Below, one piece after another: positions 1-64,000 of a stretch of 64,000 nt of DNA. The position numbers and the translations under genes are program-made. This stretch comes from Actinopolyspora lacussalsi (GTDB lineage Bacteria > Actinomycetota > Actinomycetes > Mycobacteriales > Pseudonocardiaceae), in NCBI GenBank assembly GCA_030803735.1, contig JAURUC010000001.1:1125501-1189500 (forward strand), in the 5' to 3' direction. Below the pieces are notes generated by a model, which was given only the letters and a program-made list of their open reading frames with translations, did not search any database and was not told the DNA's origin. Every line of letters starts with the position of its first letter. Position 1 is the stretch's first letter.

Positions 1-393
1 CGAGGCAGCCAACGTGCCATCGAGTTCGCCTACGAGTTCGCCTTCCGCCACGACGCTGAACTGATCGCCCTGTTGGCGTGGAACGAGATCCGCAAGTACG
101 CCCTGTCCGTCTCCGCGCGGCGCAAACTCAACTGGGAAGAGGCGCACGAGACCTGTCAACGGGTGCTTTCGGAATCGGTGGCCGGACAACGTGAGAATTA
201 TCCGGACGTCGTGCTGCGGAGCGAGGTGGTGACCAATGAGGGAGCCGCGGACGCGTTGTTCTCCGCCTCGGAACAGGCCGATCTGTTGGTCGTGGGCAGC
301 CACGGCAGGGGACCGATCAGATCGAGCCTGCTCGGCTCGGTCAGCTACGCCGTCGCACACTACGCACAGTGCCCGGTGGCCGTGGTCCACTGA
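1..393 (+). CDS. Universal stress protein (UspA family), 5' end outside window
   Basis: The reading frame is open from the first base of the window and ends at the TGA at 391-393, so only the C-terminal ~130 residues are present. The end carries the UspA nucleotide-binding signature: VVGSHGRG followed after a short gap by LLGSVS, the G-2X-G-9X-G(S/T) pattern of ATP-binding Usp domains. The last residues (CPVAVVH) match the usual final beta strand. UspA proteins are cytoplasmic and are induced by stress or dormancy; many actinobacterial members are tandem two-domain proteins, so this could be the second domain of one. An internal GTG or ATG start (for example near 73) is possible but would remove the first strand of the fold, so continuation from upstream is preferred. 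It converges with the DUF1876 gene downstream. Confidence 0.9.
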   Translation, partial: RGSQRAIEFAYEFAFRHDAELIALLAWNEIRKYALSVSARRKLNWEEAHETCQRVLSESVAGQRENYPDVVLRSEVVTNEGAADALFSASEQADLLVVGSHGRGPIRSSLLGSVSYAVAHYAQCPVAVVH

Positions 394-470
394 CGTTCTC
401 CCGGGCACCGGTGCGCTGACGGCAGTGGGTGCATCCGCGGAAACCGAGCGGAGCAAGCCCCGCGGCGTTA

Positions 471-740
471 CTAGGTGTGGAAGTAGGCCGGTTCACCGGT
501 GGACTGCTCGACGTCGGCGATGGAATCGTCCAGCAACTGGTGCGCCAGCTGTGACAGCGCACGCGAGGCGGCGAGTTCGGCACCGATCCGCGGAATGTTG
601 CTGTCGTGCGGATTGCGGCGGGCCAAGCCGTTGGCCCGGACCTCCGGCTGGTGCTGCCGGTGCAGTCTGGCCTCGGCGTGTGTTCGGTCCTCGCGTTCGT
701 CGATGAAAATCGTCACCGACCATTCCTCTGTGGCGATCAT
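471..740 (-). CDS. DUF1876 domain-containing protein
   Basis: An 89-residue protein starting ATEEWSVTIFIDE and containing a HAEARL / NPHDSNIPRIGAELAASRAL core, typical of the short actinobacterial DUF1876 family. Its function is not established. Members are commonly found beside universal stress proteins and other dormancy or hypoxia genes, which fits the neighbouring UspA and DUF7144 genes. The start at 740 was chosen because GAAGGGAAGAAG lies just upstream; an in-frame start 21 nt further up would overlap that ribosome-binding site. No signal peptide or membrane segment is visible. Confidence 0.85.
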   Translation of the reverse strand: MIATEEWSVTIFIDEREDRTHAEARLHRQHQPEVRANGLARRNPHDSNIPRIGAELAASRALSQLAHQLLDDSIADVEQSTGEPAYFHT

Positions 741-974
741 GATCTTCTTCCCTTCGCCCACGAGTACTCGGAAGCGCTTCTTCCGGGCCCGTCCGGTGCT
801 GTACGGGTCCCGATGCTGTACGGATCTCGCATCCGAATCGCCGACATTGTCCGGACGGGAATCATCGGGCTCACATTCGTGCGGCTGCCCGGTGTCCCCA
901 TGATGGTGGGCACACCGTTATCACCACAAGTGATCGAGTTGTTGACGGAAAGACCGCACCAATTTTTGCGAATA

Positions 975-1409
975 TTACTCACGCACCGCGGGAATTCCGC
1001 GCAGCTGAGTAGCCAGTGCCCAGATCACCACCACGTCCACCGCGATGATCAATACCGACCACAACGGTTGGAACGGGATGAACAGGAAATTGCCCAACGC
1101 GCTCACCGCGACGATCACGATACCGGTGACGCGCGCCCAGCGCCGTCGCGACAGCAGCGCCGCACCGGTGGCTCCGACCAGCAGGCCCAGCGCCACGTGC
1201 ACCCATCCCCAAGCCGTGATGTCGGCACCGAAGAAGTAACCCCCGGCAACCACGTAGAACGAACTCTGCAGCAGTGCCGTGAGGCCGACAACGACGTGGA
1301 AAAGCCCGATGATCACCATCAGCACGCTGGCGAACATCTCCACACCGCTGGCCAGGACTCCGTGGGAACGGTCGACCGGGGATCCGGTCCCGTGCTCGGC
1401 GTGTGCCAT
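975..1409 (-). CDS. DUF7144-type four-helix membrane protein
   Basis: A 144-residue integral membrane protein with four hydrophobic segments, roughly residues 25-47, 58-78, 84-104 and 110-132. GLFHVVVGL in the first helix, AWGWVHVALGLLVGATG in the second to third, and a conserved short basic loop SRRRWAR match the DUF7144 family of actinobacteria. Role unknown; probably in the cytoplasmic membrane. The start at 1409 is preceded by GGGGGAG at good spacing, whereas the longer in-frame starts (1427, 1496) have no ribosome-binding site. It lies in a run of small stress-linked genes. Confidence 0.8.
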   Translation of the reverse strand: MAHAEHGTGSPVDRSHGVLASGVEMFASVLMVIIGLFHVVVGLTALLQSSFYVVAGGYFFGADITAWGWVHVALGLLVGATGAALLSRRRWARVTGIVIVAVSALGNFLFIPFQPLWSVLIIAVDVVVIWALATQLRGIPAVRE

Positions 1410-1717
1410 CTGCCAACACTCCCCCATCAAACGTAGCCGGTGATTCGGATCCGTTTCGTCAAGCGGCACCGGCTGAACACCGCTGCAGCAGAACAACGGA
1501 AACGGGCCGATCGACGAGTTCAGCCTAGGCAGGACACATCACGCCCCATAGGGCACAAGGTCCCGTGGGAGCGGCGCCGCACGACCGCTGGCGTGCGGAG
1601 GCGTCAACCGCGTGTCGTGACCTCGTCAACCGGGAACGAATGACATAAGACCCTTCGGAAGCGCCACCGGTCACGACGATGCTTGCGGTGACGACACCAC
1701 GGCCTGGGAGGTGGGCC

Positions 1718-1984
1718 ATGCTCGATCGGTACGAACGGCGCAGGCTGGACGAGATCGAGCACCAGCTCAGCGGTGACGACCCCCACCTGGCCGAACTCAT
1801 GAGCAACGAGGGTTCCCGCCGGTCTCGCGGGCTGCGGTTCAACCTCCGCACGGGGATAATCGTCTTCTCCTACGCGTGCGCGCTGCTGTGCCTGGTGCTC
1901 GGTGAAGGAGCGGGCTTCTTCCTGGGGGTCGCGCTCGCGACCGTGATGATCGGGCTGTACGACTGGACGATGCGTGCCGTTTGA
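1718..1984 (+). CDS. DUF3040 family membrane protein
   Basis: An 88-residue protein beginning MLDRYERRRLDEIEHQLSGDDP, close to the DUF3040 signature (L-S-x-x-E-R-R-x-L-x-E-I-E-x-x-L). It is followed by two hydrophobic helices at about residues 48-65 and 67-82. DUF3040 proteins are small actinobacterial membrane proteins of unknown function. The start at 1718 has GGGAGGTGGGCC directly upstream; the longer frame from 1679 lacks such a site. It converges on the lactate monooxygenase-type gene, separated by about 60 nt. Confidence 0.85.
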   Translation: MLDRYERRRLDEIEHQLSGDDPHLAELMSNEGSRRSRGLRFNLRTGIIVFSYACALLCLVLGEGAGFFLGVALATVMIGLYDWTMRAV

Positions 1985-2047
1985 ACCACTGCGGCCCGGT
2001 CCGAAACCGTTGCGCCCCGTTCCAAAGGCACGGCCCGGTCACGGGAC

Positions 2048-3340
2048 TCAGCTGTGAACCGGCCGCAGCAGCCCCGGTTCCAGCTCGGCCGGTGCGGCGA
2101 TTCCGGCCAGCGCCATGGTGATGTCGAGCTCGGCCACCAGGTGTTCGAGCACGGTTCGTACCCCCTCGGCACCCCCCGCGGCCAGTCCGTAGGCATAGGG
2201 CCTGCCGATGCCTGCCGCGGTCGCGCCGAGCGCCAGAGCCTTGCACGCGTCCGCGCCAGTGCGGATCCCGCTGTCGAACAACACGGGGATCCGGTCGTCG
2301 ACTTCGGCCACGATGCCGGGCAAGGCGTCCAGCGCCCCGAGAGCGCCGTCGATCTGACGGCCACCGTGATTGGACACGAGGATGCCGTCCACTCCGGCAT
2401 CGAGGGCGCGTCGCGCGTCCTCGGCGTGCTGCAGCCCCTTCAACACGATCGGCAGGCTGGTCCGTTGCCGGACGAAGTCGAGCTCGGCCCAGGTCAGCGA
2501 GGACCGGGAGAACACGTCCAGGAACGTCTCGACCGCCGCTCGCGGGTACGGTGAGCGCAGGTTGGTCAGCAGTGAGCCGGGATGATTGCGGCTCATCGAC
2601 CACAACGCCCGCAGCGCCTGCGGTGTTGGGGTGGGAGCGGGGGAAATCGCCGGACGCTCGGCACGTCGTCGTACCAGGGAGGCGAACACGGGGTCAGCGG
2701 TGTACTGCGCGATGCCCTGACCGTGTGCGAACGGCAGGAAACCCGCATCGAGGTCGCGGGGGCGCCAGCCGAGCACGTGCGTGTCCAGTGTGATCACGAT
2801 GGCCTCGCAGCCCGACTCCTCGGCACGGCGGAGCATGCTGGTGACGAGGTCGTCGTCACTGCTCCAGTACAGCTGGAACCAGCGGACGGCGTCCGGGGCG
2901 ACCTCGGCCACCCGCTCCATCGAGTAGGAGGCCTGGGTGGACAGCGTCACGGGAACACCGGTGGATGCGGCCGCACGGGCGACCGCGAGGTCACCGTGCC
3001 GATGGACGAGTTCCAGCACCCCGATGGGCGAGAGGAACAACGGGGCGGGCACCGCGCGGCCGAACAGGTCGATTCCGAGATTCCTGCTGGAAACGTCACG
3101 AAGCATGCTGGGGACGATCCGGTGGCGCTCGAACGCGGTCCTGTTGGCCGCGGCGGTACTCTCCGTCCCGGCCGAGCCCTGCAGATAGTTCCAGGCCCGT
3201 CGCGAAATCGCCGAACGGGCGGCCAGGCTCAGGCGTCGCGGATCGACCGGAACCCGGGGCTTGCGGCCGTAAACCCCCTCTCGGTATATGTGCGTCTGGA
3301 TAGCGCGGCCGATGTTGCCGATGTTGTTCGCCAGTGACAT
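2048..3340 (-). CDS. FMN-dependent lactate 2-monooxygenase / alpha-hydroxy-acid oxidase
   Basis: A 430-residue cytoplasmic flavoenzyme of the FMN-dependent alpha-hydroxy-acid dehydrogenase family. Visible family features are LFLSPIG near the N-terminal barrel strands, WFQLYW, ITLDTHVLGWRPRD, VLKGLQHAEDA, the SNHGGRQ motif carrying the catalytic His (residue ~325), and LFDSGIRTGADACKAL plus GIGRPYAYG for FMN phosphate binding. The GWRPRDL segment with the following insert is closer to mycobacterial lactate 2-monooxygenase (L-lactate plus O2 to acetate, CO2 and water) than to glycolate or lactate dehydrogenases, but exact substrate and product cannot be told from sequence. It lies downstream of the efflux gene, behind a strong terminator, so it is probably transcribed alone. 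Confidence 0.85.
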   Translation of the reverse strand: MSLANNIGNIGRAIQTHIYREGVYGRKPRVPVDPRRLSLAARSAISRRAWNYLQGSAGTESTAAANRTAFERHRIVPSMLRDVSSRNLGIDLFGRAVPAPLFLSPIGVLELVHRHGDLAVARAAASTGVPVTLSTQASYSMERVAEVAPDAVRWFQLYWSSDDDLVTSMLRRAEESGCEAIVITLDTHVLGWRPRDLDAGFLPFAHGQGIAQYTADPVFASLVRRRAERPAISPAPTPTPQALRALWSMSRNHPGSLLTNLRSPYPRAAVETFLDVFSRSSLTWAELDFVRQRTSLPIVLKGLQHAEDARRALDAGVDGILVSNHGGRQIDGALGALDALPGIVAEVDDRIPVLFDSGIRTGADACKALALGATAAGIGRPYAYGLAAGGAEGVRTVLEHLVAELDITMALAGIAAPAELEPGLLRPVHS

Positions 3341-3457
3341 GCGTTTCCCTCAAAGCCGTTCAGCCAACCGACCCCTGTTCCGGGTACCGCAGAAGATAGC
3401 CGCGCCGCGGCCGTCCCGAACACCCCGGATCCCACGGCCATGTTCGTGGAAAACACG

Positions 3458-3487
3458 GCGGGGCGGTGTCGTCGGGCACCGCCCCGC
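3458..3487 (-). terminator. Intrinsic terminator after the Bcr/CflA gene
   Basis: Perfect 11-bp stem (3458-3468 with 3477-3487) around an 8-nt loop. On the minus strand it is followed by GTTTTCC. It separates the efflux gene from the flavoenzyme gene. Confidence 0.7.
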
Positions 3488-3543
3488 TCGAACTAGGAGA
3501 CGAACCGGTCGGGCTCAGCCGGGAGGGTCCGTCGGAACCGGGC

Positions 3544-4815
3544 TCACGCCGTGGCCCGCGAGTCCGCCGCGTTGCGACGGTTTCCCGCCATGGTCACGGC
3601 GGTGAGGGCGATCAGCGCGATCAGCACACCCGTTGTCATGGCGATCGCCAGTGCCGAGGCGTCGTTGCCGAGCAGGCCGACGACGGGGGCGGTGAACGCA
3701 CCGAGGCCGAACTGTCCGGCTCCCAACAGCGCGGCGGCCGTACCCCCGGAGTCACCGTGCCGGGAGAGCGCCAGCGCTGGGGCGTTCGGCAGTACGAAGC
3801 CGACCGAGCCCAGCACGAGCAACAGCGGCACGAAGAAACCGACGATCCCGCCGAGTCCGGTGGTGGTGAACAGGGTCAGCACGATCCCGGCCGTCGTGGC
3901 CGTGGCCAACGCCCCGAACACGATCTGGTGGGAGGAGAACTTGCGCAGCAGCACGACGTTGAACTGCGTGGCACCGATGATCATGAGAGCCCCGAGTCCG
4001 AAGACCAGGCCGAACTGCTGCTGGTTGAGTCCGAACTGCTCCTGCAGCACGAACGAGGCACCGGAGATGTAGGAGAACAACGCGGACATGCCGAGCGCTG
4101 CCACCAGCACCATGACCAGGAACTGGCCATCGGTGAACAGCTCCCGGTAGGAGCGCATCACCGGTTTTATGCCGCCCTTGTGCCTGCGTTCGGGCGGCAG
4201 GCTCTCGCGCAGTGCCAACGAGGCCAGCACCAACAGCAGGACACCCAGCACGGCCAGCACGGCGAACACACCGCGCCAGGACAACTGCAGCAGGATGATG
4301 CCGCCCAGGGTCGGCGCCAGGATCGGTGCCGCTCCGTTGACCAGCATCAGTCGGGACAACGTGGTCGCGGCGGTGCGTCCGGTGAACAGATCGCTCACCG
4401 AGGCCAGCGCGACGACCATGGCCGCGGCACCGCCCGCACCCTGCAGCACCCGAAGAATCCCCAGCACCAGGATGTTCGGGGCGAGCAAGCACAGTAATGA
4501 GGCCACGACGTGTAACGAGATTCCCACGATCAGGGGGATCCTGCGCCCCACCGCGTCGGAGAACGGCCCCATGAACAGCTGTCCCAGTCCGAGCCCGAGC
4601 AGGGTCCCGGTCAGGGTCAACTGTGTCTGCGAGGAACTCGCCTCCAGACTCTCACCGATGTCGGGCAGGGCGGGCAGGTACATGTCGATGGTCAGCGGAA
4701 CCAGGGCAACCAGGGCGCCCAGTACGAGAATGATCCGGGTTCTTTCCCACCCGGTGGGTTCACTCACACCCGCCTGGTTCGGGGTGGAAGTGCTGTGCTC
4801 TGCGACTCGTTCCAT
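3544..4815 (-). CDS. Bcr/CflA-type multidrug efflux MFS transporter
   Basis: A 423-residue protein with about 12 hydrophobic segments. LVALVPLTIDMYLPALPDIG in the first helix and GQLFMGPFSDAVGRRIPL between helices 2 and 3 (MFS motif A) are hallmarks of the Bcr/CflA drug:H+ antiporter subfamily (DHA1). Loop RESLPPERRHKGG separates the two six-helix halves. It probably exports small toxic compounds; the substrate cannot be read from sequence. The start at 4815 is supported by GGAAGG 6-9 nt upstream; the longer start at 4863 would lie inside an inverted repeat that looks like an operator. The spacing suggests a single-gene transcript ending at the terminator near 3460. Confidence 0.88.
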   Translation of the reverse strand: MERVAEHSTSTPNQAGVSEPTGWERTRIILVLGALVALVPLTIDMYLPALPDIGESLEASSSQTQLTLTGTLLGLGLGQLFMGPFSDAVGRRIPLIVGISLHVVASLLCLLAPNILVLGILRVLQGAGGAAAMVVALASVSDLFTGRTAATTLSRLMLVNGAAPILAPTLGGIILLQLSWRGVFAVLAVLGVLLLVLASLALRESLPPERRHKGGIKPVMRSYRELFTDGQFLVMVLVAALGMSALFSYISGASFVLQEQFGLNQQQFGLVFGLGALMIIGATQFNVVLLRKFSSHQIVFGALATATTAGIVLTLFTTTGLGGIVGFFVPLLLVLGSVGFVLPNAPALALSRHGDSGGTAAALLGAGQFGLGAFTAPVVGLLGNDASALAIAMTTGVLIALIALTAVTMAGNRRNAADSRATA

Positions 4816-5341
4816 CACGACCTTCCGTACAGGGTGTGAAGATGACAGGACTGCCAACTTCACAGCGAACGTGAAGGAGGTTTTATTCCCGTGGAACGAA
4901 AAGCCTCTCGGGTTTCAGCCGGTCGTACGAACGTGATTCGAATCGCCCGGCAGGACGCACGTCGCACCTTCGCAGATCGGTTTCGAAACGCATGCGTTCG
5001 ATGGCCCTCCGTGATGTCTCGCTCTGCCGGGTTCGTTCCCCGGCGCCCGTGGAACGTGTCGGCTACCACAAAGCAAAACGAAAAGAATTCACACCGTTTC
5101 GGGGGATCGGACCACGGCACCCCTAAATCCCGACGCCCCATTACCGGACAGCAGCCGTCGAGGAAATTTCCCGCGCACGAACAACTCGTGAGTACGTTGA
5201 CCAATCGCCGCCGTTGGAACCAGGCCCGCCGGCACGGGAGGCGGCCGTTTTCCCGCCACGCGGAGCCGTGGTGATCGCGCGGCACGACGGGCTGGGCTAA
5301 CGTTTTCCTGGGCAGTCACCGGCGGAAAAACCGGAGTTCAA
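4816..5341. other. 526-nt intergenic region between efflux gene and SDR
   Basis: Divergent promoter region. Apart from the inverted repeat next to the efflux gene I see no gene, RNA or repeat. The short open frames on both strands lack ribosome-binding sites and recognisable motifs. Confidence 0.6.
4835..4864 (-). promoter_or_regulatory. Inverted repeat upstream of efflux gene (candidate operator)
   Basis: TGTGAAG (4835-4841) and CTTCACA (4858-4864) form an exact 7-bp inverted repeat with 16-nt spacing, 20-50 nt upstream of the efflux start codon. Position and symmetry suit a repressor site. No regulator gene lies next to it, so the assignment is inferred. Confidence 0.35.
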
Positions 5342-6049
5342 GTGCAATTGCGGAACAAGAACGTCCTGATAGTAGGAGCGAGCGGGGTATTGGGTGGCAA
5401 GCTCGCCCACAAGCTGCACGAGGCGGGCACCCGCACCTATCTGGCCGGACGCGACCGGAACGAACTCGCCACCGTTTCCGAGGAGCTCGACGGAACGCCC
5501 TACTCGATCTTCGAAGCGATCGACACCGACTCCTGTCGCCGAGTGGTCGACACGGCGGCCGAATCCCTGGGCGGACTGGATCTAGTGCTGATCGCCACGG
5601 GCGTCGCGGCGTTCGGCCGCACCTCGGACGCCGAGGACGCGGTGACCGAGCACCTGCTGACCATCAACACGCTCGCGCCCATAGTGCTCGCACGTGCGGC
5701 ACTTCCCCATCTGGAGCGAAGCGGGGGGACGTTGGCCGCGCTCTCCGCGATACTGGCCGACCATCCCACGGCGGAGATGGCCGACTACTCGGCCAGCAAG
5801 GCGGCACTGTCGGCGTGGCTGACCGCCACCCGACGGGAAATGCGCGGACGGGGAGTCGACGTGTTCGACATCCGACCACCGCACATGGAAACCGGGCTGG
5901 TGGATCGCGCACTGAGCGGAACACCGCCCCGCATGCCGCCGGCCGCCGACACCGACGAAGTGGTGGAAACCATCGTCTCCGGCATACGCGACAGCGCGCA
6001 CGAACTGCGCTACGACCTCGAGCAGCGACGGCTACGGCTGGTCTTCTGA
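5342..6049 (+). CDS. Short-chain dehydrogenase/reductase (SDR family)
   Basis: A 235-residue Rossmann-fold oxidoreductase. The N-terminal VLIVGASGVLGGKLAHKL is the SDR cofactor motif (GxxGxxG type), LAGRDRNEL follows strand 2 and suggests NADP preference (Arg after the strand), and ALSAILADH then YSASKAAL supply the catalytic Ser, Tyr and Lys. INTLAP lies where the usual NxxG/N active-site Asn is found. Substrate unknown. The start is GTG at 5342 with GGAG six nt upstream. It stands alone between the efflux gene and the erm leader region. Confidence 0.85.
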   Translation: MQLRNKNVLIVGASGVLGGKLAHKLHEAGTRTYLAGRDRNELATVSEELDGTPYSIFEAIDTDSCRRVVDTAAESLGGLDLVLIATGVAAFGRTSDAEDAVTEHLLTINTLAPIVLARAALPHLERSGGTLAALSAILADHPTAEMADYSASKAALSAWLTATRREMRGRGVDVFDIRPPHMETGLVDRALSGTPPRMPPAADTDEVVETIVSGIRDSAHELRYDLEQRRLRLVF

Positions 6050-6125
6050 ACCGACCGCTTCCCGCACAGTGCCCCCGATGTCCCCGGACGGTGGTGTGGC
6101 ATCTCGGCCGGTTCGGCACCATTGC

Positions 6126-6294
6126 TAGAGTAATCATCGATGGGTATCAACGCGAGTGCTCCCTTCTACGTGAGGCCCCGCCGCTGACGGCGGGGAGCTG
6201 ATCTTCACTTTTCGCAGCTCCGCCGCGTATCGGAGTCATCGCCGGTGCGGCTCTCGGCTGCCCGGCTCCGTTCTTCACTCCGCGGAGCACACCC
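6126..6294 (+). promoter_or_regulatory. erm promoter and translational-attenuator leader
   Basis: A -10-like TAGAGT (6126-6131) would start transcription at or near the leader ATG at 6140. Three structures follow. First, a perfect 8-bp hairpin (6176-6183 with 6188-6195) has the leader stop codon TGA as its 4-nt loop. Second, GAGCTG (6195-6200) is complementary to CAGCTC (6215-6220). Third, GCTCCG (6265-6270) pairs with CGGAGC (6283-6288), which contains the erm ribosome-binding site GGAG (6284-6287). The same pentamer CGGAG also occurs at 6231-6235, so the anti-SD element could pair upstream or downstream. This layout is typical of macrolide-inducible attenuators; the mechanism is inferred. 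No clear -35 is visible. Confidence 0.6.
6140..6187 (+). CDS. Putative erm leader peptide (15 aa)
   Basis: ATG at 6140 opens a 15-codon frame, MGINASAPFYVRPRR, ending with TGA at 6185-6187 in the loop of a perfect 8-bp hairpin. No ribosome-binding site precedes it, and the presumed promoter places the transcript start at about the ATG, so it would be translated as a leaderless message. The basic C-terminus (RPRR) resembles the +X+ drug-stalling motifs of known Erm leader peptides. It is too short for homology, so the call rests on position and structure. Confidence 0.5.
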   Translation: MGINASAPFYVRPRR

Positions 6295-7149
6295 ATGTCT
6301 CATTCCCACCCTGGCGGGCCGCACGAGCTCGGCCAGAACTTCCTCGTCGACCGGTCCACGATCGCCGTGATCGAGAACCTCGTCGCCGGAACGAACGGAC
6401 CGATCGTCGAACTCGCCGCCGGCGACGGTGCCGTCACCGTGCCGCTCGGCCGGTCCGGACGGCCGATCACCGCCGTGGAACTCGACCCCGGCAGAGCACG
6501 ACGATTGCGGCGGCGCACCCCCGAGCACGTCACTGTCGTCAACACCGACATCCTGCGTTTCACCCTGCCCGGGACTCCGCACGTGCTGGTAGGCAACCTG
6601 CCGTTCCATCTCACCACGGCGGTGCTCAAACGCGTGCTGGGAGCGCACGAGTGGCGAACCGCGGTCCTGCTGGTGCAGTGGGAGGTCGCCCGCAGGAGAT
6701 CCGGTGTGGGCGGAGCAACGATGCTCACGGCCCAGTGGTGGCCCTGGTACGAGTTCAGCCTGCGACAGCGGGTACCGGCGCGTGCCTTCCGGCCGGTGCC
6801 CTCCGTCGACGGCGGCCTGCTCGTGATGAGGAGGCGGGAAGTCCCCCTGGTCACCACAGCGGGTGAGGAGTACCGGCGATTCGTCAGAGACGTCTACACC
6901 GGCCGGGGACGGGGGCTGGGCGAGATCCTCGAACGCACGGGGCGGATCGACCGCTCCGCCCTGCGGGAGTGGCTGCGCCTGGAGCACGTCTCGACCCGAT
7001 CGCTGCCCAAGGAACTCACCGCCGAGCAGTGGGCCTCGCTGTGGCACCGGGTCACGGCGACCAGCGAGGGGACCGACGAGGGAACGCCGCACCGTCGGCG
7101 GGGTGGCACCACACGTTCCGGGCGGCGTGGTCGGAACCGGAACCGCTGA
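6295..7149 (+). CDS. erm: 23S rRNA (adenine-N6)-methyltransferase, Erm family
   Basis: A 284-residue rRNA methylase predicted to methylate A2058 of 23S rRNA, giving macrolide-lincosamide-streptogramin B resistance. HELGQNFLVD (residues 10-19) is the KsgA/Erm N-terminal motif; IVELAAGDGAVT (37-48) is the SAM-binding motif I; VELDP (61-65) is motif II; GNLPFHLTTAVL (100-111) is the catalytic NLPF motif IV; FRPVPSVDGGLLVM is the conserved late motif. The last ~25 residues are rich in Arg and Gly, as in actinomycete ErmE-type enzymes. Start at 6295 with GGAG (6284-6287), itself inside a palindrome and a predicted sequestering stem. An attenuator leader precedes it. It could serve self-resistance or defence against competitors; no macrolide synthase is in view. 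Confidence 0.93.
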   Translation: MSHSHPGGPHELGQNFLVDRSTIAVIENLVAGTNGPIVELAAGDGAVTVPLGRSGRPITAVELDPGRARRLRRRTPEHVTVVNTDILRFTLPGTPHVLVGNLPFHLTTAVLKRVLGAHEWRTAVLLVQWEVARRRSGVGGATMLTAQWWPWYEFSLRQRVPARAFRPVPSVDGGLLVMRRREVPLVTTAGEEYRRFVRDVYTGRGRGLGEILERTGRIDRSALREWLRLEHVSTRSLPKELTAEQWASLWHRVTATSEGTDEGTPHRRRGGTTRSGRRGRNRNR

Positions 7150-7384
7150 GTCGGGAGGTTCCGCCAAGCGGGCATCGACAGTGACCGGAACAGCCGGAGC
7201 CGGGCTCTCGGAAGGGGACGCGACGTGCGAGACGTCCACCTCCGTGTCCCGGCCCCGGCCGCTTTCGCTCCCACAACCCCGTGGCGTCGGAGAGCGGGTC
7301 CGCCAGGAAGTCGGCGGACATGTCGGCGAACGCGCCGCCGTTACCCAGATCCACGGCGTGGATGCGGAACTCCGGCCCTGGATC

Positions 7385-7873
7385 TCACACCGAGCCGGAG
7401 CCGCTGTGGTACGAGGGCTGTCGCTCCAGGTACCTCGCGTTCGGTTCGGCGAACCCGAAGTCGCGGTAGAGCTCGTGCGCGTCGTCGGTGTGCAGCATCC
7501 ATTTGAAGTTCTTGCCCGGACCGTTGTCGATCATCTCGTGCACCAGTCCCCTGCCGAGGCCCCGACCGCGGTGCGCGGTCTCGATGTAGACGTCGGCAAG
7601 GTAGGCCATGGCCACGCCGTCGGAGAACGCCCGGGCGAAACCGACGGTATCGCCGTGCGGGTCGTAACAGCCCACCACGCGCCAGGCGTGCCGAACCTGT
7701 CGGTGGAAGTCGTCGAACTCGCGCCAGCGGCCCCAGTAGGCCTCGGTGGACAGGAAACGCCAGACGGCGTCGAGGTCGAGCCGGTTCGGATCGTCGTCGA
7801 ACTCGTAAGGGTGATGCGGCGACACGCCCCGATCGAAGCAGACTCGGGTGGGATCTCGCCACTGCTTTTCCAC
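7385..7873 (-). CDS. GNAT family N-acetyltransferase
   Basis: A 162-residue acetyltransferase. AYLADVYIETAHRGRGLGRGLVHEMI (residues ~90-115) is the central strand plus the acetyl-CoA pyrophosphate loop (Q/R-x-x-G-x-G/A), and HELYRDFGFAEP near the end is the typical C-terminal GNAT motif. The order suits a small soluble acetyl-CoA-dependent transferase; substrate unknown. It converges with erm, leaving about 235 nt in which I see no gene with a convincing start. Confidence 0.85.
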   Translation of the reverse strand: MEKQWRDPTRVCFDRGVSPHHPYEFDDDPNRLDLDAVWRFLSTEAYWGRWREFDDFHRQVRHAWRVVGCYDPHGDTVGFARAFSDGVAMAYLADVYIETAHRGRGLGRGLVHEMIDNGPGKNFKWMLHTDDAHELYRDFGFAEPNARYLERQPSYHSGSGSV

Positions 7874-7976
7874 GTGATCCCGGGGGCGACGAGCTCACCC
7901 CGACCCGGTGAGAGGTCGGGGCTCTGCCACCGTCGGACCCGGCAGCGGCTCGTGCGGGAGCCACAACCGGTGCGGC

Positions 7977-8420
7977 TCAGTCGAATCGTCCGCCGCGCAG
8001 CGCCGTGGTGAAAGCCGCCCAGGCAGCAGGCGATTTCCGCAGGCTGACAAGCCTGCGGCTTGCAACCGCCTCATCGCCGCACGGTAAACGGCTATCTCCT
8101 CGGGCTGCCGGTAGTAGTACCCCTTGACACGTGTGTCCACATAGACGGTTCCTGGATCGTTCTCCAGCTCGGGCGGGAAAGCCAGATATATGAAAGCGCC
8201 TTCTATGCCGGTATGAGCTCCGACGGACATGGGCAGCACTTGTACGGCTCTTCCACGAGACGCAACAGGTGATGGAGCTGTTCACGGGTCATGTCTCCAC
8301 CTCCGACGGAGTGCGCAACGCGGACTCATGGACGACCGACCACAGGTCACCCCGGAACTGGTCACCGACGGAGTCGCACGTACCACCCACCTGTTCCAGG
8401 AACGCGTGCCCTGTGCTAAC
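7977..8420 (-). pseudogene. Decayed DUF5753 (XRE-type) regulator fused to a DUF397 tail
   Basis: Read from right to left, three frames carry consecutive pieces of a known pair. RGDLWSVVHESALRTP (about 8375-8305), MTREQLHHLLRLVEEPY (8293-8243) and LPMSVGAHTGIEGAFIYLAF followed by VYVDTRVKGYYYRQPEEI (8239-8090) line up in order with the C-terminal sensor half of DUF5753 regulators, but are separated by single-base-type frame changes near 8294 and 8243. Then SPAAWAAFTTALRGGRFD (ending at the TGA at 7977-7979) is the C-terminus of a DUF397 protein, normally the next gene. The helix-turn-helix domain of the regulator and the front of DUF397 are missing. This is a remnant of a regulator/DUF397 pair, common in actinomycetes, and is unlikely to be functional. 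The right boundary is approximate. Confidence 0.7.
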
Positions 8421-8577
8421 CGGTACGGCTGACCGTGGGGCCGGACGGAACCCACACCGTGTGGCTGGACACTCCGCAGCGGCCGGTCCGCACACTGGAG
8501 TAGTGCTTACCAGTACCCCTGCACAACACCGTCCCGAGACCGAGAACCACTGCTCGTCCCGCAAACGGCATCGCGAA

Positions 8578-9216
8578 TCAGCGAACCCGGACAGCGAAAA
8601 CGATCACATTGTCGAGATAGTCACCGGAGCGCTCGTCGAAAACCCCACCGCAAGTGATAAGCCGTAACCCGGGGGCAGCTGTCTCAGCGTAAACCCTGTT
8701 CGTCGGGAAATCGGACTTGGCGTGTCGCTCGCTGCGATACGTCCGGAACACGGCAGTGGATCCGTCAGCTCGATCCACGAACACCCGGTTTCCGGGCGAC
8801 AACGTGTCCAGTTCGTAGAACACCGCCGGACCGTTCCTCGAGTCGACGTGTCCCGCGATCACGGCCGGGCCCTGTTCACCGGGTTCAGGTCCCGCACGCC
8901 ACCAACCGGTTCGATTCGCCGAATCCGGAGCGGCCAGTCTGCCCTCATCGGTGAGTTCCAAGGGATCAACCGGAGCGACCAGCTCCAAAGCGGGAATCCG
9001 AACACGAACGGGCAAGGCCTGCTGTCGGGGAACGAAGCGTTGGTCGATAGCTGTGTTCGCACTGACCGCGGATCGTGCCCGGGTGGATTCAGGGCCCGCG
9101 GGCGCGGCTGCTCCGGTCAACAACCACGGAAGTGCCAACAGGAGCGTAGCGGCCACGGGAACCCATACCCCGTGACCGCTACGCACTACCGACGAACCAC
9201 GACCGAGGAAGCTCAT
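8578..9216 (-). CDS. Class F sortase
   Basis: A 212-residue membrane-anchored transpeptidase. An N-terminal hydrophobic segment (about residues 17-38) precedes the sortase barrel. RVRIPALELVAPVDPL is the typical first strand of class F sortases, AVIAGHVDS holds the catalytic His, LRLITCGGVFDERSGDYLDNVIVFA holds the catalytic Cys (TCGG) and the downstream Arg. Class F enzymes are actinobacterial. Its ATG directly follows the stop codon of the Excalibur gene (TGAATG), implying translational coupling. The likely partner is that neighbour or cell-wall proteins elsewhere, although no LPxTG motif is seen next door. Confidence 0.9.
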   Translation of the reverse strand: MSFLGRGSSVVRSGHGVWVPVAATLLLALPWLLTGAAAPAGPESTRARSAVSANTAIDQRFVPRQQALPVRVRIPALELVAPVDPLELTDEGRLAAPDSANRTGWWRAGPEPGEQGPAVIAGHVDSRNGPAVFYELDTLSPGNRVFVDRADGSTAVFRTYRSERHAKSDFPTNRVYAETAAPGLRLITCGGVFDERSGDYLDNVIVFAVRVR

Positions 9217-9672
9217 TCACGCTCCGCCGGAGGAACGACGGCGGAACATCAGAAGCACTCCACCGGCGAATGCCACCCCGCCTGCCGCGCTCAACGGCAA
9301 CAGCAATTGGGAATCACCATGAGTGGCGGCACCACCGTATCCGGCATCCACCCCGCCAGAAGGAGCGGCACCGGAGTCTCCCCGGGTATCTGCGGTTCCA
9401 TCTCCGTTCTCACTATCACCACCGACGGCACCGTTGTTGTCCTCGGTGGATTCCGTGGAGTCGGAAGAAAGATCCTCACAGGCGATCCCGTCGTCGTCAG
9501 CGTCCAGCCTTTCCGGATCGCCAGGCACGGAGTCGTAGGCCCGCTGAGCCTCTTGCTGCGTGGCGAAATCCTTACAGCCACGATCCGCGGATTGCGCCGT
9601 GGCCAAGCCCGCCAGTGGTAAGGAGATCCCAACCGTGAGCGCCGTAGTGGCAGCGATCTTGCGAAGTGTCAT
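9217..9672 (-). CDS. Excalibur calcium-binding domain surface protein
   Basis: A 151-residue exported protein. A signal peptide (residues ~1-27, ending LAGLATAQS) is followed by the Excalibur domain GCKDFATQQEAQRAYDSV...DADDDGIACEDL, with the conserved Cys pair and the DxDxDG calcium loop. A low-complexity acidic Ser/Gly/Asp linker follows, then a C-terminal hydrophobic helix and basic tail (FRRRSSGGA). The layout resembles a wall-anchored protein, but I find no LPxTG-like sequence before the last helix, so it is probably a membrane-tethered surface protein. Start at 9672 was chosen for the signal peptide; the frame extends up to 9714. It is coupled to the sortase gene. Confidence 0.85.
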   Translation of the reverse strand: MTLRKIAATTALTVGISLPLAGLATAQSADRGCKDFATQQEAQRAYDSVPGDPERLDADDDGIACEDLSSDSTESTEDNNGAVGGDSENGDGTADTRGDSGAAPSGGVDAGYGGAATHGDSQLLLPLSAAGGVAFAGGVLLMFRRRSSGGA

Positions 9673-9989
9673 GGCTACCCACTTTCCTCGACAACAGTGG
9701 CAGACGAAGAACAAGTAGTGACACTACAGATCACAATTTAGAGGGAACCATACACACGGAAGCGTGAAAGCTAGACAAAGAATATCACTTTCAGTAGCAA
9801 TCAACATCGCTACAGCAGGTAATCGAGCCACGTCCAGCGTAAAGAATGGATCGAACGGGCAACTGAACGTTTACAGCGGGCCCGTACTGCCGACAACGGA
9901 AAGCAAGAAGCGAAAAGATCCGGCCGCGCGGCCCGAGGGCGACCGCGCGGCCGGAGTGGTGCGACCGACTCGAACTCACATCGGACGGG
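9673..9989. other. Intergenic region upstream of the Excalibur/sortase operon
   Basis: This AT-richer stretch holds an inverted repeat GTAGTG-A-CACTAC (9715-9727) about 45 nt upstream of the Excalibur start, a candidate operator, and the terminator of the GH5 gene at 9919-9953. No gene is supported. Confidence 0.5.
9919..9953 (-). terminator. Intrinsic terminator after the GH5 mannanase-like gene
   Basis: Perfect 12-bp GC stem (9919-9930 with 9942-9953), 11-nt loop, followed on the minus strand by GATCTTTTC. It lies 36 nt past the GH5 stop codon. Confidence 0.75.
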
Positions 9990-10997
9990 TCAGTACACCG
10001 AGGACTCCTCGGAGGTCTCCCGGATGCCGTTGGGGCCGTTGATGATGCGCTCGCCCCACGGGGTCAACTGGTTCGGGTCGAAGTCCCGCACCATGTCGAG
10101 GTATTCGACCCCACCGCTGTTGCCGCTCCAGGACCAGCCGATGTAGCCGAGCCCGAGCGACTCGGCGGTGGCCATGACGGCGTCCTCGGCCGGGTCACCA
10201 TCGGAGTGGCGATGCCCGAACTCACCGACCATGATGGGCAGCCCTGCGTCGACGAAGTGGTTCAGGTAGTTCCTGACCTTGGTGGCGGTGTCGAACACGC
10301 CGTACATGTGGACGGAGAACACGGTGTTGCGCAGCGGGTCGGCCTGGAATACCGAAGCGGCGTCGTCGCGCATCGTGTACGTCCAGTCCTGGCCCCAGTT
10401 CGGGGCGTCGGCGATCAGGGTGTGCTGGAACCCGAGATCGCGCATCCGCTGGATGGCGTTCGAGGTGTCCTCGGCCCACGCCTCGTAACCGGTGTTGCCG
10501 AACGGCTCGTTGCCGAGGTTGATGAGGACGTGGTCCTCTTCTCCGATCAACGCGCTCTTGACGCTGTTCCAGTAGTCCACCGCACGCGACAGCGGCACCG
10601 CACCGGACTTCTCCGGATAGCCGATGGTGTCGTGCACCTCCAGCACGCAGACCAGCTTGTTGTGCTCGCAGTTCTCGACCACGGACGCCACGTCGGCGGT
10701 GTCGTTGCGGTTCCAGAGGTCACCGCTGCTGAGTACCACACGCACGGTGTTGGCGCCCGTGGCCTTGATGTCGGCCAGCGAGTCCGTTTCGTTCGGATAC
10801 CACGTGTGGGCGTGGTTAATCCCGCGCATCACGAAATCGTTCCCGTTGGCGTCGAGCAGTCTGCCGTTGGAGACGTGGAATCCCATTGCCGCCGCGGCTT
10901 TCCCGGTCATCCCGAACGAAAGCTGCGAAAGCGTCAGCAACACCGACATGGCCAGCACGGTGAGGACGGCGGCGGGTAACCTCAATCGTCGTTTCAT
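9990..10997 (-). CDS. Secreted glycoside hydrolase family 5 (beta-mannanase-like)
   Basis: A 335-residue secreted hydrolase. A signal peptide (residues ~1-37, RRLRL then a long hydrophobic run ending GKAAAA) is followed by a single (beta/alpha)8 domain starting FHVSNGRLLDANGNDFVMRG. Clan GH-A markers are visible: LINLGNEPFG with the acid/base Glu (~164), HMYGVF, and IMVGEFGH with the nucleophile Glu (~259), plus GWSWSGN near the end. The pattern matches GH5 subfamily 8 endo-beta-1,4-mannanases, so mannan or glucomannan is the likely substrate. Start at 10997 has GGAGG 6 nt upstream; the frame upstream of it is non-coding. No carbohydrate-binding module is present. Confidence 0.88.
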   Translation of the reverse strand: MKRRLRLPAAVLTVLAMSVLLTLSQLSFGMTGKAAAAMGFHVSNGRLLDANGNDFVMRGINHAHTWYPNETDSLADIKATGANTVRVVLSSGDLWNRNDTADVASVVENCEHNKLVCVLEVHDTIGYPEKSGAVPLSRAVDYWNSVKSALIGEEDHVLINLGNEPFGNTGYEAWAEDTSNAIQRMRDLGFQHTLIADAPNWGQDWTYTMRDDAASVFQADPLRNTVFSVHMYGVFDTATKVRNYLNHFVDAGLPIMVGEFGHRHSDGDPAEDAVMATAESLGLGYIGWSWSGNSGGVEYLDMVRDFDPNQLTPWGERIINGPNGIRETSEESSVY

Positions 10998-11157
10998 GTT
11001 TTCCTCCGAAAACATTCTCGAACATTCCATCGCGTCGCGCCGCCGACCACACCTCCGTTCCGCTGTCAGCATCGCCGATCGAGATGTGCTCGTTCGGCGC
11101 GACTGGTCGACACGCCGACAACGTCGATTCCGCGAGCCGACCGAGACGCGGCGGCAC

Positions 11158-13095
11158 TCATGCCGCGTCGAAACTCGACATACGCAGCACTCGAACTTCG
11201 TAGGGTGGCAGTTCGAGGGTGTCCACGGGCTTCTCATCGTCCAGACCGGTGAGTTCGCCCGCCGTCGCTTCCGGAGTCACCCGCAGCGGCTCCGGGCTCT
11301 GGCTGGTGAGAAAGACGAAGCGCCGCCCGTCACGGTGCCGCAGCACGTCCGCGCTCACGGCAGGATCGGCCACCCGCACGCTCCGCCGCACCCCGGCGAA
11401 CTCGGCCAGCGCGTCGTAGAGCCCTACCGCGGCATCCGGATTCGCCCCGGGAGTCCAGTCGGCCATGTGCTCGATCGGGTAAGTACACAGCACCGTCCAA
11501 CCGGAACCGACCCGGTTGCGCAGCACCGCAGGCTCGCCGTCCTGATCCACGGCCACGACCTCCGCATCGGTGGCCCGCACCGGCAGCCTGGCCCGGCTGT
11601 GCTGATTACCGGCTACCGGCAGCGACAGCTTCGTGCCCGCGGCCAGACCGCCGAAGTCCGCCCGGAAGGTGAGCTCGACTTCGTCGCGTTCGATCGGATC
11701 CACCTGCCCGTACCACAACTGGTGCTTCACCCCGAAGATCCGGTCGAGTCCGGCGATCCACGGGCCGCGCTGGAACGAACCGGTGCCGTGGCAGTAAGAG
11801 AGGTAGACCGTGGCCCCCGAGGCCGCGAGTTCCTCCAACCTGCCCGTCGAGGGCGCGGTCAGTTGTTTGGCCGAGGGCAGCAGATACAGCGAGCAGTCCT
11901 CGACGATACCGTCCCGCTCCCGGCAGAGTCCGATCGGGAGGTCGGCCAGTTTCGCGCTGGTGTAAGCCTGACGCAACGTGCTGAACGCGAACCGTGCGTC
12001 GTCGCCGTCGCTGATCGGGATGTCGCCCTCCAGGTGCTCCGGGACGATCATCGCGGCCCGCGCCGGTTCCCGCTCACAACCGAGCACGTCGATCGCGGCG
12101 AGAGTCGCGGAGAACCGCGCCATCTCGCGCAGTTGCGGCTTGGGCTCGCGCCCCGAGGTGGTCAGGCCGAAGTGGAGCTCGAAGGGGTGATGCCGGTACG
12201 GGTCCTGCTCGGCGAGTTCGTCGAAATCGGTGTTGTTCCAGGCCATCCAGCCGGTGGAGCCGGCGAGCAGGCTGTTGTGCAGCACCTGCCGGTAGTAGAC
12301 CGCCGCGTGCTCGTCGGAGGCGAAGTCCGAGGACAGCCCGAACTCCTCCAACACCACGGGACTGCCCAACGTGGTGGTGAGCTCACAGATGAAGGCCGCC
12401 CCGAAGTGCTGCCGGATCCGGTCGTCCTCCATGCGATAGACGTGCGGACCAAGGAAATCGGTCAACGAGGCCAGGTCACGCACCGAGAACCCGTTGTCGG
12501 TTCCGGTGATCTCGGCACCCCAGGCACCGTCGCCGATGGAGACCGGCTGGGTGGCCCCACCCGCCCGCACCGAGCGGACCATCAGGCCCGCCCAGGCAGT
12601 CACGCTCTCCCGATCGGCGGGCTCGCCGTAGATCGGCATCTCGTTGCTGATCAACCACCCCGCCACCGCGGGATGATCGGTGTAGCGCGCGGTGAGCTGT
12701 TCGACGAACCAGCTCTGCCGGTCCAACAGCCATACGTCCCGATAGAGGTCACGACCCCCGCGCCAGGGTGGATCGAAGTTCTCACCGGACATGTGCCCCA
12801 CCAGGAAGGTCGGCACGGTCCGCATGCCCGTTTCGACGTGTGCGTTCAGGAAATCCGCGTAGGCGGCGGCACAGTTCTCGTCGATCCGGTCGGGCTCCGG
12901 CATGAAGTCGGGCCAGAAGAAGAACGACCTGGTCAGTGTCAAGCCGTGCTCACGCAGCACGGCGAGCTCGGCACGGACCAACTCGGGATCGTAACGAGTC
13001 CACATCCGCGGCCCGCCGGACGCGGACCAGAAATTGGCCCCGAACCAGCTGACCGGGCCGTCCTTCGTCTCGACGAAGGCGAAACCACGACGCAT
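11158..13095 (-). CDS. Cytoplasmic clan GH-A glycoside hydrolase (GH5-like, beta-mannosidase type)
   Basis: A 645-residue protein without signal peptide. FAFVETKDGPVSWFGANFWS opens a TIM-barrel catalytic domain; GWLISNEMPIYG carries the likely acid/base Glu (~152) and VVLEEFGLSS the nucleophile Glu (~251). About 250 further residues look like a Rossmann-like beta-galactosidase-trimerisation-type domain (LYLLPSAKQL, GATVYLSY) and a C-terminal beta domain. Family members act on oligosaccharides inside the cell; beta-mannosidase or a related exo-activity fits the neighbouring mannanase, but the exact substrate is inferred. Start at 13095 has GGGAG 8 nt upstream. A degenerate CebR-like 14-mer (13095-13108, 11 of 14 matches) overlaps this start. 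Confidence 0.8.
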   Translation of the reverse strand: MRRGFAFVETKDGPVSWFGANFWSASGGPRMWTRYDPELVRAELAVLREHGLTLTRSFFFWPDFMPEPDRIDENCAAAYADFLNAHVETGMRTVPTFLVGHMSGENFDPPWRGGRDLYRDVWLLDRQSWFVEQLTARYTDHPAVAGWLISNEMPIYGEPADRESVTAWAGLMVRSVRAGGATQPVSIGDGAWGAEITGTDNGFSVRDLASLTDFLGPHVYRMEDDRIRQHFGAAFICELTTTLGSPVVLEEFGLSSDFASDEHAAVYYRQVLHNSLLAGSTGWMAWNNTDFDELAEQDPYRHHPFELHFGLTTSGREPKPQLREMARFSATLAAIDVLGCEREPARAAMIVPEHLEGDIPISDGDDARFAFSTLRQAYTSAKLADLPIGLCRERDGIVEDCSLYLLPSAKQLTAPSTGRLEELAASGATVYLSYCHGTGSFQRGPWIAGLDRIFGVKHQLWYGQVDPIERDEVELTFRADFGGLAAGTKLSLPVAGNQHSRARLPVRATDAEVVAVDQDGEPAVLRNRVGSGWTVLCTYPIEHMADWTPGANPDAAVGLYDALAEFAGVRRSVRVADPAVSADVLRHRDGRRFVFLTSQSPEPLRVTPEATAGELTGLDDEKPVDTLELPPYEVRVLRMSSFDAA

Positions 13096-13170
13096 CCGTG
13101 CGCTCCCATCAACAGTGTGCGGACCGCTGCGGCTCGCGGAATCCGAGTCGCGAATCCACACGAAACACTG

Positions 13171-13205
13171 AAGTGAATTGGATCACTTAAGCGATTAACA
13201 GTCAA
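13171..13205 (-). promoter_or_regulatory. Promoter with overlapping LacI-type operator for the GH5-like gene
   Basis: On the minus strand TTGACT (13205-13200) is a good -35. Directly downstream lie TTAATCGCTTAA (13198-13187), a 10-of-12 dyad with a central CG as in LacI-family operators, and a second dyad AAGTGA-N6-TCACTT (13171-13188). Both cover the spacer and -10 region, so a bound repressor would block transcription. The adjacent LacI gene is the obvious candidate regulator; this is inferred. Confidence 0.5.
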
Positions 13206-13286
13206 GGCGAAACCACGTGGGACAGGAAGCACGGACGGCCTTCGAATCCCGAACCGGACGGACGAAGCGCCTTCGATTCCCGGGGC

Positions 13287-14309
13287 TCACCCCGAGTGAG
13301 ATCCGGTGCTGTGCCGCTCGACGAACTCCGGATCGGAGGTGCGCCGGTCCTCGAGCGTTGACCTGCTGCGCAGTTCGAGCAGCATCCGCACCGCGGTGGC
13401 TCCGCGTTCGGCGATCGGTCTGCGCACCGCTGACAACGCGGGTCGAACCAACCGGCACAGCGCGGAATCGTCCCAGGCCACCAGCGAGACGTCCTCCGGA
13501 ACGGACAGTCCCAGCTCCCGCACCACCCCCAGTGCGGAGACGGCCATCACGTCGTTGTCGAACACCAGGGCGCTCGGAGCCTCCGACGAGGAGAGCGCCG
13601 CACGGACGACACGCGCGGCGGACTCGTCAGTGTAGTCGGCGTGCACGATCCGGGCCCCCTCCAAACCGAGTCGTGCCGCCGCCTCGGTGAACGCGTCCGA
13701 GCGAATACCGGTGTGCACGAACTCCTCCGGCCCGGCCACCCGTGTGATCCAGCGGTGCCCGAGCGCCGCGAGCCGTTCGAGCACCTCGGTCATCACGCCC
13801 CGGTCGTCGGTCCACACGGAGGGCAGGCCCAACCGATCGACCGGATCGGCCAGCAGCACGGCGGGCAACCCGAGCTCGCGTACGAGCCGGACCCGGGGAT
13901 CCTCATGACGCAGATCCACCAGCAGCACACCGTCGACCCTGCCCTCGGCGGCCCAGCGACGATAGGTCGCGAGTTCGGCTTCGGCGTTGTCGGTGACCTG
14001 CAGCAGCAGCGCGGTGGGGCCATCGGCCAGCTCGGCCTGGATCCCGGAGATCAGCTGCATGAAGTACGGCTCGACCCCGATCTCGCGGGCGGGGCGGTCC
14101 ACCACCAGCCCCACCGCTTCGGCCCTGCCGCCGGTCAGCGAGCGCGCGGCGCTGCTCGGTGCCCAGCCCAGCTCGGCCGCGATCCGCAGAATGCGGTCGC
14201 GGGTCGCCGCCGAGACCCCGGGGCGCTTGTTGAGCGCGTAGGAGACCGCGCCGGTGGAGACTCCCGCCGCTCTGGCGATGTCGGAGATCGTCGGGCGCTT
14301 CGACGGCAT
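13287..14309 (-). CDS. LacI family transcriptional regulator
   Basis: A 340-residue repressor. Residues 1-55 are the LacI helix-turn-helix and hinge: TISDIARAAGVSTGAVSYALNKRPGVS followed by LGWAPSSAARSLTGGR. The remainder is a periplasmic-binding-protein-like sensor (GLVVDRP, VDGVLLVD, DNDVMAVSALGVVRELGLSVPEDVSLVAWDD). The start at 14309 follows GGGGACG. It lies directly upstream of and co-directional with the cytoplasmic GH5-like gene, whose promoter contains LacI-type dyads, so it probably controls mannan- or beta-glycan-derived sugar use. It is distinct from the CebR-like regulator at 29.9-31.0 kb. Confidence 0.9.
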   Translation of the reverse strand: MPSKRPTISDIARAAGVSTGAVSYALNKRPGVSAATRDRILRIAAELGWAPSSAARSLTGGRAEAVGLVVDRPAREIGVEPYFMQLISGIQAELADGPTALLLQVTDNAEAELATYRRWAAEGRVDGVLLVDLRHEDPRVRLVRELGLPAVLLADPVDRLGLPSVWTDDRGVMTEVLERLAALGHRWITRVAGPEEFVHTGIRSDAFTEAAARLGLEGARIVHADYTDESAARVVRAALSSSEAPSALVFDNDVMAVSALGVVRELGLSVPEDVSLVAWDDSALCRLVRPALSAVRRPIAERGATAVRMLLELRSRSTLEDRRTSDPEFVERHSTGSHSG

Positions 14310-14454
14310 CACGTCCCCGGGTGCTGCTGTGGTGTACGGCAACACCCTAGTAGAGGAGCTCCGCCGGCCGGTTTCCCCGCTGTTCCGCGTTTCCCGTCGG
14401 GCGGAACCTCCGGCGGACTCCCGCACGGAACGCCCGAGTCGGATAGGCACCCGC

Positions 14455-14487
14455 GGGGAGGTTCCCGTGGCCGCCGGAAACCTCCCC
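14455..14487 (-). terminator. Hairpin terminator after the SGNH hydrolase gene
   Basis: 13-bp stem with one mismatch (14455-14467 with 14475-14487) and a 7-nt loop, just past the SGNH stop codon. No T-run, as is common for actinomycete terminators. Confidence 0.5.
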
Positions 14488-14507
14488 AGGACAGCTGCGA
14501 GAACGGA

Positions 14508-15800
14508 TCAGTGGTGCGCGGAACCCGTCACCGTCGCGGCCCGGTCCACCGACACCGCGAGCAGTTCGTCGAGATCCACGGCATCCGCCATGGCGGCGGT
14601 ACCGGCATCGCCGGGGTGCAGCCCGTCACCGCCGTCGTAGCTCGGTCGCAACCGCAGCGGCGCGTCGGGATCGGCGGTGGCCGCCGCGAAGTCGATCACC
14701 GCGTCGAACCGGCCGCTATTCCTGATCCACTCGTTGACCCGCTGCCGGGTGTCCTCCCGCTGCTGGGTCCAGACGCTCGATCCCTTGAACGGCGTGATCG
14801 TGCCGCCCAACACGGTCACTCCCCGAGCGTGGGCCAGCTCGATCAGCCGCTCGTAGCCCGCGATCATCTCATCGGCGGTGGCGTTGTAGCCGATATCGTT
14901 TATCCCCTCCAGCACGATCACGCTGCGCACCCCGGACTGGCTCAACACGTCCCCGGCGAACCGGTCCACCCCGGCAATCCCGTAATAGGGCTGCCCGGGG
15001 CGCTCGGCCAGCAGTCGGTTACCGCCGAGCCCCGCGTTGACGACCGAGAGGGTGGCGCCGCTTCTGGCGTGCAACCGTCGCGCCAGATGGTCGGGCCAAC
15101 GTTGATTGGAGTTGTAAGTGGTGGCGGCGGTGTCGGTGATCGAGTCTCCGAAGGCGACCACCGTGCCCTCGATTCGTGGACTCGGGCGCACATCGACGGC
15201 ATCCGCCACGACCCAACACGGCATGGTGCTGTATCCCGAACCGGCCGGATCGGCAGCGGTGTCACCCCGTGCCAGGTAGTTGGTCTGATTGGCGAAGGGA
15301 TGATTGGTCAGCGCACCGGTGGTCTCGGGAAGGTGAACGCTGATCAGCAGCGTGGACAGCGCCTCGACCCGCAGCTCGACCGGATCGCTGTAGCGGTACT
15401 CGCCCGCCGGGATCACGGTGCTCGAGCTCCCGCCGAACCTCAGTTCGCGCATGGTTCCGGGCACGGCGGTGGCACCGGCGGAGCGCACCGCGACAGTCGC
15501 GTGGCCGCTCCGAAGCGGAGCGTTCCCGTACACGTTGCTGAGTCTGATCCGGACCTCGGAACCGCCGCTGCTGATGAACACGGCATCGCGCACCGTGGCG
15601 TCGTCGACCCCCTCCCCCGCCGGGCACGAGTCGGTTCCCGGAAGATCGCTGCCTCGCACGGGACTGGCCGCCCATGCGGCCACCCATTCCTGGGCACGCG
15701 GCTCCGGCTCAGGACGAGCGGTGGCGGCCGGCGCGGTCGCGGCAACGGCGGCCAGACAGCCGAGCAGGCACAGCAACGTACGAAGGACCAAACCACGCAA
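14508..15800 (-). CDS. Secreted SGNH/GDSL hydrolase (esterase)
   Basis: A 430-residue exported serine esterase. After a signal peptide (residues ~1-30, TLLCLLGCLAAVAATAPAATA) comes an N-terminal beta domain of ~160 residues. The SGNH domain follows: VVAFGDSITDTA (catalytic Ser), LGGNRLL, EGINDIG (oxyanion residues) and DGLHPGDAG (catalytic Asp and His). Such two-part proteins act as secreted carbohydrate or acyl esterases; acetyl-xylan or oligosaccharide deacetylation is plausible here but not proven. TTG at 15800 is chosen as start because GAGGAG lies 9 nt upstream and because a CebR-type box sits 50 nt further up, where a promoter is expected. The open frame continues to 15950 through that operator. 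Confidence 0.85.
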   Translation of the reverse strand: MRGLVLRTLLCLLGCLAAVAATAPAATARPEPEPRAQEWVAAWAASPVRGSDLPGTDSCPAGEGVDDATVRDAVFISSGGSEVRIRLSNVYGNAPLRSGHATVAVRSAGATAVPGTMRELRFGGSSSTVIPAGEYRYSDPVELRVEALSTLLISVHLPETTGALTNHPFANQTNYLARGDTAADPAGSGYSTMPCWVVADAVDVRPSPRIEGTVVAFGDSITDTAATTYNSNQRWPDHLARRLHARSGATLSVVNAGLGGNRLLAERPGQPYYGIAGVDRFAGDVLSQSGVRSVIVLEGINDIGYNATADEMIAGYERLIELAHARGVTVLGGTITPFKGSSVWTQQREDTRQRVNEWIRNSGRFDAVIDFAAATADPDAPLRLRPSYDGGDGLHPGDAGTAAMADAVDLDELLAVSVDRAATVTGSAHH

Positions 15801-15849
15801 CGGATATCGCTCCTCGGATTCTCGACGAACTCCGATCGACAACAGCACA

Positions 15850-15863
15850 TGTGAGCGCTCCCA
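15850..15863 (-). promoter_or_regulatory. CebR-type operator upstream of SGNH hydrolase
   Basis: On the minus strand TGGGAGCGCTCACA, 12 of 14 matches to the palindrome TGGGAGCGCTCCCA known as the CebR target in streptomycetes. It lies 50 nt before the TTG start and puts the esterase in the cellulose-response regulon. Confidence 0.7.
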
Positions 15864-15985
15864 GAAACTCAACACACGATTCCTCGAATTCGCTACCGCC
15901 GATCCGGTTACGGCAGGAGAATTCGGGAAAGTAACGGGAGATCGGCACACCGGGACAATGCGGAAATCGGAGGTTTCACGCGGGA

Positions 15986-17182
15986 ATGCGACTACTGGTG
16001 ACGGCGGAACGGATATGGACCGGAAACGAAGGTCACATCATCGAGGACGGTGCGGTGCTCGTGGACGAGGGCACGATCACCGCAGTGGGTCCGCGCACCG
16101 AGCTGGCCGAATCGGCGATCGAGGCGGAGAGGTACGATTTCCCAGGACACACGCTCCTGCCGGGACTGATCAACGCACACGTGCACCTGTCCTTCGACGC
16201 GGGCGAAGAACCGATCAACACGCTGCTGGCCACCGAGGACCACGAGCTGCTGGACGGTATGGCCGAACGAGCTCGCGACTCCCTGGACGCGGGAACCACC
16301 ACCGTTCGTGACCTCGGCGACAGGAACGGCGCGGCGATCCGGATCAGGGACGCCGTCGCACGGTCCGAGATCGCCGGACCGCGCGTGCTCGCGGCGGGCC
16401 CACCGTTGACCGTCCGTGAGGGACACTGCTGGTTCCTCGGCGGTGAGGTGGAACGCGAGGAGGATTCGCTGCGCCGAGCGGTCACGCATCGCGCGGAACT
16501 CGGCGCGGACGTGGTGAAGGTGATGGCATCCGGTGGGCAGATCACCCCGAAGTCGCCCGCCATGTGGCAGTCACAGTTCGACGCCGCCGAACTACGAGTC
16601 ATCGTGGACGAAAGCCGGCGGCACGGACTGCCGGTCGCCGCACACGCGCACGGATCCGACGCGATCGAGGGCGCGGTCTCCGCAGGTGTGAGCACTATCG
16701 AGCACTGCACGTGGCTGGGACCGGACGGGTTGGACGAACGTGAGCCGGTGATCCGCGAGATGCGGCAGCGCGGTATCAGCGTGTGTGCCGGGCAGTCCCG
16801 CAACTGGCACCGGCTCGCCGACAAGGTCGGTGCGGAACGGGCGCAGCGGTTCCAGCGACGACTCCGCACCCTGGACGAGGCAGGAGTCGATGTGATCATC
16901 GGAACCGACGCGGGGCTGCGGGACTCGGTGTTCGACGATTTCGCCGGAGCGCTGGGGCTGTACGAGCACCTGGGGTTCGGCAACGAACGGATCCTTCGGA
17001 TGGCCACCTCCGAAGCCGCGATCGCGCTCGGCATCGGCGAACGTACCGGGCGGGTGGCGACGGGGCTGGCCGCCGACCTGGTGGTGGTGCGCGGTGATCC
17101 GCTGACGCGATTGGGCGATCTGGGTGAGGTGGCCCTGACGGTCGCGAACGGTAGACCACACCACCCCTCGGCGAGTGGGTGA
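15986..17182 (+). CDS. Metal-dependent amidohydrolase (imidazolonepropionase/prolidase-like)
   Basis: A 398-residue amidohydrolase-superfamily enzyme. TLLPGLINAHVHLSF supplies the first HxH metal ligands; ADVVKVMASGGQ has the bridging Lys; PVAAHAHGSDAIEGAVSAG and STIEHCTWLG give the two further His ligands; VIIGTDAGL carries the catalytic Asp. The N-terminal (RIWTGNEGHIIEDGAVLVDEGTITAVG) and C-terminal (GLAADLVVVRGDPL) strands form the usual composite beta domain. Relatives hydrolyse dipeptides, cyclic amides or lactone-like rings; the substrate is unknown. It is cytoplasmic, and is divergent from the esterase gene. The start ATG at 15986 has a GGAGG at a long 12-nt spacing. Confidence 0.88.
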   Translation: MRLLVTAERIWTGNEGHIIEDGAVLVDEGTITAVGPRTELAESAIEAERYDFPGHTLLPGLINAHVHLSFDAGEEPINTLLATEDHELLDGMAERARDSLDAGTTTVRDLGDRNGAAIRIRDAVARSEIAGPRVLAAGPPLTVREGHCWFLGGEVEREEDSLRRAVTHRAELGADVVKVMASGGQITPKSPAMWQSQFDAAELRVIVDESRRHGLPVAAHAHGSDAIEGAVSAGVSTIEHCTWLGPDGLDEREPVIREMRQRGISVCAGQSRNWHRLADKVGAERAQRFQRRLRTLDEAGVDVIIGTDAGLRDSVFDDFAGALGLYEHLGFGNERILRMATSEAAIALGIGERTGRVATGLAADLVVVRGDPLTRLGDLGEVALTVANGRPHHPSASG

Positions 17183-17242
17183 GGCGCCCAAGTCCTCCGA
17201 AGTCGTCACCGGGCTCCTCCGTGGCGGGCGGCGCTTCGGAAG

Positions 17243-17278
17243 CCGGGTTCGGCAGCGGGCGAGCACTGCCGAACCCGG
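17243..17278. terminator. Bidirectional terminator between amidohydrolase and aldolase
   Basis: Perfect 13-bp stem (17243-17255 with 17266-17278) with a 10-nt loop between two convergent genes. It can work for both strands; no T-run. Confidence 0.7.
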
Positions 17279-17349
17279 TGATCAACGAGCCTCTCCGACT
17301 CCGGGATCCGATCGCGGCACCGGATCCCCGGCGGGAACGGCCGAACGGA

Positions 17350-18366
17350 TCAGGCGTTTTCCAGGGCGGATTCGTAACGCCCCTCGCAGGCGGCCCCGTT
17401 CAACTTCGCCCGGTGTGCCAGTACCTGCTGGGCGCTGTCGAACTTCTCGTCACGTCCGACCCACTCCTGCAGGGCAGGAGCCAGCAGGCCGCGTCCGAAC
17501 GAGAAGGTGACCTGCCACGGCAACGGACCGAGCTGGTTGATCGCGTTGAGATTGACCGTGGCCTCCTCGTCGCTCTGTCCTCCGGAGAGGAAGGCGATGC
17601 CGGGGACCGCCGCGGGAACGGTTCGCTTGAGCGTGCGTACCGTGGCCTCGGCGACCTCGACGGAACCGGGTTGCGGGCTGTGATCCTTGCCCGCGACCAC
17701 CATGTTCGGTTTGAGCACCATCGACTCGAGATCGACGTGCTGCTCGGCGAGTTCGGCGAAGACACGACGAAGCGCCCGGGTGCTCGCCTCCTCGGCGGCG
17801 GCCAACGAGTGGTCGCCGTCCATCAGCACCTCCGGCTCGACCATGGGAACCAGCCCCGCCTCCTGCGACAGCGCCGCGTAGCGGGCGAGCGCGTGGGCGT
17901 TGGTGTGGATCGCGTAGTCACTGGGCCTGCCGGACCCGATGTCGAGCACCGCGCGCCACTTGGTGAACTTCATGCCGAGCTGGACGTACTCGGCCAGCCT
18001 GTCCCGCAGTCCGTCCAGTCCTTCGGTGATCTTCTCACCGTCGGTTCCGGCGAGCGGCTTGGCTCCCTTGTCCACCTTGATACCGGGCAGGACGCCGTTC
18101 TGCTCCGCGATCTTGCGCAGCGGCACCCCAGAGCCGGAGTCCTGGCGGACGGTTTCGTCGTACAGGATCACACCGCTGATCGAGCTCCCCAACTCCGGCG
18201 TGGAGACGATCAGCTCGCGGTACTGGCGCCGCACTTCCTCGTTGGAGTCGAGGCCGACGGCGTGCAACCTCTTCTCCATCGTTCCGGTGCTCTCGTCGGC
18301 GGCGAGAATGCCTTTGCCCGGTGCAACCATCTGCTGTGCGATCAACCGCATGTCGTCGCTGAACAC
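17350..18366 (-). CDS. Class I fructose-bisphosphate aldolase
   Basis: A 338-residue Schiff-base aldolase cleaving fructose-1,6-bisphosphate to DHAP and glyceraldehyde-3-phosphate. GKGILAADESTGTMEKR, GVILYDETVRQ, GIKVDKGAKPL, FTKWRAVLDIG, VPMVEPEVLMDGDHSL, LKPNMVVAGKD (Schiff-base Lys region) and PGIAFLSGGQSDEEAT are the class I signature blocks seen in animals and some bacteria. The length (~340) is normal, and the C-terminal Tyr-containing tail RYESALENA is kept. Class I aldolase is less usual in actinomycetes than class II and may serve alongside it when sugars are released from polysaccharides. Start at 18366. Confidence 0.95.
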   Translation of the reverse strand: MFSDDMRLIAQQMVAPGKGILAADESTGTMEKRLHAVGLDSNEEVRRQYRELIVSTPELGSSISGVILYDETVRQDSGSGVPLRKIAEQNGVLPGIKVDKGAKPLAGTDGEKITEGLDGLRDRLAEYVQLGMKFTKWRAVLDIGSGRPSDYAIHTNAHALARYAALSQEAGLVPMVEPEVLMDGDHSLAAAEEASTRALRRVFAELAEQHVDLESMVLKPNMVVAGKDHSPQPGSVEVAEATVRTLKRTVPAAVPGIAFLSGGQSDEEATVNLNAINQLGPLPWQVTFSFGRGLLAPALQEWVGRDEKFDSAQQVLAHRAKLNGAACEGRYESALENA

Positions 18367-18889
18367 GGTGCGCTCTCCTTAGGGACGTATCTGCCTGTCG
18401 TTGTCGGCCGGTGATCGCCGGGCCGGACTCACTTCAAGCCTGACAGACTCCTGCCCGGTATTCCGAACCCAATCACCTTGAATCGAATCAGATCGAACGG
18501 AATCGAATCAGTAAAGTATCGCACGTCACCCGAGCCGGTGACCATTCATCACAGAAAGCTATATATCGATCGCCCAAAACGGGTCACCCGTTCGGCGGTA
18601 GCAATTCGGTGGTTACGACAAGTACCCATCACCCGGAGGACAGCAGAATTGGTACACACAACCGTGCGGCCTCACGACGGAATCGATTCGGCCGATCGGG
18701 AGAGGATTCGCCGCCGTCCGGACGCTCACCGAGCTCACTCCGCCGACCCGTGCTTCCCGCCGGGGGCCGATGCCGATAGCGTCCGACGACTGTGGGAGGA
18801 AGTACCGATTCAGTCCGCACGGGTCACACCCACCGCGGCGGTCATCACTCGCCACCACGTATCGCATCCACCCGATAAGAGGAACGACA
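18367..18889. other. 523-nt divergent intergenic region (aldolase / AGE)
   Basis: Holds the two direct repeats at 18480-18511. Otherwise AT-richer sequence with promoter-like stretches and no gene that I can support; open frames here have no ribosome-binding site or family resemblance. Confidence 0.5.
18480..18511. repeat. Two 12-bp direct repeats, 20-bp period
   Basis: GAATCGAATCAG occurs exactly at 18480-18491 and again at 18500-18511. The 20-bp period places both copies on about the same face of the helix. They lie ~115 nt upstream of the aldolase start and ~380 nt upstream of the AGE gene. Confidence 0.55.
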
Positions 18890-20098
18890 TTGACCAATCC
18901 CGACTCCGCGGAACACCACGAGTGGCTGACGGCCGAACGGAGCAGGCTGTTCGACTTCGCTTCCGCCGCACGCGGCTCCGAAGGTGGCTTCGGATGGCTG
19001 GACGACGCCGGAAATCCCGATCCGGGCCGACCAGTGGAAACCTGGATCACGGCCCGGATGACACACGTGTTCAGTCTCGCCCATCTGCTCGGTGAACCTG
19101 ACGCCGCGGAACTCGCCGACCACGGCATCGCCGCGCTGGTCGACCAACTGCGCGACTCCGAGCACGGCGGCTGGTTCACCAGCACGGTCGACACCACCAA
19201 GGGTGCCTACGAACACGCTTTCGTGGTACTGGCGACCAGTAGCGCCACGGCCGCGGAACGCCCCGGCGCCGCGGAGTTGCTCACCGAGGCGCTGCGCGTC
19301 GTCGAGTCCCGCTTCTGGGACGACCAGGTGGGGTTGGGGCTGGAGAGCTGGGACAGAGCCTGGACGATCACCGAGTCCTACCGTGGCGCCAACAGCAACA
19401 TGCACCTCGTGGAAGCCATGCTCGCCGCGGGCGACGTCACCGATGAACGGATCTGGCACCAGCGAGCGCTGCGGATCGCCGGAACGCTGATCGACGAGGT
19501 CGCCCGTACCCACGGCTGGCGACTGCCGGAGCACTTCACTCCCGCGTGGGAGCCCGAACCAGATTACAACAGCGATCGTCCGCACGACCCGTTCCGCCCG
19601 CACGGCACCACTGTGGGGCACTGGCTGGAATGGTCCAGACTGCTGCTGCAGTTGGAGGCATCCCTCGGGGAGGAGGAGTCACCGAACTGGCTGATCTCCG
19701 ACGCTCGGAATCTGTTCGAGGCCGCCATACAGCACGGTTGGCACGCCGACGGTCACCCCGGGTTCGTCTACACCCTGGACTGGCAGGACCGCCCGCAGGT
19801 TCGCGAACGAATGCACTGGGTCACCGCCGAGGCGGTCCTGACCGCTGCCGCGCTGCACCGACGTACCGCCGAGTCCTACTACCAACGGTGGTATGCCACG
19901 TTCTGGGATTTCGCACGGACGAGGCACATCGACTACGGACAGGGCAGTTGGCACCACGAGCTGACCCCGGACGGCCGCCCCTCGACAACCGTGTGGGCGG
20001 GTAAGCCCGACGCTTATCACGCCTACCAGGCCGCGTTGTTCCCGACCCTTCCCCTGGCGCCCTCGGCGGCGACGGCGTTGCGACCCGCCCCGCGCTGA
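18890..20098 (+). CDS. AGE-family sugar epimerase/isomerase (mannose-isomerase-like)
   Basis: A 402-residue (alpha/alpha)6-barrel enzyme of the N-acylglucosamine 2-epimerase family. Visible blocks are PVETWITARMTHVFSLAHLLG, DHGIAALVDQLRDSEHGGWFTS, AYEHAFVVLATSS, SYRGANSNMHLVEAMLA, DPFRPHGTTVGHWLEWSRLLLQL and GSWHHELTPDGRPS, with the His residues that do proton transfer in this family (AYEHAF, TVGHWLEW, MHWVTAE). The pattern is closest to the YihS / mannose-isomerase branch, which interconverts mannose, fructose and glucose, rather than true GlcNAc epimerases; this fits the neighbouring mannanases. Starts with TTG at 18890 after AGAGGAAC. It converges with the ABC ATPase gene, 23 nt apart. Confidence 0.82.
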   Translation: MTNPDSAEHHEWLTAERSRLFDFASAARGSEGGFGWLDDAGNPDPGRPVETWITARMTHVFSLAHLLGEPDAAELADHGIAALVDQLRDSEHGGWFTSTVDTTKGAYEHAFVVLATSSATAAERPGAAELLTEALRVVESRFWDDQVGLGLESWDRAWTITESYRGANSNMHLVEAMLAAGDVTDERIWHQRALRIAGTLIDEVARTHGWRLPEHFTPAWEPEPDYNSDRPHDPFRPHGTTVGHWLEWSRLLLQLEASLGEEESPNWLISDARNLFEAAIQHGWHADGHPGFVYTLDWQDRPQVRERMHWVTAEAVLTAAALHRRTAESYYQRWYATFWDFARTRHIDYGQGSWHHELTPDGRPSTTVWAGKPDAYHAYQAALFPTLPLAPSAATALRPAPR

Positions 20099-20121
20099 GG
20101 CCGGTGGCAACGCCCGCTAAC

Positions 20122-21216
20122 TCACGCGACGAGCCGCTGACCGGTGCTGGGGTGGAACAGGTGCACATCCTCGTGATCCCGCAGCACCAGGTTCAGCGTC
20201 TCCCCCGCGCCGGGAACGCCGCGGCCGTCGGTACGAACCGTGAACCGCTTGGCGACACCCGAGACATCCACGGAGCCGATTACCAGTGCGTCGGCACCCA
20301 GTTCCTCGACCAGTTCCACGTCCATCCGGATACCCTCCTCGTCGGCGGGCACCGGACGCAGCGCCTCCGGGCGTACCCCGAACATCACCTCGTCGAGGCC
20401 CTCCGCCGCGGCCTGTGCGGCGCGGGCCAGTTCGACCCGATGACCGCCGAGCAACACGCTGTCTCCCCGCGACGGGACGGTCTCCAGGTTCATCGCGGGT
20501 GATCCGATGAATCCGGCGACGAACGAGTTGGCGGGGTTGTCGTAGAGCTCACGCGGGGCGGCGACCTGCTGCAGGACTCCCCCGTCCAACACCGCCACCC
20601 GGTCGCCCATGGTCATGGCCTCGACCTGATCGTGGGTGACGTAGATGGTGGTGGTGCCCAGTTTCCGCTGCAGGGCGGCGATGTTCGCGCGGGTCTCCAC
20701 CCGCAGTTTGGCATCGAGGTTGGACAGGGGCTCGTCCATCAGGAACACGCTCGGATCCCGAACGATGGCCCTGCCCATCGCGACCCGCTGCCGTTGCCCG
20801 CCGGACAGGGCACGTGGCTTGCGATCGAGGAACTCGCGCAGATCCAGCATCTCGGCCGCCTCGGCGACCTTGCGGCGTATCACGTCCTTGGGGGTCTTGC
20901 GCAGCTTCAAGGCGAACCCCATGTTCTCGCCGACCGTCATGTGCGGGTACAGCGCGTAGGACTGAAACACCATCGCTATGTCGCGCGCCTTGGGAGGAGT
21001 GCCGGTGACGTCGGCGCTGCCGATCGAGATGCCGCCCTCGTCGACGTCCTCCAGCCCAGCGAGCATGCGCAGCGCCGTCGACTTCCCGGAGCCGGAAGGC
21101 CCCACCAGTACCAGGAACTCGCCGTCACCGATCTCGAGGTCCAGTGAGTCGACCGCCCGGACCGGCGGTGTGCTCGGATAGGCTCTCGTGGCGGCGCGGT
21201 ATTCGACTTCTGCCAT
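20122..21216 (-). CDS. msiK: Sugar ABC transporter ATPase (MsiK/MalK type)
   Basis: A 364-residue CUT1-type ATPase that powers sugar importers. VGPSGSGKSTALRMLAG is Walker A, LSGGQRQRVAMGRAIVRDP the signature, VFLMDEPLSNLDAKLR Walker B, and YVTHDQVEAMTMGDRVAVLDGG the switch-His region; a TOBE regulatory domain (GVRPEALRPV, LVLRDHEDVHLF) follows. In streptomycetes one MsiK serves several importers from a separate locus; here the gene is downstream of cebEFG-bglC on the same strand, so it is probably the partner of this importer. Start at 21216 chosen by the protein N-terminus MAEVEYRAATR and a GGAA site; the open frame extends further to 21282. Confidence 0.92.
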   Translation of the reverse strand: MAEVEYRAATRAYPSTPPVRAVDSLDLEIGDGEFLVLVGPSGSGKSTALRMLAGLEDVDEGGISIGSADVTGTPPKARDIAMVFQSYALYPHMTVGENMGFALKLRKTPKDVIRRKVAEAAEMLDLREFLDRKPRALSGGQRQRVAMGRAIVRDPSVFLMDEPLSNLDAKLRVETRANIAALQRKLGTTTIYVTHDQVEAMTMGDRVAVLDGGVLQQVAAPRELYDNPANSFVAGFIGSPAMNLETVPSRGDSVLLGGHRVELARAAQAAAEGLDEVMFGVRPEALRPVPADEEGIRMDVELVEELGADALVIGSVDVSGVAKRFTVRTDGRGVPGAGETLNLVLRDHEDVHLFHPSTGQRLVA

Positions 21217-21337
21217 GGCGGTATTCCAATTCGTTCGGATGTGTTGGGGGCGTGGCGCTTCGGTGGACAACACCGGAGCCACGGGCCGCGGCCCCGGCCG
21301 CCGGAGGGGCGCACCGGGACCGGAATCGAACAGGGCG

Positions 21338-22747
21338 TCAGCCTGTCAACGAGCTGTCGGGTTCCCGCGAGTGCGCGACGGCACGGCGGTACCAGTCGAA
21401 GCTGTCCTTGCGGACTCGTCGTTGGGACTCGAAGTCCACGTACACCAGGCCGAAACGCTGCTTGTACCCTTCAGCCCACTCGAAGTTGTCCAGCAACGAC
21501 CAGCAGTAGTAGCCGTGCACGACGACCCCGGCGCGCATCGCGCCGCGCAGTTCGCGCAGATGCGTGTCCAGATACTCGATGCGGTGCCCATCGTGGATCT
21601 CGCCCTCGCCGTCCGGCGCGTCGAATCCACTCGTTCCGTTCTCGGTGATGTAGATCGGTGGAAGCTCGGGATAGCGTTCGCCGAGCCACAGCAGCAGTCG
21701 GGACAGTCCCGCCGCCTCCACCGGCCAGTTCATCGTGGTCCGTCGCAGCGACTCGGGGGGATCGAGTTCTACCCCGATGTCGTCGGCCGTGCGCAGCTTC
21801 GGATCGACGCTCTCGAAGGGTTCGGCACGCACGTAAGCCGGGAAGTAGTTGTTCACGCCCAGAAAGTCGAGCTCCGTGCCGATCAGTTCCAGATCACCAC
21901 CGCGCCGGAAGGAGAAGTCACTGATCTCGCCCCACACCGTGCTTTCGATGTCCGGATAGCTCCCGGCCAACACCGGATCGGAGAACGCGAGATTCTGGTA
22001 GCACTCGTAGCGCCTGGCCGCTGCCACGTCCTCGGGGGAGTCGCTGACCGGTGTCACCGGATTCAGGTTGAGCGTGATCCCGAACGACTCGTCACCGTAA
22101 CGCTGCGCACGCATCGCGGCTGTCGCGGCGCCGTGGCCCAGCAGGAGGTGGTGGGCGGCGGCGAGCGCCTCGTGGCCTTCCCTGGCGCCGGGCGCGTGCC
22201 TGCCCTCGGCGTAGCCGAGGAACGCGGCACAGAACGGTTCGTTGAGCGTCGTCCACAACCGCACCCGATCGCCGAGCTCGCGGTGCACGATCGCCGCGTA
22301 GTCGGCGAACCGGCCTGCCGTGTCGCGTTCACGCCATCCGCCCGCTTCCTCGAGCCGCTGGGGCAGATCCCAGTGGTACAGCGTCAGGCACGGTTCGATA
22401 CCCGCCGCGAGCAGTTCGTCGACCAACCGCGAGTAGAAGTCGAGTCCCGCGCTGCTCGGCGCACCGCTGCCCTGCGGCTGTATCCGGGGCCAAGCCACCG
22501 AGAACCGATAGCTGTCGACCCCCAGCTCGCGCATCAGCGCGATGTCCTCCTCGTAACGGTGGTAGTGGTCGCAGGCCACATCGCCGGTGTCACCGTTGTC
22601 CACCGCACCTGCTCGGTGCGAGAAGGTGTCCCAGATGGACGCCCCGCGTCCGTTGACGTCCACCGCCCCTTCGATCTGATAGGCCGAGGTCGCCACTCCC
22701 CACCTGAAACCGTCGGGGAAGGTGGGGAAAGTAGATTCGCCAGTCAA
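21338..22747 (-). CDS. bglC: Family 1 beta-glucosidase
   Basis: A 469-residue cytoplasmic GH1 enzyme that hydrolyses cellobiose and short beta-glucosides to glucose. FPDGFRWGVATSAYQIEGAV is the GH1 N-terminal signature, TTLNEPFCAAFLGYAEG holds the acid/base Glu, and PIYITENGTSGFD the nucleophile Glu; YKQRFGLVYVDFESQRR near the end is the aglycone-loop region. Full-length and in the importer operon directly after cebG, as in streptomycete ceb operons (cebEFG-bglC). Start at 22747 gives the standard N-terminus. Confidence 0.94.
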   Translation of the reverse strand: MTGESTFPTFPDGFRWGVATSAYQIEGAVDVNGRGASIWDTFSHRAGAVDNGDTGDVACDHYHRYEEDIALMRELGVDSYRFSVAWPRIQPQGSGAPSSAGLDFYSRLVDELLAAGIEPCLTLYHWDLPQRLEEAGGWRERDTAGRFADYAAIVHRELGDRVRLWTTLNEPFCAAFLGYAEGRHAPGAREGHEALAAAHHLLLGHGAATAAMRAQRYGDESFGITLNLNPVTPVSDSPEDVAAARRYECYQNLAFSDPVLAGSYPDIESTVWGEISDFSFRRGGDLELIGTELDFLGVNNYFPAYVRAEPFESVDPKLRTADDIGVELDPPESLRRTTMNWPVEAAGLSRLLLWLGERYPELPPIYITENGTSGFDAPDGEGEIHDGHRIEYLDTHLRELRGAMRAGVVVHGYYCWSLLDNFEWAEGYKQRFGLVYVDFESQRRVRKDSFDWYRRAVAHSREPDSSLTG

Positions 22748-22835
22748 CTCGTTCGCTCCATTTCCGCTGTTGCGAAGTCCGGACCCGCCGTAAGGCGCCG
22801 AACGAAACGGCCGGGGACGGCTTCGCTCCCCCGGA

Positions 22836-23675
22836 TCACTTGACGGCTCCAGCCGTCAGCCCCTGCACGAGGTAACGCTGCAGGGCCAGGAAACCCAGCA
22901 CGACCGGAATGCTGACCACCAACGAGGCCGACATCACCTCGTTCCAGTAGACCGTGGACTGTGTGGAGTAATCACGCAGCCCGATCGCGAGGGTCGTGGA
23001 ATCGGAATCGGTCATGATGGAGGCGAACAGGGTCTCGCCCCAGGCCGTCATGAACGCGTAGATCGACACCGCGGCTATGCCCGGCTTCGCGGCCGGGATC
23101 ACGACCCGCCACAACGTCTGGACCGGGCCGGCTCCGTCGATGTAGGCCGCTTCGTCGAGATCGACCGGGATCGAGTCGAAGTAACTGACCAGCATCCAGA
23201 TCGAGAAGGGAAGCGAGAAGGTCAGATACGTGATGATCAGGCCGATGTGGCTGCCCTGGAGAACGATTCCCGTTGCCTGTCCGACAGTGGCGTAGATCAG
23301 GTACAGCGGCAGCAGGAACAGGATTCCCGGAAACATCTGGGTGGACAGCACGGTGAACCGGAAGGCGTCACGACCGCGAAAGCGGTAACGGCTGATCGCG
23401 TAGGCGGCGAACAGCGCTATCAACACCGAGAAGGCGGCCGCGCCCAGCGAGACCACGGCACTGTTGACGAAGTAGTCGGCCAGCCGCACGGTCGACCACA
23501 TGTCGACATAGGGCTCCAGCGTCAGCGCCGAGGGCAACCACTGAAACGTGTCCTGCACGTCGGCCAGGGGCTTCACCGAGGTCGTCACCATGACGTAAAG
23601 CGGTATGACGGTGAACAGCGTCAGCAGGCACAGTCCTACACCGCGAACCCACTGGAACCAGCGTGGCTCACGCAT
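22836..23675 (-). CDS. cebG: Carbohydrate ABC transporter permease (CebG-like)
   Basis: A 279-residue CUT1 permease with six predicted helices and the EAA loop EAAYIDGAGPVQTLWRVVIPAAKPG, which couples to the ATPase. FTVIPLYVMVTTSVKPL in helix 1 is typical of the second permease of CUT1 systems. It overlaps the end of cebF by 8 nt. With CebE and CebF it forms a beta-glucan-oligosaccharide importer; specificity for cellobiose/cellotriose is inferred from gene order, beta-glucosidase and operator. Confidence 0.88.
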   Translation of the reverse strand: MREPRWFQWVRGVGLCLLTLFTVIPLYVMVTTSVKPLADVQDTFQWLPSALTLEPYVDMWSTVRLADYFVNSAVVSLGAAAFSVLIALFAAYAISRYRFRGRDAFRFTVLSTQMFPGILFLLPLYLIYATVGQATGIVLQGSHIGLIITYLTFSLPFSIWMLVSYFDSIPVDLDEAAYIDGAGPVQTLWRVVIPAAKPGIAAVSIYAFMTAWGETLFASIMTDSDSTTLAIGLRDYSTQSTVYWNEVMSASLVVSIPVVLGFLALQRYLVQGLTAGAVK

Positions 23676-24639
23676 TGCGGCTCCTCCTCGAAGTCAGCAT
23701 CAGGTACCCGGCGGTGATGACGAGCAGGAACAGCAGCAACAGGGTCGACATGGCCGAGCCGAGTCCGAAGTTCCAGGTCAAGAACGAGTTCTGATAAATG
23801 TGGATCGATATGAGATTCGCCGAGGAGGGAACCGCCTGGTCGAACAGCAGATAGGGAACGTTGAAGTCGTTGAACGTCCACAGGAACAGCACCAGGATCA
23901 GCACCTGACTGACCGGCTGCAACATCGGCACGGTGATCGTGCGTATCTGCTGCCAGAGCCCGGCACCGTCCACCGCGGCGGCGTCGTAGATGTCGGTCGG
24001 AATGGACTGCAGTCCCGCCATCAGGGCGAGGAAGGCAAACGGCCACAACCGCCATATCGCGGTCACCGTCAGGCTCAGAAACGCGTTGTTTCCGAGCAGC
24101 CAGAAACGTTCACCGCCCAGCCCCAGATCGGACAACGTCGCGTTGACCATACCGTCGCTGCGGTCGAGCATGAACTTCCAGATCATCACCGAGGTGTAGA
24201 TCGGTAGGGCGTACGGCACCAGGAACAGCCCGCGCAGCAGGGTCCTGCCGGGGAAGGACCGCTGCAGGAACAGCGCCGCGGCCAGCCCCATCACCCAGGA
24301 CACCCCCACGGTGATGACCGCGAAGGCGATGGTCACGGCGAAGGACTGGAACAGTTCGACCCCGGCGGCGCCGTCGAAATCCAGCGCGAAGCGGTAGTTC
24401 TGCAGCCCGGTGAACGGAGCGCTCATCCACTCGCGCAGGAAGAACTGGTTGAGCCGCAGAAAGCTCATCCAGAGTCCACCGAGCATCGGCACGATGTGCA
24501 CCAGCAACTCGAAGAAGAGCGCGGGTGCCAGCAGCAGGTACGGCACGCTGCGTTTGCTGATCCTGGGACGTCTGGCTCGGGAACCGTTCGGCTCGGCGCC
24601 GGAAGGTGGTGCCGTCGAAGCGGTGCTGGTCACCGTCAT
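23668..24639 (-). CDS. cebF: Carbohydrate ABC transporter permease (CebF-like)
   Basis: A 323-residue CUT1 permease with six helices after a ~30-residue cytoplasmic N-terminus (RARRPRISKRSVPYLLLAPALFF). The EAA-type loop YDAAAVDGAGLWQQIRTITVPMLQP contacts the ATPase. Its ATG overlaps the cebE stop codon by 4 nt, so the genes are translationally coupled. First permease of the importer. Confidence 0.88.
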   Translation of the reverse strand: MTVTSTASTAPPSGAEPNGSRARRPRISKRSVPYLLLAPALFFELLVHIVPMLGGLWMSFLRLNQFFLREWMSAPFTGLQNYRFALDFDGAAGVELFQSFAVTIAFAVITVGVSWVMGLAAALFLQRSFPGRTLLRGLFLVPYALPIYTSVMIWKFMLDRSDGMVNATLSDLGLGGERFWLLGNNAFLSLTVTAIWRLWPFAFLALMAGLQSIPTDIYDAAAVDGAGLWQQIRTITVPMLQPVSQVLILVLFLWTFNDFNVPYLLFDQAVPSSANLISIHIYQNSFLTWNFGLGSAMSTLLLLFLLVITAGYLMLTSRRSRNA

Positions 24640-25961
24640 CGTGTCGAACCTCCACCGCTCCGCATCTTCTGCTGTGCCTCGTCCAGTGCTTCCGCGATGT
24701 CCTCGCTGCGCACCGAACGGTTGGTACCCGCTCTGGCGAACAGGTCACGCACCGCGGCTCCGACCGTGGTCTCGAATCGGTTCTCGTTGGGAATCATCGG
24801 GACCTGCTTCGACGACTCGGCGAGTATTCGGGAGAAAGTACGCAACGCGTCGGTGTTGAAAGCGGGATTGTCGTAGGCGTCCGAGACCACGGGCAGGCTG
24901 CCGTACTTCTCGTTGAGAATGCTCTGCTCTTCGGCACTGGTCAGAAACTTGACCAACTCGATCGCAGCATCCTTGTTCTCGCTGTTGCGATACACCGCGA
25001 TGTTGGTACCGGCGACGTGACTGCGGACCGCTTCCCCTCCATCGGGCAACGGATCCGGAGTCGGGAGCGGGAACACCCCCCACTCGCTGTCCGACATGCC
25101 GGCGGCGCGGATCGCGGCGATCGAACTGTTCTGCGCCACCAGCATCCCCGCCTCACCGGTGGCGAAATTGCCCACGGCCTCGGTGGCCGAGCCGATCTCG
25201 GCATCATCGGGATTTACCACTCGGTGCTCGCTCATCAGCTCCACGTAGCGCTGCACGCCGGAGGCCATCCGCGGTGAGGCGAACGTCGCCCTGCCGTTCG
25301 AGTCGAACAGCTGGGCCCCCTCCTGGTTCCCGAGCATGAAGGCGAAGTGCGCGTTCTCGGTGTAGCTGGCACCTGCCAGCGTCATCCCCCATTGCTCCTG
25401 GCTCGGTCGAGTGAGGTCACGGGCGACGTCGACGAACTCCGACCAGTTCTCCGGCGGTTGTTCGATTCCCGCCTCGCGGAACATCGCCTTGTTGTAGAAG
25501 ACCCCGTAGGAAAGCCCGTACAGCGGAACCGAGGACGGTGGCCTACCGGACATGCCGGTGGAGCTCATGCTGGTTTCCAGGAAACGGTCGCGTCCGCCCA
25601 ACTGCTGCATCCGTTCCTCGGTGAACGGCACGAAGGCACCCGTGGCCTGCAGCGAAGCCGCCCATGTGTTTCCGAGATTGACCACGTCCGGTCCCACTCC
25701 GGAAACAGCCGACCCCAGAATCTTGTTCAGTAGATCCCCCCAGCCGATCACCTCGACGTTCACCTCGATACCCGTACGGGCGGTGAACTTCTCGAACTCC
25801 TCGTTCAGAATCCTGCGGTCCTGTTGCGGACTGTTGCCCTGATTGCTCGCCCAGTAGGTCAGGGTCCGCTCGTCGTCCTGTTCCCGGGCGCACCCCGACA
25901 ACAGGCTCGACGCCAGCACCAGGATGAGCACGATCACCCCGGATAACCTTCTGTGCCGCAT
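24636..25961 (-). CDS. cebE: Sugar-binding lipoprotein of the ABC importer (CebE-like)
   Basis: A 441-residue extracellular solute-binding protein. A lipoprotein signal (residues 1-23, ASSLLSGC lipobox) is followed by a family 1 binding protein: LTYWASNQGNSPQQDRRILNEEFEKF, DVVNLGNTWAASLQATG, GLSYGVFYNKAMFREAGI, FMLGNQEGAQLFD and the C-terminal RTFSRILAESSKQVPMIPNENRFE. It captures oligosaccharides released outside by the GH6, GH12 and AA10 enzymes. Start at 25961 has AAGGAG upstream; the frame above is non-coding. The promoter (TTGACA on the minus strand at 26115-26110) is followed by a CebR-type box. Confidence 0.9.
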   Translation of the reverse strand: MRHRRLSGVIVLILVLASSLLSGCAREQDDERTLTYWASNQGNSPQQDRRILNEEFEKFTARTGIEVNVEVIGWGDLLNKILGSAVSGVGPDVVNLGNTWAASLQATGAFVPFTEERMQQLGGRDRFLETSMSSTGMSGRPPSSVPLYGLSYGVFYNKAMFREAGIEQPPENWSEFVDVARDLTRPSQEQWGMTLAGASYTENAHFAFMLGNQEGAQLFDSNGRATFASPRMASGVQRYVELMSEHRVVNPDDAEIGSATEAVGNFATGEAGMLVAQNSSIAAIRAAGMSDSEWGVFPLPTPDPLPDGGEAVRSHVAGTNIAVYRNSENKDAAIELVKFLTSAEEQSILNEKYGSLPVVSDAYDNPAFNTDALRTFSRILAESSKQVPMIPNENRFETTVGAAVRDLFARAGTNRSVRSEDIAEALDEAQQKMRSGGGSTR

Positions 25962-26061
25962 TACCACTCCTTGTCGCGGCGTCGATGGAGTCGGCAGCGG
26001 CGCCCGGACCGCGAAGCGCACGCCCGGACATCTCCTCCACCGGCTCACTCGTTCGTCTTGC

Positions 26062-26075
26062 TGGGAGCGCTCTCA
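26062..26075 (-). promoter_or_regulatory. CebR-type operator of the cebEFG-bglC-msiK operon
   Basis: TGGGAGCGCTCTCA, 13 of 14 matches to the CebR palindrome, about 100 nt before the cebE start and just downstream of its predicted transcription start. Binding would block transcription. Confidence 0.75.
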
Positions 26076-26260
26076 CTAGTCGTGAAAGACTGCTCGCGGA
26101 CCCGTGGATTGTCAAGCAAGTCACACGAAAGACGAGGGCAACAGGCTGACACAGCAACCAAATCGGACAACACAACGTGATCAACTGTGTTCGATACCGA
26201 ACCGACACGACTAGGGGGTTCGAATTCAGGGGTTTACGCAACGCGTTCGAGTCGCTAGCT

Positions 26261-26274
26261 TGGGAGCGCTCCCA
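26261..26274 (+). promoter_or_regulatory. Perfect CebR-type operator upstream of GH6
   Basis: TGGGAGCGCTCCCA, an exact 14-bp palindrome that overlaps the end of the predicted -10 of the GH6 promoter. Confidence 0.8.
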
Positions 26275-26408
26275 GTGATCTGGATCACCGAATGGTTCCG
26301 GGCTCGGGAGGAATGATTCGGCGTAGCTTCCTCCGCTGCGCTCAGTCGACGGTGGCCGGGCGGCCAACCGGTCACCGGCAGAACCGAAAACGGCAAGGAG
26401 CATCTCGC

Positions 26409-27857
26409 ATGCCATCCAACTCATTACCCGAGCAGGGGCGCAGACCGACTTGGCGTCGCGTCGTGCCGGGATTCGTCGCGTTGGCGATGACGGCGGCGGT
26501 TCCCATACTGGCCCCGGCCTCGTCGGAGGCAGCTCCCGCCCATGTGGACAACCCCTTCGAGGGAGCCACCTCCTACGTGAATCCCGACTATGCCGAGAAC
26601 GTCCAGTCGTCCATCGACCAAACACAGGACGCCGAGCTGAAAGCCAAGATGCAGCAGGTCAAGTCGTACCCCACCGCGGTGTGGCTCGACCGCATCGCGG
26701 CGATCGAGGGCGGCGATGCCAACAGTGGTCGACTGAGTCTGCGCGAGCACCTCGACGAGGCACTGGCGCAGAAGGGCTCCGGTCCGATCACGGCCTCGTT
26801 CGTCGTTTACGACCTGCCGGGACGCGACTGCTCCGCGCTGGCCTCGAACGGCGAGCTGCCGCTGACGCAGCAGGGCCTGCAGCGCTACAAGACCGACTAC
26901 ATCGACGCCATCACCGACGTGATGGACGACCCCAAGTACAACGACATCCGAATCACCACGGTGATCGAGCCGGACGGGCTGCCCAACCTGGTCACCAATC
27001 TGGACGATCCGGAGTGCGCCGAGGCGAAGTCCAGCGGCATTCAGGTTGATGCCGTGCAGTACGCCCTCAACGAGCTGCACGATATTTCGAACGTCTACAC
27101 GTACATGGATTTCGCGCACTCCGGCTGGCTGGGCTGGAACAACAATCTGACCCAGACGGTACAGCTCTACACTGACGTCGCGCAGAGCACCGAGGCAGGA
27201 TTCCAGAGCGTCGACGGATTCGCGACCAACACTTCGAACTACACTCCGACGGAAGAGCCTTTCCTTACCGATCCCAACGCCCGGGTCGGCGGTGGTCAGG
27301 TCAGATCCGGAGACTTCTACAAGTGGAACCCTAATTTCGACGAGTCCGATTTCGCGAGAAACCTCCACGACCAGTTAATCAGCAACGGCTGGCCCAGTGA
27401 CGTCGGAACCATCATCGACACGGGCCGCAACGGATGGGGAGGTTCGGAACGGCCGACCCAGGCCAGCTCCAGCAACGACCTGAACACCTACATCGAGGAA
27501 TCGAAGGTGGACCGCCGCGCCCACCGCGGCCTTTGGTGCAACGTCAGCGGTGCCGGCATCGGAACTCCACCACAGGCCTCGCCCTCGGGCTACGGCTCCA
27601 GTATCGACGCGTTCGTGTGGACGAAGCCTCCGGGCGAATCCGACGGTTCCAGCGAGGAGATCCCGAACGACGAGGGCAAACACGCCGACCCGATGTGTGA
27701 CCCCGACTACGTCGCACCCAACGCGGGCAACAACCCCACCGGGGCACTGCCGAACTCGCCGTTGGCGGGTCACTGGTTCCACGAGCAGTTCAAGATGCTG
27801 GTGCAGAACGCTCATCCGGAAATCAACACAGCGGCCTCCCGGCAGGGAACGAGCTGA
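26409..27857 (+). CDS. Secreted family 6 cellulase (exo-cellobiohydrolase type)
   Basis: A 482-residue secreted inverting cellulase. A signal peptide (residues ~1-42, WRRVVPGFVALAMTAAVPILAPASSEA) is followed by one GH6 domain: VVYDLPGRDCSALASNGE carries the Asp (~140) near the active site, IEPDGLPNLVTNL the general acid Asp (~189), DFAHSGWLGW the substrate site, and DTGRNGWGGSERP the loop near the -1 site. Long insertions between strands make it look like a tunnel-type exocellulase (Cel6B-like) rather than an open endoglucanase. No cellulose-binding module or linker is present, which is unusual for a secreted cellulase. Start at 26409 has AAGGAG 8 nt upstream. A perfect CebR-type box lies in the promoter. 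Confidence 0.93.
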   Translation: MPSNSLPEQGRRPTWRRVVPGFVALAMTAAVPILAPASSEAAPAHVDNPFEGATSYVNPDYAENVQSSIDQTQDAELKAKMQQVKSYPTAVWLDRIAAIEGGDANSGRLSLREHLDEALAQKGSGPITASFVVYDLPGRDCSALASNGELPLTQQGLQRYKTDYIDAITDVMDDPKYNDIRITTVIEPDGLPNLVTNLDDPECAEAKSSGIQVDAVQYALNELHDISNVYTYMDFAHSGWLGWNNNLTQTVQLYTDVAQSTEAGFQSVDGFATNTSNYTPTEEPFLTDPNARVGGGQVRSGDFYKWNPNFDESDFARNLHDQLISNGWPSDVGTIIDTGRNGWGGSERPTQASSSNDLNTYIEESKVDRRAHRGLWCNVSGAGIGTPPQASPSGYGSSIDAFVWTKPPGESDGSSEEIPNDEGKHADPMCDPDYVAPNAGNNPTGALPNSPLAGHWFHEQFKMLVQNAHPEINTAASRQGTS

Positions 27858-27928
27858 GGGGAGCACCACCGACAGTTTGATCCGGCTCGATTGAAACACC
27901 GCGCCATGTAGATCAGCCGGAACCAGGA

Positions 27929-27965
27929 CCGTCCCGCCCGATCGGATTCGGGCGGGGCGGTTTTT
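27929..27965 (+). terminator. Rho-independent terminator after GH6
   Basis: 13-bp GC stem with one G-U pair (27929-27941 with 27948-27960), 6-nt loop and TTTTT at 27961-27965. A textbook intrinsic terminator. Confidence 0.9.
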
Positions 27966-28131
27966 CGCATATCGACCGCTCGCCCGACCTCCAAATTGAT
28001 CAAAGTTGCCGACTCCGGAACAACACGGAAAAACGTTCCACGATCTCCCCCGGAAAAAGCAAATCACATCGGGAAGCACCAAAGACTGTCGCCACAGTAC
28101 ACAAAATCACCTGATCGCACCATTCGTCCGT

Positions 28132-28145
28132 CGGGAGCGCTCACT
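28132..28145 (+). promoter_or_regulatory. CebR-type operator upstream of AA10
   Basis: CGGGAGCGCTCACT, 11 of 14 matches to the palindrome with the central GGGAGCGCTC intact, 44 nt before the AA10 start. The rest of the 27858-28188 gap is AT-rich and holds only the GH6 terminator. Confidence 0.65.
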
Positions 28146-28188
28146 AAAATCAACGGTGGACCACGAAGAGAACCGAACAGGAGCAGAA

Positions 28189-28860
28189 ATGCGATTACGA
28201 GGAAAAATGATCGCCCTCGGCGCCCTGGGCGCGGCGGTCGCACTGTTCACCTCGACGATGAATCCCGGAGTGGCACAGGCCCACGGCGGATTCACGTACC
28301 CGAAAACCAGAACCTACGCCTGTTACGTCAACGGTCTGGAAGGTGGCCAGGGCGGTGACCTCGCCCCCACCAACCCGGCCTGTGCCGAGGCTATCGAGCG
28401 CGGCGGCAAGACCGCGCTGTGGAACTGGTTCGGCAACCTGATCAGCGATGTGGGCGACAACCATCGCGAGAGGATTCCCGACGGGAAGCTGTGCGGGCCC
28501 ACGGAGACGTTCGACGCCTACAACATGGCCCGTACGGACTGGCCGACCACCACGATGCCCGCCGGTGAGACGGTCACCCTGCGGTACAACGCCTGGGCCG
28601 CACACCCCGGTACCTGGTATCAGTACGTGACGAAGGACAGCTGGGATCCCAGCGAACCACTGGCCTGGTCCGATCTGGAACCCGAGCCCTTCAACACGGT
28701 CACCAACCCGCCGATCAACGGCAGCGGACCCCACGGTGACGAGTACACCTGGCAGGCCGAGCTGCCGGACAAGAACGGCAGACACCTCATCTACTCGATC
28801 TGGCAACGCTCGGACAGCCCGGAGGCCTTCTACAACTGCTCCGACGTGATCTTCGAGTGA
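28189..28860 (+). CDS. Secreted lytic polysaccharide monooxygenase (AA10)
   Basis: A 223-residue copper-dependent LPMO that oxidatively breaks crystalline cellulose or chitin. The signal peptide ends ...GVAQA at residue 31, so the mature protein begins with His (HGGFTYPKTRTY), the first residue of the copper histidine brace; the second His is in NAWAAHPGTW (~139). The C-terminal AFYNCSDVIFE gives the axial aromatic residue. Cys pairs are typical of AA10. Next to GH6 and GH12 and under a CebR-type box, cellulose is the likely substrate. Single-domain, no CBM. Start at 28189 has AGGAG 7 nt upstream. Confidence 0.93.
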   Translation: MRLRGKMIALGALGAAVALFTSTMNPGVAQAHGGFTYPKTRTYACYVNGLEGGQGGDLAPTNPACAEAIERGGKTALWNWFGNLISDVGDNHRERIPDGKLCGPTETFDAYNMARTDWPTTTMPAGETVTLRYNAWAAHPGTWYQYVTKDSWDPSEPLAWSDLEPEPFNTVTNPPINGSGPHGDEYTWQAELPDKNGRHLIYSIWQRSDSPEAFYNCSDVIFE

Positions 28861-28888
28861 TCGTCACACCGTGACTGGTCAGTCGGGC

Positions 28889-28939
28889 GTGGTGATGGGA
28901 CACGACGACCGTGGTCCCGTTCAGTGCTCCCATCACCAC
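28889..28939 (+). terminator. Long-loop hairpin between AA10 and GH12
   Basis: 12-bp perfect stem (28889-28900 with 28928-28939) around a 27-nt loop, ~30 nt after the AA10 stop. It may terminate or attenuate transcription before GH12, or protect the AA10 transcript from decay. Confidence 0.45.
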
Positions 28940-29045
28940 TTTGACAACGGACCCGTTTCGCGGCTCGACGGACCGCCGTGAGGCGGCGGTGGAGCCCGAG
29001 GACGGAATCCGCAGCACCCACCGGATCGGATAGGACTACGTCTCG

Positions 29046-29813
29046 ATGTTCAACGGAAACAACCGCGGACGACGCGCCGTACTCGCACTCGCCGTGTCCG
29101 GACTGGCACTGAGCTCGTTGAGCACGGGTGCGGCCGCGGCACAACCCGCCACAACCATGTGCGGCAAGTACGCCTCCACCCAGGTCGAAGGTGGACGCTA
29201 CATCGTGCAGAACAACGTGTGGGGCGCCGACACCCAGCAGTGCGTCAGCGTCGACGGCAGCTCGTTCACGGTGACCACGGCCAACCACGACAAGGCCACC
29301 AACGGCTCACCGGCGAGCTACCCCTCCATCTACGCGGGATGTCACTACGGCAACTGCACGACGAACACCGGGCTGCCCGTGCGGGCCGACCGGATGACCG
29401 AGGCGACCACCAGTTGGGACATCACCACTCCGGATACCGGAACGTACAACGCCGCCTATGACCTGTGGTTCGATCCGCAGCCGAGCAACTCGGGGCAGAA
29501 CGCCGCGGAACTGATGATCTGGGTCGATCACCGGGGCGACATCCAGCCGATCGGTTCACAGGTGGGCACCGTGACGATAGACGGCGCCCAGTGGGAGGTC
29601 TGGACCGGTGACGCCGGCTGGAACGTGATCAGCTACGTCCGGACGGAAACGACCGATTCCGTGGATCTGGATCTGACCGCCTTCAGCGCCGACGCTGTCG
29701 AACGGGGCTCCGTCGAACCGAGTTGGTATCTCAACAGCGTGCAGGCGGGATTCGAACCGTGGATCAACGGCACCGGACTCGCGACGAACGACTTCTCGGT
29801 CAACGTCGGGTGA
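29046..29813 (+). CDS. Secreted family 12 endoglucanase
   Basis: A 255-residue secreted retaining endo-beta-1,4-glucanase. A signal peptide (residues ~1-32, RRAVLALAVSGLALSSLSTGAAAA) precedes the GH12 jelly roll: CGKYASTQVEGGRYIVQNNVWG, SYPSIYAGCHYGNCT, AAELMIWVDHRGDIQPIG with the nucleophile Glu (~155), WEVWTGDAGWNVISYVR, and NSVQAGFEPWINGTGL with the acid/base Glu (~237). It is a single domain without CBM and completes a GH6/AA10/GH12 set. No CebR-type box is visible directly upstream, so it may be read from the AA10 promoter through the hairpin. Confidence 0.93.
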   Translation: MFNGNNRGRRAVLALAVSGLALSSLSTGAAAAQPATTMCGKYASTQVEGGRYIVQNNVWGADTQQCVSVDGSSFTVTTANHDKATNGSPASYPSIYAGCHYGNCTTNTGLPVRADRMTEATTSWDITTPDTGTYNAAYDLWFDPQPSNSGQNAAELMIWVDHRGDIQPIGSQVGTVTIDGAQWEVWTGDAGWNVISYVRTETTDSVDLDLTAFSADAVERGSVEPSWYLNSVQAGFEPWINGTGLATNDFSVNVG

Positions 29814-29825
29814 TCCGTCACTGAC

Positions 29826-29859
29826 GAGCGGGCGGGCACGAACTCGTGCCCGCCCGCTC
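29826..29859. terminator. Strong hairpin terminator between GH12 and the CebR-like gene
   Basis: Perfect 15-bp stem (29826-29840 with 29845-29859) and a 4-nt loop, 12 nt after the GH12 stop. It lies between convergent genes, so it can act in both directions. Confidence 0.8.
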
Positions 29860-29941
29860 CGCTGCCGCGTGAACGACCGATGCGAACGGGGAGATCCCGC
29901 ACCACCACGAGCCGAAGAACGCCGCGGCGAGTCCCGCTGCG

Positions 29942-30973
29942 TCAGGCCGAGCCGCGGCAGACCAGCTCGGTCGGCAGGATCACCGGTTCCAGGCTGCGCC
30001 CCGGATCCTCCAACTGTGTGATCAGCAATTTCGCCAACTCGGTTCCCATCCGCTGCACCGGCTGCGCGACACTGGTCATGGCCGGTTCGGTGTTGCGAGC
30101 GACGTCGGAATCGTCGAAACCGATCACGGCGACGTCCTCGGGAACACGTTTGCCCGCTTCGCGCAGCACCCGCATCGCGCCCGCCGCCATGAGGTCACTG
30201 GCCGCGAAGACGGCATCCACGTCGCTGTCACGTTCGAGCACGTCGCGCATGGCCTGCTCACCACTGGCCTGCCCGAAGTCGCCCTGCGCGACGACTCGTG
30301 TCACGCCGCGCCGCGACTTGAGAGCACTCCGGTACCCCGCCAGCCGGTCTATACCGGCGGCCATGTCCTGCGGACCCGCCAGAGTGGCGATACGACGCCT
30401 ACCTGACTGGTAGAGGTACTCGGTGGCGCTCTTCGCGCCCGCCAGGTTGTCGGCGTCGACGAACGGTACGGCGACCTCCGAGGAGAACGGGCGCCCGTTC
30501 AACGCGACCGGAGCTCCCACCTCCACGAGCTTGCGCGGCAGGGGGTCGTCACCGTGCAGTGAAATCAGCACCGCACCGTCGACGTGACCGTTGCCGACCA
30601 GCTGCTCCACTCTGTCCCGTTGCCGAGCACCACTGGCCATCATCAGATTGAGCTGCAAATTCGTCTTTGCCAGCTCCTGCCCGAGCCCACGCACGACTCC
30701 CGCGAAGAAGGGTTCGTCGAAAACTCGTGCCTCGGATTCCGAAACCACGAGCAGCACGGTGTCGGTTCGCCTGGTCACCAGGCTGCGTGCCGCGTGGTTG
30801 GGCACGTAACCGAGTTTGTCGATGGCATCCTGCACCGCGCGCAACGTGGTGGTACTGACTTCGAGCGAGCCGTTGACCACTCGCGACACGGTGCCTCGCG
30901 ACACACCCGCCTCCGCGGCCACCTGTTCGAGCGTCGGCCGCCCCGTCGTCCGCACACGCCCAAGACTCGTCAT
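29942..30973 (-). CDS. cebR: LacI family repressor of cellulose utilisation (CebR-like)
   Basis: A 343-residue LacI-family protein. The helix-turn-helix PTLEQVAAEAGVSRGTVSRVVNGSLEVS and hinge LGYVPNHAARSLVTRRTD match the CebR branch; the sensor domain shows DEPFFAGVVRGLGQEL, VDGAVLISLHGDDPLP, ALNGRPFSSE, ASDLMAAGAMRVLREAGKRVPEDVAVIGFDDSDVA. In streptomycetes CebR represses cellulose genes and is released by cellobiose-type oligosaccharides. Five cognate boxes occur in this window, one in its own promoter (between -35 and a TATTAT -10), so it is probably autoregulated. Start at 30973 has GGAGG upstream. It is the likely master regulator of 14.5-31 kb. Confidence 0.88.
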   Translation of the reverse strand: MTSLGRVRTTGRPTLEQVAAEAGVSRGTVSRVVNGSLEVSTTTLRAVQDAIDKLGYVPNHAARSLVTRRTDTVLLVVSESEARVFDEPFFAGVVRGLGQELAKTNLQLNLMMASGARQRDRVEQLVGNGHVDGAVLISLHGDDPLPRKLVEVGAPVALNGRPFSSEVAVPFVDADNLAGAKSATEYLYQSGRRRIATLAGPQDMAAGIDRLAGYRSALKSRRGVTRVVAQGDFGQASGEQAMRDVLERDSDVDAVFAASDLMAAGAMRVLREAGKRVPEDVAVIGFDDSDVARNTEPAMTSVAQPVQRMGTELAKLLITQLEDPGRSLEPVILPTELVCRGSA

Positions 30974-31020
30974 ACGGCCTCCAGCTCGCCCCACATATCC
31001 CCGTACCCCAGCCATAATAC

Positions 31021-31034
31021 TGGGAACGCTCACG
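31021..31034 (-). promoter_or_regulatory. CebR-type operator in the cebR promoter
   Basis: TGGGAACGCTCACG (plus strand), 10 of 14 matches, with the central GGGA-CGCTC kept. On the minus strand a TATTAT -10 lies at 31019-31014, so the box fills the promoter spacer. The remaining part of the divergent gap to narK (30974-31284) holds no gene. Confidence 0.6.
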
Positions 31035-31284
31035 TAAGAAACGCCTACGCTGACCTGATGATATTACACAGTGCGTCTGAACAGTGACGTTTGATCATCA
31101 CGATCGTGTGGCATCCGGACGACGCACACCACCCGAAGAGTTAAGCGCCGGTAACGGGTGGGACGCACAGCGACCGACGTCGGGCGTGCGCGAAATTTCG
31201 CCCATCGTTTATTACACGTTGACGATCGGAAATCACGGCATGTTCGAATGCTTTCAGCATGGTCGACCATCGGGAGGTGCGCGG

Positions 31285-32679
31285 ATGACGCTCGAGAGTG
31301 TCGAGAGAAATCCGGTCGAAGCGGAACAAGCGACAACCGGTCGCTGGATCAACCACTGGGAACCGGAGGACGCCGGATTCTGGCACCGGACCGGAAAGCG
31401 GGTGGCCTGGCGCAATCTGTGGTTGTCGGTACTGGCCGAACACCTGGGATTCAACGTCTGGACGTTGATGAGCATAGTCGTGGTCAGCCTGGACGACGTC
31501 GGCTACGCGTTCACCGTGGGGCAGACCTTCTGGCTGTTGATTCTGCCGAATCTGGTAGGAGCGGCGCTGCGCATTCCTTACACCTTCGCCGTACCACGAT
31601 TCGGTGGCAGGGGCTGGACCACCACGAGCGCTTCGCTGTTGCTCGTTCCGTGCGCGATGCTCGCCGGTGCCGTCACCGCGGCGGGAACACCCTACTGGTT
31701 CTTCCTCCTCACAGCCGCGGTCATGGGCGTGGGGGGCGGGAATTTCTCGTCCTCGATGACCAATATCTCCTTCTTCTTCCCGGAACACCGCAAGGGGCTG
31801 GCACTGGGGATCAATGCCGCGGGCGGCAACATCGGCGTGGCCGTGAGTCAGTTGCTCGTGCCGTTCGCGATACACCTGGGCACCGGAATCAACCTCTCCT
31901 ACGCCGCCCTGATGTGGATGCCCGTGATCGTCGTATCGTCGGCCTGTTCGTGGTTCTTCATGAACAGCCTGACGGCGGCCAAGCCGGACAACAACTCCTA
32001 CCGCGAGGCGCTGACCAGCAAACACACTCCGGTTATGGCGCTGCTCTACGTGGGGACGTTCGGATCTTTCATCGGCTTCTCGTTCGCTTTTCCGTCGCTT
32101 ATCGGGATCGCTTTCAGCGATTTCTCGCGATTCACCGGAATCGCGTTCATCGGAGCACTGATCGGATCGGTCGCACGGCCGATCGGTGGCTGGTTGTCCG
32201 ATCGGCTGGGTGGGGCTCGAATAACGTTGTGGAACTTCGTGGGACTGTCCCTGGGAACGGTGGGAGTACTTCTCGGCGTACGAGCGGACAGCTTCGCGCT
32301 GTTCTTCGGATCGTTCGTTCTCCTGTTCGTTTTCACCGGGATAGGGAATGGTTCCACCTATCGTATGATTCCGTTGATATTCCGGACCGAGACGAGTGCA
32401 CGGGTGGCGAGAACCGGCGAGGACATGGACGCCGCACAGAAAGCGGCCAAGCGCCAGGCCGGCGCCGTCGTGGGGGTCGTCGGCTCCGTCGGGGCTTTCG
32501 GCGGTGTGGTCATCAACCTGGTTTTCAAGTTCTCGTTGCAGGCCGGCGGAACGCTGATCCCGGCACTGCTCGCGATCCTCGTGTTCTTCCTGGCCTGTGC
32601 CCTCGTCACCTGGTGGTTCTACGTCCGGAGCACTTTCGCCATCGAGCGTGCCCCCAACCTCTCCCACGCCCGCATCTGA
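31285..32679 (+). CDS. narK: Nitrate/nitrite transporter (NarK family MFS)
   Basis: A 464-residue MFS protein with about 12 helices. MGVGGGNFSSSMTNISFFFP and GNGSTYRMIPLIF are the two nitrate signatures of the nitrate/nitrite porter family, with INAAGGNIGVAVSQLLVP between them. It imports nitrate and/or exports nitrite at the cytoplasmic membrane. The N-terminal ~40 residues (HWEPEDAGFWHRTGKRVAWRNL) match actinobacterial NarK3-like members. Start at 31285 has GGGAGG 9 nt upstream. It is followed by nnaR; the pair is conserved in actinobacteria, including narK3/Rv0260c in Mycobacterium tuberculosis. Confidence 0.9.
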   Translation: MTLESVERNPVEAEQATTGRWINHWEPEDAGFWHRTGKRVAWRNLWLSVLAEHLGFNVWTLMSIVVVSLDDVGYAFTVGQTFWLLILPNLVGAALRIPYTFAVPRFGGRGWTTTSASLLLVPCAMLAGAVTAAGTPYWFFLLTAAVMGVGGGNFSSSMTNISFFFPEHRKGLALGINAAGGNIGVAVSQLLVPFAIHLGTGINLSYAALMWMPVIVVSSACSWFFMNSLTAAKPDNNSYREALTSKHTPVMALLYVGTFGSFIGFSFAFPSLIGIAFSDFSRFTGIAFIGALIGSVARPIGGWLSDRLGGARITLWNFVGLSLGTVGVLLGVRADSFALFFGSFVLLFVFTGIGNGSTYRMIPLIFRTETSARVARTGEDMDAAQKAAKRQAGAVVGVVGSVGAFGGVVINLVFKFSLQAGGTLIPALLAILVFFLACALVTWWFYVRSTFAIERAPNLSHARI

Positions 32680-32891
32680 GCACGTCCCGGGGACAGGACG
32701 CACAGCTCACCACGCACCGCGGCGAGAACTCCGTAACAGGCGGGAAACCACTTCGAACCAGGAGTGACATCAACGACTACGAGCATGCGAGCAGCAGCAC
32801 CCGATCGAGGAGGTGCGCGTGCCGCGCACTGCCGACAGCGCCGCGCGGATCCTCCTCTCCGACAGCCACGTGAGCGCGAACCGAGCGCGGG

Positions 32892-34049
32892 ATGACAGCA
32901 CAACGACAGGAAGCACTACGGCAGACAGGACCACTCACCGGTTTCACCGTGGGGGTGACCGCGGCACGACGAGCCGAGGAACTGGCGACCATGCTGCGCC
33001 GTCGAGGCGCGGAGGTGCAGCACGGTCCAGCCATCCGCATCCTTCCGCTCGCCGACGACCGGGAACTGTTCGAGGCGAGTCGGAACCTGGCGGAGCGGCC
33101 GGTGGACAAGGTCGTGGTCACCACGGGTATCGGATTCCGAGGCTGGTTGGAAGCGGCGGAGGATTGGGGACTGGCAGCGGAACTGGCCCGGCACCTGAGC
33201 GAAGCCAGGTTGCTCACCAGAGGGCCCAAGTCCACCGGAGCACTGCGGGCCGCTGGTTTTCACGAGGCCTGGTGTCCCGATTCGGAAAGCAACTCGGAAA
33301 TACTGCACGGACTGCTCGAGGAAGGGGTGCGCGGGCAACGGATCGCGGTACAGCTGCACGGCCGGCGGATGCCGGAGTTCACCGACGAGTTGCGTGCGGC
33401 CGGGGCGGAGGTCATCGAGGTACCAGTGTATCGGTGGGCGGCACCGCTGGACATCGGCCCGCTGGACGGGCTGGTGGACGCCGCGGTGAACCGGCGTATC
33501 GACGCACTCGCCTTCACCAGCGCACCCGCCGTGACCAGCATGCTGGAGCTGGCCAGGCGCACCGGCAGGTGGGAGGGACTGCTCACGGCTTTCCGGGAAC
33601 ACGTCGTGGCGGCCTGTGTGGGGCCGGTCTGCGCACAACCGCTGCGGGAGATCGACGTGGCGGTGACGTTCCCGGAACGGGCCAGGCTCGGATCATTGGT
33701 GCGTTCGCTTTCGCATTCCCTGCCACAGCGGGGCGACCACCTGCGAATCGGCGGCCGGGAGATAGAGCTGCGCGGACAGGCGGTGCTCGTCGACGGCGAG
33801 CTACGCCCCGTGTCGCCGGTCCCGATGGCGCTGCTGCGCAAACTCGCCGAGCACCCCGGAAGAGTGGTGTCTCGCGAGGAGCTGGTGACAGCGTTGCCCA
33901 ACGGTGGCGAGGAGCACGCCGTCGAGACAGCGATCGGCAGGTTACGAACCGCGCTGGGGAGGAGACGATTGGTGCAGACCGTGGTCAAACGGGGCTACCG
34001 GCTCGGGATGGACAGCTCGGAGATGCTCGGGGCACGCCCGCCGTCCTGA
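32892..34049 (+). CDS. nnaR: Uroporphyrinogen-III synthase / winged-helix regulator (NnaR-like)
   Basis: A 385-residue fusion. Residues ~15-275 form a HemD-type uroporphyrinogen-III synthase fold (GVTAARRAEELATMLRRRGAEV, VDKVVVTTGIGFRGW, RGPKSTGALRAAGF, DALAFTSAPAVTSMLELA, ACVGPVCAQPLREIDV). Residues ~290-375 form an OmpR/PhoB-type winged helix (VSPVPMALLRKLAEHPGRVVSREELVTALP, VETAIGRLRTALGRRRLVQTVVKRGYRL). NnaR proteins of this layout co-activate nitrate/nitrite assimilation genes with GlnR in streptomycetes; whether the HemD domain is catalytic or a ligand sensor is unsettled. Position after narK supports the nitrate role. The ribosome-binding site is weak. Confidence 0.85.
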   Translation: MTAQRQEALRQTGPLTGFTVGVTAARRAEELATMLRRRGAEVQHGPAIRILPLADDRELFEASRNLAERPVDKVVVTTGIGFRGWLEAAEDWGLAAELARHLSEARLLTRGPKSTGALRAAGFHEAWCPDSESNSEILHGLLEEGVRGQRIAVQLHGRRMPEFTDELRAAGAEVIEVPVYRWAAPLDIGPLDGLVDAAVNRRIDALAFTSAPAVTSMLELARRTGRWEGLLTAFREHVVAACVGPVCAQPLREIDVAVTFPERARLGSLVRSLSHSLPQRGDHLRIGGREIELRGQAVLVDGELRPVSPVPMALLRKLAEHPGRVVSREELVTALPNGGEEHAVETAIGRLRTALGRRRLVQTVVKRGYRLGMDSSEMLGARPPS

Positions 34050-34230
34050 AGCGGGTATCACGACGCACCACCTGTTCCATGAGGAACACCCCATACCGCC
34101 CGGGAGCGGGGCAGGCCGGACCGTCGCGACTGGGGCTCGGAACTCCACAGTAGATACGGGGCGGAGACAACTCCGATCGATCGAGCCGTTCGTTACTGTG
34201 AACGGACCAGTCAACAGCTCCGAACGGCCG

Positions 34231-34263
34231 ACAAACTTTGTTCTCAACACAGCAAAAGTTTGT
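34231..34263. promoter_or_regulatory. Inverted repeat upstream of the ROK regulator
   Basis: ACAAACTTT (34231-34239) and AAAGTTTGT (34255-34263), exact 9-bp arms spaced so the half-sites are ~24 bp apart, ~90 nt before the ROK start. AT-rich against a GC-rich background. Candidate operator for ROK autoregulation. The rest of 34050-34354 holds no gene. Confidence 0.45.
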
Positions 34264-34354
34264 TCAAAAGCGGCACTAGTATTGCCACATCCCGTGAAAC
34301 GTGATTAACGTCTCACCTCGCCTGGAGAGCAATCCGGACACGGGAGGAGAAACG

Positions 34355-35563
34355 GTGCCGCGTATCGCATCACGCCCGGAAAACCCCCAGCAGGGACGAC
34401 TGCTGCGGCTGCTGCGGGACAGTGGGCCGCACTCCCGAGCGGAACTGGGCGAGGCACTCAAGCTCTCCCGGTCGAAACTGGCCCACGAGGTCGACCGGCT
34501 CACGGAACTGGAATTCGTGGAGAGCGGCGGATTCGCCGCATCCCGAGGCGGACGCCGTTCCTCGATCGTCCGGCTGTCGAAGCATCTTCGATTCGTCGGC
34601 GTGGACATCGGCGCGACCTCCGTCGATGTCGCCATCACCGACGGACAGCTCGATGTTCTCGGGCACAGCAATGCCGAGATCGGAGTCCACAACGGCCCCG
34701 ACACCGTGTTGGACACCGCGCTCGACCTGCTGAGCAAGCTACGTGCGGACGGCACCGCCCCGGACATCCACGGTGCCGGTGTCGGCATCCCCGGACCGGT
34801 GAGTTTCCGCGACGGAGCTCCGGTAGCTCCACCGATCATGCCGGGCTGGGACCAGTACCCGGTCCGCGAGACGATGAGCCAGGCTCTCGGCGTGCCGGTA
34901 CAGGTGGACAACGACGTCAACCTGATGGCTCTCGGTGAGCTGCACGCGGGCGTGGCCCGCTCCGTCGACGACTTCCTGTTGGTCAAGATAGGCACCGGCA
35001 TCGGATGCGGCATCGTCGTCGGTGGTGAGCTGCATCGGGGGGTCTCGGGCAGCGCGGGCGACATCGGTCATATCCAGATCGAGGAGAACGGGCCGCCCTG
35101 CGCCTGTGGAAACAGCGGCTGTCTGGAGGCCTACGCGAGCGGAACAGCGCTGGCCCGGGACGCGATGGCCGCGGCACGGGCCGGTAAGTCCCCACGGCTG
35201 GCCGAGCTGTTCGAGAAGTCGGGGGCACTCTCGGCCGCCGACGTCACCGACGCCGTCTCGGTGGGCGATCCCGCAGCGGTACAGCTACTGCGCAGCGGTG
35301 GGCATCGCGTGGGACAGGTGCTGGCCAGTCTGGTCAGCTTCTTCAACCCCGGGCTGGTGGTCGTGGCCGGCGGTGTGGCGGGCGCGGGCCACTCCCTGCT
35401 GGCCGAGATGCGCAGCGCTGTCTATCGCAGGTCGTTACCACTGGCCACGGGCAACCTGCCGATCGTGCTGTCCGAACTGGCCGCGGCGGCCGGAGTGGTC
35501 GGCGGTGCGAGGTTGATCAGCGACCAGGTCCTGTCCGTACCGCGTGGCATCGAGGAACGTTAG
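34355..35563 (+). CDS. ROK family transcriptional regulator (NagC/XylR-like)
   Basis: A 402-residue regulator with an N-terminal winged helix (GRLLRLLRDSGPHSRAELGEALKLSRSKLAHEVDRL) and a C-terminal ROK/ASKHA sugar-binding domain. FVGVDIGATSVDVAITD is the phosphate-1 loop, GVGIPGPVSF and NDVNLMALGE surround the substrate pocket, GTGIGCGIVVGGELHRG is the phosphate-2 loop, and CACGNSGCLEAYAS is the ROK zinc site. It starts with GTG at 34355 after GGGAGGAGA, preferred over GTG at 34301, which lacks a site. It lies 120 nt ahead of the ABC operon on the same strand and so probably controls it in response to a sugar or cyclitol. Confidence 0.9.
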   Translation: MPRIASRPENPQQGRLLRLLRDSGPHSRAELGEALKLSRSKLAHEVDRLTELEFVESGGFAASRGGRRSSIVRLSKHLRFVGVDIGATSVDVAITDGQLDVLGHSNAEIGVHNGPDTVLDTALDLLSKLRADGTAPDIHGAGVGIPGPVSFRDGAPVAPPIMPGWDQYPVRETMSQALGVPVQVDNDVNLMALGELHAGVARSVDDFLLVKIGTGIGCGIVVGGELHRGVSGSAGDIGHIQIEENGPPCACGNSGCLEAYASGTALARDAMAAARAGKSPRLAELFEKSGALSAADVTDAVSVGDPAAVQLLRSGGHRVGQVLASLVSFFNPGLVVVAGGVAGAGHSLLAEMRSAVYRRSLPLATGNLPIVLSELAAAAGVVGGARLISDQVLSVPRGIEER

Positions 35564-35683
35564 GGGCACTGTGACGATGATCAGCTTCACCAGGTGTTGT
35601 GCACCACCTCCCGCCGGAGCCGTCACTCGATTCGGCATCACCTCGCGTCTCCCCGACGCACGACGGTTCGAGGAGTCTAGCGA

Positions 35684-37195
35684 ATGAGTACGACCCTGCT
35701 TCAAATGCGCGGAATAGTGAAAACTTTTCCCGGCGTGCGTGCGCTGGACGGGGTGGACCTCGAGGTGCGAACCGGCGAGGTGCACTGTCTGCTCGGACAG
35801 AACGGCGCGGGCAAATCGACATTGATCAAAGTGCTCGCGGGAGCACAACGGCCCGATGAGGGAACCATCGAGTGGGGTGGCAACACGGTCTCGGCCCGGA
35901 GCCCCGCCGCGGCGATGAAACTCGGTATCGCCACGATCTACCAGGAGCTGGACCTGGTCGACGGCCTGTCGGTCGCCGAGAACATCTTCCTCGGTCACGA
36001 GCCGACCACTGTCGGCTTCGCACGACGCGTTGAGATGCGGCGAAACGCTCGGCGGCTGCTCGAAAGACTCGGTCACGGCGAGATCGACCCGGCACGAGAG
36101 GTCGGTGAACTGTCATCGGCGAGCAAACAACTCGTCAGCATGGCACGCGCGCTCTCCCTCGACGCGAGGTTGATCGTCATGGACGAGCCGTCGGCCGTGC
36201 TCGCCCACGACGAGATCTCGGGCCTGTTCCGGGTGATCGAGGAGCTCACCAGGCAGGGAATCTCGATCGTCTACATCTCACACCGGCTGGACGAGATCCG
36301 TGAGATCGGCGACCGCATCACCGTGCTCAAGGACGGCCGGACGGTGGCCGAGGGCCTTCCTGCGGCCGACACCCCCACGGAACGGGTCGTGTCGCTGATG
36401 ACGGGGCGGAGTATGGTCTCCGCCTTCCCGGAACGTAACTCCGTGAGCGCTCCCGATCGGCAGAGCGAACTGCTCCGGGTGGCGGAGCTGAGCCGCACCG
36501 GTGAGTTCGAGGACATCTCGTTCACGGTGCGCGGTGGCGAGATCGTGGGAATAGCCGGACTCGTGGGCTCGGGGCGTTCGGAAATCCTGCAGACCGTCTA
36601 CGGGGCGCGCAAACCCCGTAACGGAGGGGTGGAACTCGACGGTGGACGTCTCCCACCGGGCAATGTACGAGCCGCCGTACGTGCCGGGATGGGGCTTGCT
36701 CCGGAAGAACGCAAGAGTCAGGCCCTGGTTCCGTACGAGTCGATCGCGCACAACATCTCGCTGGCCGCTCTGGGGCGCTACGCCCGGCTGGGCTGGGTGG
36801 ACAGAACCGGGGAACAAGCCGCTGCCGAGGAAGTAACCACCGCGCTGCGCCTCCAGCCATCGGACACGAAACAACCGGTACGAGTGTTGTCCGGGGGAAA
36901 CCAGCAAAAGGCCGTGGTGGCTCGATGGTTGCTGACCGACTGCAGGGTGCTGTTGCTGGACGAGCCCACCCGAGGTGTGGACGTGGGCGCCAAGGCCGAG
37001 ATCTACGCGTTGGTGCGTGAGCTGGCCGACTCCGGGGTGGGAGTGCTGCTGGTTTCCAGTGAGATACCCGAGGTTCTCGGTCTTTCGGATCGCGTCCTGG
37101 TGCTTCGCGAGGGACGAATCGTTCGGGAGTCCCCCGCCGACGAGATCGACGAGGCCGAAGTGCTCGATCTGTTCATCGAAGGGAGTGCCGCGTGA
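35684..37195 (+). CDS. Ribose-type sugar ABC transporter ATPase (two ABC domains)
   Basis: A 503-residue CUT2-class ATPase. First domain: LLGQNGAGKSTLIKVLAG (Walker A), GELSSASKQLVSMARAL (signature, degenerate as usual), RLIVMDEPSAVLAHDE (Walker B). Second domain: GIAGLVGSGRSEILQTVYGA (altered Walker A typical of RbsA/XylG), LSGGNQQKAVVARWLL and RVLLLDEPTRGVDVGAKAEIY. It energises import of monosaccharides or cyclitols with the permease and binding protein that follow. Its stop overlaps the permease GTG start (GTGA). Confidence 0.93.
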   Translation: MSTTLLQMRGIVKTFPGVRALDGVDLEVRTGEVHCLLGQNGAGKSTLIKVLAGAQRPDEGTIEWGGNTVSARSPAAAMKLGIATIYQELDLVDGLSVAENIFLGHEPTTVGFARRVEMRRNARRLLERLGHGEIDPAREVGELSSASKQLVSMARALSLDARLIVMDEPSAVLAHDEISGLFRVIEELTRQGISIVYISHRLDEIREIGDRITVLKDGRTVAEGLPAADTPTERVVSLMTGRSMVSAFPERNSVSAPDRQSELLRVAELSRTGEFEDISFTVRGGEIVGIAGLVGSGRSEILQTVYGARKPRNGGVELDGGRLPPGNVRAAVRAGMGLAPEERKSQALVPYESIAHNISLAALGRYARLGWVDRTGEQAAAEEVTTALRLQPSDTKQPVRVLSGGNQQKAVVARWLLTDCRVLLLDEPTRGVDVGAKAEIYALVRELADSGVGVLLVSSEIPEVLGLSDRVLVLREGRIVRESPADEIDEAEVLDLFIEGSAA

Positions 37196-38223
37196 CGGAG
37201 CAATCGCAGACCGACACGGTGCCGGCGTCGGAATCACGGTCCGCCACAGCCGCGGCGCCGAGAACGAGAAGCGCTCGCGCGAGATTCTCGGACGGTAATC
37301 AGCGGCAGATTCTCGGACTGTTGGCCGTACTGGTGATTCTGATCGCGGTGGGCAGTTTCACCACGGACAACTTCTTCGAGGTATCCAATCTGGTGCTGCT
37401 GCTGAGTCAGGCGTCGATCATCGGCGTGCTGTCGATCGGGATGACCTTCGTGATCATCAGCGGTGGTATCGACCTGTCGGTGGGCGCGATCATCGCCCTG
37501 GCCTCGGTGTGGGCCACGACGGGAGCCACCCAGGAGTTCGGGCTGTGGGGGATGCTGTTCACCGCGGTCGTCGTGGCCGGAGTGTGCGGTCTCATCAACG
37601 GTGTGTTGATCGCCTACGGCGGTCTCGTGTCGCTGATCGTGACGATCGCGGGCCTGGCCAGTTACCGCGGCATGGCCACCCTCATCTCGGGAGGACAGCC
37701 ACAGGTCGTACGGGTGGACGGATTCGGTGCCATCGCCACGACGGAGTTCCTGGGCATCCCGCTGCTCGTCTACATGTTCGCCGCCACCGTGGTCCTCGGA
37801 TGGTTACTACTGAACCGGACGACGTTCGGGAGGCACGTGTTCGCCGTCGGTGGTAACGCGGAGGCAGCCAGGCTCGCCGGTATCGATGTACGTCGAATTC
37901 GCACGATCGTGTTCGTACTGTCCGGGCTGTGCTGCGCCGTCGCGGCGATCATGCTCACGGCCCGCACCGCCACCGGAGCCAGCACCCACGGCAATCTCTA
38001 CGAACTCGACGCCATCGCGGCGGTGATTCTCGGCGGCACGCTGCTTTCCGGCGGCCGCGGCACACTGATCGGTTCGATTCTGGGGGTGGTCGTGTTCACC
38101 ACCGTCAACAACATCTTCGTGCTGAACAACCTGTCCACTCCGATCCAGCAGATAGCCAAGGGCGTGATCATCGTGATCGCCGTGCTGCTGCAACGCCGTG
38201 CCAACAAGGAATCGGCCGGTTGA
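37192..38223 (+). CDS. Ribose/xylose-type ABC transporter permease
   Basis: A 343-residue permease of the RbsC/BPD_transp_2 family with about ten helices. GVLSIGMTFVIISGGIDLSVGAIIALASV is the family signature in the first half; FAVGGNAEAARLAGIDVRRIR is the conserved cytoplasmic loop that docks to the ATPase; LDAIAAVILGGTLLSGGRGTLIGSILG near the end is also diagnostic. Starts with GTG at 37192, overlapping the ATPase stop. The N-terminal ~35 residues are a polar extension. Confidence 0.92.
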   Translation: MTEQSQTDTVPASESRSATAAAPRTRSARARFSDGNQRQILGLLAVLVILIAVGSFTTDNFFEVSNLVLLLSQASIIGVLSIGMTFVIISGGIDLSVGAIIALASVWATTGATQEFGLWGMLFTAVVVAGVCGLINGVLIAYGGLVSLIVTIAGLASYRGMATLISGGQPQVVRVDGFGAIATTEFLGIPLLVYMFAATVVLGWLLLNRTTFGRHVFAVGGNAEAARLAGIDVRRIRTIVFVLSGLCCAVAAIMLTARTATGASTHGNLYELDAIAAVILGGTLLSGGRGTLIGSILGVVVFTTVNNIFVLNNLSTPIQQIAKGVIIVIAVLLQRRANKESAG

Positions 38224-38279
38224 AACCGGGGGGATTCCTGACCAGACCGTGCAGTACCCGTCGTCGAAGGAGCATCGAC

Positions 38280-39344
38280 ATGTCGAAGTGGGACAGTTCA
38301 GCGACGCAACGCCGCCGTTTCCTGATGGGAGGGGCCGCCGTGGGAGCGGGCGCGCTGCTCACCGCCTGCACCGGAAGCGGCAGCGGCGAGTCCGACGGCG
38401 CCAACCAGCTCGTCGGCCAACAGCAGGGTGACAACTCGCAACCCGGCGAAACCGTCACGATCGGACTGTCCATCCCCTCCGACGATCACGGTTGGATGGG
38501 TGCCATCGGCGCGAACGCCACCGCCCAGGCCGAGAGCTTCGAGGACGTCAAGTTGGAGGCCACGGAAGGCACCAACGATGTGAACCGTCAGATATCACAG
38601 GTCAAGACGCTGATCAACAAAAAGGTCGATGTACTGGCGATCCTACCGTTCAACGGTGAATCGCTGACCCAGGTGGCGGAACAGGCGATGCGGGCGAACA
38701 TCCCGGTGGTCAACATCGACCGCGTCTTCGCGTCGAAGCTGGCCTATCGCACCTGGATCGGCGGGGACAACTACGGCATGGGGGTCAACGCGGCCAACTT
38801 CATCGCCGATCGTCTCGAGCAGCAGGGCGTCGAGAACCCGGTGATCGTCGAGATCGCGGGCATCGACAACCTGGAACTGACCCGCGAGCGCAGCAGGGGA
38901 TTCGCGGAAGCGCTCAAGTCACGGGGGTTGAGCGTGACGATGAGTCAGAGCGCCGAGTTCACCCCGCAGTCCGGTCGTCAGGTCATGGGAAACGTGTTGC
39001 AGGCCAGGAACAACATAGACGCGGTCTGGAACCACGACGACAACCAGGGGGTCGGGGTACTGGCCGCGATCGAGCAGGCCAACCGGGGCGACGAGTTCTT
39101 CATGGTGGGCGGCGCCGGTTCGAAGGTGATGATGGAACACATCAAGGCAGGTGACGGCCCTATGGCCGCCACCGTGTCGTACCCGCCGACCATGTCCGCC
39201 TCGGCCGTCAACATGGCCAGGCTCATCGCACAGCAGCGCAGCGTGTCGGGACTGGTGGAAAGTGCCGTGCCCAGTGAGATCACGCTGCACTCGGCGACCG
39301 TCACCAAGGACAACGTCGACGAATACCTGAAAACGGCGTTCTGA
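38280..39344 (+). CDS. Sugar-binding lipoprotein of the ribose-type ABC importer
   Basis: A 354-residue periplasmic-binding-protein type 1 protein. RRRFLMGGAAVGAGALLTAC combines a twin-arginine-like start with a lipobox (LTAC), followed by a Gly/Ser linker. The binding domain shows TVTIGLSIPSDDHGWMGAIGANA, KKVDVLAILPFNGESLTQVAEQAMRANIPVVNIDRVF and GVGVLAAIEQANRGDEFFMVGGAG. Ligand unknown; the fold takes aldoses, ribitol-like polyols or inositols. Start at 38280 has AAGGAG upstream. It follows the permease by 56 nt in the same operon. Confidence 0.9.
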   Translation: MSKWDSSATQRRRFLMGGAAVGAGALLTACTGSGSGESDGANQLVGQQQGDNSQPGETVTIGLSIPSDDHGWMGAIGANATAQAESFEDVKLEATEGTNDVNRQISQVKTLINKKVDVLAILPFNGESLTQVAEQAMRANIPVVNIDRVFASKLAYRTWIGGDNYGMGVNAANFIADRLEQQGVENPVIVEIAGIDNLELTRERSRGFAEALKSRGLSVTMSQSAEFTPQSGRQVMGNVLQARNNIDAVWNHDDNQGVGVLAAIEQANRGDEFFMVGGAGSKVMMEHIKAGDGPMAATVSYPPTMSASAVNMARLIAQQRSVSGLVESAVPSEITLHSATVTKDNVDEYLKTAF

Positions 39345-39452
39345 GCGAGCCGAGAACAGCCACGAGCAGCGGACACACCTTCCGGGGCACCGAACGAAGA
39401 GGTGCTCCCCGTGAAGCGGGACGAGCCACACACAGAAAGGTGACCGTGACCG

Positions 39453-40616
39453 ATGACGGAAAACGACCGACTGGGCGTCGGGATGGTGGGGTACTCGTTC
39501 ATGGGAGCGGCCCACTCACAGGCCTGGCGTACCGTCGGCCGGGTCTTCGACACACGCGTACAGCCCGTGATGGCCGCGTTGTGCGGGCGTCGAGCGGACA
39601 ACACGGCAGCAGCCGCCGAACGCCTCGGATGGGCCGCGGTCGAAACCGACTGGGAGAAACTGATCGAACGTCGGGACGTGGCGCTGGTCGACATCTGCAC
39701 CCCTGGTGACACCCACCCCGAGATAGCGATCGCCGCGTTGGAAGCGGGCAAACACGTACTCTGCGAAAAACCGCTGGCGAACTCCGTCGCGGAAGCGAGC
39801 GCGATGACCGATGCCGCTCGAAGGGCACGGGAACGCGGTGTACGCAGCATGGTGGGATTCAACTACCGCAGGGTTCCGGCGCTGGCCCTGGCTCGGCGGA
39901 TGGTGGCCGACGGCCGAATCGGCACGATCCGGCACGTACGCGCCCAGTACCTGCAGGACTTCATCGTGGACCCGGAATCTCCCATGATGTGGCGCCTCGA
40001 CCGAGAGCGGGCCGGCTCGGGTGCGCTGGGTGACATCGGCGCCCACATTGTCGACCTGACCCGGTTCGTCACGGGGCAGAACATCACTGGCGTGTCCGGA
40101 ATCACGCAGACATTCGTTCCCGAACGTCCACTCGACGACGGCAGCGGCTCCTACGGAGAGGTCACCGTGGACGACGCGGCGGCGTTCCTCGCACGGCTGG
40201 ACGGTGGCGGAATGGCCACCTTCGAGGCCACCCGGTTCGCGACCGGGCGCAAGAACGCCATGCGGCTGGAACTCAACGGCTCAGCGGGCAGTCTGGCCTT
40301 CGACTTCGAGTCGATGAACGAGCTGCTGTTCCACGACCACACCGAGGACGAGTCCACAGCCGGCTTCCGCAGGATACTGGCCACCGAACCGGACCACCCC
40401 TACATGCACGCGTGGTGGCCACCGGGTCACGGACTCGGGTACGAGCACACCTTCACGCATCAGATGCGGGACCTGCTCGAAGCCGTCGGCACCGACGGCG
40501 ATCCCGAGCCTTCGTTCGCCGACGGCCTCGCGGTGCAACACGTGCTGGCGGCCGTCGAGCACAGCTCGAGCAATCAGAGCGTGTGGACGGAGGTCCCCCG
40601 GCAGAACGAGTCGTGA
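39453..40616 (+). CDS. Gfo/Idh/MocA family oxidoreductase
   Basis: A 387-residue NAD(P)-dependent dehydrogenase of the glucose-fructose oxidoreductase / inositol dehydrogenase family. GVGMVGYSFMGAAHSQAWRT is the dinucleotide fold, DICTPGDTHPEIAIAALEAGKHVLCEKPLANS contains the EKP motif with the catalytic Lys, and GDIGAHIVDLTRFVTG carries the conserved DxxxH substrate residues. Substrates in the family include inositols, glucose and 3-keto sugars. Between the importer and a TIM-barrel isomerase it probably starts processing of the imported sugar or cyclitol. Confidence 0.9.
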   Translation: MTENDRLGVGMVGYSFMGAAHSQAWRTVGRVFDTRVQPVMAALCGRRADNTAAAAERLGWAAVETDWEKLIERRDVALVDICTPGDTHPEIAIAALEAGKHVLCEKPLANSVAEASAMTDAARRARERGVRSMVGFNYRRVPALALARRMVADGRIGTIRHVRAQYLQDFIVDPESPMMWRLDRERAGSGALGDIGAHIVDLTRFVTGQNITGVSGITQTFVPERPLDDGSGSYGEVTVDDAAAFLARLDGGGMATFEATRFATGRKNAMRLELNGSAGSLAFDFESMNELLFHDHTEDESTAGFRRILATEPDHPYMHAWWPPGHGLGYEHTFTHQMRDLLEAVGTDGDPEPSFADGLAVQHVLAAVEHSSSNQSVWTEVPRQNES

Positions 40617-40644
40617 ATCACCTTCGAGCACGAAAGGATCGGTC

Positions 40645-41514
40645 ATGCGGGAGTTCACGAACAACGGCAGACGTGCTTTTCTCCGCGGTGCGGGTGCGGC
40701 GGCGCTGGCGGTGGGAGCCTCGACCGTGGGAGCGCGAACGGCGTTCGCGGGAGCGGAGTGGGGCCACGGGCCGCACATACCGCGGAGCAGGATCGGAATC
40801 CAGCTCTACACCATGCGCGACATGATGAGCGAGTCGGTGTCCGACACGCTCTCGTTCCTGGCCGAGGTCGGTTACTCGGAGGTGGAGTTCGCCGGACTGT
40901 ACGACCACACACCGGAACAAGCGCGCGATCTGCTGCGAGAGCTGCGGCTCCGGAGCCCCGCAGCCCACGAGGACATCCCCACCGAACAGGACGAGCTGGA
41001 ACAGCTACTGGACCGGGCCAGGACGCTGGGACAGCGCTGGATAGTACTTCCCTGGTTCTCCGCAGATGACCTGGCCTCGTACCACCGGCTGGCCGAACGG
41101 CTGAACTGGGCCGGTGATCTGGCACGCAGGCACGGTGTCCGAATCGGGTACCACAACCACGCCCACGAGTTCGAGAAGTTGGAAGGCAAGCGTCCGTACG
41201 ACGTCCTGCTGGAAGAGACCGACCGGCATCTGGTCGACTTCGAAGTGGACCTCTACTGGGTGATCAAGGCGGGCGTCGACCCCCTGGAACTGTTCGAACG
41301 GGCCCCTCGCAGATTTCCACTCGCGCACATCAAGGGAATGGCCCAGGACGGTTCGTTCGCCGACCTGGGCGAGGGTGTCATCGACTACGAACGCATTCTC
41401 GCGGCGGGGAAGCACGCCGGAATACGCCACTTCCTCGTGGAACGCGACGACCAACCGCACCCGAGGGAAACCGCGAGGGAGGGATACCACTACCTTCGAC
41501 GTCTCGGATGCTGA
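40645..41514 (+). CDS. Tat-exported xylose-isomerase-like TIM-barrel protein
   Basis: A 289-residue sugar-phosphate isomerase/epimerase-type TIM barrel with an N-terminal Tat signal (NGRRAFLRGAGAAALAVGAS...AFAG). IGIQLYTMRDMM, YSEVEFAGLYDHTPEQ, GVRIGYHNHAHEFE, VDFEVDLYWVIKAGVDP and FPLAHIKGMAQDGSF are the barrel strands with the Glu/Asp/His metal ligands. Exported members often accompany ThuA and DUF1080 proteins in sugar-degrading loci, and the next gene encodes exactly that. Reaction unknown; 3-keto-sugar or inosose conversion is plausible. It lies 28 nt after the dehydrogenase gene. Confidence 0.85.
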   Translation: MREFTNNGRRAFLRGAGAAALAVGASTVGARTAFAGAEWGHGPHIPRSRIGIQLYTMRDMMSESVSDTLSFLAEVGYSEVEFAGLYDHTPEQARDLLRELRLRSPAAHEDIPTEQDELEQLLDRARTLGQRWIVLPWFSADDLASYHRLAERLNWAGDLARRHGVRIGYHNHAHEFEKLEGKRPYDVLLEETDRHLVDFEVDLYWVIKAGVDPLELFERAPRRFPLAHIKGMAQDGSFADLGEGVIDYERILAAGKHAGIRHFLVERDDQPHPRETAREGYHYLRRLGC

Positions 41515-41530
41515 GCACGATCCGAGATTT

Positions 41531-41548
41531 CGATCGAGCGCTCGATCG
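41531..41548. promoter_or_regulatory. Perfect 18-bp palindrome upstream of the ThuA multidomain gene
   Basis: CGATCGAGCGCTCGATCG is an exact 18-bp dyad ~195 nt before the GTG start. Its core GAGCGCTC equals the centre of the CebR box but the flanks differ, so it may be bound by another LacI/ROK-type regulator. Confidence 0.5.
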
Positions 41549-41741
41549 AGTTGTTCCGTCGGATCCGTCATACCCGTGAAGCCGGTCAACCGGATTCCTC
41601 GCTCCTCGCGACGGTCCGGCATCGCCCCGGAACGAGAATCGGGAACCGGCCGTATCGGAAATGCCGATTCCGGTAAAGAAAATCTGTCGCGCAACCAGTA
41701 TTCGAAACCGAAGCAGCATGCTGTCTACAGAGGGAGACACC

Positions 41742-44700
41742 GTGCCACCGTTATTACGTAGAGCGTTAGCGGCGACATTCAGCACGATACTTCTCGTCGG
41801 AACCATGATCGCGTTCGGCGCGCCCGCCGCCGCCCGGTCCGACGACTCCACGACCGCCGCGAACAACACCGAATCCGCGGCGGATGTCACCCCGAAGCAC
41901 CAGGAATTCAACGTACTGGTGTTCTCGAAGACCGCCGGTTACCGACACGGTTCCATCCCGGCCGGAATCGAGGCGGTGAAAGAGCTCGGCAACGAGCACC
42001 ACTTCGGAGTGACCGCTACCGAGGACGCCTCGGCCTTCACCTACGACAACCTCAAGCAGTACGAAGCGGTCGTGTGGTTGTCCACCACCGGTGACGTGCT
42101 CAACGGGGCGCAACAGGCGGCCTTCGAGAAGTACATCAACAACGGCGGCGGTTACGCCGGTGTGCACGCGGCGGCGGACACGGAGTACGACTGGTCGTTC
42201 TACGGCGACCTCGTCGGGGCCTACTTCGACTCGCACCCGGCCGTTCAGGAAGCCACCGTCAACGTCACCGACTCCGAGCACCCCTCCACCTCCCATCTAC
42301 CGACGGAATGGAATCGCACCGACGAGTGGTACAACTACTCGCCCAATCCGCGCGAAGACGTGCACGTGTTGAGCACGCTGGACGAGTCCACCTACGACGG
42401 TGGCTCGATGGGCGAGGACCACCCGATCAGCTGGTGTCAGCCCTATCAGGGTGGCCGTTCCTGGTACACGGGAATGGGACACACCACCGAGTCCTTCTCG
42501 AACCAGAACTTCCTGGACCATCTCGCGGGTGGTATTCGGACCGCGGCGGGCGCCGTCTCGGCCGACTGCGGCGAGGCCGCAGCGGAGGGGACTCTCAACC
42601 AGGTGACACTGGCGAAAACGGCCGACGAGGTCGGCGAGCCCATGGGCATGGCGGTACTGCCGAACGGTGATGTGCTGCACAGCGAACGCCAGGGCACGCT
42701 GTACTACACCACCGCGTCCGGCAACACCGAAGTGGCTGGCGACATCCCCGTCTACACCCACGACGAGGAAGGTCTGCAGTCGCTGGCGATCGACCCGAAC
42801 TTCGAGCAGAACCGGTGGGTCTACCTCTATTACGCTCCCCCGTTGAACACTCCCTCGGGAGATGCCCCCGCGACTGCCGACGATCCGGCGACGTTCGAGG
42901 AGTGGCAGGGGTACAACCAGCTGTCGCGTTTCAAACTCGCTCAGGACGGCTCCCTGGACATGACCAGCGAGCAGCAGATCATGCGGGTGGACGCCACCCG
43001 CGGCATGTGCTGTCACGTGGGCGGGGACATCGCCTTCGGCCCCGAGGGCTCGCTGTATCTGTCCACCGGGGACGATTCGAACCCGTTCCAGTCGAGCGGT
43101 TACACCCCGATCGACGAACGTGGCAACCGCAACCCGGCATTCGACGCGCAGCGCACCTCGAGTAACACCAATGACCTGCGTGGCAAGGTGCTGCGGATCG
43201 ACGTCGCACCGGACGGTTCGTACAGCGTCCCGCAGGACAACCTGTTCGCCGGGGACAACAGCGACAAGACCCGCGACGAGATCTACGCGATGGGTTTCCG
43301 CAACCCCTACCGGATCTCGGTCGATCAGCGGACCGGCACTGTCTACGTGGGCAACTACGGTCCCGACGCCGCAACCGCCGATCCGCAACGCGGCCCGGCG
43401 GGCATAGTGGAGTACGAACGGGTCACCGAGCCCGGCAATCACGGTTGGCCGTACTGCGTGGGCGACAACAAGGCCTACCACGACTACGACTTCGCCACCG
43501 GTAACTCCAACGGCGAGTTCGACTGCGCCAATCCGGTCAACGACTCCCCCAACAACGACGGACTCACGGAACTTCCCACCGCGAAGCCCGCGTGGTTGCC
43601 CTACAATGACGACTCGGTTCCCGAGCTCGGCTCGGGCAGCGAGTCACCCATGGGCGGACCGGTCTACAACTACGACGCCGACAACCCCTCCACCACGAAA
43701 CTGCCGGCCTCCTACGACGGCAAGTTCTTCGCCTACGAGTGGGGACGAGGCTGGATCAAGACGATCACTCCGGACTCGAACGGTCAGCCGTCGCGGATCG
43801 AGGACTTCTTCTCCTCGATGACATTGACCCGTCCGATGGACATCGAGTTCGGTCCGAACGGCTCGCTGTACGTACTCGACTACGGCAGTGGGTACTTCGG
43901 CGGCGCCGAGGACTCGGCCGTGTACCGGATCGACTACACCCGTGACGGACGAGCCCCCACCGCACAGATCTCGGCCGAACCGACGAACGGTCAGGCGCCG
44001 TTGGAGGTCGACTTCTCGTCGAAGGGATCCTCGGATCCGGACCAGGGTGACTCGCTGAGCTACGCGTGGGACTTCGACGGGGACGGGCAGACCGACAGCA
44101 CCGAAACCAACCCCACGCACACCTACACCTCGGACGGCGAGCACACCGCCACGCTGACCGTCACCGACCAGACCGGCAAAACCGGTTCGGCCAGTGAAAC
44201 CGTGGTGGTGGGCAACACCGCTCCCAACGTGACGTTCCAACGGCCCACGGCGGGCAAGGTGTTCGAGTTCGGGGACACGGTCAACTACGAGGTCTCGGTC
44301 ACCGATCCGGACGGCACGGCGGTCGACTGCTCGAAGGTGCACGTGGAGTACATCCTGGGCCACTCCACCGGCAACGACTCGCACGGGCACCCGTTGAGCG
44401 AGGCCAACGGCTGCAGCGGGACTATCGAAACCTCCAACACGGACGGCCACCAGGGCGCCGACATCTACGGTGTGCTCAACGCCAGCTACACCGACACCTC
44501 GCCCACCGAGCAGGCGCCCGACCTGACCGGTTCCGCCGAGATCATCATGCAGCCCGCGAGCAAGCAGGCGGAGTTCTTCGAAGACAGCGACGGCGTGCAG
44601 CTCGTGGAGGACAGTGCGGGTGCCGAGGCCGGCGCCAGGGTCGGGCACATCCAGTCGGGTGACTGGATCTCGTTCACTCCGTACAACCTCGATGGGATTC

Positions 44701-46082
44701 GCTCGGCCACGTTCCGGGTCTCCTCGGGCGGTCCGGGTGGCACGATCGAGGTGCGTTCCGGTGCACCGGACGGACCGGTGGTGGCCACCGCCGATGTACC
44801 CAACACCGGCGGTTGGAGCACCTACACCGACGTCGGCCCCGTTCCGGTGACCGATCCGGGTGGCTCGAACGAGCTGTTCCTGGTGTTCACGGGCAGCGGT
44901 TCGGGTGGTCTGTTCGACGTGGACTCGATGCACCTGAGCCCCGATGCCGCGCCGAACTGCGAACCGGTGCAACCAGAGCAGGGCTACACCAGTCTGTTCG
45001 ACGGCACCGCGGCCAGCATGAACGGCTGGAAACAGGCCGGTCCCGGCGGATTCGAGCACACCGCGAACTGCACGTTGCGCTCCACCGGCGGCATGGGACT
45101 GTACTGGCTGGGTGACCGGCAGTTCACGGCGCCCTATTCGCTGAAGCTCGACTGGAAGCTGTCCGACCAGGACAACTCCGGGGTGTTCGTCGGCTTTCCC
45201 GACCCGGGCGACGATCCCTGGTCGGCCGTCAACAACGGGGAGGAGATCCAGATAGACCCCACCGACGCCCCGGAGAACCAGACAGGGGCGATCTATGACG
45301 AACAGGCTCCCGACCAGGAGAAACGCGACGCCGCGTTGAACCCGGCCGGTGAGTGGAACACCTACGAGATCGTCGTGACCGAAGAGTCGATCACCGTCCA
45401 CCTCAACGGTGCGCGGATCACCCACTGGGTCGACGACGACCAGAACGTCGATCTGAGCAACGGTCACATCGGGCTGCAGAACCACAGTGACGAGGACACG
45501 GTCGCCTTCCGCAACGTCCGTGTCGACGAGGGCATCGACGTGACCGCGCCGAAGGTATCGGCCGTTCCCTCCCCCGCCGATCCCAACGGTGATCCGCACG
45601 GCGAGTACGCGGGAACCTACAACACTCCCGTGAGCGTCACCCTGGAGTCCTCGGACAGCGGGTCCGGGGTGGCGACCGTGGAGTACCGCCTGGACGAGCA
45701 GGGCTGGACCGACTACGCGGAACCGGTGACCGTGCGGGGAGCGGGCGAGCACACCGTGCGGTACCGGGCCACGGACGAGGCGGGTAACACGTCGAAGGTG
45801 GGCACGTTCAACCTCGAGATCAGGCCCGACTCCTGTCCTGGTTCGGACCTGCGGAAAACCGTGGTGATCGGCTCCGACGACACCGGCGTCACCAACAGGG
45901 ACTCCGGGAACGGTTGCACGATCAACGACCTGATCGACGAACAGGCCGGCTACGACGATCACGGGCGGTTCGTGTCCCACGTGGATCGGGTGACGAACGA
46001 GCTGCTGGCGGACGATGTCATCTCCGGACGTGACAAGGGTCGGATCATGAGCGCCGCCGGGCGTTCCGACATCGGCGAGTGA
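41742..46082 (+). CDS. Giant secreted ThuA / PQQ-dehydrogenase-like / PKD / CBM-like / DUF1080 protein
   Basis: A 1446-residue secreted protein. The signal peptide is at residues ~1-33. A ThuA glutamine-amidotransferase-like domain follows at ~56-270 (FNVLVFSKTAGYRHGSI, GGGYAGVHAAADTEYDW). Next is a glucose/sorbosone-dehydrogenase-type beta-propeller at ~285-733 (GMAVLPNGDVLHSERQG, GMCCHVGGDIAFGPEGSLY, MGFRNPYRISVDQRTG, DIEFGPNGSLYVLDYGSG). A PKD domain at ~740-825 (YAWDFDGDGQ), a CBM6-like beta domain at ~940-1067, a DUF1080 / 3-keto-disaccharide-hydrolase domain at ~1080-1265 (YTSLFDGTAASMNGWKQ, DNSGVFVGFPDPGDD) and an Ig-like domain at ~1267-1363 complete it. It probably oxidises and/or cleaves sugars outside the cell. 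GTG at 41742 was chosen for its GGGAG site; ATG at 41718 is an alternative. Very acidic. Confidence 0.88.
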   Translation: MPPLLRRALAATFSTILLVGTMIAFGAPAAARSDDSTTAANNTESAADVTPKHQEFNVLVFSKTAGYRHGSIPAGIEAVKELGNEHHFGVTATEDASAFTYDNLKQYEAVVWLSTTGDVLNGAQQAAFEKYINNGGGYAGVHAAADTEYDWSFYGDLVGAYFDSHPAVQEATVNVTDSEHPSTSHLPTEWNRTDEWYNYSPNPREDVHVLSTLDESTYDGGSMGEDHPISWCQPYQGGRSWYTGMGHTTESFSNQNFLDHLAGGIRTAAGAVSADCGEAAAEGTLNQVTLAKTADEVGEPMGMAVLPNGDVLHSERQGTLYYTTASGNTEVAGDIPVYTHDEEGLQSLAIDPNFEQNRWVYLYYAPPLNTPSGDAPATADDPATFEEWQGYNQLSRFKLAQDGSLDMTSEQQIMRVDATRGMCCHVGGDIAFGPEGSLYLSTGDDSNPFQSSGYTPIDERGNRNPAFDAQRTSSNTNDLRGKVLRIDVAPDGSYSVPQDNLFAGDNSDKTRDEIYAMGFRNPYRISVDQRTGTVYVGNYGPDAATADPQRGPAGIVEYERVTEPGNHGWPYCVGDNKAYHDYDFATGNSNGEFDCANPVNDSPNNDGLTELPTAKPAWLPYNDDSVPELGSGSESPMGGPVYNYDADNPSTTKLPASYDGKFFAYEWGRGWIKTITPDSNGQPSRIEDFFSSMTLTRPMDIEFGPNGSLYVLDYGSGYFGGAEDSAVYRIDYTRDGRAPTAQISAEPTNGQAPLEVDFSSKGSSDPDQGDSLSYAWDFDGDGQTDSTETNPTHTYTSDGEHTATLTVTDQTGKTGSASETVVVGNTAPNVTFQRPTAGKVFEFGDTVNYEVSVTDPDGTAVDCSKVHVEYILGHSTGNDSHGHPLSEANGCSGTIETSNTDGHQGADIYGVLNASYTDTSPTEQAPDLTGSAEIIMQPASKQAEFFEDSDGVQLVEDSAGAEAGARVGHIQSGDWISFTPYNLDGIRSATFRVSSGGPGGTIEVRSGAPDGPVVATADVPNTGGWSTYTDVGPVPVTDPGGSNELFLVFTGSGSGGLFDVDSMHLSPDAAPNCEPVQPEQGYTSLFDGTAASMNGWKQAGPGGFEHTANCTLRSTGGMGLYWLGDRQFTAPYSLKLDWKLSDQDNSGVFVGFPDPGDDPWSAVNNGEEIQIDPTDAPENQTGAIYDEQAPDQEKRDAALNPAGEWNTYEIVVTEESITVHLNGARITHWVDDDQNVDLSNGHIGLQNHSDEDTVAFRNVRVDEGIDVTAPKVSAVPSPADPNGDPHGEYAGTYNTPVSVTLESSDSGSGVATVEYRLDEQGWTDYAEPVTVRGAGEHTVRYRATDEAGNTSKVGTFNLEIRPDSCPGSDLRKTVVIGSDDTGVTNRDSGNGCTINDLIDEQAGYDDHGRFVSHVDRVTNELLADDVISGRDKGRIMSAAGRSDIGE

Positions 46083-46086
46083 GTTC

Positions 46087-46121
46087 CGGTCCCGGTCTCG
46101 CACCGCGCGGGACCGGGACCG
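46087..46121 (+). terminator. Hairpin after the ThuA multidomain gene
   Basis: Perfect 11-bp stem (46087-46097 with 46111-46121), 13-nt loop, 5 nt after the stop codon. No T-run. It separates the giant gene from the Ebo-type operon, which may therefore have its own promoter in 46122-46219. Confidence 0.6.
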
Positions 46122-46219
46122 TGCCACCTGGCGAGTTCCGCCGCCGGACGGATGTTGCCGCACCCGTCCGGCGGTCGGGGCGTGCCGAACGGATCGAGGC
46201 GAACGAGGAGGGCCGTCCA

Positions 46220-47404
46220 TTGACGAGTCCCGACAGCGACGGACGTACCGGGGTCTGGCTCATCGGCGCCCGGGGATCGGTCGCGACCACGGCGATCACG
46301 GGCGCGGCGGCACTGCGCGACCGGCTGATTCCCCCCACCGGCTGCGTCACCGAATCACCGGAACTCATGGACCCCGCGATGCCCGGATTCGACCGACTGG
46401 TGTTCGCCGGGCACGACATCACCGACACGCCGCTACCGAAGCGGGCCGAGCAACTCGAGGCGGGGGGCGTGCTGCCGCGCGGACTGCGCGAACTGGTTCA
46501 CACCGATCTCACGGCCGCGGACAACCGGATCCGGCCCGGCATCGGTACCGCGGACGAACGCCACGACCAACTGGAAGCGGCCGAACGGCTGACCCAACAG
46601 CTGTGTTCCTTCCGGGAGTTGTACGCGCTGTCGCGCGTCGTGGTGATCAATGTGGCCGCCACCGAAGCCCACCCACCGTCCCGGCGGGAACACGCCGACC
46701 TCGAAGAGCTGGAGAACGGCCTGCGGCATCCCGATCCGGCCGAAGGAGGACCACTTCCGCCGAGCTCGCTCTACGCCTACGCGGCCCTGCGAGCGGGCTG
46801 TCCGTACGCCGACTTCACGCCCTCCGTCGGAGCTCGGTTACCAGCGCTGGATCAGCTGGCCGCGGAACAACGGGTGCCATACGCGGGCAGCGACGGCAAA
46901 ACCGGCGAGACACTTGTCAAAAGTGCGCTGCTGCCGATGTTCTCCAGCCGCGCGCTACACGTCCGGTCCTGGTCCGGCACCAACCTGCTCGGCGGCGGTG
47001 ACGGACGCAACCTCGCCGACCCGAACAACGTGACCAGCAAAACCACCTCGAAACAACGTGCCATCGGCGAGTCGCTGGGGCATCCGGTCGACGGGGACGT
47101 GCACATCGACTACGTCCCCGCTCTCGGCGAATGGAAAACCGCCTGGGACCACATATCCTTCGAGGGGTTTCTCGGCAACGGCATGAGCATGCAGTTCACC
47201 TGGCAGGGCTGCGACTCCGCCCTGGCCGCACCTCTCGTACTCGACCTGGCCAGGCTGCTGGCACGGGCACACGAACGCGGGCACTACGGTCCGCTCCCCC
47301 AGCTCGGCTTCTTCTTCAAGGATCCGGTGGCCTCGGAAGAGCATCGGTTGGTGGCCCAGTTCGAAGCGCTGCGTTCCTTCGTCGAACGACTCAAGGAGGG
47401 ATGA
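46220..47404 (+). CDS. Inositol-3-phosphate synthase family cyclase (first gene of Ebo-type operon)
   Basis: A 394-residue NAD-dependent sugar-phosphate cyclase of the myo-inositol-1-phosphate synthase family. GVWLIGARGSVATTAITGAAAL is the NAD-binding fold; VVVINVAATE, YADFTPSVGA, YAGSDGKTGETLVKSALLPMF and SWSGTNLLGGGDGRNLADP, SKTTSKQRAIG and HIDYVPALGEWKTAWDHISFEGF are the conserved MIPS blocks with the catalytic Lys residues. It would make a cyclitol phosphate from a hexose phosphate, but it is a divergent paralogue, not clearly the housekeeping Ino1. TTG at 46220 is the start, after GAGGAGGG. Its stop overlaps the UbiA start. Confidence 0.88.
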   Translation: MTSPDSDGRTGVWLIGARGSVATTAITGAAALRDRLIPPTGCVTESPELMDPAMPGFDRLVFAGHDITDTPLPKRAEQLEAGGVLPRGLRELVHTDLTAADNRIRPGIGTADERHDQLEAAERLTQQLCSFRELYALSRVVVINVAATEAHPPSRREHADLEELENGLRHPDPAEGGPLPPSSLYAYAALRAGCPYADFTPSVGARLPALDQLAAEQRVPYAGSDGKTGETLVKSALLPMFSSRALHVRSWSGTNLLGGGDGRNLADPNNVTSKTTSKQRAIGESLGHPVDGDVHIDYVPALGEWKTAWDHISFEGFLGNGMSMQFTWQGCDSALAAPLVLDLARLLARAHERGHYGPLPQLGFFFKDPVASEEHRLVAQFEALRSFVERLKEG

Positions 47405-48291
47405 CAGTGCGAATTCGGACACTGGTGGAACTCGTACGCGCTCCGGCCGCGCTGTCCGTGCCCGGCGACGTAGCGGCCGGATCCGCCGCACGACGCCCGT
47501 CCAGTCAGACGACGATGCTGATGTTGTCCTCGTGCTTGTTGTACTGGGCGGGCATGGCGCTCAACGACTACGCCGACCGGGAGGTCGACGCGGCTGAGCG
47601 ACCGGCGAGGCCGATCCCGTCCGGCCGGGTTCCGCCCGGGCTCGCGCTGGGCCTGGCGATCTCGTTCACCGGCTTGGCCACGACGATCGCCGCGCTCTCC
47701 TGCGGCAGGCGAACCCTGCGCGTCACCGTACCGCTGGCGGGCACGGTCTGGGGCTACAACATGGGATTGAAACGGATTCCGGCCGGTCCAGCCACGATGG
47801 CCGCCGCGCGCGCACTCGACGTGCTGCACGGCGCCGGCCCCGGTGGTTTCCGCGACGCGGCACCGGCGGCCGCCGCCATCGGTGCGCACACCTACGGCGT
47901 CAGCACGGTGGGGCGTGCGGAGGTCAGCGGAGCGTCCCGACGGGTTCCCGGGGCCGCGTTGACGATGACGACCACGATCGTCTCAACGCTTCTCCCCCGA
48001 GCGATCCGGATGACCGCGGTAAGAGGTCCGGAATCGCGGCACCGCCTCGTCGGGGCCACGATGTCGGCGGCACTGGCCGTCTACGTGGGCACGACCGGGA
48101 CGGCTCAGTTGAAAGCTCTCCGCGACCCGAGCCCGGCACGACTGCGACAAGCCACCAGTGCCGGAATTCTCGGGATGATCCCGCTGCAAGCGGCGCTGAC
48201 CGCGGGGGGAGGAGCTCCACGGCGGGCGGCCACCGTCCTGACGCTTTTCCCGATCGCGCGACGACTCTTCGGACGGGTGTCACCGACATGA
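47401..48291 (+). CDS. UbiA-type prenyltransferase (EboC-like)
   Basis: A 296-residue integral membrane protein with about eight helices. YWAGMALNDYADREVDAAERPARPIPSGRV is the UbiA Asp-rich motif NDxxDxxxD followed by the RP-x-PSG signature, binding Mg2+ and a prenyl diphosphate. A second Asp-type motif is altered (RALDVLHGAG). SCO-type EboC proteins belong to this family. It likely attaches an isoprenoid to the cyclitol product or acts as a lipid-carrier enzyme in the membrane. Overlaps both neighbours by 4 nt; AAGGAGGG lies at the start, so GTG at 47407 is a possible alternative. Confidence 0.85.
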   Translation: MTVRIRTLVELVRAPAALSVPGDVAAGSAARRPSSQTTMLMLSSCLLYWAGMALNDYADREVDAAERPARPIPSGRVPPGLALGLAISFTGLATTIAALSCGRRTLRVTVPLAGTVWGYNMGLKRIPAGPATMAAARALDVLHGAGPGGFRDAAPAAAAIGAHTYGVSTVGRAEVSGASRRVPGAALTMTTTIVSTLLPRAIRMTAVRGPESRHRLVGATMSAALAVYVGTTGTAQLKALRDPSPARLRQATSAGILGMIPLQAALTAGGGAPRRAATVLTLFPIARRLFGRVSPT

Positions 48292-49196
48292 GTGAAATCG
48301 GTTCCTTCCCCACAAACGCGACGGCGCTGCCGAAACACTCCGGCTCCGAGCGGACACTACGTTTCGGATACGGCACGAACGGATTCGACAACCACCGGCT
48401 GACGGATTCGCTGGAGATCCTGGCCGAGCAGGGCTACGACGGAGTCGCGGTAACACTCGATCACGACCATCTCGATCCGTTTCACCCTGACGTGGCCGAA
48501 CACACCGCGCGGTTAAGACGAGATCTGGAACGACTGGAACTCGACGCGGTGGTGGAAACGGGCGCGCGCTATCTGCTCGATCCGCGACACAAGCACCATC
48601 CGACGCTGCTGTCGGAACCCGGCCGAGCACTGCGTCTCGACCTGCTGCACCGTGCGGTACACATCGCGGCGCAACTGCGGGCCGGGGTCGTCTCGTTCTG
48701 GAGCGGCACGAAGCCCTACCACCTCGACGACGAAACGGCGTGGTCGCTGCTGGTCGAAGGTTGTTCGGAGGTTCTCGACACCGCTGCCGAGTACGGCGTG
48801 AAGCTGGGGTTCGAGCCGGAACCCGGCATGTTCGTCCAGGACCTGGACGGTTTCGAACAGCTGGCGGCGAAGTTGAACCACCCCGAGCTGTTCGGGGTGA
48901 CGCTGGACATCGGGCACTGCCGCTGTCTGGAACCCGTGGACGTACCGGCGTGCGTACGCCGTGCCGGCCCGGACCTGGTCAACGTCCAGATCGACGACAT
49001 GCGACGTGGCGTGCACGAACACCTGGAGTTCGGCGAGGGCGACATCGATTTCCCACCGGTGATGGACGCGCTGCGCGAGGTGGGCTACCGCGGTCTGGTC
49101 TCCGTGGAACTACCCCGACACAGCCACGCCGCGCCCGCCGTGGCACAGCGCTCGCTGCGTTTTCTTCGGCAGGCAGCCACGGAGGTGACAGCATGA
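48288..49196 (+). CDS. Xylose-isomerase-like TIM-barrel protein in the Ebo-type operon
   Basis: A 302-residue cytoplasmic sugar-phosphate isomerase/epimerase-type protein. LRFGYGTNGFDNHRLTDSLEILAEQGYDGVAVTLDHDHLDPF begins the barrel; VVSFWSGTKPYHLDDETAW, GVKLGFEPEPGMFVQDLDGF (Glu ligand), GVTLDIGHCRCLEP (Asp/His ligands), VNVQIDDMRRGVHEHLEFGEGDIDF and GLVSVELPRHSHAAPAVA complete it. The conserved Glu-Asp-His-Glu set suggests a divalent metal site and an isomerisation or epimerisation of a sugar or cyclitol. 4-nt overlaps on both sides. Confidence 0.85.
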   Translation: MSEIGSFPTNATALPKHSGSERTLRFGYGTNGFDNHRLTDSLEILAEQGYDGVAVTLDHDHLDPFHPDVAEHTARLRRDLERLELDAVVETGARYLLDPRHKHHPTLLSEPGRALRLDLLHRAVHIAAQLRAGVVSFWSGTKPYHLDDETAWSLLVEGCSEVLDTAAEYGVKLGFEPEPGMFVQDLDGFEQLAAKLNHPELFGVTLDIGHCRCLEPVDVPACVRRAGPDLVNVQIDDMRRGVHEHLEFGEGDIDFPPVMDALREVGYRGLVSVELPRHSHAAPAVAQRSLRFLRQAATEVTA

Positions 49197-49864
49197 CCGC
49201 TCCGAATCCGGCCGAACTGCGTGCCGCGCTCGACGAGCGGATCGACGAGACCGCGGGACGCTGGTTGGACGAGGCACTGACGGACATCGCCACGGAGGTA
49301 CGTGCGATCGGCACGCTCTTTCCGGCAGCGGGCAGGAAATGCGGTCGTGGCCCGCTCGTCGACGATGCGGCCGAGTCCGGAACACTGCGGAACTGGAACA
49401 GCGAGGACGCGGTGCGCGCGTTGCTGCTGACGGCGCTGCCGTCGACGGGTGCCGAGCTGGGAACGGAGATCAGCGCGCTGTACCGGTACGGCGATGCCGC
49501 GGAGAAACGCGGCGTACTGCGAGGTGCGGGTGTGCTCCGGGAGGAACCGGAGCTGGTGGATGCCGGGCTGCCGTTGGTACGGGACGCGTTGCGCAGCAAC
49601 GACACCGGCCTGATCGCAGCGGGAATGGCCGAGTTCGGCGCCCGTCATCTCGACGCACCCGCTTACCGGCAGGGCGTGCTCAAGTGCGTGTTCCTCGGAA
49701 TTCCACTACGGGACGTCTCCGGAGTGCGGGAACGTGCCGACGCCGAGCTGGCACGCATGCTCACCGACTACGCCAGGGAGCGCAGCGCGGCAGGACGGGA
49801 GATACCCAACGACGTGTGGCTGGTCGTGGACCCGGCACAACCCCACCCCGCCGAGGAGGCATGA
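49193..49864 (+). CDS. eboA: EboA domain-containing protein
   Basis: A 223-residue soluble, mostly helical protein of the EboA family: RWLDEALTDIATEVRAIGTLFPAAGRKCGRGPL, AVRALLLTALPSTGAELGTEISALYRYGDAAEKRGVLRGAGVL, GLPLVRDALRSNDTGLIAAGMAEFGARHLDAPAYRQGVLKCVFLGIPL. EboA has no known enzymatic activity. In cyanobacteria the ebo genes are required to export the scytonemin precursor to the periplasm, and homologues occur in eustigmatophyte plastids and Pseudomonas (edge-biofilm cluster). The start at 49193 has GGAGGTGACAGC upstream. Confidence 0.85.
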   Translation: MTAPNPAELRAALDERIDETAGRWLDEALTDIATEVRAIGTLFPAAGRKCGRGPLVDDAAESGTLRNWNSEDAVRALLLTALPSTGAELGTEISALYRYGDAAEKRGVLRGAGVLREEPELVDAGLPLVRDALRSNDTGLIAAGMAEFGARHLDAPAYRQGVLKCVFLGIPLRDVSGVRERADAELARMLTDYARERSAAGREIPNDVWLVVDPAQPHPAEEA

Positions 49865-50724
49865 TGCGCATTTTCGACCCGCACATCCACATGAGCTCGC
49901 GGACCACGAACGACTACGACGCGATGTACCGGGCAGGAGTGAGGGCCCTGGTCGAGCCTTCCTTCTGGGTGGGGCAGCCACGCACCTCGGTGGGAACCTT
50001 CGTGGACTACTTCGACGGCCTGATCGGATGGGAACCGTTCCGGGCTTCGCAGTACGGTATCGCGCATCACTGCACCATCGGTCTCAATCCGAAGGAGGCC
50101 AACGACCCCAGATGCCGTGACGTACTGGAGGTACTACCCCGTTACCTGGCCAAGGACGGCGTGGTGGCGGTGGGCGAGCTCGGTTACGACGCCATGACCG
50201 CCGAGGAGGACGATGCCTTCGCCGCTCAGCTGGAACTGGCCGCCGAGCACGAGTTACCGGTGCTCGTACACACCCCGCACCGGGACAAGGAGGCCGGGAC
50301 GCGGCGCAGCCTCGATGTGATCCGGGAGTCCGGCATCCCCGTCGAACGTGTCGTCGTCGATCACCTCAACGAGGTGACCGTCGAAGCCGTGGCGGAATCG
50401 GGCTGCTGGATGGGGTTTTCGATCTATCCGGACACCAAGATGGACGAGGACCGGATGGTTCGGATAATGCGCGGGTACGGCGTGGAACGGATGCTGGTCA
50501 ATTCGGCGGCCGACTGGGGCAAGAGCGATCCGCTGAAAACGAGCAAAACCGCGCACGCGATGCTGGCCGCCGGTTTCGAACCGGCCGCGGTTGACACTGT
50601 TTTCTGGTCGAACCCGGTCGGATTCTACGGGCAGAGTGGTCGACTGCGCACGGAGACATCCACGCTCGGGGACGGTGACGGCACCACTTTCGCGGGAAAC
50701 TCCATCGAACGCGGGAAACGGTGA
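49861..50724 (+). CDS. eboB: TatD family metal-dependent hydrolase (EboB-like)
   Basis: A 287-residue TIM-barrel hydrolase of the TatD type. FDPHIHMSSRTTNDYDAMYRAG has the HxH ligands, GVVAVGELGYDAMTAEEDDAFAAQLELAAEHELPVLVHTPHRDKEAG the Glu and His ligands, VVDHLNEVTVEAVAESGCWMGFSIYPDTKMDEDRMV the next His, and LVNSAADWGKSDPLKTSKTA the catalytic Asp. It is EboB by context. Role in the pathway unknown; hydrolysis of a phosphate-ester or amide intermediate is possible. 4-nt overlaps with eboA and eboE. Confidence 0.88.
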   Translation: MMRIFDPHIHMSSRTTNDYDAMYRAGVRALVEPSFWVGQPRTSVGTFVDYFDGLIGWEPFRASQYGIAHHCTIGLNPKEANDPRCRDVLEVLPRYLAKDGVVAVGELGYDAMTAEEDDAFAAQLELAAEHELPVLVHTPHRDKEAGTRRSLDVIRESGIPVERVVVDHLNEVTVEAVAESGCWMGFSIYPDTKMDEDRMVRIMRGYGVERMLVNSAADWGKSDPLKTSKTAHAMLAAGFEPAAVDTVFWSNPVGFYGQSGRLRTETSTLGDGDGTTFAGNSIERGKR

Positions 50725-51890
50725 TCATGCGATTTCGTCATCGTGACGGATCAACCGTACACCTGGCCTACTGCACCAACGTGCATCCAGCGGAAGACCT
50801 CGAAGGCATCATCGCTCAGTTCGACCGCTACGCCGTACCGATACGCCGGAGGCTGGGCGTCGAACGGCTCGGGCTCGGACTGTGGTTGGCACGGGACGTG
50901 GCCACCGCGTTGGTCGAGGACGACACCGCGCTGGCCCGACTGCGCACCGAGCTGCTGGCAAGGGGCCTGGAAGTGGTGACGCTGAACGGTTTCCCCTATC
51001 GGGGCTTCCAACGAGCGGTGGTCAAACACGCGGTGTACCGGCCCGACTGGTCCGAGCGCGCGAGACTGGACTACACACTCGACTTGGCGAAACTACTGTC
51101 CCAACTGCTACCCGAAGACGTCACCAGCGGCAGCGTGTCCACACTACCGCTGGGATGGGGCGCGTGGTGGTCGAAACACCACCACAACCGAGCCCTGGCA
51201 CATCTGACCGAACTGACGGACGGGCTCGCTCGACTAGCCGCGCGGGAGGGACGTTCGGTGCGGGTCGGGTTGGAGCCCGAGCCGGGGTGCGTGTTGGAGA
51301 CGACCGATCAGCTCGTTTCCGCGCTGTCCGGAACGGACACCGAGCACCTCGGGATCTGTCTGGACACCTGCCACGTGGCCGTGGCGTTCGAAAACCCGCA
51401 CCGAGCGCTGCGACGGCTGCGCGAAGCCGGCCTGCCGGTGGTCAAAACGCAGGCGTCCTCCGCGCTGCGGGTGGACAACCCCGGCGACCCGGTGCAACGT
51501 GCGGAGCTGACCTCCTTCGTGGAACCCAGGTTTCTGCATCAGACCCAGCAGAGCGGTGACGGGGTCCGGCGTGCCGTCGATGATCTGGATTCGGCGCTGG
51601 CAGGCGAACTCTCGGAAGACCAACCGTGGCGGGTGCACTTCCACACTCCGCTGCACACCGATCCGAGTGCCTCGCTGCGTGGGACGCATGACGTGCTCGG
51701 GGAGACACTCCGCTCGTTGCTCGGCGACAACACGGCACACACCCGCCACGTGGAGGTGGAGACCTACACCTGGGACGTACTCCCGGGCTCGGGAGATCAC
51801 TCCGCGAGCATCGGATCCGGGATCGCGGCCGAACTCGACTGGGCCCGGAACCGACTGCTCGAACTCGGACTCACGGAGGAAGGTCGATGA
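50721..51890 (+). CDS. eboE: Metabolite traffic protein EboE (TIM barrel)
   Basis: A 389-residue protein of the EboE family, a xylose-isomerase-like barrel. VHLAYCTNVHPAEDLEGIIAQFDRYAVPIRRRLGVERLGLGLWLA is the diagnostic start, LEVVTLNGFPYRGFQRAVVKHAVYRPDW follows, and VRVGLEPEPGCVLETTDQLV, LGICLDTCHVAVAFENPHRAL, RVHFHTPLHTDPSASLRGTHDVL give Glu, Asp/His and His residues of a probable metal site. Function: required with the other Ebo proteins for trafficking of a small molecule in cyanobacteria. Starts with GTG at 50721 (GTGA overlap); ATG at 50727 is an alternative. Confidence 0.88.
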   Translation: MIMRFRHRDGSTVHLAYCTNVHPAEDLEGIIAQFDRYAVPIRRRLGVERLGLGLWLARDVATALVEDDTALARLRTELLARGLEVVTLNGFPYRGFQRAVVKHAVYRPDWSERARLDYTLDLAKLLSQLLPEDVTSGSVSTLPLGWGAWWSKHHHNRALAHLTELTDGLARLAAREGRSVRVGLEPEPGCVLETTDQLVSALSGTDTEHLGICLDTCHVAVAFENPHRALRRLREAGLPVVKTQASSALRVDNPGDPVQRAELTSFVEPRFLHQTQQSGDGVRRAVDDLDSALAGELSEDQPWRVHFHTPLHTDPSASLRGTHDVLGETLRSLLGDNTAHTRHVEVETYTWDVLPGSGDHSASIGSGIAAELDWARNRLLELGLTEEGR

Positions 51891-53299
51891 ATCACACAGC
51901 CGAGGCACGTACTCCGGTACTGCTGCTGGACGTGGTGGGTTTGACCCCCCGACTTCTCGAACACATGCCCAATCTGGACCGAATAGCGCGCCGTGGTTTT
52001 CGAGCCGAGCTGAAAACCGTGTTCCCCGCCGTCACCTGTCCGGTGCAGTCCAGTCTGCTCACCGGACGACATCCCGGTGACCACGGCATAGTCGGTAACG
52101 GCTGGTTCTTCCGTGACATCGGTGAGGTCTTCTTCTGGCGCCAGTACAACGGGCTGGTGCGCGGCGAAAAGATTTGGCAAGCGGCACGCGAGCGGGATCC
52201 CGGCTATCGGGTCAGCAACGTCTGCTGGTGGTACGCGATGGGGATGGACGTCGACGAGACCGTGACCCCTCGTCCCGTTTACCACGCGGACGGGCGCAAG
52301 TCGCCGGACTGCTACACCTACCCAACGGGACTGCGTGACGAGCTCACCGACAAGTTCGGGACCTTTCCGCTGTTCAACTACTGGGGACCGACCGCTTCGA
52401 TCGAGTCCAGCCGTTGGATCGCCGAGGCCACCGGCCACTTGCTGTCCACTCGCGGTTCGGACCTGACGATGGCCTACATCCCACACCTCGATTACGACCT
52501 GCAACGCTACGGCCCGGACAGTCCCCGAGCCGCGGCGGCGGCACGGGAGGTGGACAGGGCGTTGGCTCCGTTGCTGAACCGCGCGGAAGCGCAAGGAGTC
52601 ACGGTGCTGGCCCTGTCGGAGTACGGCATGACAGAGGTGAGCAGGCCGATCGACATCAATCGCGCACTGCGGCGGGAACGACTGCTGCACGTACACACTC
52701 AGGCGGGCATGGAGTACCTCGATCCGTGGAGTTCCCGTGCCTTCGCCGTCGCGGATCATCAGGCGGCGCACATATACGTCCGGGACGCCGATGATCTCGC
52801 CAGGGTACGTGACGTCGTCGGTGCGCTGCCCGGTGTCGACGAAGTTCTCGACGCCTCGGGCAAGAAACGGTACGGCATCGATCACGAACGTGCCGGTGAC
52901 TTGGTGGCGGTAGCCGAACCCGACTCGTGGTTCAGCTACTACTACTGGTTGGACGACGCACGGGCCCCCGATTTCGCCACGCACGTGGAGATCCACCGCA
53001 AGCCCGGCTACGACCCGGCCGAACTGTTCATGGATCCCCGCGACCGGCTGGTCAGGTTGCGCGCGGCGACAGCGGTGGCCCGCAAGAAACTGGGACTGCG
53101 GTACCGGATGAACGTGGTACCGCTCGATCCGACCCCGGTTCGCGGCAGTCACGGCAGGCTCGCGGACAGCCCCTCCGACGGACCGGTGCTGTTGTGCTCC
53201 GACGAACGCTTCGGCCGGGAGAGTTACCACGCCACGGAAGTCAAGGACCTGTTGCTCGAGCTCTCCGGCCTTCGCGAACCGCGACTGACAACGAGTTGA
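51887..53299 (+). CDS. eboF: Alkaline-phosphatase-superfamily phosphodiesterase (EboF-like)
   Basis: A 470-residue nucleotide pyrophosphatase/phosphodiesterase-like protein without signal peptide. TPVLLLDVVGLTPRLLEHMPNLDRIARRGFRAELKTVFPAVTCPVQSSLLTG gives the first metal Asp and the Thr nucleophile; AYIPHLDYDLQRYGPDSP, LALSEYGMTEVSRPIDINRAL and HRKPGYDPAELFMDP hold the further Asp/His ligands. It probably hydrolyses a phosphate mono- or diester of the pathway intermediate. Start at 51887, with AGGAAGG upstream and overlapping the eboE stop. Confidence 0.88.
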   Translation: MNHTAEARTPVLLLDVVGLTPRLLEHMPNLDRIARRGFRAELKTVFPAVTCPVQSSLLTGRHPGDHGIVGNGWFFRDIGEVFFWRQYNGLVRGEKIWQAARERDPGYRVSNVCWWYAMGMDVDETVTPRPVYHADGRKSPDCYTYPTGLRDELTDKFGTFPLFNYWGPTASIESSRWIAEATGHLLSTRGSDLTMAYIPHLDYDLQRYGPDSPRAAAAAREVDRALAPLLNRAEAQGVTVLALSEYGMTEVSRPIDINRALRRERLLHVHTQAGMEYLDPWSSRAFAVADHQAAHIYVRDADDLARVRDVVGALPGVDEVLDASGKKRYGIDHERAGDLVAVAEPDSWFSYYYWLDDARAPDFATHVEIHRKPGYDPAELFMDPRDRLVRLRAATAVARKKLGLRYRMNVVPLDPTPVRGSHGRLADSPSDGPVLLCSDERFGRESYHATEVKDLLLELSGLREPRLTTS

Positions 53300-53323
53300 A
53301 CACCACCACGGGAAAGGATGATC

Positions 53324-54334
53324 ATGCCCCGACCGATCACACTGTTCACCGGCCAGTGGGCCGACCTGCCGTTCGAGGACGTGGCCAAGCTCGCCTCGGA
53401 ATGGGGCTACGACGGCCTGGAGATCGCCTGCTGGGGTGATCACTTCGAGGTGGACAGGGCGCTCGCGGAAAAGGACTACGTACGGCGGAAACGAGAGGTG
53501 CTGGAAAAGCACGATCTGAACTGCTGGGTGCTGTCGAACCACCTGCTCGGCCAGGCCACCTGCGATTATCCGATCGACGAACGACACCGGAACATCCTTC
53601 CCCCGGAGATCTGGGGGGACGGTGATCCCGAAGGTGTTCGACAACGTGCCGCGGAACGGATGCGGGACACGGCGAGAGCAGCGGCCGAGTTCGGTGTGGA
53701 CAAAGTCGTCGGTTTCACCGGCTCTCCGATCTGGTACACGGTGGCGATGTTCCCGCCGACTCCCGACGAAATGGTGCAGCGTGGTTACCAGGAGTTCGCC
53801 GACCGTTGGAACCCCATTCTCGACGTGTTCGACGAGTGTGGTGTCCGGTTCGCGTTGGAGGTCCATCCCACCGAGATCGCCTACGACTACTGGACCACGG
53901 TTCGTACTCTCGAAGCGGTGGACCACCGATCCGCACTCGGACTGAACTTCGATCCCTCGCATTACGTGTGGCAGGGCTTCGATCCGGTGACTTTTCTGTG
54001 GGACTTTCAGGACCGCATCCTGCACGTCGACTGCAAGGAGGCGCGTGTCAGGAGCAATGACGGCCGCAGTGGAGTGCTCGGCTCACACCTCCCCTGGGGG
54101 GATCCCAGACGTGGCTGGGATTTCGTGTCCACCGGGCACGGCCACGTCCCCTGGGAGGACTGCTTCCGCACGCTCAACACGATCGGCTACGACGGTCCGA
54201 TTTCCATCGAATGGGAGGACGCGGGCATGGATCGGCTGCGGGGAACTCCCGAAGCGCTGGAGTTCGTGCGAAACCTGAACTTCACTCCGCCTGCGGCGTC
54301 TTTCGATGCCGCTTTCGGTTCCGAGGCGCAGTAG
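53324..54334 (+). CDS. Xylose-isomerase-like TIM-barrel protein, last gene of Ebo-type operon
   Basis: A 336-residue sugar-phosphate isomerase/epimerase-type barrel. [63 protein letters not shown] (Glu), [38 protein letters not shown] (Asp/His/Asp) and [17 protein letters not shown] (Glu) mark a metal-binding active site as in inosose or 3-keto-sugar isomerases. Follows eboF by 24 nt with GGAAAGG before the ATG at 53324. Fourth such barrel in this 14-kb stretch. A strong hairpin follows. Confidence 0.87.
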
Positions 54335-54398
54335 GGCCTTCCGGTTTCACGTGGCGAAAACTGTCAGTCGCCATTTCCGGGATACCAACTCCAAAACC

Positions 54399-54432
54399 GA
54401 CTTGGCAAACCGACTGCGCGGTTTGCCAAGTC
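54399..54432. terminator. Bidirectional hairpin terminator between Ebo-type operon and afsA
   Basis: Perfect 14-bp stem (54399-54412 with 54419-54432), 6-nt loop, between convergent genes. Moderate GC and followed by few T residues. The rest of 54335-54599 shows nothing else. Confidence 0.75.
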
Positions 54433-54599
54433 CTTCCCGGTCAACCCCGCCACACGACCGCTGTCGAGCGCGCCCGTGAATTCTTCCCGCCGCATCCAAG
54501 GACACTCCCGTGTCCTCGACGCGCGAGGCAGGACCGCAACAGGGTGGACGGCACACCCGACCAGCCGACCGAACTCTGCCGCGGAGCCTCGCCGAGCGA

Positions 54600-55559
54600 T
54601 CATCGCCGCGTTTCGTCGGACAATCGCCGGACCAGTACGGTCGAGTCGACCGCGACCCGCCCTTCCTGTTCCAGAGTCACCCGCACGGTGTCCCCCGCGA
54701 TAGGTTCGTCGTGGACCCGCACGAAACACGACCGTCCCAACTCGATGTAACTGTGGAAGCGGGTTCGCATACCCACCGGCAGCACCGTGTCCGGGCAGAA
54801 TTCGGAGCGTACGGCTTGGCGCGCCGCTTCCAGGGCGGTCATTCCCGGAACATGATCGACCGGATGATCGAACAGCACCGGATGCGTACGTCCGTCCCGC
54901 AGCAACCAGGTACGTTCGTGAGGCGTCGGCGCCAGCAGCACGTCGGACGGACAATCACGACCGACCCGCCACGGCGGAACGGACTCCGGAAGTTCCGCCT
55001 GATCCACTGTATCGGTGAAGTCGTCACAGCCTGCCCGAATTCGCGCGTAAGCCGCGGGGGATATGCAACTGTACGGCAGCGTGACCCTCCCGACGAATAC
55101 CCCGTCACGATATCCGTGCACGTGCATATTCGCCCCGGCGAATGTCCTACCCCGCCATTTGACGTTTTCGCAGTGAATTTCCAGTACGATTTGGGCGGGA
55201 GTATCGGCAAGACGAAGCGCTTCCGGCTCCACCTCGTAATCCAATGTGTCCATTATGAACTGGTGTCCGTAGGGAACGCCGAAGCCGGCGTGTCCCACGA
55301 CCAACCCTGCCTGCCGCGCCGCCTCCGCGAACAGGAGAGGATCGTGACCACCCGCGACCGGCCCGTAAAGGGCGTGCGCACGAGGTAACTGTGCCCCCAG
55401 CACGAAATCGTTCTCGCCGCGTTCACCGAAACTGGTAACCAGAACCTCGGTGTTCGCGGCACGATGGACCCAGCGACGTGGCAGACTCTGCTCGAACGAG
55501 ACGGTTGGTTGCTCACGGGACTCTTCGGTGACGGTGTCGGCGACGATACTGCTGGTCAT
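54600..55559 (-). CDS. afsA: A-factor / gamma-butyrolactone synthase (AfsA family)
   Basis: A 319-residue protein with two hot-dog-type AfsA repeats. SLPRRWVHRAANTEVLVTSF, RAHALYGPVAGGHDPLLFAEAARQAGLVVGHAGFGVPYGHQFIMDTLDYEV form the first; DCPSDVLLAPTPHERTWLLRDGRTHPVLFDHPVDHVPGMTALEAARQAV the second. AfsA condenses a beta-keto-acyl-ACP with dihydroxyacetone phosphate, the committed step to gamma-butyrolactone signals. Start at 55559 has GGAGGG 6 nt upstream. Two ARE-like sites lie in its promoter, so the receptors downstream probably control it. Confidence 0.93.
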   Translation of the reverse strand: MTSSIVADTVTEESREQPTVSFEQSLPRRWVHRAANTEVLVTSFGERGENDFVLGAQLPRAHALYGPVAGGHDPLLFAEAARQAGLVVGHAGFGVPYGHQFIMDTLDYEVEPEALRLADTPAQIVLEIHCENVKWRGRTFAGANMHVHGYRDGVFVGRVTLPYSCISPAAYARIRAGCDDFTDTVDQAELPESVPPWRVGRDCPSDVLLAPTPHERTWLLRDGRTHPVLFDHPVDHVPGMTALEAARQAVRSEFCPDTVLPVGMRTRFHSYIELGRSCFVRVHDEPIAGDTVRVTLEQEGRVAVDSTVLVRRLSDETRR

Positions 55560-55583
55560 AAGGCCCTCCACAGCATTAAAGAT

Positions 55584-55597
55584 ACCTACCGTGCGGT
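55584..55597 (-). promoter_or_regulatory. ARE-like receptor site in the afsA promoter (1)
   Basis: ACCTACCGTGCGGT (plus strand), matching the shared pattern WCCnACnnnSCGGT of four sites in this locus, 25 nt before the afsA start. It resembles the autoregulatory elements bound by ScbR/ArpA-type receptors. Confidence 0.55.
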
Positions 55598-55624
55598 TTG
55601 AAATCCCCCTCGCTGAGCATAGAG

Positions 55625-55638
55625 ACCGGTTAGTCGGT
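55625..55638 (-). promoter_or_regulatory. ARE-like receptor site in the afsA promoter (2)
   Basis: ACCGACTAACCGGT on the minus strand, flanked by AAAA, nearly identical to the site upstream of the second receptor gene (58263-58283). It lies between the divergent afsA and MDR genes. Confidence 0.55.
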
Positions 55639-55715
55639 TTTTCAAGAGTGTAGTGAGTAGTCTTGAAGGGAAACTTCGGTCAGCCGGCTCGCCGTTCGGG
55701 CCCGCCGGTTCGACG

Positions 55716-56762
55716 ATGATTGGTGGTGTTGCGGTGACTTCCGGACCAACGCTCGTGCCCGTGGAACCGAACCGGGAAGTACATCTCGGCGAAGCGACGG
55801 GAATGCCACTCACCTCGGAACACTTCCGCGTGATCACCACGGCGGTGCCTCGCCCCGGCACGGGCGAAGTTCTGGTGCGCAACAGGCTCATGGCGGTGAC
55901 AGCGGCGATGTGCACCATGATGGTCGCCGAGGACCTCCCGATACCTTCCTATCGGCGGGGGAGTCCACTGTGGGGCGCCGCCATCGGCGAGGTCGTGGCC
56001 GCGGGGCCGGCGAGCGATATCGAACCCGGTGCCCTGGTAAAGCACGGACTGGGTTGGCGCGACTACGCACTGCTGAAAACGACGGCGGTCGAGTCGATAG
56101 AGCCCACCGACGCACACGACCCTGGAGCACTGCTCTCGCACGGTGCTCCCGCCTGGGCCGCGTTGCGCAGGGTCGCGCGGGTCGGAAACGGGGACACGGT
56201 CTTCGTGAGCGGAGCGGCCGGTGGCCTCGGCACTCTGGCCGGACAGATCGCGCGACACCTCGGCGCGAAACGAGTGCTGGGAAGCACCGGCTCACCGGAG
56301 AAGGCCGACCGGCTGCGTCGAGAACTCGGTTACGACGAACTCGTATTGCGGAACGAGACCACTGTCACGAATCAACTGCGACTGGCCGCGCCGGAGGGTC
56401 TGGACGTCGTCTGCGACACCGTGGGCGGCGAACAGCTCGAAGCCGCGGTGGAAAACGCCAACACCGGGGCACGTGTGGCGCTGCTGGGAGCGCTGTCGGG
56501 CCAACTCGGTGGGGACGGACTCAGCGCGCCGACCCGCTTGGACTCCGCACTGCTGATCAGGCGGAGGATGGAAATCCGGGGTGTCTCGCTACGGGATCAC
56601 GCGGACGCGGAACGGGAGTGGACCCGCGTGTTCGTGGACGGTCTCACCGAAGGGGCTTTCAGCTTTCCGCACACCAGGCTGTACGGACTCGAACGAGCCC
56701 CCGAAGCACTTCGTGAACTCGTAGCCGGCGAGCACATGGGGACCGTACTGGTGGAGCTCTGA
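55716..56762 (+). CDS. MDR-family NADPH oxidoreductase (zinc-independent ADH / quinone-reductase type)
   Basis: A 348-residue medium-chain dehydrogenase/reductase. TTAVPRPGTGEVLVRNRLMAVTAAMCTMM begins the substrate domain, GDTVFVSGAAGGLGTLAGQIARHLGAKRVLGSTGSPEKADRLRRELGYDELV is the Rossmann fold with NADP-type features, and LDVVCDTVGGEQLEAAVENANTGARVALLGALSGQ is typical of the PTGR/leukotriene-reductase branch. No zinc-binding Cys pattern. Divergent from afsA with shared ARE-like sites, so it may reduce the butenolide intermediate in signal synthesis; this is an inference. The start is uncertain: ATG at 55716 has no clear site, the frame is open from 55653. Confidence 0.8.
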   Translation: MIGGVAVTSGPTLVPVEPNREVHLGEATGMPLTSEHFRVITTAVPRPGTGEVLVRNRLMAVTAAMCTMMVAEDLPIPSYRRGSPLWGAAIGEVVAAGPASDIEPGALVKHGLGWRDYALLKTTAVESIEPTDAHDPGALLSHGAPAWAALRRVARVGNGDTVFVSGAAGGLGTLAGQIARHLGAKRVLGSTGSPEKADRLRRELGYDELVLRNETTVTNQLRLAAPEGLDVVCDTVGGEQLEAAVENANTGARVALLGALSGQLGGDGLSAPTRLDSALLIRRRMEIRGVSLRDHADAEREWTRVFVDGLTEGAFSFPHTRLYGLERAPEALRELVAGEHMGTVLVEL

Positions 56763-56799
56763 GAGCTCCGCCGAGTGAGGGCGTTCAGGCACAGCGGGA

Positions 56800-57462
56800 T
56801 CACGAGGACGCGATGTCGGTGGCCTCGTGCTGCTGGGGAATACTACCGAAGTCGTCGAGATCACCGACACCGTCCGGTTCGATTCGTGCCAGCACCCCTG
56901 GAGTCGCGATTCCGGGCAGCAGATGACGCCACAACGTGGCAACCCGGTCACACACGTCCTCGCGGTTGGTGGCGGCCTGCGAGAACAGCTGAACGCCCAA
57001 GTAGGAGGCGACGAACATCTCCGCTGTCTCCACCGGGTCGACGGAGGGCAACACTTCCCCGCTCTCCTTGGCGGAGGAGAACATCGAACGGAACACACTG
57101 GTCCACTGCTGGTACGGAACGATCGGTTCCTTGGCGAACCCTGTCTCCACGGCGATTCGCGTACCCGCCTGCAACAACGGATCGGACTGCAACGCCCGGG
57201 CCACGCGCTGCGAGAGATCGACCGCGTCCTGCAACCGCGAACTCGTCACCGGCACGGTCGATATGTTGGTCTGCTCCTCGATCACGGCCTCCGCCAACGC
57301 CTGCTTGGACGGGAAGTGGAAATACATCGCCCCCTTGGTCACTCCGGCGTGAGCGAGGATCTCCGCGATCGTCGCCCCTTCGTAACCACGTGCGGCGATC
57401 ACCTCGGCCCCGGCCCGCAGCACCAGTGCCCTCGTCCGCACCGCGCGTTCCTGCTTAACCAA
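56800..57462 (-). CDS. TetR-family gamma-butyrolactone receptor (ScbR/ArpA type), first copy
   Basis: A 220-residue repressor. TRALVLRAGAEVIAARGYEGATIAEILAHAGVTKGAMYFHFPSKQALAEAVIEEQ is the TetR helix-turn-helix with the KGAMYFHF pattern characteristic of ScbR/ArpA-like receptors. The C-terminal domain has the conserved Trp-containing pocket (PYQQWTSVFRSMF). It probably represses afsA and antibiotic genes until a gamma-butyrolactone binds. Starts with TTG at 57462 after GGAGGAG. It lies 84 nt downstream of the second receptor gene. Confidence 0.9.
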   Translation of the reverse strand: MVKQERAVRTRALVLRAGAEVIAARGYEGATIAEILAHAGVTKGAMYFHFPSKQALAEAVIEEQTNISTVPVTSSRLQDAVDLSQRVARALQSDPLLQAGTRIAVETGFAKEPIVPYQQWTSVFRSMFSSAKESGEVLPSVDPVETAEMFVASYLGVQLFSQAATNREDVCDRVATLWRHLLPGIATPGVLARIEPDGVGDLDDFGSIPQQHEATDIASS

Positions 57463-57546
57463 GCTCTCCTCCAGTACGTTGCCGGACCACCGACATCCCT
57501 ACGTCAACGACCGGGACACGTCGGACTCACTGTTTCGGTCAACATA

Positions 57547-58233
57547 TCAATCCAACCGGGCGGTACTTTTCAGTGCTGAACCACTGTGCGCCTCGGAACC
57601 GAGTCGCCACTCGGACAGCACCTCCTCCGAGGAGCCCGTAACCGCGACCGCTTGCTCACGCACATGCAACAGCATGTGCCAGATGCGGTCCACACTCCCC
57701 TCGTTCCACCATGCGGGATTGTTTCGCGCCAGGATCTCCAGGCCCACCGTGGCCGAGACCAACAGACCGGCCCCCGCCTCGAGGTCCATACCGCTGGGCA
57801 CCTCGCGCTGGTTACGAGCTCGCACCAACAAGCGATACACGACCAGCCACCAGTGGTGGTACGGATCACCCGACAACCGGCTGCTGACATCCGTCTCCCG
57901 CGCCAGTCTGATCATCGCACGGGCGACCACGTCACGGCGGAGAGTACGCACGAGGACCCCACACAACAGAGCCAGCGTGTCCAACGCCGAGTGGTACCAA
58001 CGATAGTTCTCGGCCACCACTTTTCCGAGTCTCGCGATCCCGGCCTCGTAAACGGCGTCCGCGAGCTGCTCCTTGGTATCGAAATGGAAGTACAGTGCCC
58101 CCTTCGAGACGCCGGCAACCGCCACGATGCGAGTCAGTGTCGCGTCCCGCACACCGTCACGTTCGACCACCTCGGCAGCGGCGTGCACCACCCGACAGCG
58201 GGTGTGCTCGGCCCGCTCCTGCCTCATCGCCAT
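57547..58233 (-). CDS. TetR-family gamma-butyrolactone receptor or pseudo-receptor, second copy
   Basis: A 228-residue ScbR-family repressor: HTRCRVVHAAAEVVERDGVRDATLTRIVAVAGVSKGALYFHFDTKEQLADAVYEAG is the DNA-binding domain, and PYHHWWLVVYRLLVRARNQREV the Trp-rich ligand pocket. Paired receptor genes, one true receptor and one pseudo-receptor binding antibiotics or nothing, are common in streptomycetes; which copy is which cannot be told here. ATG at 58233 is chosen; GTG at 58236 and ATG at 58227 are alternatives, all after GGGAG. An ARE-like site lies 33-46 nt upstream. Confidence 0.9.
   Translation of the reverse strand: MAMRQERAEHTRCRVVHAAAEVVERDGVRDATLTRIVAVAGVSKGALYFHFDTKEQLADAVYEAGIARLGKVVAENYRWYHSALDTLALLCGVLVRTLRRDVVARAMIRLARETDVSSRLSGDPYHHWWLVVYRLLVRARNQREVPSGMDLEAGAGLLVSATVGLEILARNNPAWWNEGSVDRIWHMLLHVREQAVAVTGSSEEVLSEWRLGSEAHSGSALKSTARLD
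57551..57564 (-). promoter_or_regulatory. ARE-like receptor site upstream of the first receptor gene
   Basis: TCCAACCGGGCGGT, matching WCCnACnnnSCGGT, ~90 nt before the TTG start at 57462 and inside the last codons of the second receptor gene. Suggests auto- or cross-regulation. Confidence 0.45.
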
Positions 58234-58265
58234 CACGACATGCTCCCTGTCTCGTCTCTAATAAA

Positions 58266-58279
58266 ACCAACTAAGCGGT
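58266..58279 (-). promoter_or_regulatory. ARE-like receptor site upstream of the second receptor gene
   Basis: ACCAACTAAGCGGT with flanking AAA and TTAA; AAACC and GGTTT form a dyad. It lies 33 nt upstream of the receptor start. The remaining 58284-58508 region holds no gene. Confidence 0.55.
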
Positions 58280-58508
58280 TTAAATATTTTCACTGTACTG
58301 CCGACGGACAGGAAGAACCAACGGCCGAACAGGCACAGGCGAAGTGAACACTCTCCGTGTCCTCGCGTGATGCGGGGCAGAACGCGCCCACGAGGTGGGC
58401 GACGAGGCCGGCCGACAACGAACGAGAGCGTGCGATGAATTTCATCACACGGGTTCGTCCCTCCTTCGGGTCCGTACTGAACCGAACCGCGAGGTCTCCG
58501 CCCGACTC

Positions 58509-59701
58509 AGCCGTACATCTCGGAAAGTCGTTCCACCACAGCGGCGGAATCCGGCGCCGCGGCCATTTCGGCCGCCAGGTAACGCGCCGCCCGCACCGCG
58601 GCCGAATCGCCGAGCAACTCCTCCCCCGCCGTGACAACCGTGTCCATGGTCGTCCTCGGACATTATGCTGCGCCCCGCCCCAGCGGTTACTACGCTCGCG
58701 GCGTTGTCGAACTGATCAGCACCCTGCGACAGCAGCAACTGCGGAACCGCGGCGGCGAACGCGGTCAGCGTGGTGCCCGCGCCACCGTGATGCACCGCCA
58801 GATCCAGCCGAGGAATCAGATGGGCCTGCGGGAACCAGGACCCGACCGTGACGTTGTCCGGCAGACCTTGGAGCGTCTCGGTACGCACCCTGGGACCTGT
58901 CGAGACGAGCAGGTCCACGTCGAACTCGGCGATCGCTCGCGCGGTCGTGCGCAACACGTCGGCGCTGCCGAAAGCGGTTCCCAGCGTCAGATAGACGAGC
59001 GGACGATCACGCGGTCGTGCGGTTACCGCTTCGGGTAGTTCACCGGATTCGGCGAAGGGGCTCGCTCGTATATCGATCCGCCGGGGAAGCGCGAACACCG
59101 CCGGATCCTGCAGGGACGATGGGAAGACGTCCAGATAAGTGTTCCCGAGGGTCCCGAGATCGTCGGCGGGAGCGGAAACCCCCAGTTCATCGGCCAGCTC
59201 CAGCAACGGAGCCCCGAACGCGGCCGTGAAGCCCCCCGCGAGTTCCCTACCGAATCCGTGGCGAACAGCCGGTACCCCCTCGAGCTCAGCGGCCAGCGCG
59301 GCCCCCGGGTTACCGGTTTCGTAAACGACGAGGTCGAATCGACGGGAGCACAGCAGAGTACGGATGTCCGAGACGAAACGACGCGGCAGCACACAGCCGA
59401 ACAGCTGCCCCACGACCCGGTCACGTTGCTGTGCCGGGAGACCGCCGGGGATGGCTGGGTCGCCGAGGATGGCTGGGTCATCGGTCTCGAGACGGTCGTC
59501 ACGGCTCACGACCGCCTCGAGAGCGTCGAAGACGGGTAAACCGGCCTCGACGAACTCGGCACCCGCCGCGTGAACGGCTGCTCGTAGCTCGACGCCGGTG
59601 GCCACGACCACTTCGTGTTCTGCCTCGCGTGCCGCCGCGGCGAGAGGCAACAGCGGAAAACAATGCCCGTGCGCCGCTATGGCGGAAAACAGGATGCGCA
59701 C
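58509..59701 (-). CDS. GT1 (macrolide-type) glycosyltransferase with a C-terminal frameshift
   Basis: A GT-B fold NDP-sugar transferase of ~397 residues if repaired. VRILFSAIAAHGHCFPLLPLAAAAR is the N-terminal acceptor domain, RPLVYLTLGTAFG the linker, SWFPQAHLIPRLDLAVHHGGAGTTLTAFAAAVPQLLLSQGADQFDNA the GT1 nucleotide-sugar signature. After SIMSED the frame changes by one base near 58640-58655: the expected end MDTVVTAGEELLGDSAAVRA...VERLSEMYG is in another frame, stop at 58509-58511. In the unshifted frame translation instead runs on to 58445 as unrelated sequence. It is a recent frameshift or a sequence error. GTG at 59701 looks leaderless (TACTAG 10 nt upstream). It sits divergent from the ABC-F gene; macrolide inactivation or natural-product glycosylation is likely. 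Confidence 0.75.
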
Positions 59702-59892
59702 GCTGTCAAAACTAGTAGCCGAAGAACGATGTTGCCATCTTTTCACACGAGAATGGACTTTTCGAGTGGAGAACCAACACTCGAATGCGGGCCCGCGAGG
59801 CATGGCAGAACCACCGGAAACGTGTTGCCCCGCGGCTTCCGCGTCAGCACGATCGTGCGCCCCACCCGAGTCGATCGAAGCGCCGGATCGGG

Positions 59893-59922
59893 TTGTCCGC
59901 ACGGCGAGCAACGACGTAGAAT
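59893..59922 (+). promoter_or_regulatory. Promoter of the ABC-F gene
   Basis: TTGTCC (59893-59898), 18-nt spacer, TAGAAT (59917-59922). Predicted start of transcription ~59929, giving a ~200-nt leader before the ABC-F ATG. Confidence 0.55.
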
Positions 59923-59956
59923 CTTGTCGGTTCTGCTGCCGTCGCGGGGAGGGAAA

Positions 59957-59968
59957 GTGCGCCGCTGA
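59957..59968 (+). CDS. Three-codon leader ORF (Met-Arg-Arg) upstream of ABC-F
   Basis: GTG CGC CGC TGA, preceded by GGGGAGGGAAA, one of the strongest ribosome-binding sites in the window, and ~28 nt from the predicted transcription start. Translation would give fMet-Arg-Arg. Short Met-Arg-x leader peptides are known to stall ribosomes with macrolides/ketolides (ErmDL type). Role as attenuator is inferred. Confidence 0.4.
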   Translation: MRR

Positions 59969-60131
59969 GGTCTCGAGACATCGCGTGCCCTCTGGTACGC
60001 AGTGACATGACCTCGGATCGTGTGCCATCCCGAGCCCAGTTGCGGTCTTCTTTCCGGCCCTCCCGTTGTGTGGTGGCGCGGTGTCTCCAAACGCCGGTTG
60101 ATCGAGTCGAAAACTCTCTGGAGGCAGAACC

Positions 60132-61751
60132 ATGTCCACACGCGACCGGACTCTCGTCGAATGCGCCGCCGTTTCCTTCGAGTGGCCGGACGGCACAGTA
60201 GTACTGCACGATCTCGACTGGTCCGTGGCAGCGGGACGAACCGGAGTCGTCGGTTCGAACGGAACCGGCAAGTCCACCCTGCTGGAACTGATCACCGGCG
60301 GGTTGTCCCCTCGATCCGGGACCGTACGAACGTCCGGTGAGCTCGGCTATCTGCCGCAACGGCTCACTTTCGACGAAACGGCGCGTGTGGCGGACGCTCT
60401 CGGCGTCACCGCCCGCCTGGCGGCACTGCGAACCATCGAGGCCGGGGAAGCCAGGGAGGAGCATTTCACCGCGCTCGGCGAGGAGTGGGACATCGAGGAA
60501 CGCTGTCTGGGGATGCTGGACGGATTCGGTCTCGGGCATCTCCGGCTCGACAGCGTGCTCGGCGAACTGTCCGGCGGCGAGCTCGTCCTGCTGCACTTGG
60601 CGGCCCTGTTGTTGCGACGGCCGGAAGTGCTGCTGCTGGACGAACCGACCAACGATCTCGACCGAAAGGCACGGCGCCTGCTCTACGAAGCGGTTCGCTC
60701 CTACGAGGGTGCGCTGGTCGTGGTCAGTCACGACCGTGAGTTGCTCGGACTGATGGATCGAATCGTGGAACTGCGTGAGGCGACCGTGCACAGTTACACC
60801 GGGAACCTGGCCGACTACGAGGCAGCGGTGGCCGCTGAGCGGGAAGCGGTCGAACGATCGGTCCGATCGGCCGAGGCCGACGTGAAACGGCAAAAGCGCG
60901 AACTGGTCGAGGCACGCGAGAAAGCGGACAGACGACGTTCGCGGGGTGCACGGATCGCCGCCGAGAACCGCATGCCGCGGATCGTGGCGGGGCAGCGAAA
61001 ACGGGACGCGCAGGTATCGGCGGGTAGGAATCGTATCCTGCACGAACAACGGCTCGAACAGGCTCGGCGACAGCTGGCGGATGCTCGGGAACAGGTCCGC
61101 GAGGAGGAGAACATTCGGGTGGATCTCCCCGCCACCGCCGTGCCCAACGGCCGTCGAGTGCTCTCGGTCCGGCAGGCCGAGTTGCGCAACGGGGTCTCGA
61201 TTCCGGAGCTGGAGCTGTGTGGCCCGGAACGGGTGGCTCTGACCGGGCCGAACGGCGCGGGCAAATCCACCCTGTTGCACACCGTGGCCGAACTGTTGCC
61301 GGTGGAGCACGGTGCTGTCGAGGTAAACGTGCCACTGCGCTACCTGCCGCAGCGCCACGAGGTACTCGACGAATCGCTTTCGGCAGCGGCCAACGTCGCA
61401 CGGCTGGCTCCCGGAGCGACGGACAACGAGATTCGGGCCCGGCTGGCACGTTTCCTGTTCAGACAACAGCGCGCGGATCAACCGGTACGCACTCTTTCCG
61501 GTGGGGAACGGGTCCGCGCCGCCCTGGCCGCACTGCTGCTGGCGCAACCGGCTCCGCAACTGCTGTTGCTGGACGAACCGACCAACAACCTCGACATGAC
61601 CAGTACCCGCGAACTGGCCGAGTCGCTCGCGGGCTACGAGGGCGCGCTCGTGGTGGCCAGCCATGACTCGGCGTTCCTGCGTGATCTCGGTATCACCAGG
61701 TGGTTGTGGTTGGCGGGCGAACTGACGGATACGGATCCCGACCCGCTGTGA
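60132..61751 (+). CDS. ABC-F ribosomal-protection ATPase (antibiotic resistance type)
   Basis: A 539-residue soluble protein with two ABC domains and no membrane part. First: VVGSNGTGKSTLLELITGG, LGELSGGELVLLHLAALLLRRPEVLLLDEPTNDLD, VVSHDRELL. A charged coiled-coil interdomain linker (residues ~235-330, with ERSVRSAEADVKRQKRELVEAREKADRRRSRG) follows; it is the P-site tRNA-interaction motif whose tip reaches the drug site. Second: LTGPNGAGKSTLLHTVAELLP, RTLSGGERVRAALAALLLAQPAPQLLLLDEPTNNLD, VASHDSAFL. The layout and lack of housekeeping features (EttA-like arm) match actinomycete OleB/TlrC/LmrC-type proteins that displace macrolides, lincosamides or related drugs. Start at 60132 has CTGGAGG upstream. 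Confidence 0.92.
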   Translation: MSTRDRTLVECAAVSFEWPDGTVVLHDLDWSVAAGRTGVVGSNGTGKSTLLELITGGLSPRSGTVRTSGELGYLPQRLTFDETARVADALGVTARLAALRTIEAGEAREEHFTALGEEWDIEERCLGMLDGFGLGHLRLDSVLGELSGGELVLLHLAALLLRRPEVLLLDEPTNDLDRKARRLLYEAVRSYEGALVVVSHDRELLGLMDRIVELREATVHSYTGNLADYEAAVAAEREAVERSVRSAEADVKRQKRELVEAREKADRRRSRGARIAAENRMPRIVAGQRKRDAQVSAGRNRILHEQRLEQARRQLADAREQVREEENIRVDLPATAVPNGRRVLSVRQAELRNGVSIPELELCGPERVALTGPNGAGKSTLLHTVAELLPVEHGAVEVNVPLRYLPQRHEVLDESLSAAANVARLAPGATDNEIRARLARFLFRQQRADQPVRTLSGGERVRAALAALLLAQPAPQLLLLDEPTNNLDMTSTRELAESLAGYEGALVVASHDSAFLRDLGITRWLWLAGELTDTDPDPL

Positions 61752-61896
61752 CGCCGAGAGGAACGAGTGCGGATCCGGTTCGGGTGGGCAAGGGTTCCTG
61801 TCGACTCGCTTCCGGATCGCACTCGCCCGGCGGAGCCTCCCGCCCGCCACCGACGGGAAGGCCCGACCTCGGATGAGCTCCCCGAAGGGGTCCCGC

Positions 61897-63327
61897 TCAT
61901 TCCGGTGGAATGTTGGAATTCGAGCGGAACAGGTTGTCGGGATCGTATTCGGTCTTGAGCCGCGTCAACCGACGCAGATTCGTCCCGAACGCGGCCCGGC
62001 GCACCGACTCGTCGACCTCCGTGTCACCGCTGAAGTTCAGATAGGTTCCCGTCGCCGCGGGTAGCTCGGCCGCTTCGGCAACGGTCTCCCTCACCCATTC
62101 GGTAACCCGAGCGCTGTCCGACGGGTCGAACCAGTTCCCGTCCACGCTGAGCATGTAGTCAGCATGCCGGTCCCCGAAAGCAGTGGCCTCGGCATCGACA
62201 CGCTTCATGGCACCACCGAGCAGTGGAAGGTGCACCATCGTCCACGGATGCGGCCGTTGCCGCGAACGACGCAGTACCAGTTCGACGACGTCGTCGGTCA
62301 GTTCGTCGAGGTATATCGACTTCCAGTAGCTGAGCAACTCGCCCTTGGGGAAGAACACGTCGAACGAGGACTGCGCGAGGCGGTACGGTGCGGGGCCGCT
62401 GAGATCGGCCACCGGCGTACCGAACCGCGCGATCGGGTCGAGTACCCGCTGCCCGCTCTCCACGTCGCCCGCGTACAACGCCGCGAGGATGAGCACGTCC
62501 CTGTCGTGCAGTTCCGGAGGCAACGTCGGGTCGGCGGGCATGGTCCAGAACAGCGCTCTCGTCGTCACCTCGTCCGGAACCGTGTCCGCCCAGTCCCGCC
62601 ATCGCCGGAACAGCGCATCGGCATCGCCCGCGTCGTAGATCACGGTGGAGTCCATCACCGTGGGGCCCAACGGGTGAGCGTCGAACTCGAAGGCGGTGAC
62701 GATCCCGAAATTCCCCCCACCACCGCGCAACCCCCACATCAGCTCGGGGTAATGCTCGTCGTCGGCGTGCACCACTCGACCGTCGGCGGTGACGAGCTCG
62801 ACCGCCCGAAGGTTGTCGCAGGTGAGGCCGTACGCACGGTGCAGCCAACCGATCCCGCCACCGAGGGTGAGTCCTCCCACCCCGGTGGTGGACACGATTC
62901 CACCGGGCACCGCCAGCCCGAACAGCTGCGCTTCCCGGTCGACGTCGCTCCAGGTCGCACCGCCCTGGGCACGTACCACTCCGCGCCGTGGATCCACCGA
63001 CACGGCACGCATCCCGGAGAGGTCGATCAGCAGACCGCCCGCACAACTGCTGTGACCGGCCACACTGTGCCCACCTCCCCGAACCGCGACCAACAACCGA
63101 CGCGCGCGGGCCAGCTCCACGGCGTCGACGACGTCGGCCGTTCCGTGACAGCGCAGCACGAGACCGGGCTCGCGACGAAACACACCGTTCTGCACCACGC
63201 AGGCCTGCTCGTACTCACTGTCCAGGGGACCGATCACCGAGCCACGGAAATCGGCCCGGAAGTCACGCAACGTATCGTCCGAGAGGATGGTCGGTTCCGG
63301 TGTGAGTGTTCGCAGTTGTGTGGGCAT
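61897..63327 (-). CDS. FAD-binding oxidoreductase, berberine-bridge-enzyme type
   Basis: A 476-residue flavoprotein of the PCMH/BBE family. VVDAVELARARRLLVAVRGGGHSVAGHSSCAGGLLIDLSGM is the FAD-binding PP-loop; His87 (GGGH) and Cys170 (LTCDN) match the two residues that bind FAD covalently in bicovalent BBE enzymes. The C-terminal BBE motif TGTYLNFSGDTEVD...LRRLTRLKTEYDPDNLFRSNSNIPP is complete. Such enzymes oxidise sugars, alkaloids or polyketides (for example AknOx-like aclacinomycin oxidase), so it may tailor a natural product. No signal peptide is clear. Start at 63327 has GGAGAA upstream. Confidence 0.9.
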   Translation of the reverse strand: MPTQLRTLTPEPTILSDDTLRDFRADFRGSVIGPLDSEYEQACVVQNGVFRREPGLVLRCHGTADVVDAVELARARRLLVAVRGGGHSVAGHSSCAGGLLIDLSGMRAVSVDPRRGVVRAQGGATWSDVDREAQLFGLAVPGGIVSTTGVGGLTLGGGIGWLHRAYGLTCDNLRAVELVTADGRVVHADDEHYPELMWGLRGGGGNFGIVTAFEFDAHPLGPTVMDSTVIYDAGDADALFRRWRDWADTVPDEVTTRALFWTMPADPTLPPELHDRDVLILAALYAGDVESGQRVLDPIARFGTPVADLSGPAPYRLAQSSFDVFFPKGELLSYWKSIYLDELTDDVVELVLRRSRQRPHPWTMVHLPLLGGAMKRVDAEATAFGDRHADYMLSVDGNWFDPSDSARVTEWVRETVAEAAELPAATGTYLNFSGDTEVDESVRRAAFGTNLRRLTRLKTEYDPDNLFRSNSNIPPE

Positions 63328-63644
63328 GATTTTCTCCGACGATCCCGGCGAATCGATTTCCGCGTTCGCCCGTGCGAAGCCACGACCGCTTGGCGGTCCT
63401 CGATCCGCTCGTACTCCGACTCCGCCACGCGCGTGCGCCGCGTCCTGCCGTCGCCAGTCTGCGCTCACCGCCGGTACGGCCGATACGGACGAATGACACT
63501 TGGGAGTCATCGCCGAACGGCCCGCTCGCCTCCCGAGCGAGACATGTGCGTCGGCGTCTCGCCGCGTTGGGCGGGCTCCTCAGCGGCCCCGAACTCACGT
63601 ATGCTGCGCACTCGCGATTGCAACCGCCGTCCGAGCGAGGTTCG

Positions 63645-63869
63645 ATGAATTCCCGAAGGTTGACCTTCGTGCTCGTGCGTACCGGAGTCTTCCTGGTCGT
63701 CGGGCTGGTGCTGTTCACCGTCATCGGTTGGTCACCCTTCGCGGCTACCGCGGTGGTTCTGATCGCCGCGGCGATGGCGGTACAGCTCGGTGGCGTAGTG
63801 TGGCTGCGCCGCACCGAACGGGCGCCGGCCGAGCGGGTGGAAAGCCACCGCACCGGATCGAACGACTGA
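63645..63869 (+). CDS. Small two-helix membrane protein (DUF4229-like)
   Basis: A 74-residue protein with hydrophobic helices at about residues 8-26 and 30-51, then a basic Arg/Glu-rich tail (RRTERAPAERVESHRTGSND). The NSRRLTFVLVRTGVFLVVGL start fits the DUF4229 family of actinobacterial membrane proteins of unknown function. ATG at 63645 follows GAGG. Nothing else is visible to the end of the window. Confidence 0.6.
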   Translation: MNSRRLTFVLVRTGVFLVVGLVLFTVIGWSPFAATAVVLIAAAMAVQLGGVVWLRRTERAPAERVESHRTGSND

Positions 63870-64000
63870 TTCCGCCACACCTCTACCGCGGCAGTGCTCG
63901 TTCGTGGGCCTGAAAGCCGTGGGGTCGTGCCCGCTCGACGGATACCGGCGGCGTCCAGGCGGGTGGACCAGCCCCTGCCCGCACGGATCGACCGGGATCG

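Follow-up and report, generated by a model that had tools for sequence, protein, structure and literature searches.

A possible actinobacterial variant of the ebo operon with a MIPS-family cyclase and a TIM barrel in place of EboD

The ebo operon (EboA-F) had no identified product when it was named in 2016 (PMC5133447), although the idea of an isoprenoid-cyclitol product was raised at that time (Yurchenko et al. 2016, PMC5133447). In Nostoc, the operon is associated with a phenotype in the export of metabolites to the periplasm (PMC6282210). No later report of the ebo product was found in the open-licence PMC literature. Here we describe an operon from Actinopolyspora lacussalsi, located within a 64,000-nucleotide stretch of DNA (the window), that contains a cyclase of the myo-inositol-1-phosphate synthase (MIPS) family. 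Among the open-licence PMC papers searched, none surfaced that describes an ebo operon with MIPS, although this does not prove its absence in print.

Organization of the operon

Seven genes on the + strand of the window (46220-53299) form a tight operon with the order MIPS-UbiA-TIM1-EboA-TatD-EboE-PDE. Re-reading of the frames bore out the reading frames and gene order of the original prediction, which had proposed a single operon of eight genes. The first seven genes are joined by six junctions with a 4-nt overlap (ATGA or GTGA): MIPS/UbiA (47401-47404), UbiA/TIM1 (48288-48291), TIM1/EboA (49193-49196), EboA/TatD (49861-49864), TatD/EboE (50721-50724, if EboE starts at GTG 50721) and EboE/PDE (51887-51890), whereas the eighth gene, TIM2 (start 53318), is separated from the PDE gene by an 18-nt gap. 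The gene set is repeated in 48 full MIPS loci, defined as named Actinomycetota loci with MIPS and with 7.5 kb or more of sequence before EboE, where TIM1, EboA and TatD are always present (48/48), alongside PDE (47/48) and UbiA (45/48).

The cyclase gene (46220..47404) starts with a TTG at 46220, preceded by GAGGAGG, and occupies the place expected for EboD. The next gene (47401..48291) encodes a UbiA-superfamily prenyltransferase that is over the SCO3242-family cut-off (NF045897, 336 bits; cut-off 260) but under that of the EboC equivalog (NF035940, 104.6 of 250 bits). It is the counterpart of EboC in this operon, from a sister family of EboC. It has the motif NDxxDxxxD in common with EboC, in a comparison that used nine 'eboC' rows, one of which (L191) is of the MIPS type. 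TIM1 (48288..49196) is an AP_endonuc_2 TIM barrel that resembles a ketose 3-epimerase, and it shares one stop-to-stop frame with EboA in 4/114 records searched.

The EboA and EboE assignments of the original prediction held against the family profiles. The EboA-domain protein (49193..49864) passes the domain model NF035938 (157 bits, cut-off 50) and misses the narrower subfamily NF035937 (75.5 of 320 bits); its predicted model is all-helical (pLDDT 94.7) with no match in the PDB at E 0.001, and a scaffold function is probable. EboE (50721..51890, with a GTG start at 50721 or an ATG start at 50727) is a TIM barrel that scores 433.5 bits with NF035939 (cut-off 250). Between these two genes lies the EboB counterpart, a TatD-type metallo-hydrolase (49861..50724; PF01026, 53 bits), for which the closest solved structure is 3guw AF_1765 (105 bits). 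The EboF counterpart (PDE, 51887..53299) belongs to the type I phosphodiesterase / nucleotide pyrophosphatase family (PF01663, 228 bits) and is ~50% identical to the PDE of an EboD-type locus (L032); no signal peptide was seen by eye.

TIM2 (53318..54334, + strand) is a flanking gene for a TIM barrel of the SCO6571 / 2-hydroxy-3-keto-glucal hydratase kind, with matches to 2zds (574 bits) and 8ro4 (137 bits). It is present in 29/48 full MIPS loci. As an amendment to the predicted eight-gene operon, it probably belongs to a separate module, outside the Ebo pathway, with the secreted-looking protein encoded upstream (41661..46082, + strand), in which Pfam identifies ThuA, GSDH, PKD, CBM6 and 3-keto-disaccharide hydrolase parts. 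Among the 48 full MIPS loci, parts of this upstream protein were found as GSDH in 32, ThuA in 29 and 3-keto-hydrolase in 20.

The MIPS-family cyclase and its relation to EboD

Both MIPS Pfam domains were found in the window cyclase (PF07994, 151 bits; PF01658, 112 bits), as predicted, and its closest solved relative is the MIPS 1u1i (225.5 bits), which we take to be from Archaeoglobus fulgidus. N255, K274, K278, K306, D332 and K367 are unchanged in 83/83 operon MIPS copies; K274, K278, K306 and K367 are the catalytic lysines of MIPS, and chains 3qvw and 3qvx deviate from 1u1i at the K278 and K367 places, as deliberate mutants would. The window protein missed the cut-off of the Ino1 equivalog TIGR03450 (33.5 of 638 bits), a model that covers one MIPS subgroup. 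It scored 47 bits against 6k96, which we take to be the five-membered-cyclitol-phosphate synthase of the aristeromycin pathway, compared with 225 bits for 1u1i, although substrate choice is not settled by such scores. An operon-MIPS profile was likewise nearer to true MIPS (1u1i, 333 bits; 6k96, 79 bits). Operon MIPS proteins form a group apart in the tree (SH-aLRT 98, but 10 with another row set), and the window protein is best described as a putative archaeal-type MIPS paralogue, its activity being predicted by homology.

In a survey of 396 Actinomycetota genomes, 19 of which contain EboE, operon-type MIPS was identified in 17 genomes from eight families, every one with EboE (17/19 EboE genomes versus 0/377 others; Fisher p 6e-28, uncorrected for kinship between these related genomes). 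The rows of the MIPS profile were drawn from 14 of these 17 genomes. A second MIPS is kept in 15/17, while no MIPS besides the operon copy was found in G268 or in G318 (82% complete). The remaining two EboE genomes feature one EboD-type locus and one broken locus, and neither operon-type MIPS nor EboD was found in the 377 genomes without EboE. NF004852, with which five EboD proteins tested were all over the cut-off (530-585 bits), was positive in 1/396 genomes, namely the genome with the EboD-type locus. EboD was found in L032 and in nine plasmid loci of the EboD type, and MIPS was not found in the ten EboD-type loci examined. Operon MIPS and EboD are mutually exclusive in these genomes and loci, which supports the predicted cyclase swap, with one amendment. 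TIM1 is present in 48/48 full MIPS loci and in 0/8 EboD loci tested, and the replacement for EboD looks like MIPS plus TIM1, rather than MIPS alone. TIM1 also adjoins a MIPS of another clade within a different cluster.

A candidate for an EboD elsewhere in the A. lacussalsi genome, the DHQS at G000:C1:4608270-4609370, was rejected: it gave the highest NF004852 score of this genome, 226.9 of 333, and groups with D_L235, D_L150, D_L236 and D_L156 (SH-aLRT 97), outside the EboD clade (99). The second DHQS gene of this genome reads as AroB, and its match was too short for the DHQS tree, from which rows matching 200 residues or fewer were dropped (L024, L137, L140, L145, L152, L153 and L154).

The other operon genes are kept in 13 full loci that lack MIPS, so MIPS is not required in every operon copy; operon-type MIPS is encoded elsewhere in 13/14 genomes whose locus is without it. 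Eight MIPS-less loci (L029, L052, L059, L061, L066, L067, L069 and L078) feature upstream genes for a gamma-glutamyltranspeptidase, an inositol-monophosphatase-family (IMPase) protein and an FAD oxidoreductase, identified by Pfam in L052 and by sequence matches elsewhere. The IMPase link was considered as a sign of inositol and dropped, as it is absent from other MIPS-less loci.

The association of MIPS with ebo genes was seen again in a second phylum, on a Gemmatirosa plasmid whose locus carries MIPS and TIM1, and where EboD was not found. The Gemmatirosa MIPS and the operon MIPS of actinobacteria are sisters in the tree (SH-aLRT 100), whereas the EboE and PDE group with eight EboD-type rows (support 100). 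Based on these differing affinities at one locus, an exchange of the cyclase relative to the remaining operon genes seems to have taken place. The Gemmatirosa TIM1 falls among actinobacterial rows, adjoining YcaO-cluster rows (support 91, with the tree read without row Yc_L241), so TIM1 may not have travelled with MIPS.

A proposed pathway and its alternatives

With confidence that is evenly balanced, we interpret the window operon as an actinobacterial ebo variant in which MIPS and TIM1 replace EboD and the product is a prenylated-cyclitol carrier. In the pathway that we infer, MIPS would form an inositol phosphate by cyclising a hexose phosphate, which homology suggests is glucose-6-P. TIM1 would adjust the ring or its precursor, and the UbiA enzyme would add the prenyl chain. 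Completion of the product would fall to TatD/EboB, EboE and the phosphodiesterase/EboF, with EboA as a scaffold, to provide a prenylated cyclitol that could serve as a lipid carrier or helper for metabolites crossing the membrane. Phosphate is kept by MIPS and eliminated by EboD-type cyclases (PMC5133447), so the downstream steps of the two variants would not be identical. The MIPS reaction is well understood and its substitution for EboD is clean, which narrows the likely product to an inositol-type cyclitol.

It is possible, if somewhat doubtful, that operon MIPS has an altered chemistry, where another cyclitol or a keto intermediate is epimerised by TIM1 and the resulting ring is the same as the EboD ring. 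The five-membered-cyclitol-phosphate synthase of aristeromycin is reportedly a precedent for such a change, which would be consistent with the separate grouping of operon MIPS far from actinobacterial Ino1, the second MIPS retained in most operon-MIPS genomes, and the resemblance of TIM1 to ketose 3-epimerases, which require a carbonyl. However, operon MIPS has the active-site residues of true MIPS and its profile is closer to 1u1i than to the five-membered cyclase. A general inositol supply, co-transcribed by accident and outside the Ebo pathway, is very improbable: the MIPS-less loci that keep the other genes, and the two genomes with the operon copy as their only MIPS, would agree with this, but operon-type MIPS was never found without EboE among the 396 genomes, a second MIPS is usually present, and the association recurs in another phylum.

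The prenyl acceptors in published work argue against a prenylated cyclitol. Ubi-297, the only EboC-type activity that we found in print, farnesylated 6/14 aromatic acceptors in vitro, quinolines best, with 8-HQA and quinaldic acid among its substrates, and the accessible passages name no cyclitol for it (PMC9235831). This is a poor fit to a cyclitol acceptor, and would suit a UbiA enzyme that prenylates an aromatic compound while MIPS only provides a cyclitol for a different use, such as the head group of some other molecule. Aromatic biosynthetic genes are close to some operons, but the operon also occurs amid other kinds of biosynthetic genes and UbiA is conserved in nearly all full MIPS loci, and we consider an aromatic acceptor unlikely.

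On Streptomyces plasmids, the operon sits amid biosynthetic genes of differing kinds. In Streptomyces coelicolor, SCO3237-SCO3241 presumably represent the remainder of an operon that includes SCO3242 and SCO3243. The latter two genes are listed with those for the calcium-dependent antibiotic (CDA), and SCO3243 is annotated as a myo-inositol phosphate synthase (PMC3610822). These diverse surroundings and the listing with CDA genes favour a general carrier or export role, as do the export phenotype in Nostoc and a ScyD/ScyE-family gene and multicopper oxidase that adjoin the operon on three Streptomyces plasmids (L026, L196 and L243). The ScyD/ScyE link is at most suggestive, with 0/48 full MIPS loci positive in the named scan (phmmer). 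More tentatively, MIPS and an epimerase-like TIM barrel could be a convergent two-enzyme replacement for a DHQS-like cyclase in two phyla, the Ebo product a prenylated inositol-like cyclitol, and the operon a portable lipid-carrier cassette plugged into unrelated antibiotic clusters, including that of CDA, for export. The cyclase swap offers a concrete clue to the ring molecule of a widespread, still unexplained cluster, and makes the question accessible in Streptomyces, a genetically tractable genus in which antibiotic genes surround the operon; this setting hints that metabolites of unrelated chemistry share an export aid.

Comparison with known systems

The five-membered-cyclitol-phosphate synthase 6k96 is also a member of the MIPS family, but is distant from the window protein, and we know of no prenyltransferase partner for it. 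The window MIPS matches the archaeal-type MIPS 1u1i over its full length and retains the catalytic lysines, while operon MIPS proteins differ as a separate group tied to ebo genes. SCO3242, from the SCO3242-SCO3243 pair of S. coelicolor, is the namesake of the window UbiA family. The EDB cluster of Pseudomonas fluorescens NZI7 reportedly includes a full ebo cluster (PMC6282210) and has eboD, unlike the window operon. In common with the ebo operon of cyanobacteria, Bacteroidota and eustigmatophyte plastids (PMC5133447, PMC6282210), the window operon clusters an EboA domain, TatD/EboB, UbiA, EboE and phosphodiesterase/EboF, but it differs in having MIPS and TIM1 for EboD, a UbiA of the SCO3242 family, and a conserved actinobacterial gene order.

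Operon composition and the predicted cyclase

The genes at 46220–54334 of the window, which comes from a 5.03 Mb genome, all share one direction. An eight-gene operon with 4-nt overlaps at seven genes had been predicted; the gene order was confirmed, six 4-nt overlaps link seven genes, and the eighth follows 18 nt further on. Pfam and NCBIfam assigned these genes, in order, to a myo-inositol-1-phosphate synthase (MIPS; PF07994 and PF01658), an SCO3242 family UbiA prenyltransferase (NCBIfam), an AP_endonuc_2 TIM barrel (TIM1; Pfam), an EboA domain protein, TatD, EboE (sharing 97% identity with its Actinopolyspora righensis counterpart), a phosphodiesterase (PDE; PF01663, Pfam) and another AP_endonuc_2 TIM barrel (TIM2; Pfam). 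Just downstream (54600–58236) lie an AfsA-type A-factor synthase gene (-), a zinc-type dehydrogenase (+) and two TetR-type regulators (-), a set reminiscent of gamma-butyrolactone control of secondary metabolism.

The closest solved structure to the window MIPS is a MIPS, 1u1i (225.5 bits), followed by 7nwr (157 bits) and other MIPSs, with a five-membered-cyclitol-phosphate synthase (47 bits) and the mycobacterial 1gr0 (44 bits) ranked last. A profile of operon MIPSs scored these structures at 333, 252, 79 and 67 bits, respectively. In an alignment of copies longer than 250 residues, N255, K274, K278, K306, D332 and K367 are invariant across all 83 operon copies and all 29 other copies. Judged by these residues, the operon MIPS should be an active cyclase, and we infer glucose-6-P as its substrate.

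The original prediction placed all eight genes in one pathway, which probably does not hold for TIM2 (53318–54334). This protein is near SCO6571 (2zds) and related to the 2-hydroxy-3-keto-glucal hydratase 8ro4, and a secreted-looking protein encoded ahead of the operon (41661–46082) features ThuA, GSDH, PKD, CBM6 and 3-keto-disaccharide-hydrolase domains; the two fit a single 3-keto-glycoside module. Because of this fit, and because the order TIM2, ThuA protein, MIPS recurs in 21 of the best 80 of at least 586 named loci (17 of them Streptomyces), TIM2 was kept out of the Ebo core. Some link to the operon may nevertheless exist, since TIM2 also stands beside TIM1 at a Gemmatirosa kalamazoonensis locus. 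The ThuA/GSDH protein and TIM2 recur near the operon in Streptomyces, Prauserella, Saccharomonospora and others.

MIPS and EboD across Actinomycetota

The queries run against 396 Actinomycetota genomes were EboE, the operon-MIPS profile, SCO3242 UbiA and NF004852; the last of these models matches EboD proteins (five EboDs tested score 530–585 bits, where 333 is needed). EboE was matched in 19 genomes. Operon-type MIPS, a class at 564 bits or more where the next class reaches at most 330, was found in 17 genomes from eight families, although the surveyed genomes are related to each other and 14 of the 17 contributed rows to the profile; copies absent from it also score highly (573–575 bits in G128, G334 and G369), and the lowest of the 83 operon copies scores 522 bits. 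All 17 genomes have EboE and an SCO3242 UbiA over the cut-off. One EboE genome lacking operon MIPS, G381, is the only one of the 396 with an EboD over the NF004852 cut-off; its locus (L032) encodes this EboD, and neither MIPS nor TIM1 was found there. At the remaining locus (L046, G279), which is broken, the matches to EboE and to UbiA are both split in two. The two MIPSs of this genome score 327 and 76 bits, neither being of the operon type. A second MIPS is present in 15 of the 17 genomes, and in G268 and G318 (the latter 82% complete) the operon copy is the only MIPS found. The window's genome also encodes a dehydroquinate-synthase-like cyclase (L047, 8127–9398) that scores below the cut-offs of AroB and the EboD-fitting model and does not fall within the EboD clade; it may be related to valiolone synthases.

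In a scan of named genomes, the best 80 of at least 586 confirmed stretches are all Actinomycetota by title, and in 61 of these the sequence ahead of EboE spans 7.5 kb or more. MIPS is present in 48 of the 61 and absent from 13, all Streptomyces, and EboD was found in none of the 61; among the 19 with less upstream sequence, two have MIPS. The genomes of the 13 MIPS-less loci and of L123 were searched, and 13 of the 14 have operon-type MIPS elsewhere (at a contig edge for L123), the sole exception being that of L075. Given this, and that G128 carries one ebo locus with MIPS and one without, the MIPS-less loci look like second copies able to use MIPS made elsewhere.

Plasmid loci and a possible exchange of the cyclase

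An EboE search of plasmid records returned 48 records, and regions were read in 18: eight from Streptomyces, nine EboD-type and one from Gemmatirosa kalamazoonensis. By annotation, seven of the Streptomyces regions have the complete seven-gene set and the eighth (L193) has EboE alone. The EboD-type regions, which come from Proteobacteria, Deinococcus and Bacteroidota, all have an annotated 3-dehydroquinate synthase and none an annotated inositol-3-phosphate synthase; the MIPS profile was also negative in seven of the nine. The Gemmatirosa locus encodes MIPS (410 bits), TIM1, UbiA, PDE, TatD, EboE and TIM2, and neither EboD nor EboA was found there.

In quick trees without bootstrap, Gemmatirosa EboE and PDE group with eight EboD-type rows, split from 28 actinobacterial rows with MIPS or no cyclase (SH-aLRT 100). 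Its MIPS is the sister of actinobacterial operon MIPS (SH-aLRT 100), although the branch separating operon MIPS has a support of 10 in the tree with other rows, and its TIM1 falls among actinobacterial rows, adjoining YcaO-cluster rows. The simplest reading of this one record is that the cyclase has been swapped relative to the remaining operon genes, as functional equivalence predicts.

A different cluster with MIPS and TIM1 occurs on Hymenobacter, Roseomonas and Methylobacterium plasmids (L239, 3271–11972; L240, 2503–11815; L241, 3062–11891). It encodes MIPS, an HD-domain-type protein, a Gfo/Idh/MocA oxidoreductase, YcaO, TIM1, a GT4 glycosyltransferase and a PIG-L deacetylase; some versions add a methyltransferase or an MBL-fold gene. 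The cluster may specify an amino-sugar or thio-metabolite pathway based on inositol. A literature search found nothing on this cluster.

Product, surroundings and known ebo systems

SCO3242-type and EboC-type prenyltransferases share NDxxDxxxD and many further conserved positions, and Glu occupies the expected second-Asp-motif position in all 67 SCO3242-type proteins and seven of nine EboC-type rows (including the MIPS-type L191). By these motifs, they look like sister families. In vitro, the EboC-type enzyme Ubi-297 attached a farnesyl group to 8-HQA and to quinaldic acid (PMC9235831). This activity is the strongest argument against the acceptor being a cyclitol, although the 14 acceptors tested were aromatic. 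Yurchenko et al., whose survey took in 148 taxa identified by blastp, proposed that EboD leads to an isoprenoid-cyclitol product, and neither "inositol" nor "MIPS" occurs in their main text (PMC5133447). No report of a MIPS-variant operon was found in open-licence PMC literature. As public annotation already names single genes (inositol-3-phosphate synthase, SCO3242 family prenyltransferase, EboA domain, EboE), it is the substitution that seems new, while the parts were known.

The Streptomyces plasmid operons sit among differing kinds of biosynthetic genes: an amino acid adenylation protein, carrier-protein activating enzymes and SARP-type regulators (L244); FAD-dependent oxygenases, a methyltransferase, an amidase and glutamine-synthetase-family and PurB-type genes (L194); and an aromatic prenyltransferase, a type III polyketide synthase, a multicopper oxidase and a ScyD/ScyE-family gene (L243). 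No transporter gene was seen to be constant in the operon. The diversity of its neighbours suggests that the operon may have a general function, as a carrier or in traffic. In L193, similar-looking to L194, the lone EboE (8995–10173) lies in a type II polyketide cluster, with the other operon genes absent from the region shown.

SCO3242 and SCO3243 (myo-inositol phosphate synthase) are listed with the calcium-dependent antibiotic genes (PMC3610822), and Nostoc ebo genes are reported to be required for moving scytonemin precursors to the periplasm (PMC6282210). On three Streptomyces plasmids (L026, L196 and L243), a ScyD/ScyE-family gene lies directly 5' of the MIPS-type operon and a multicopper oxidase downstream, which is reminiscent of the scytonemin locus.
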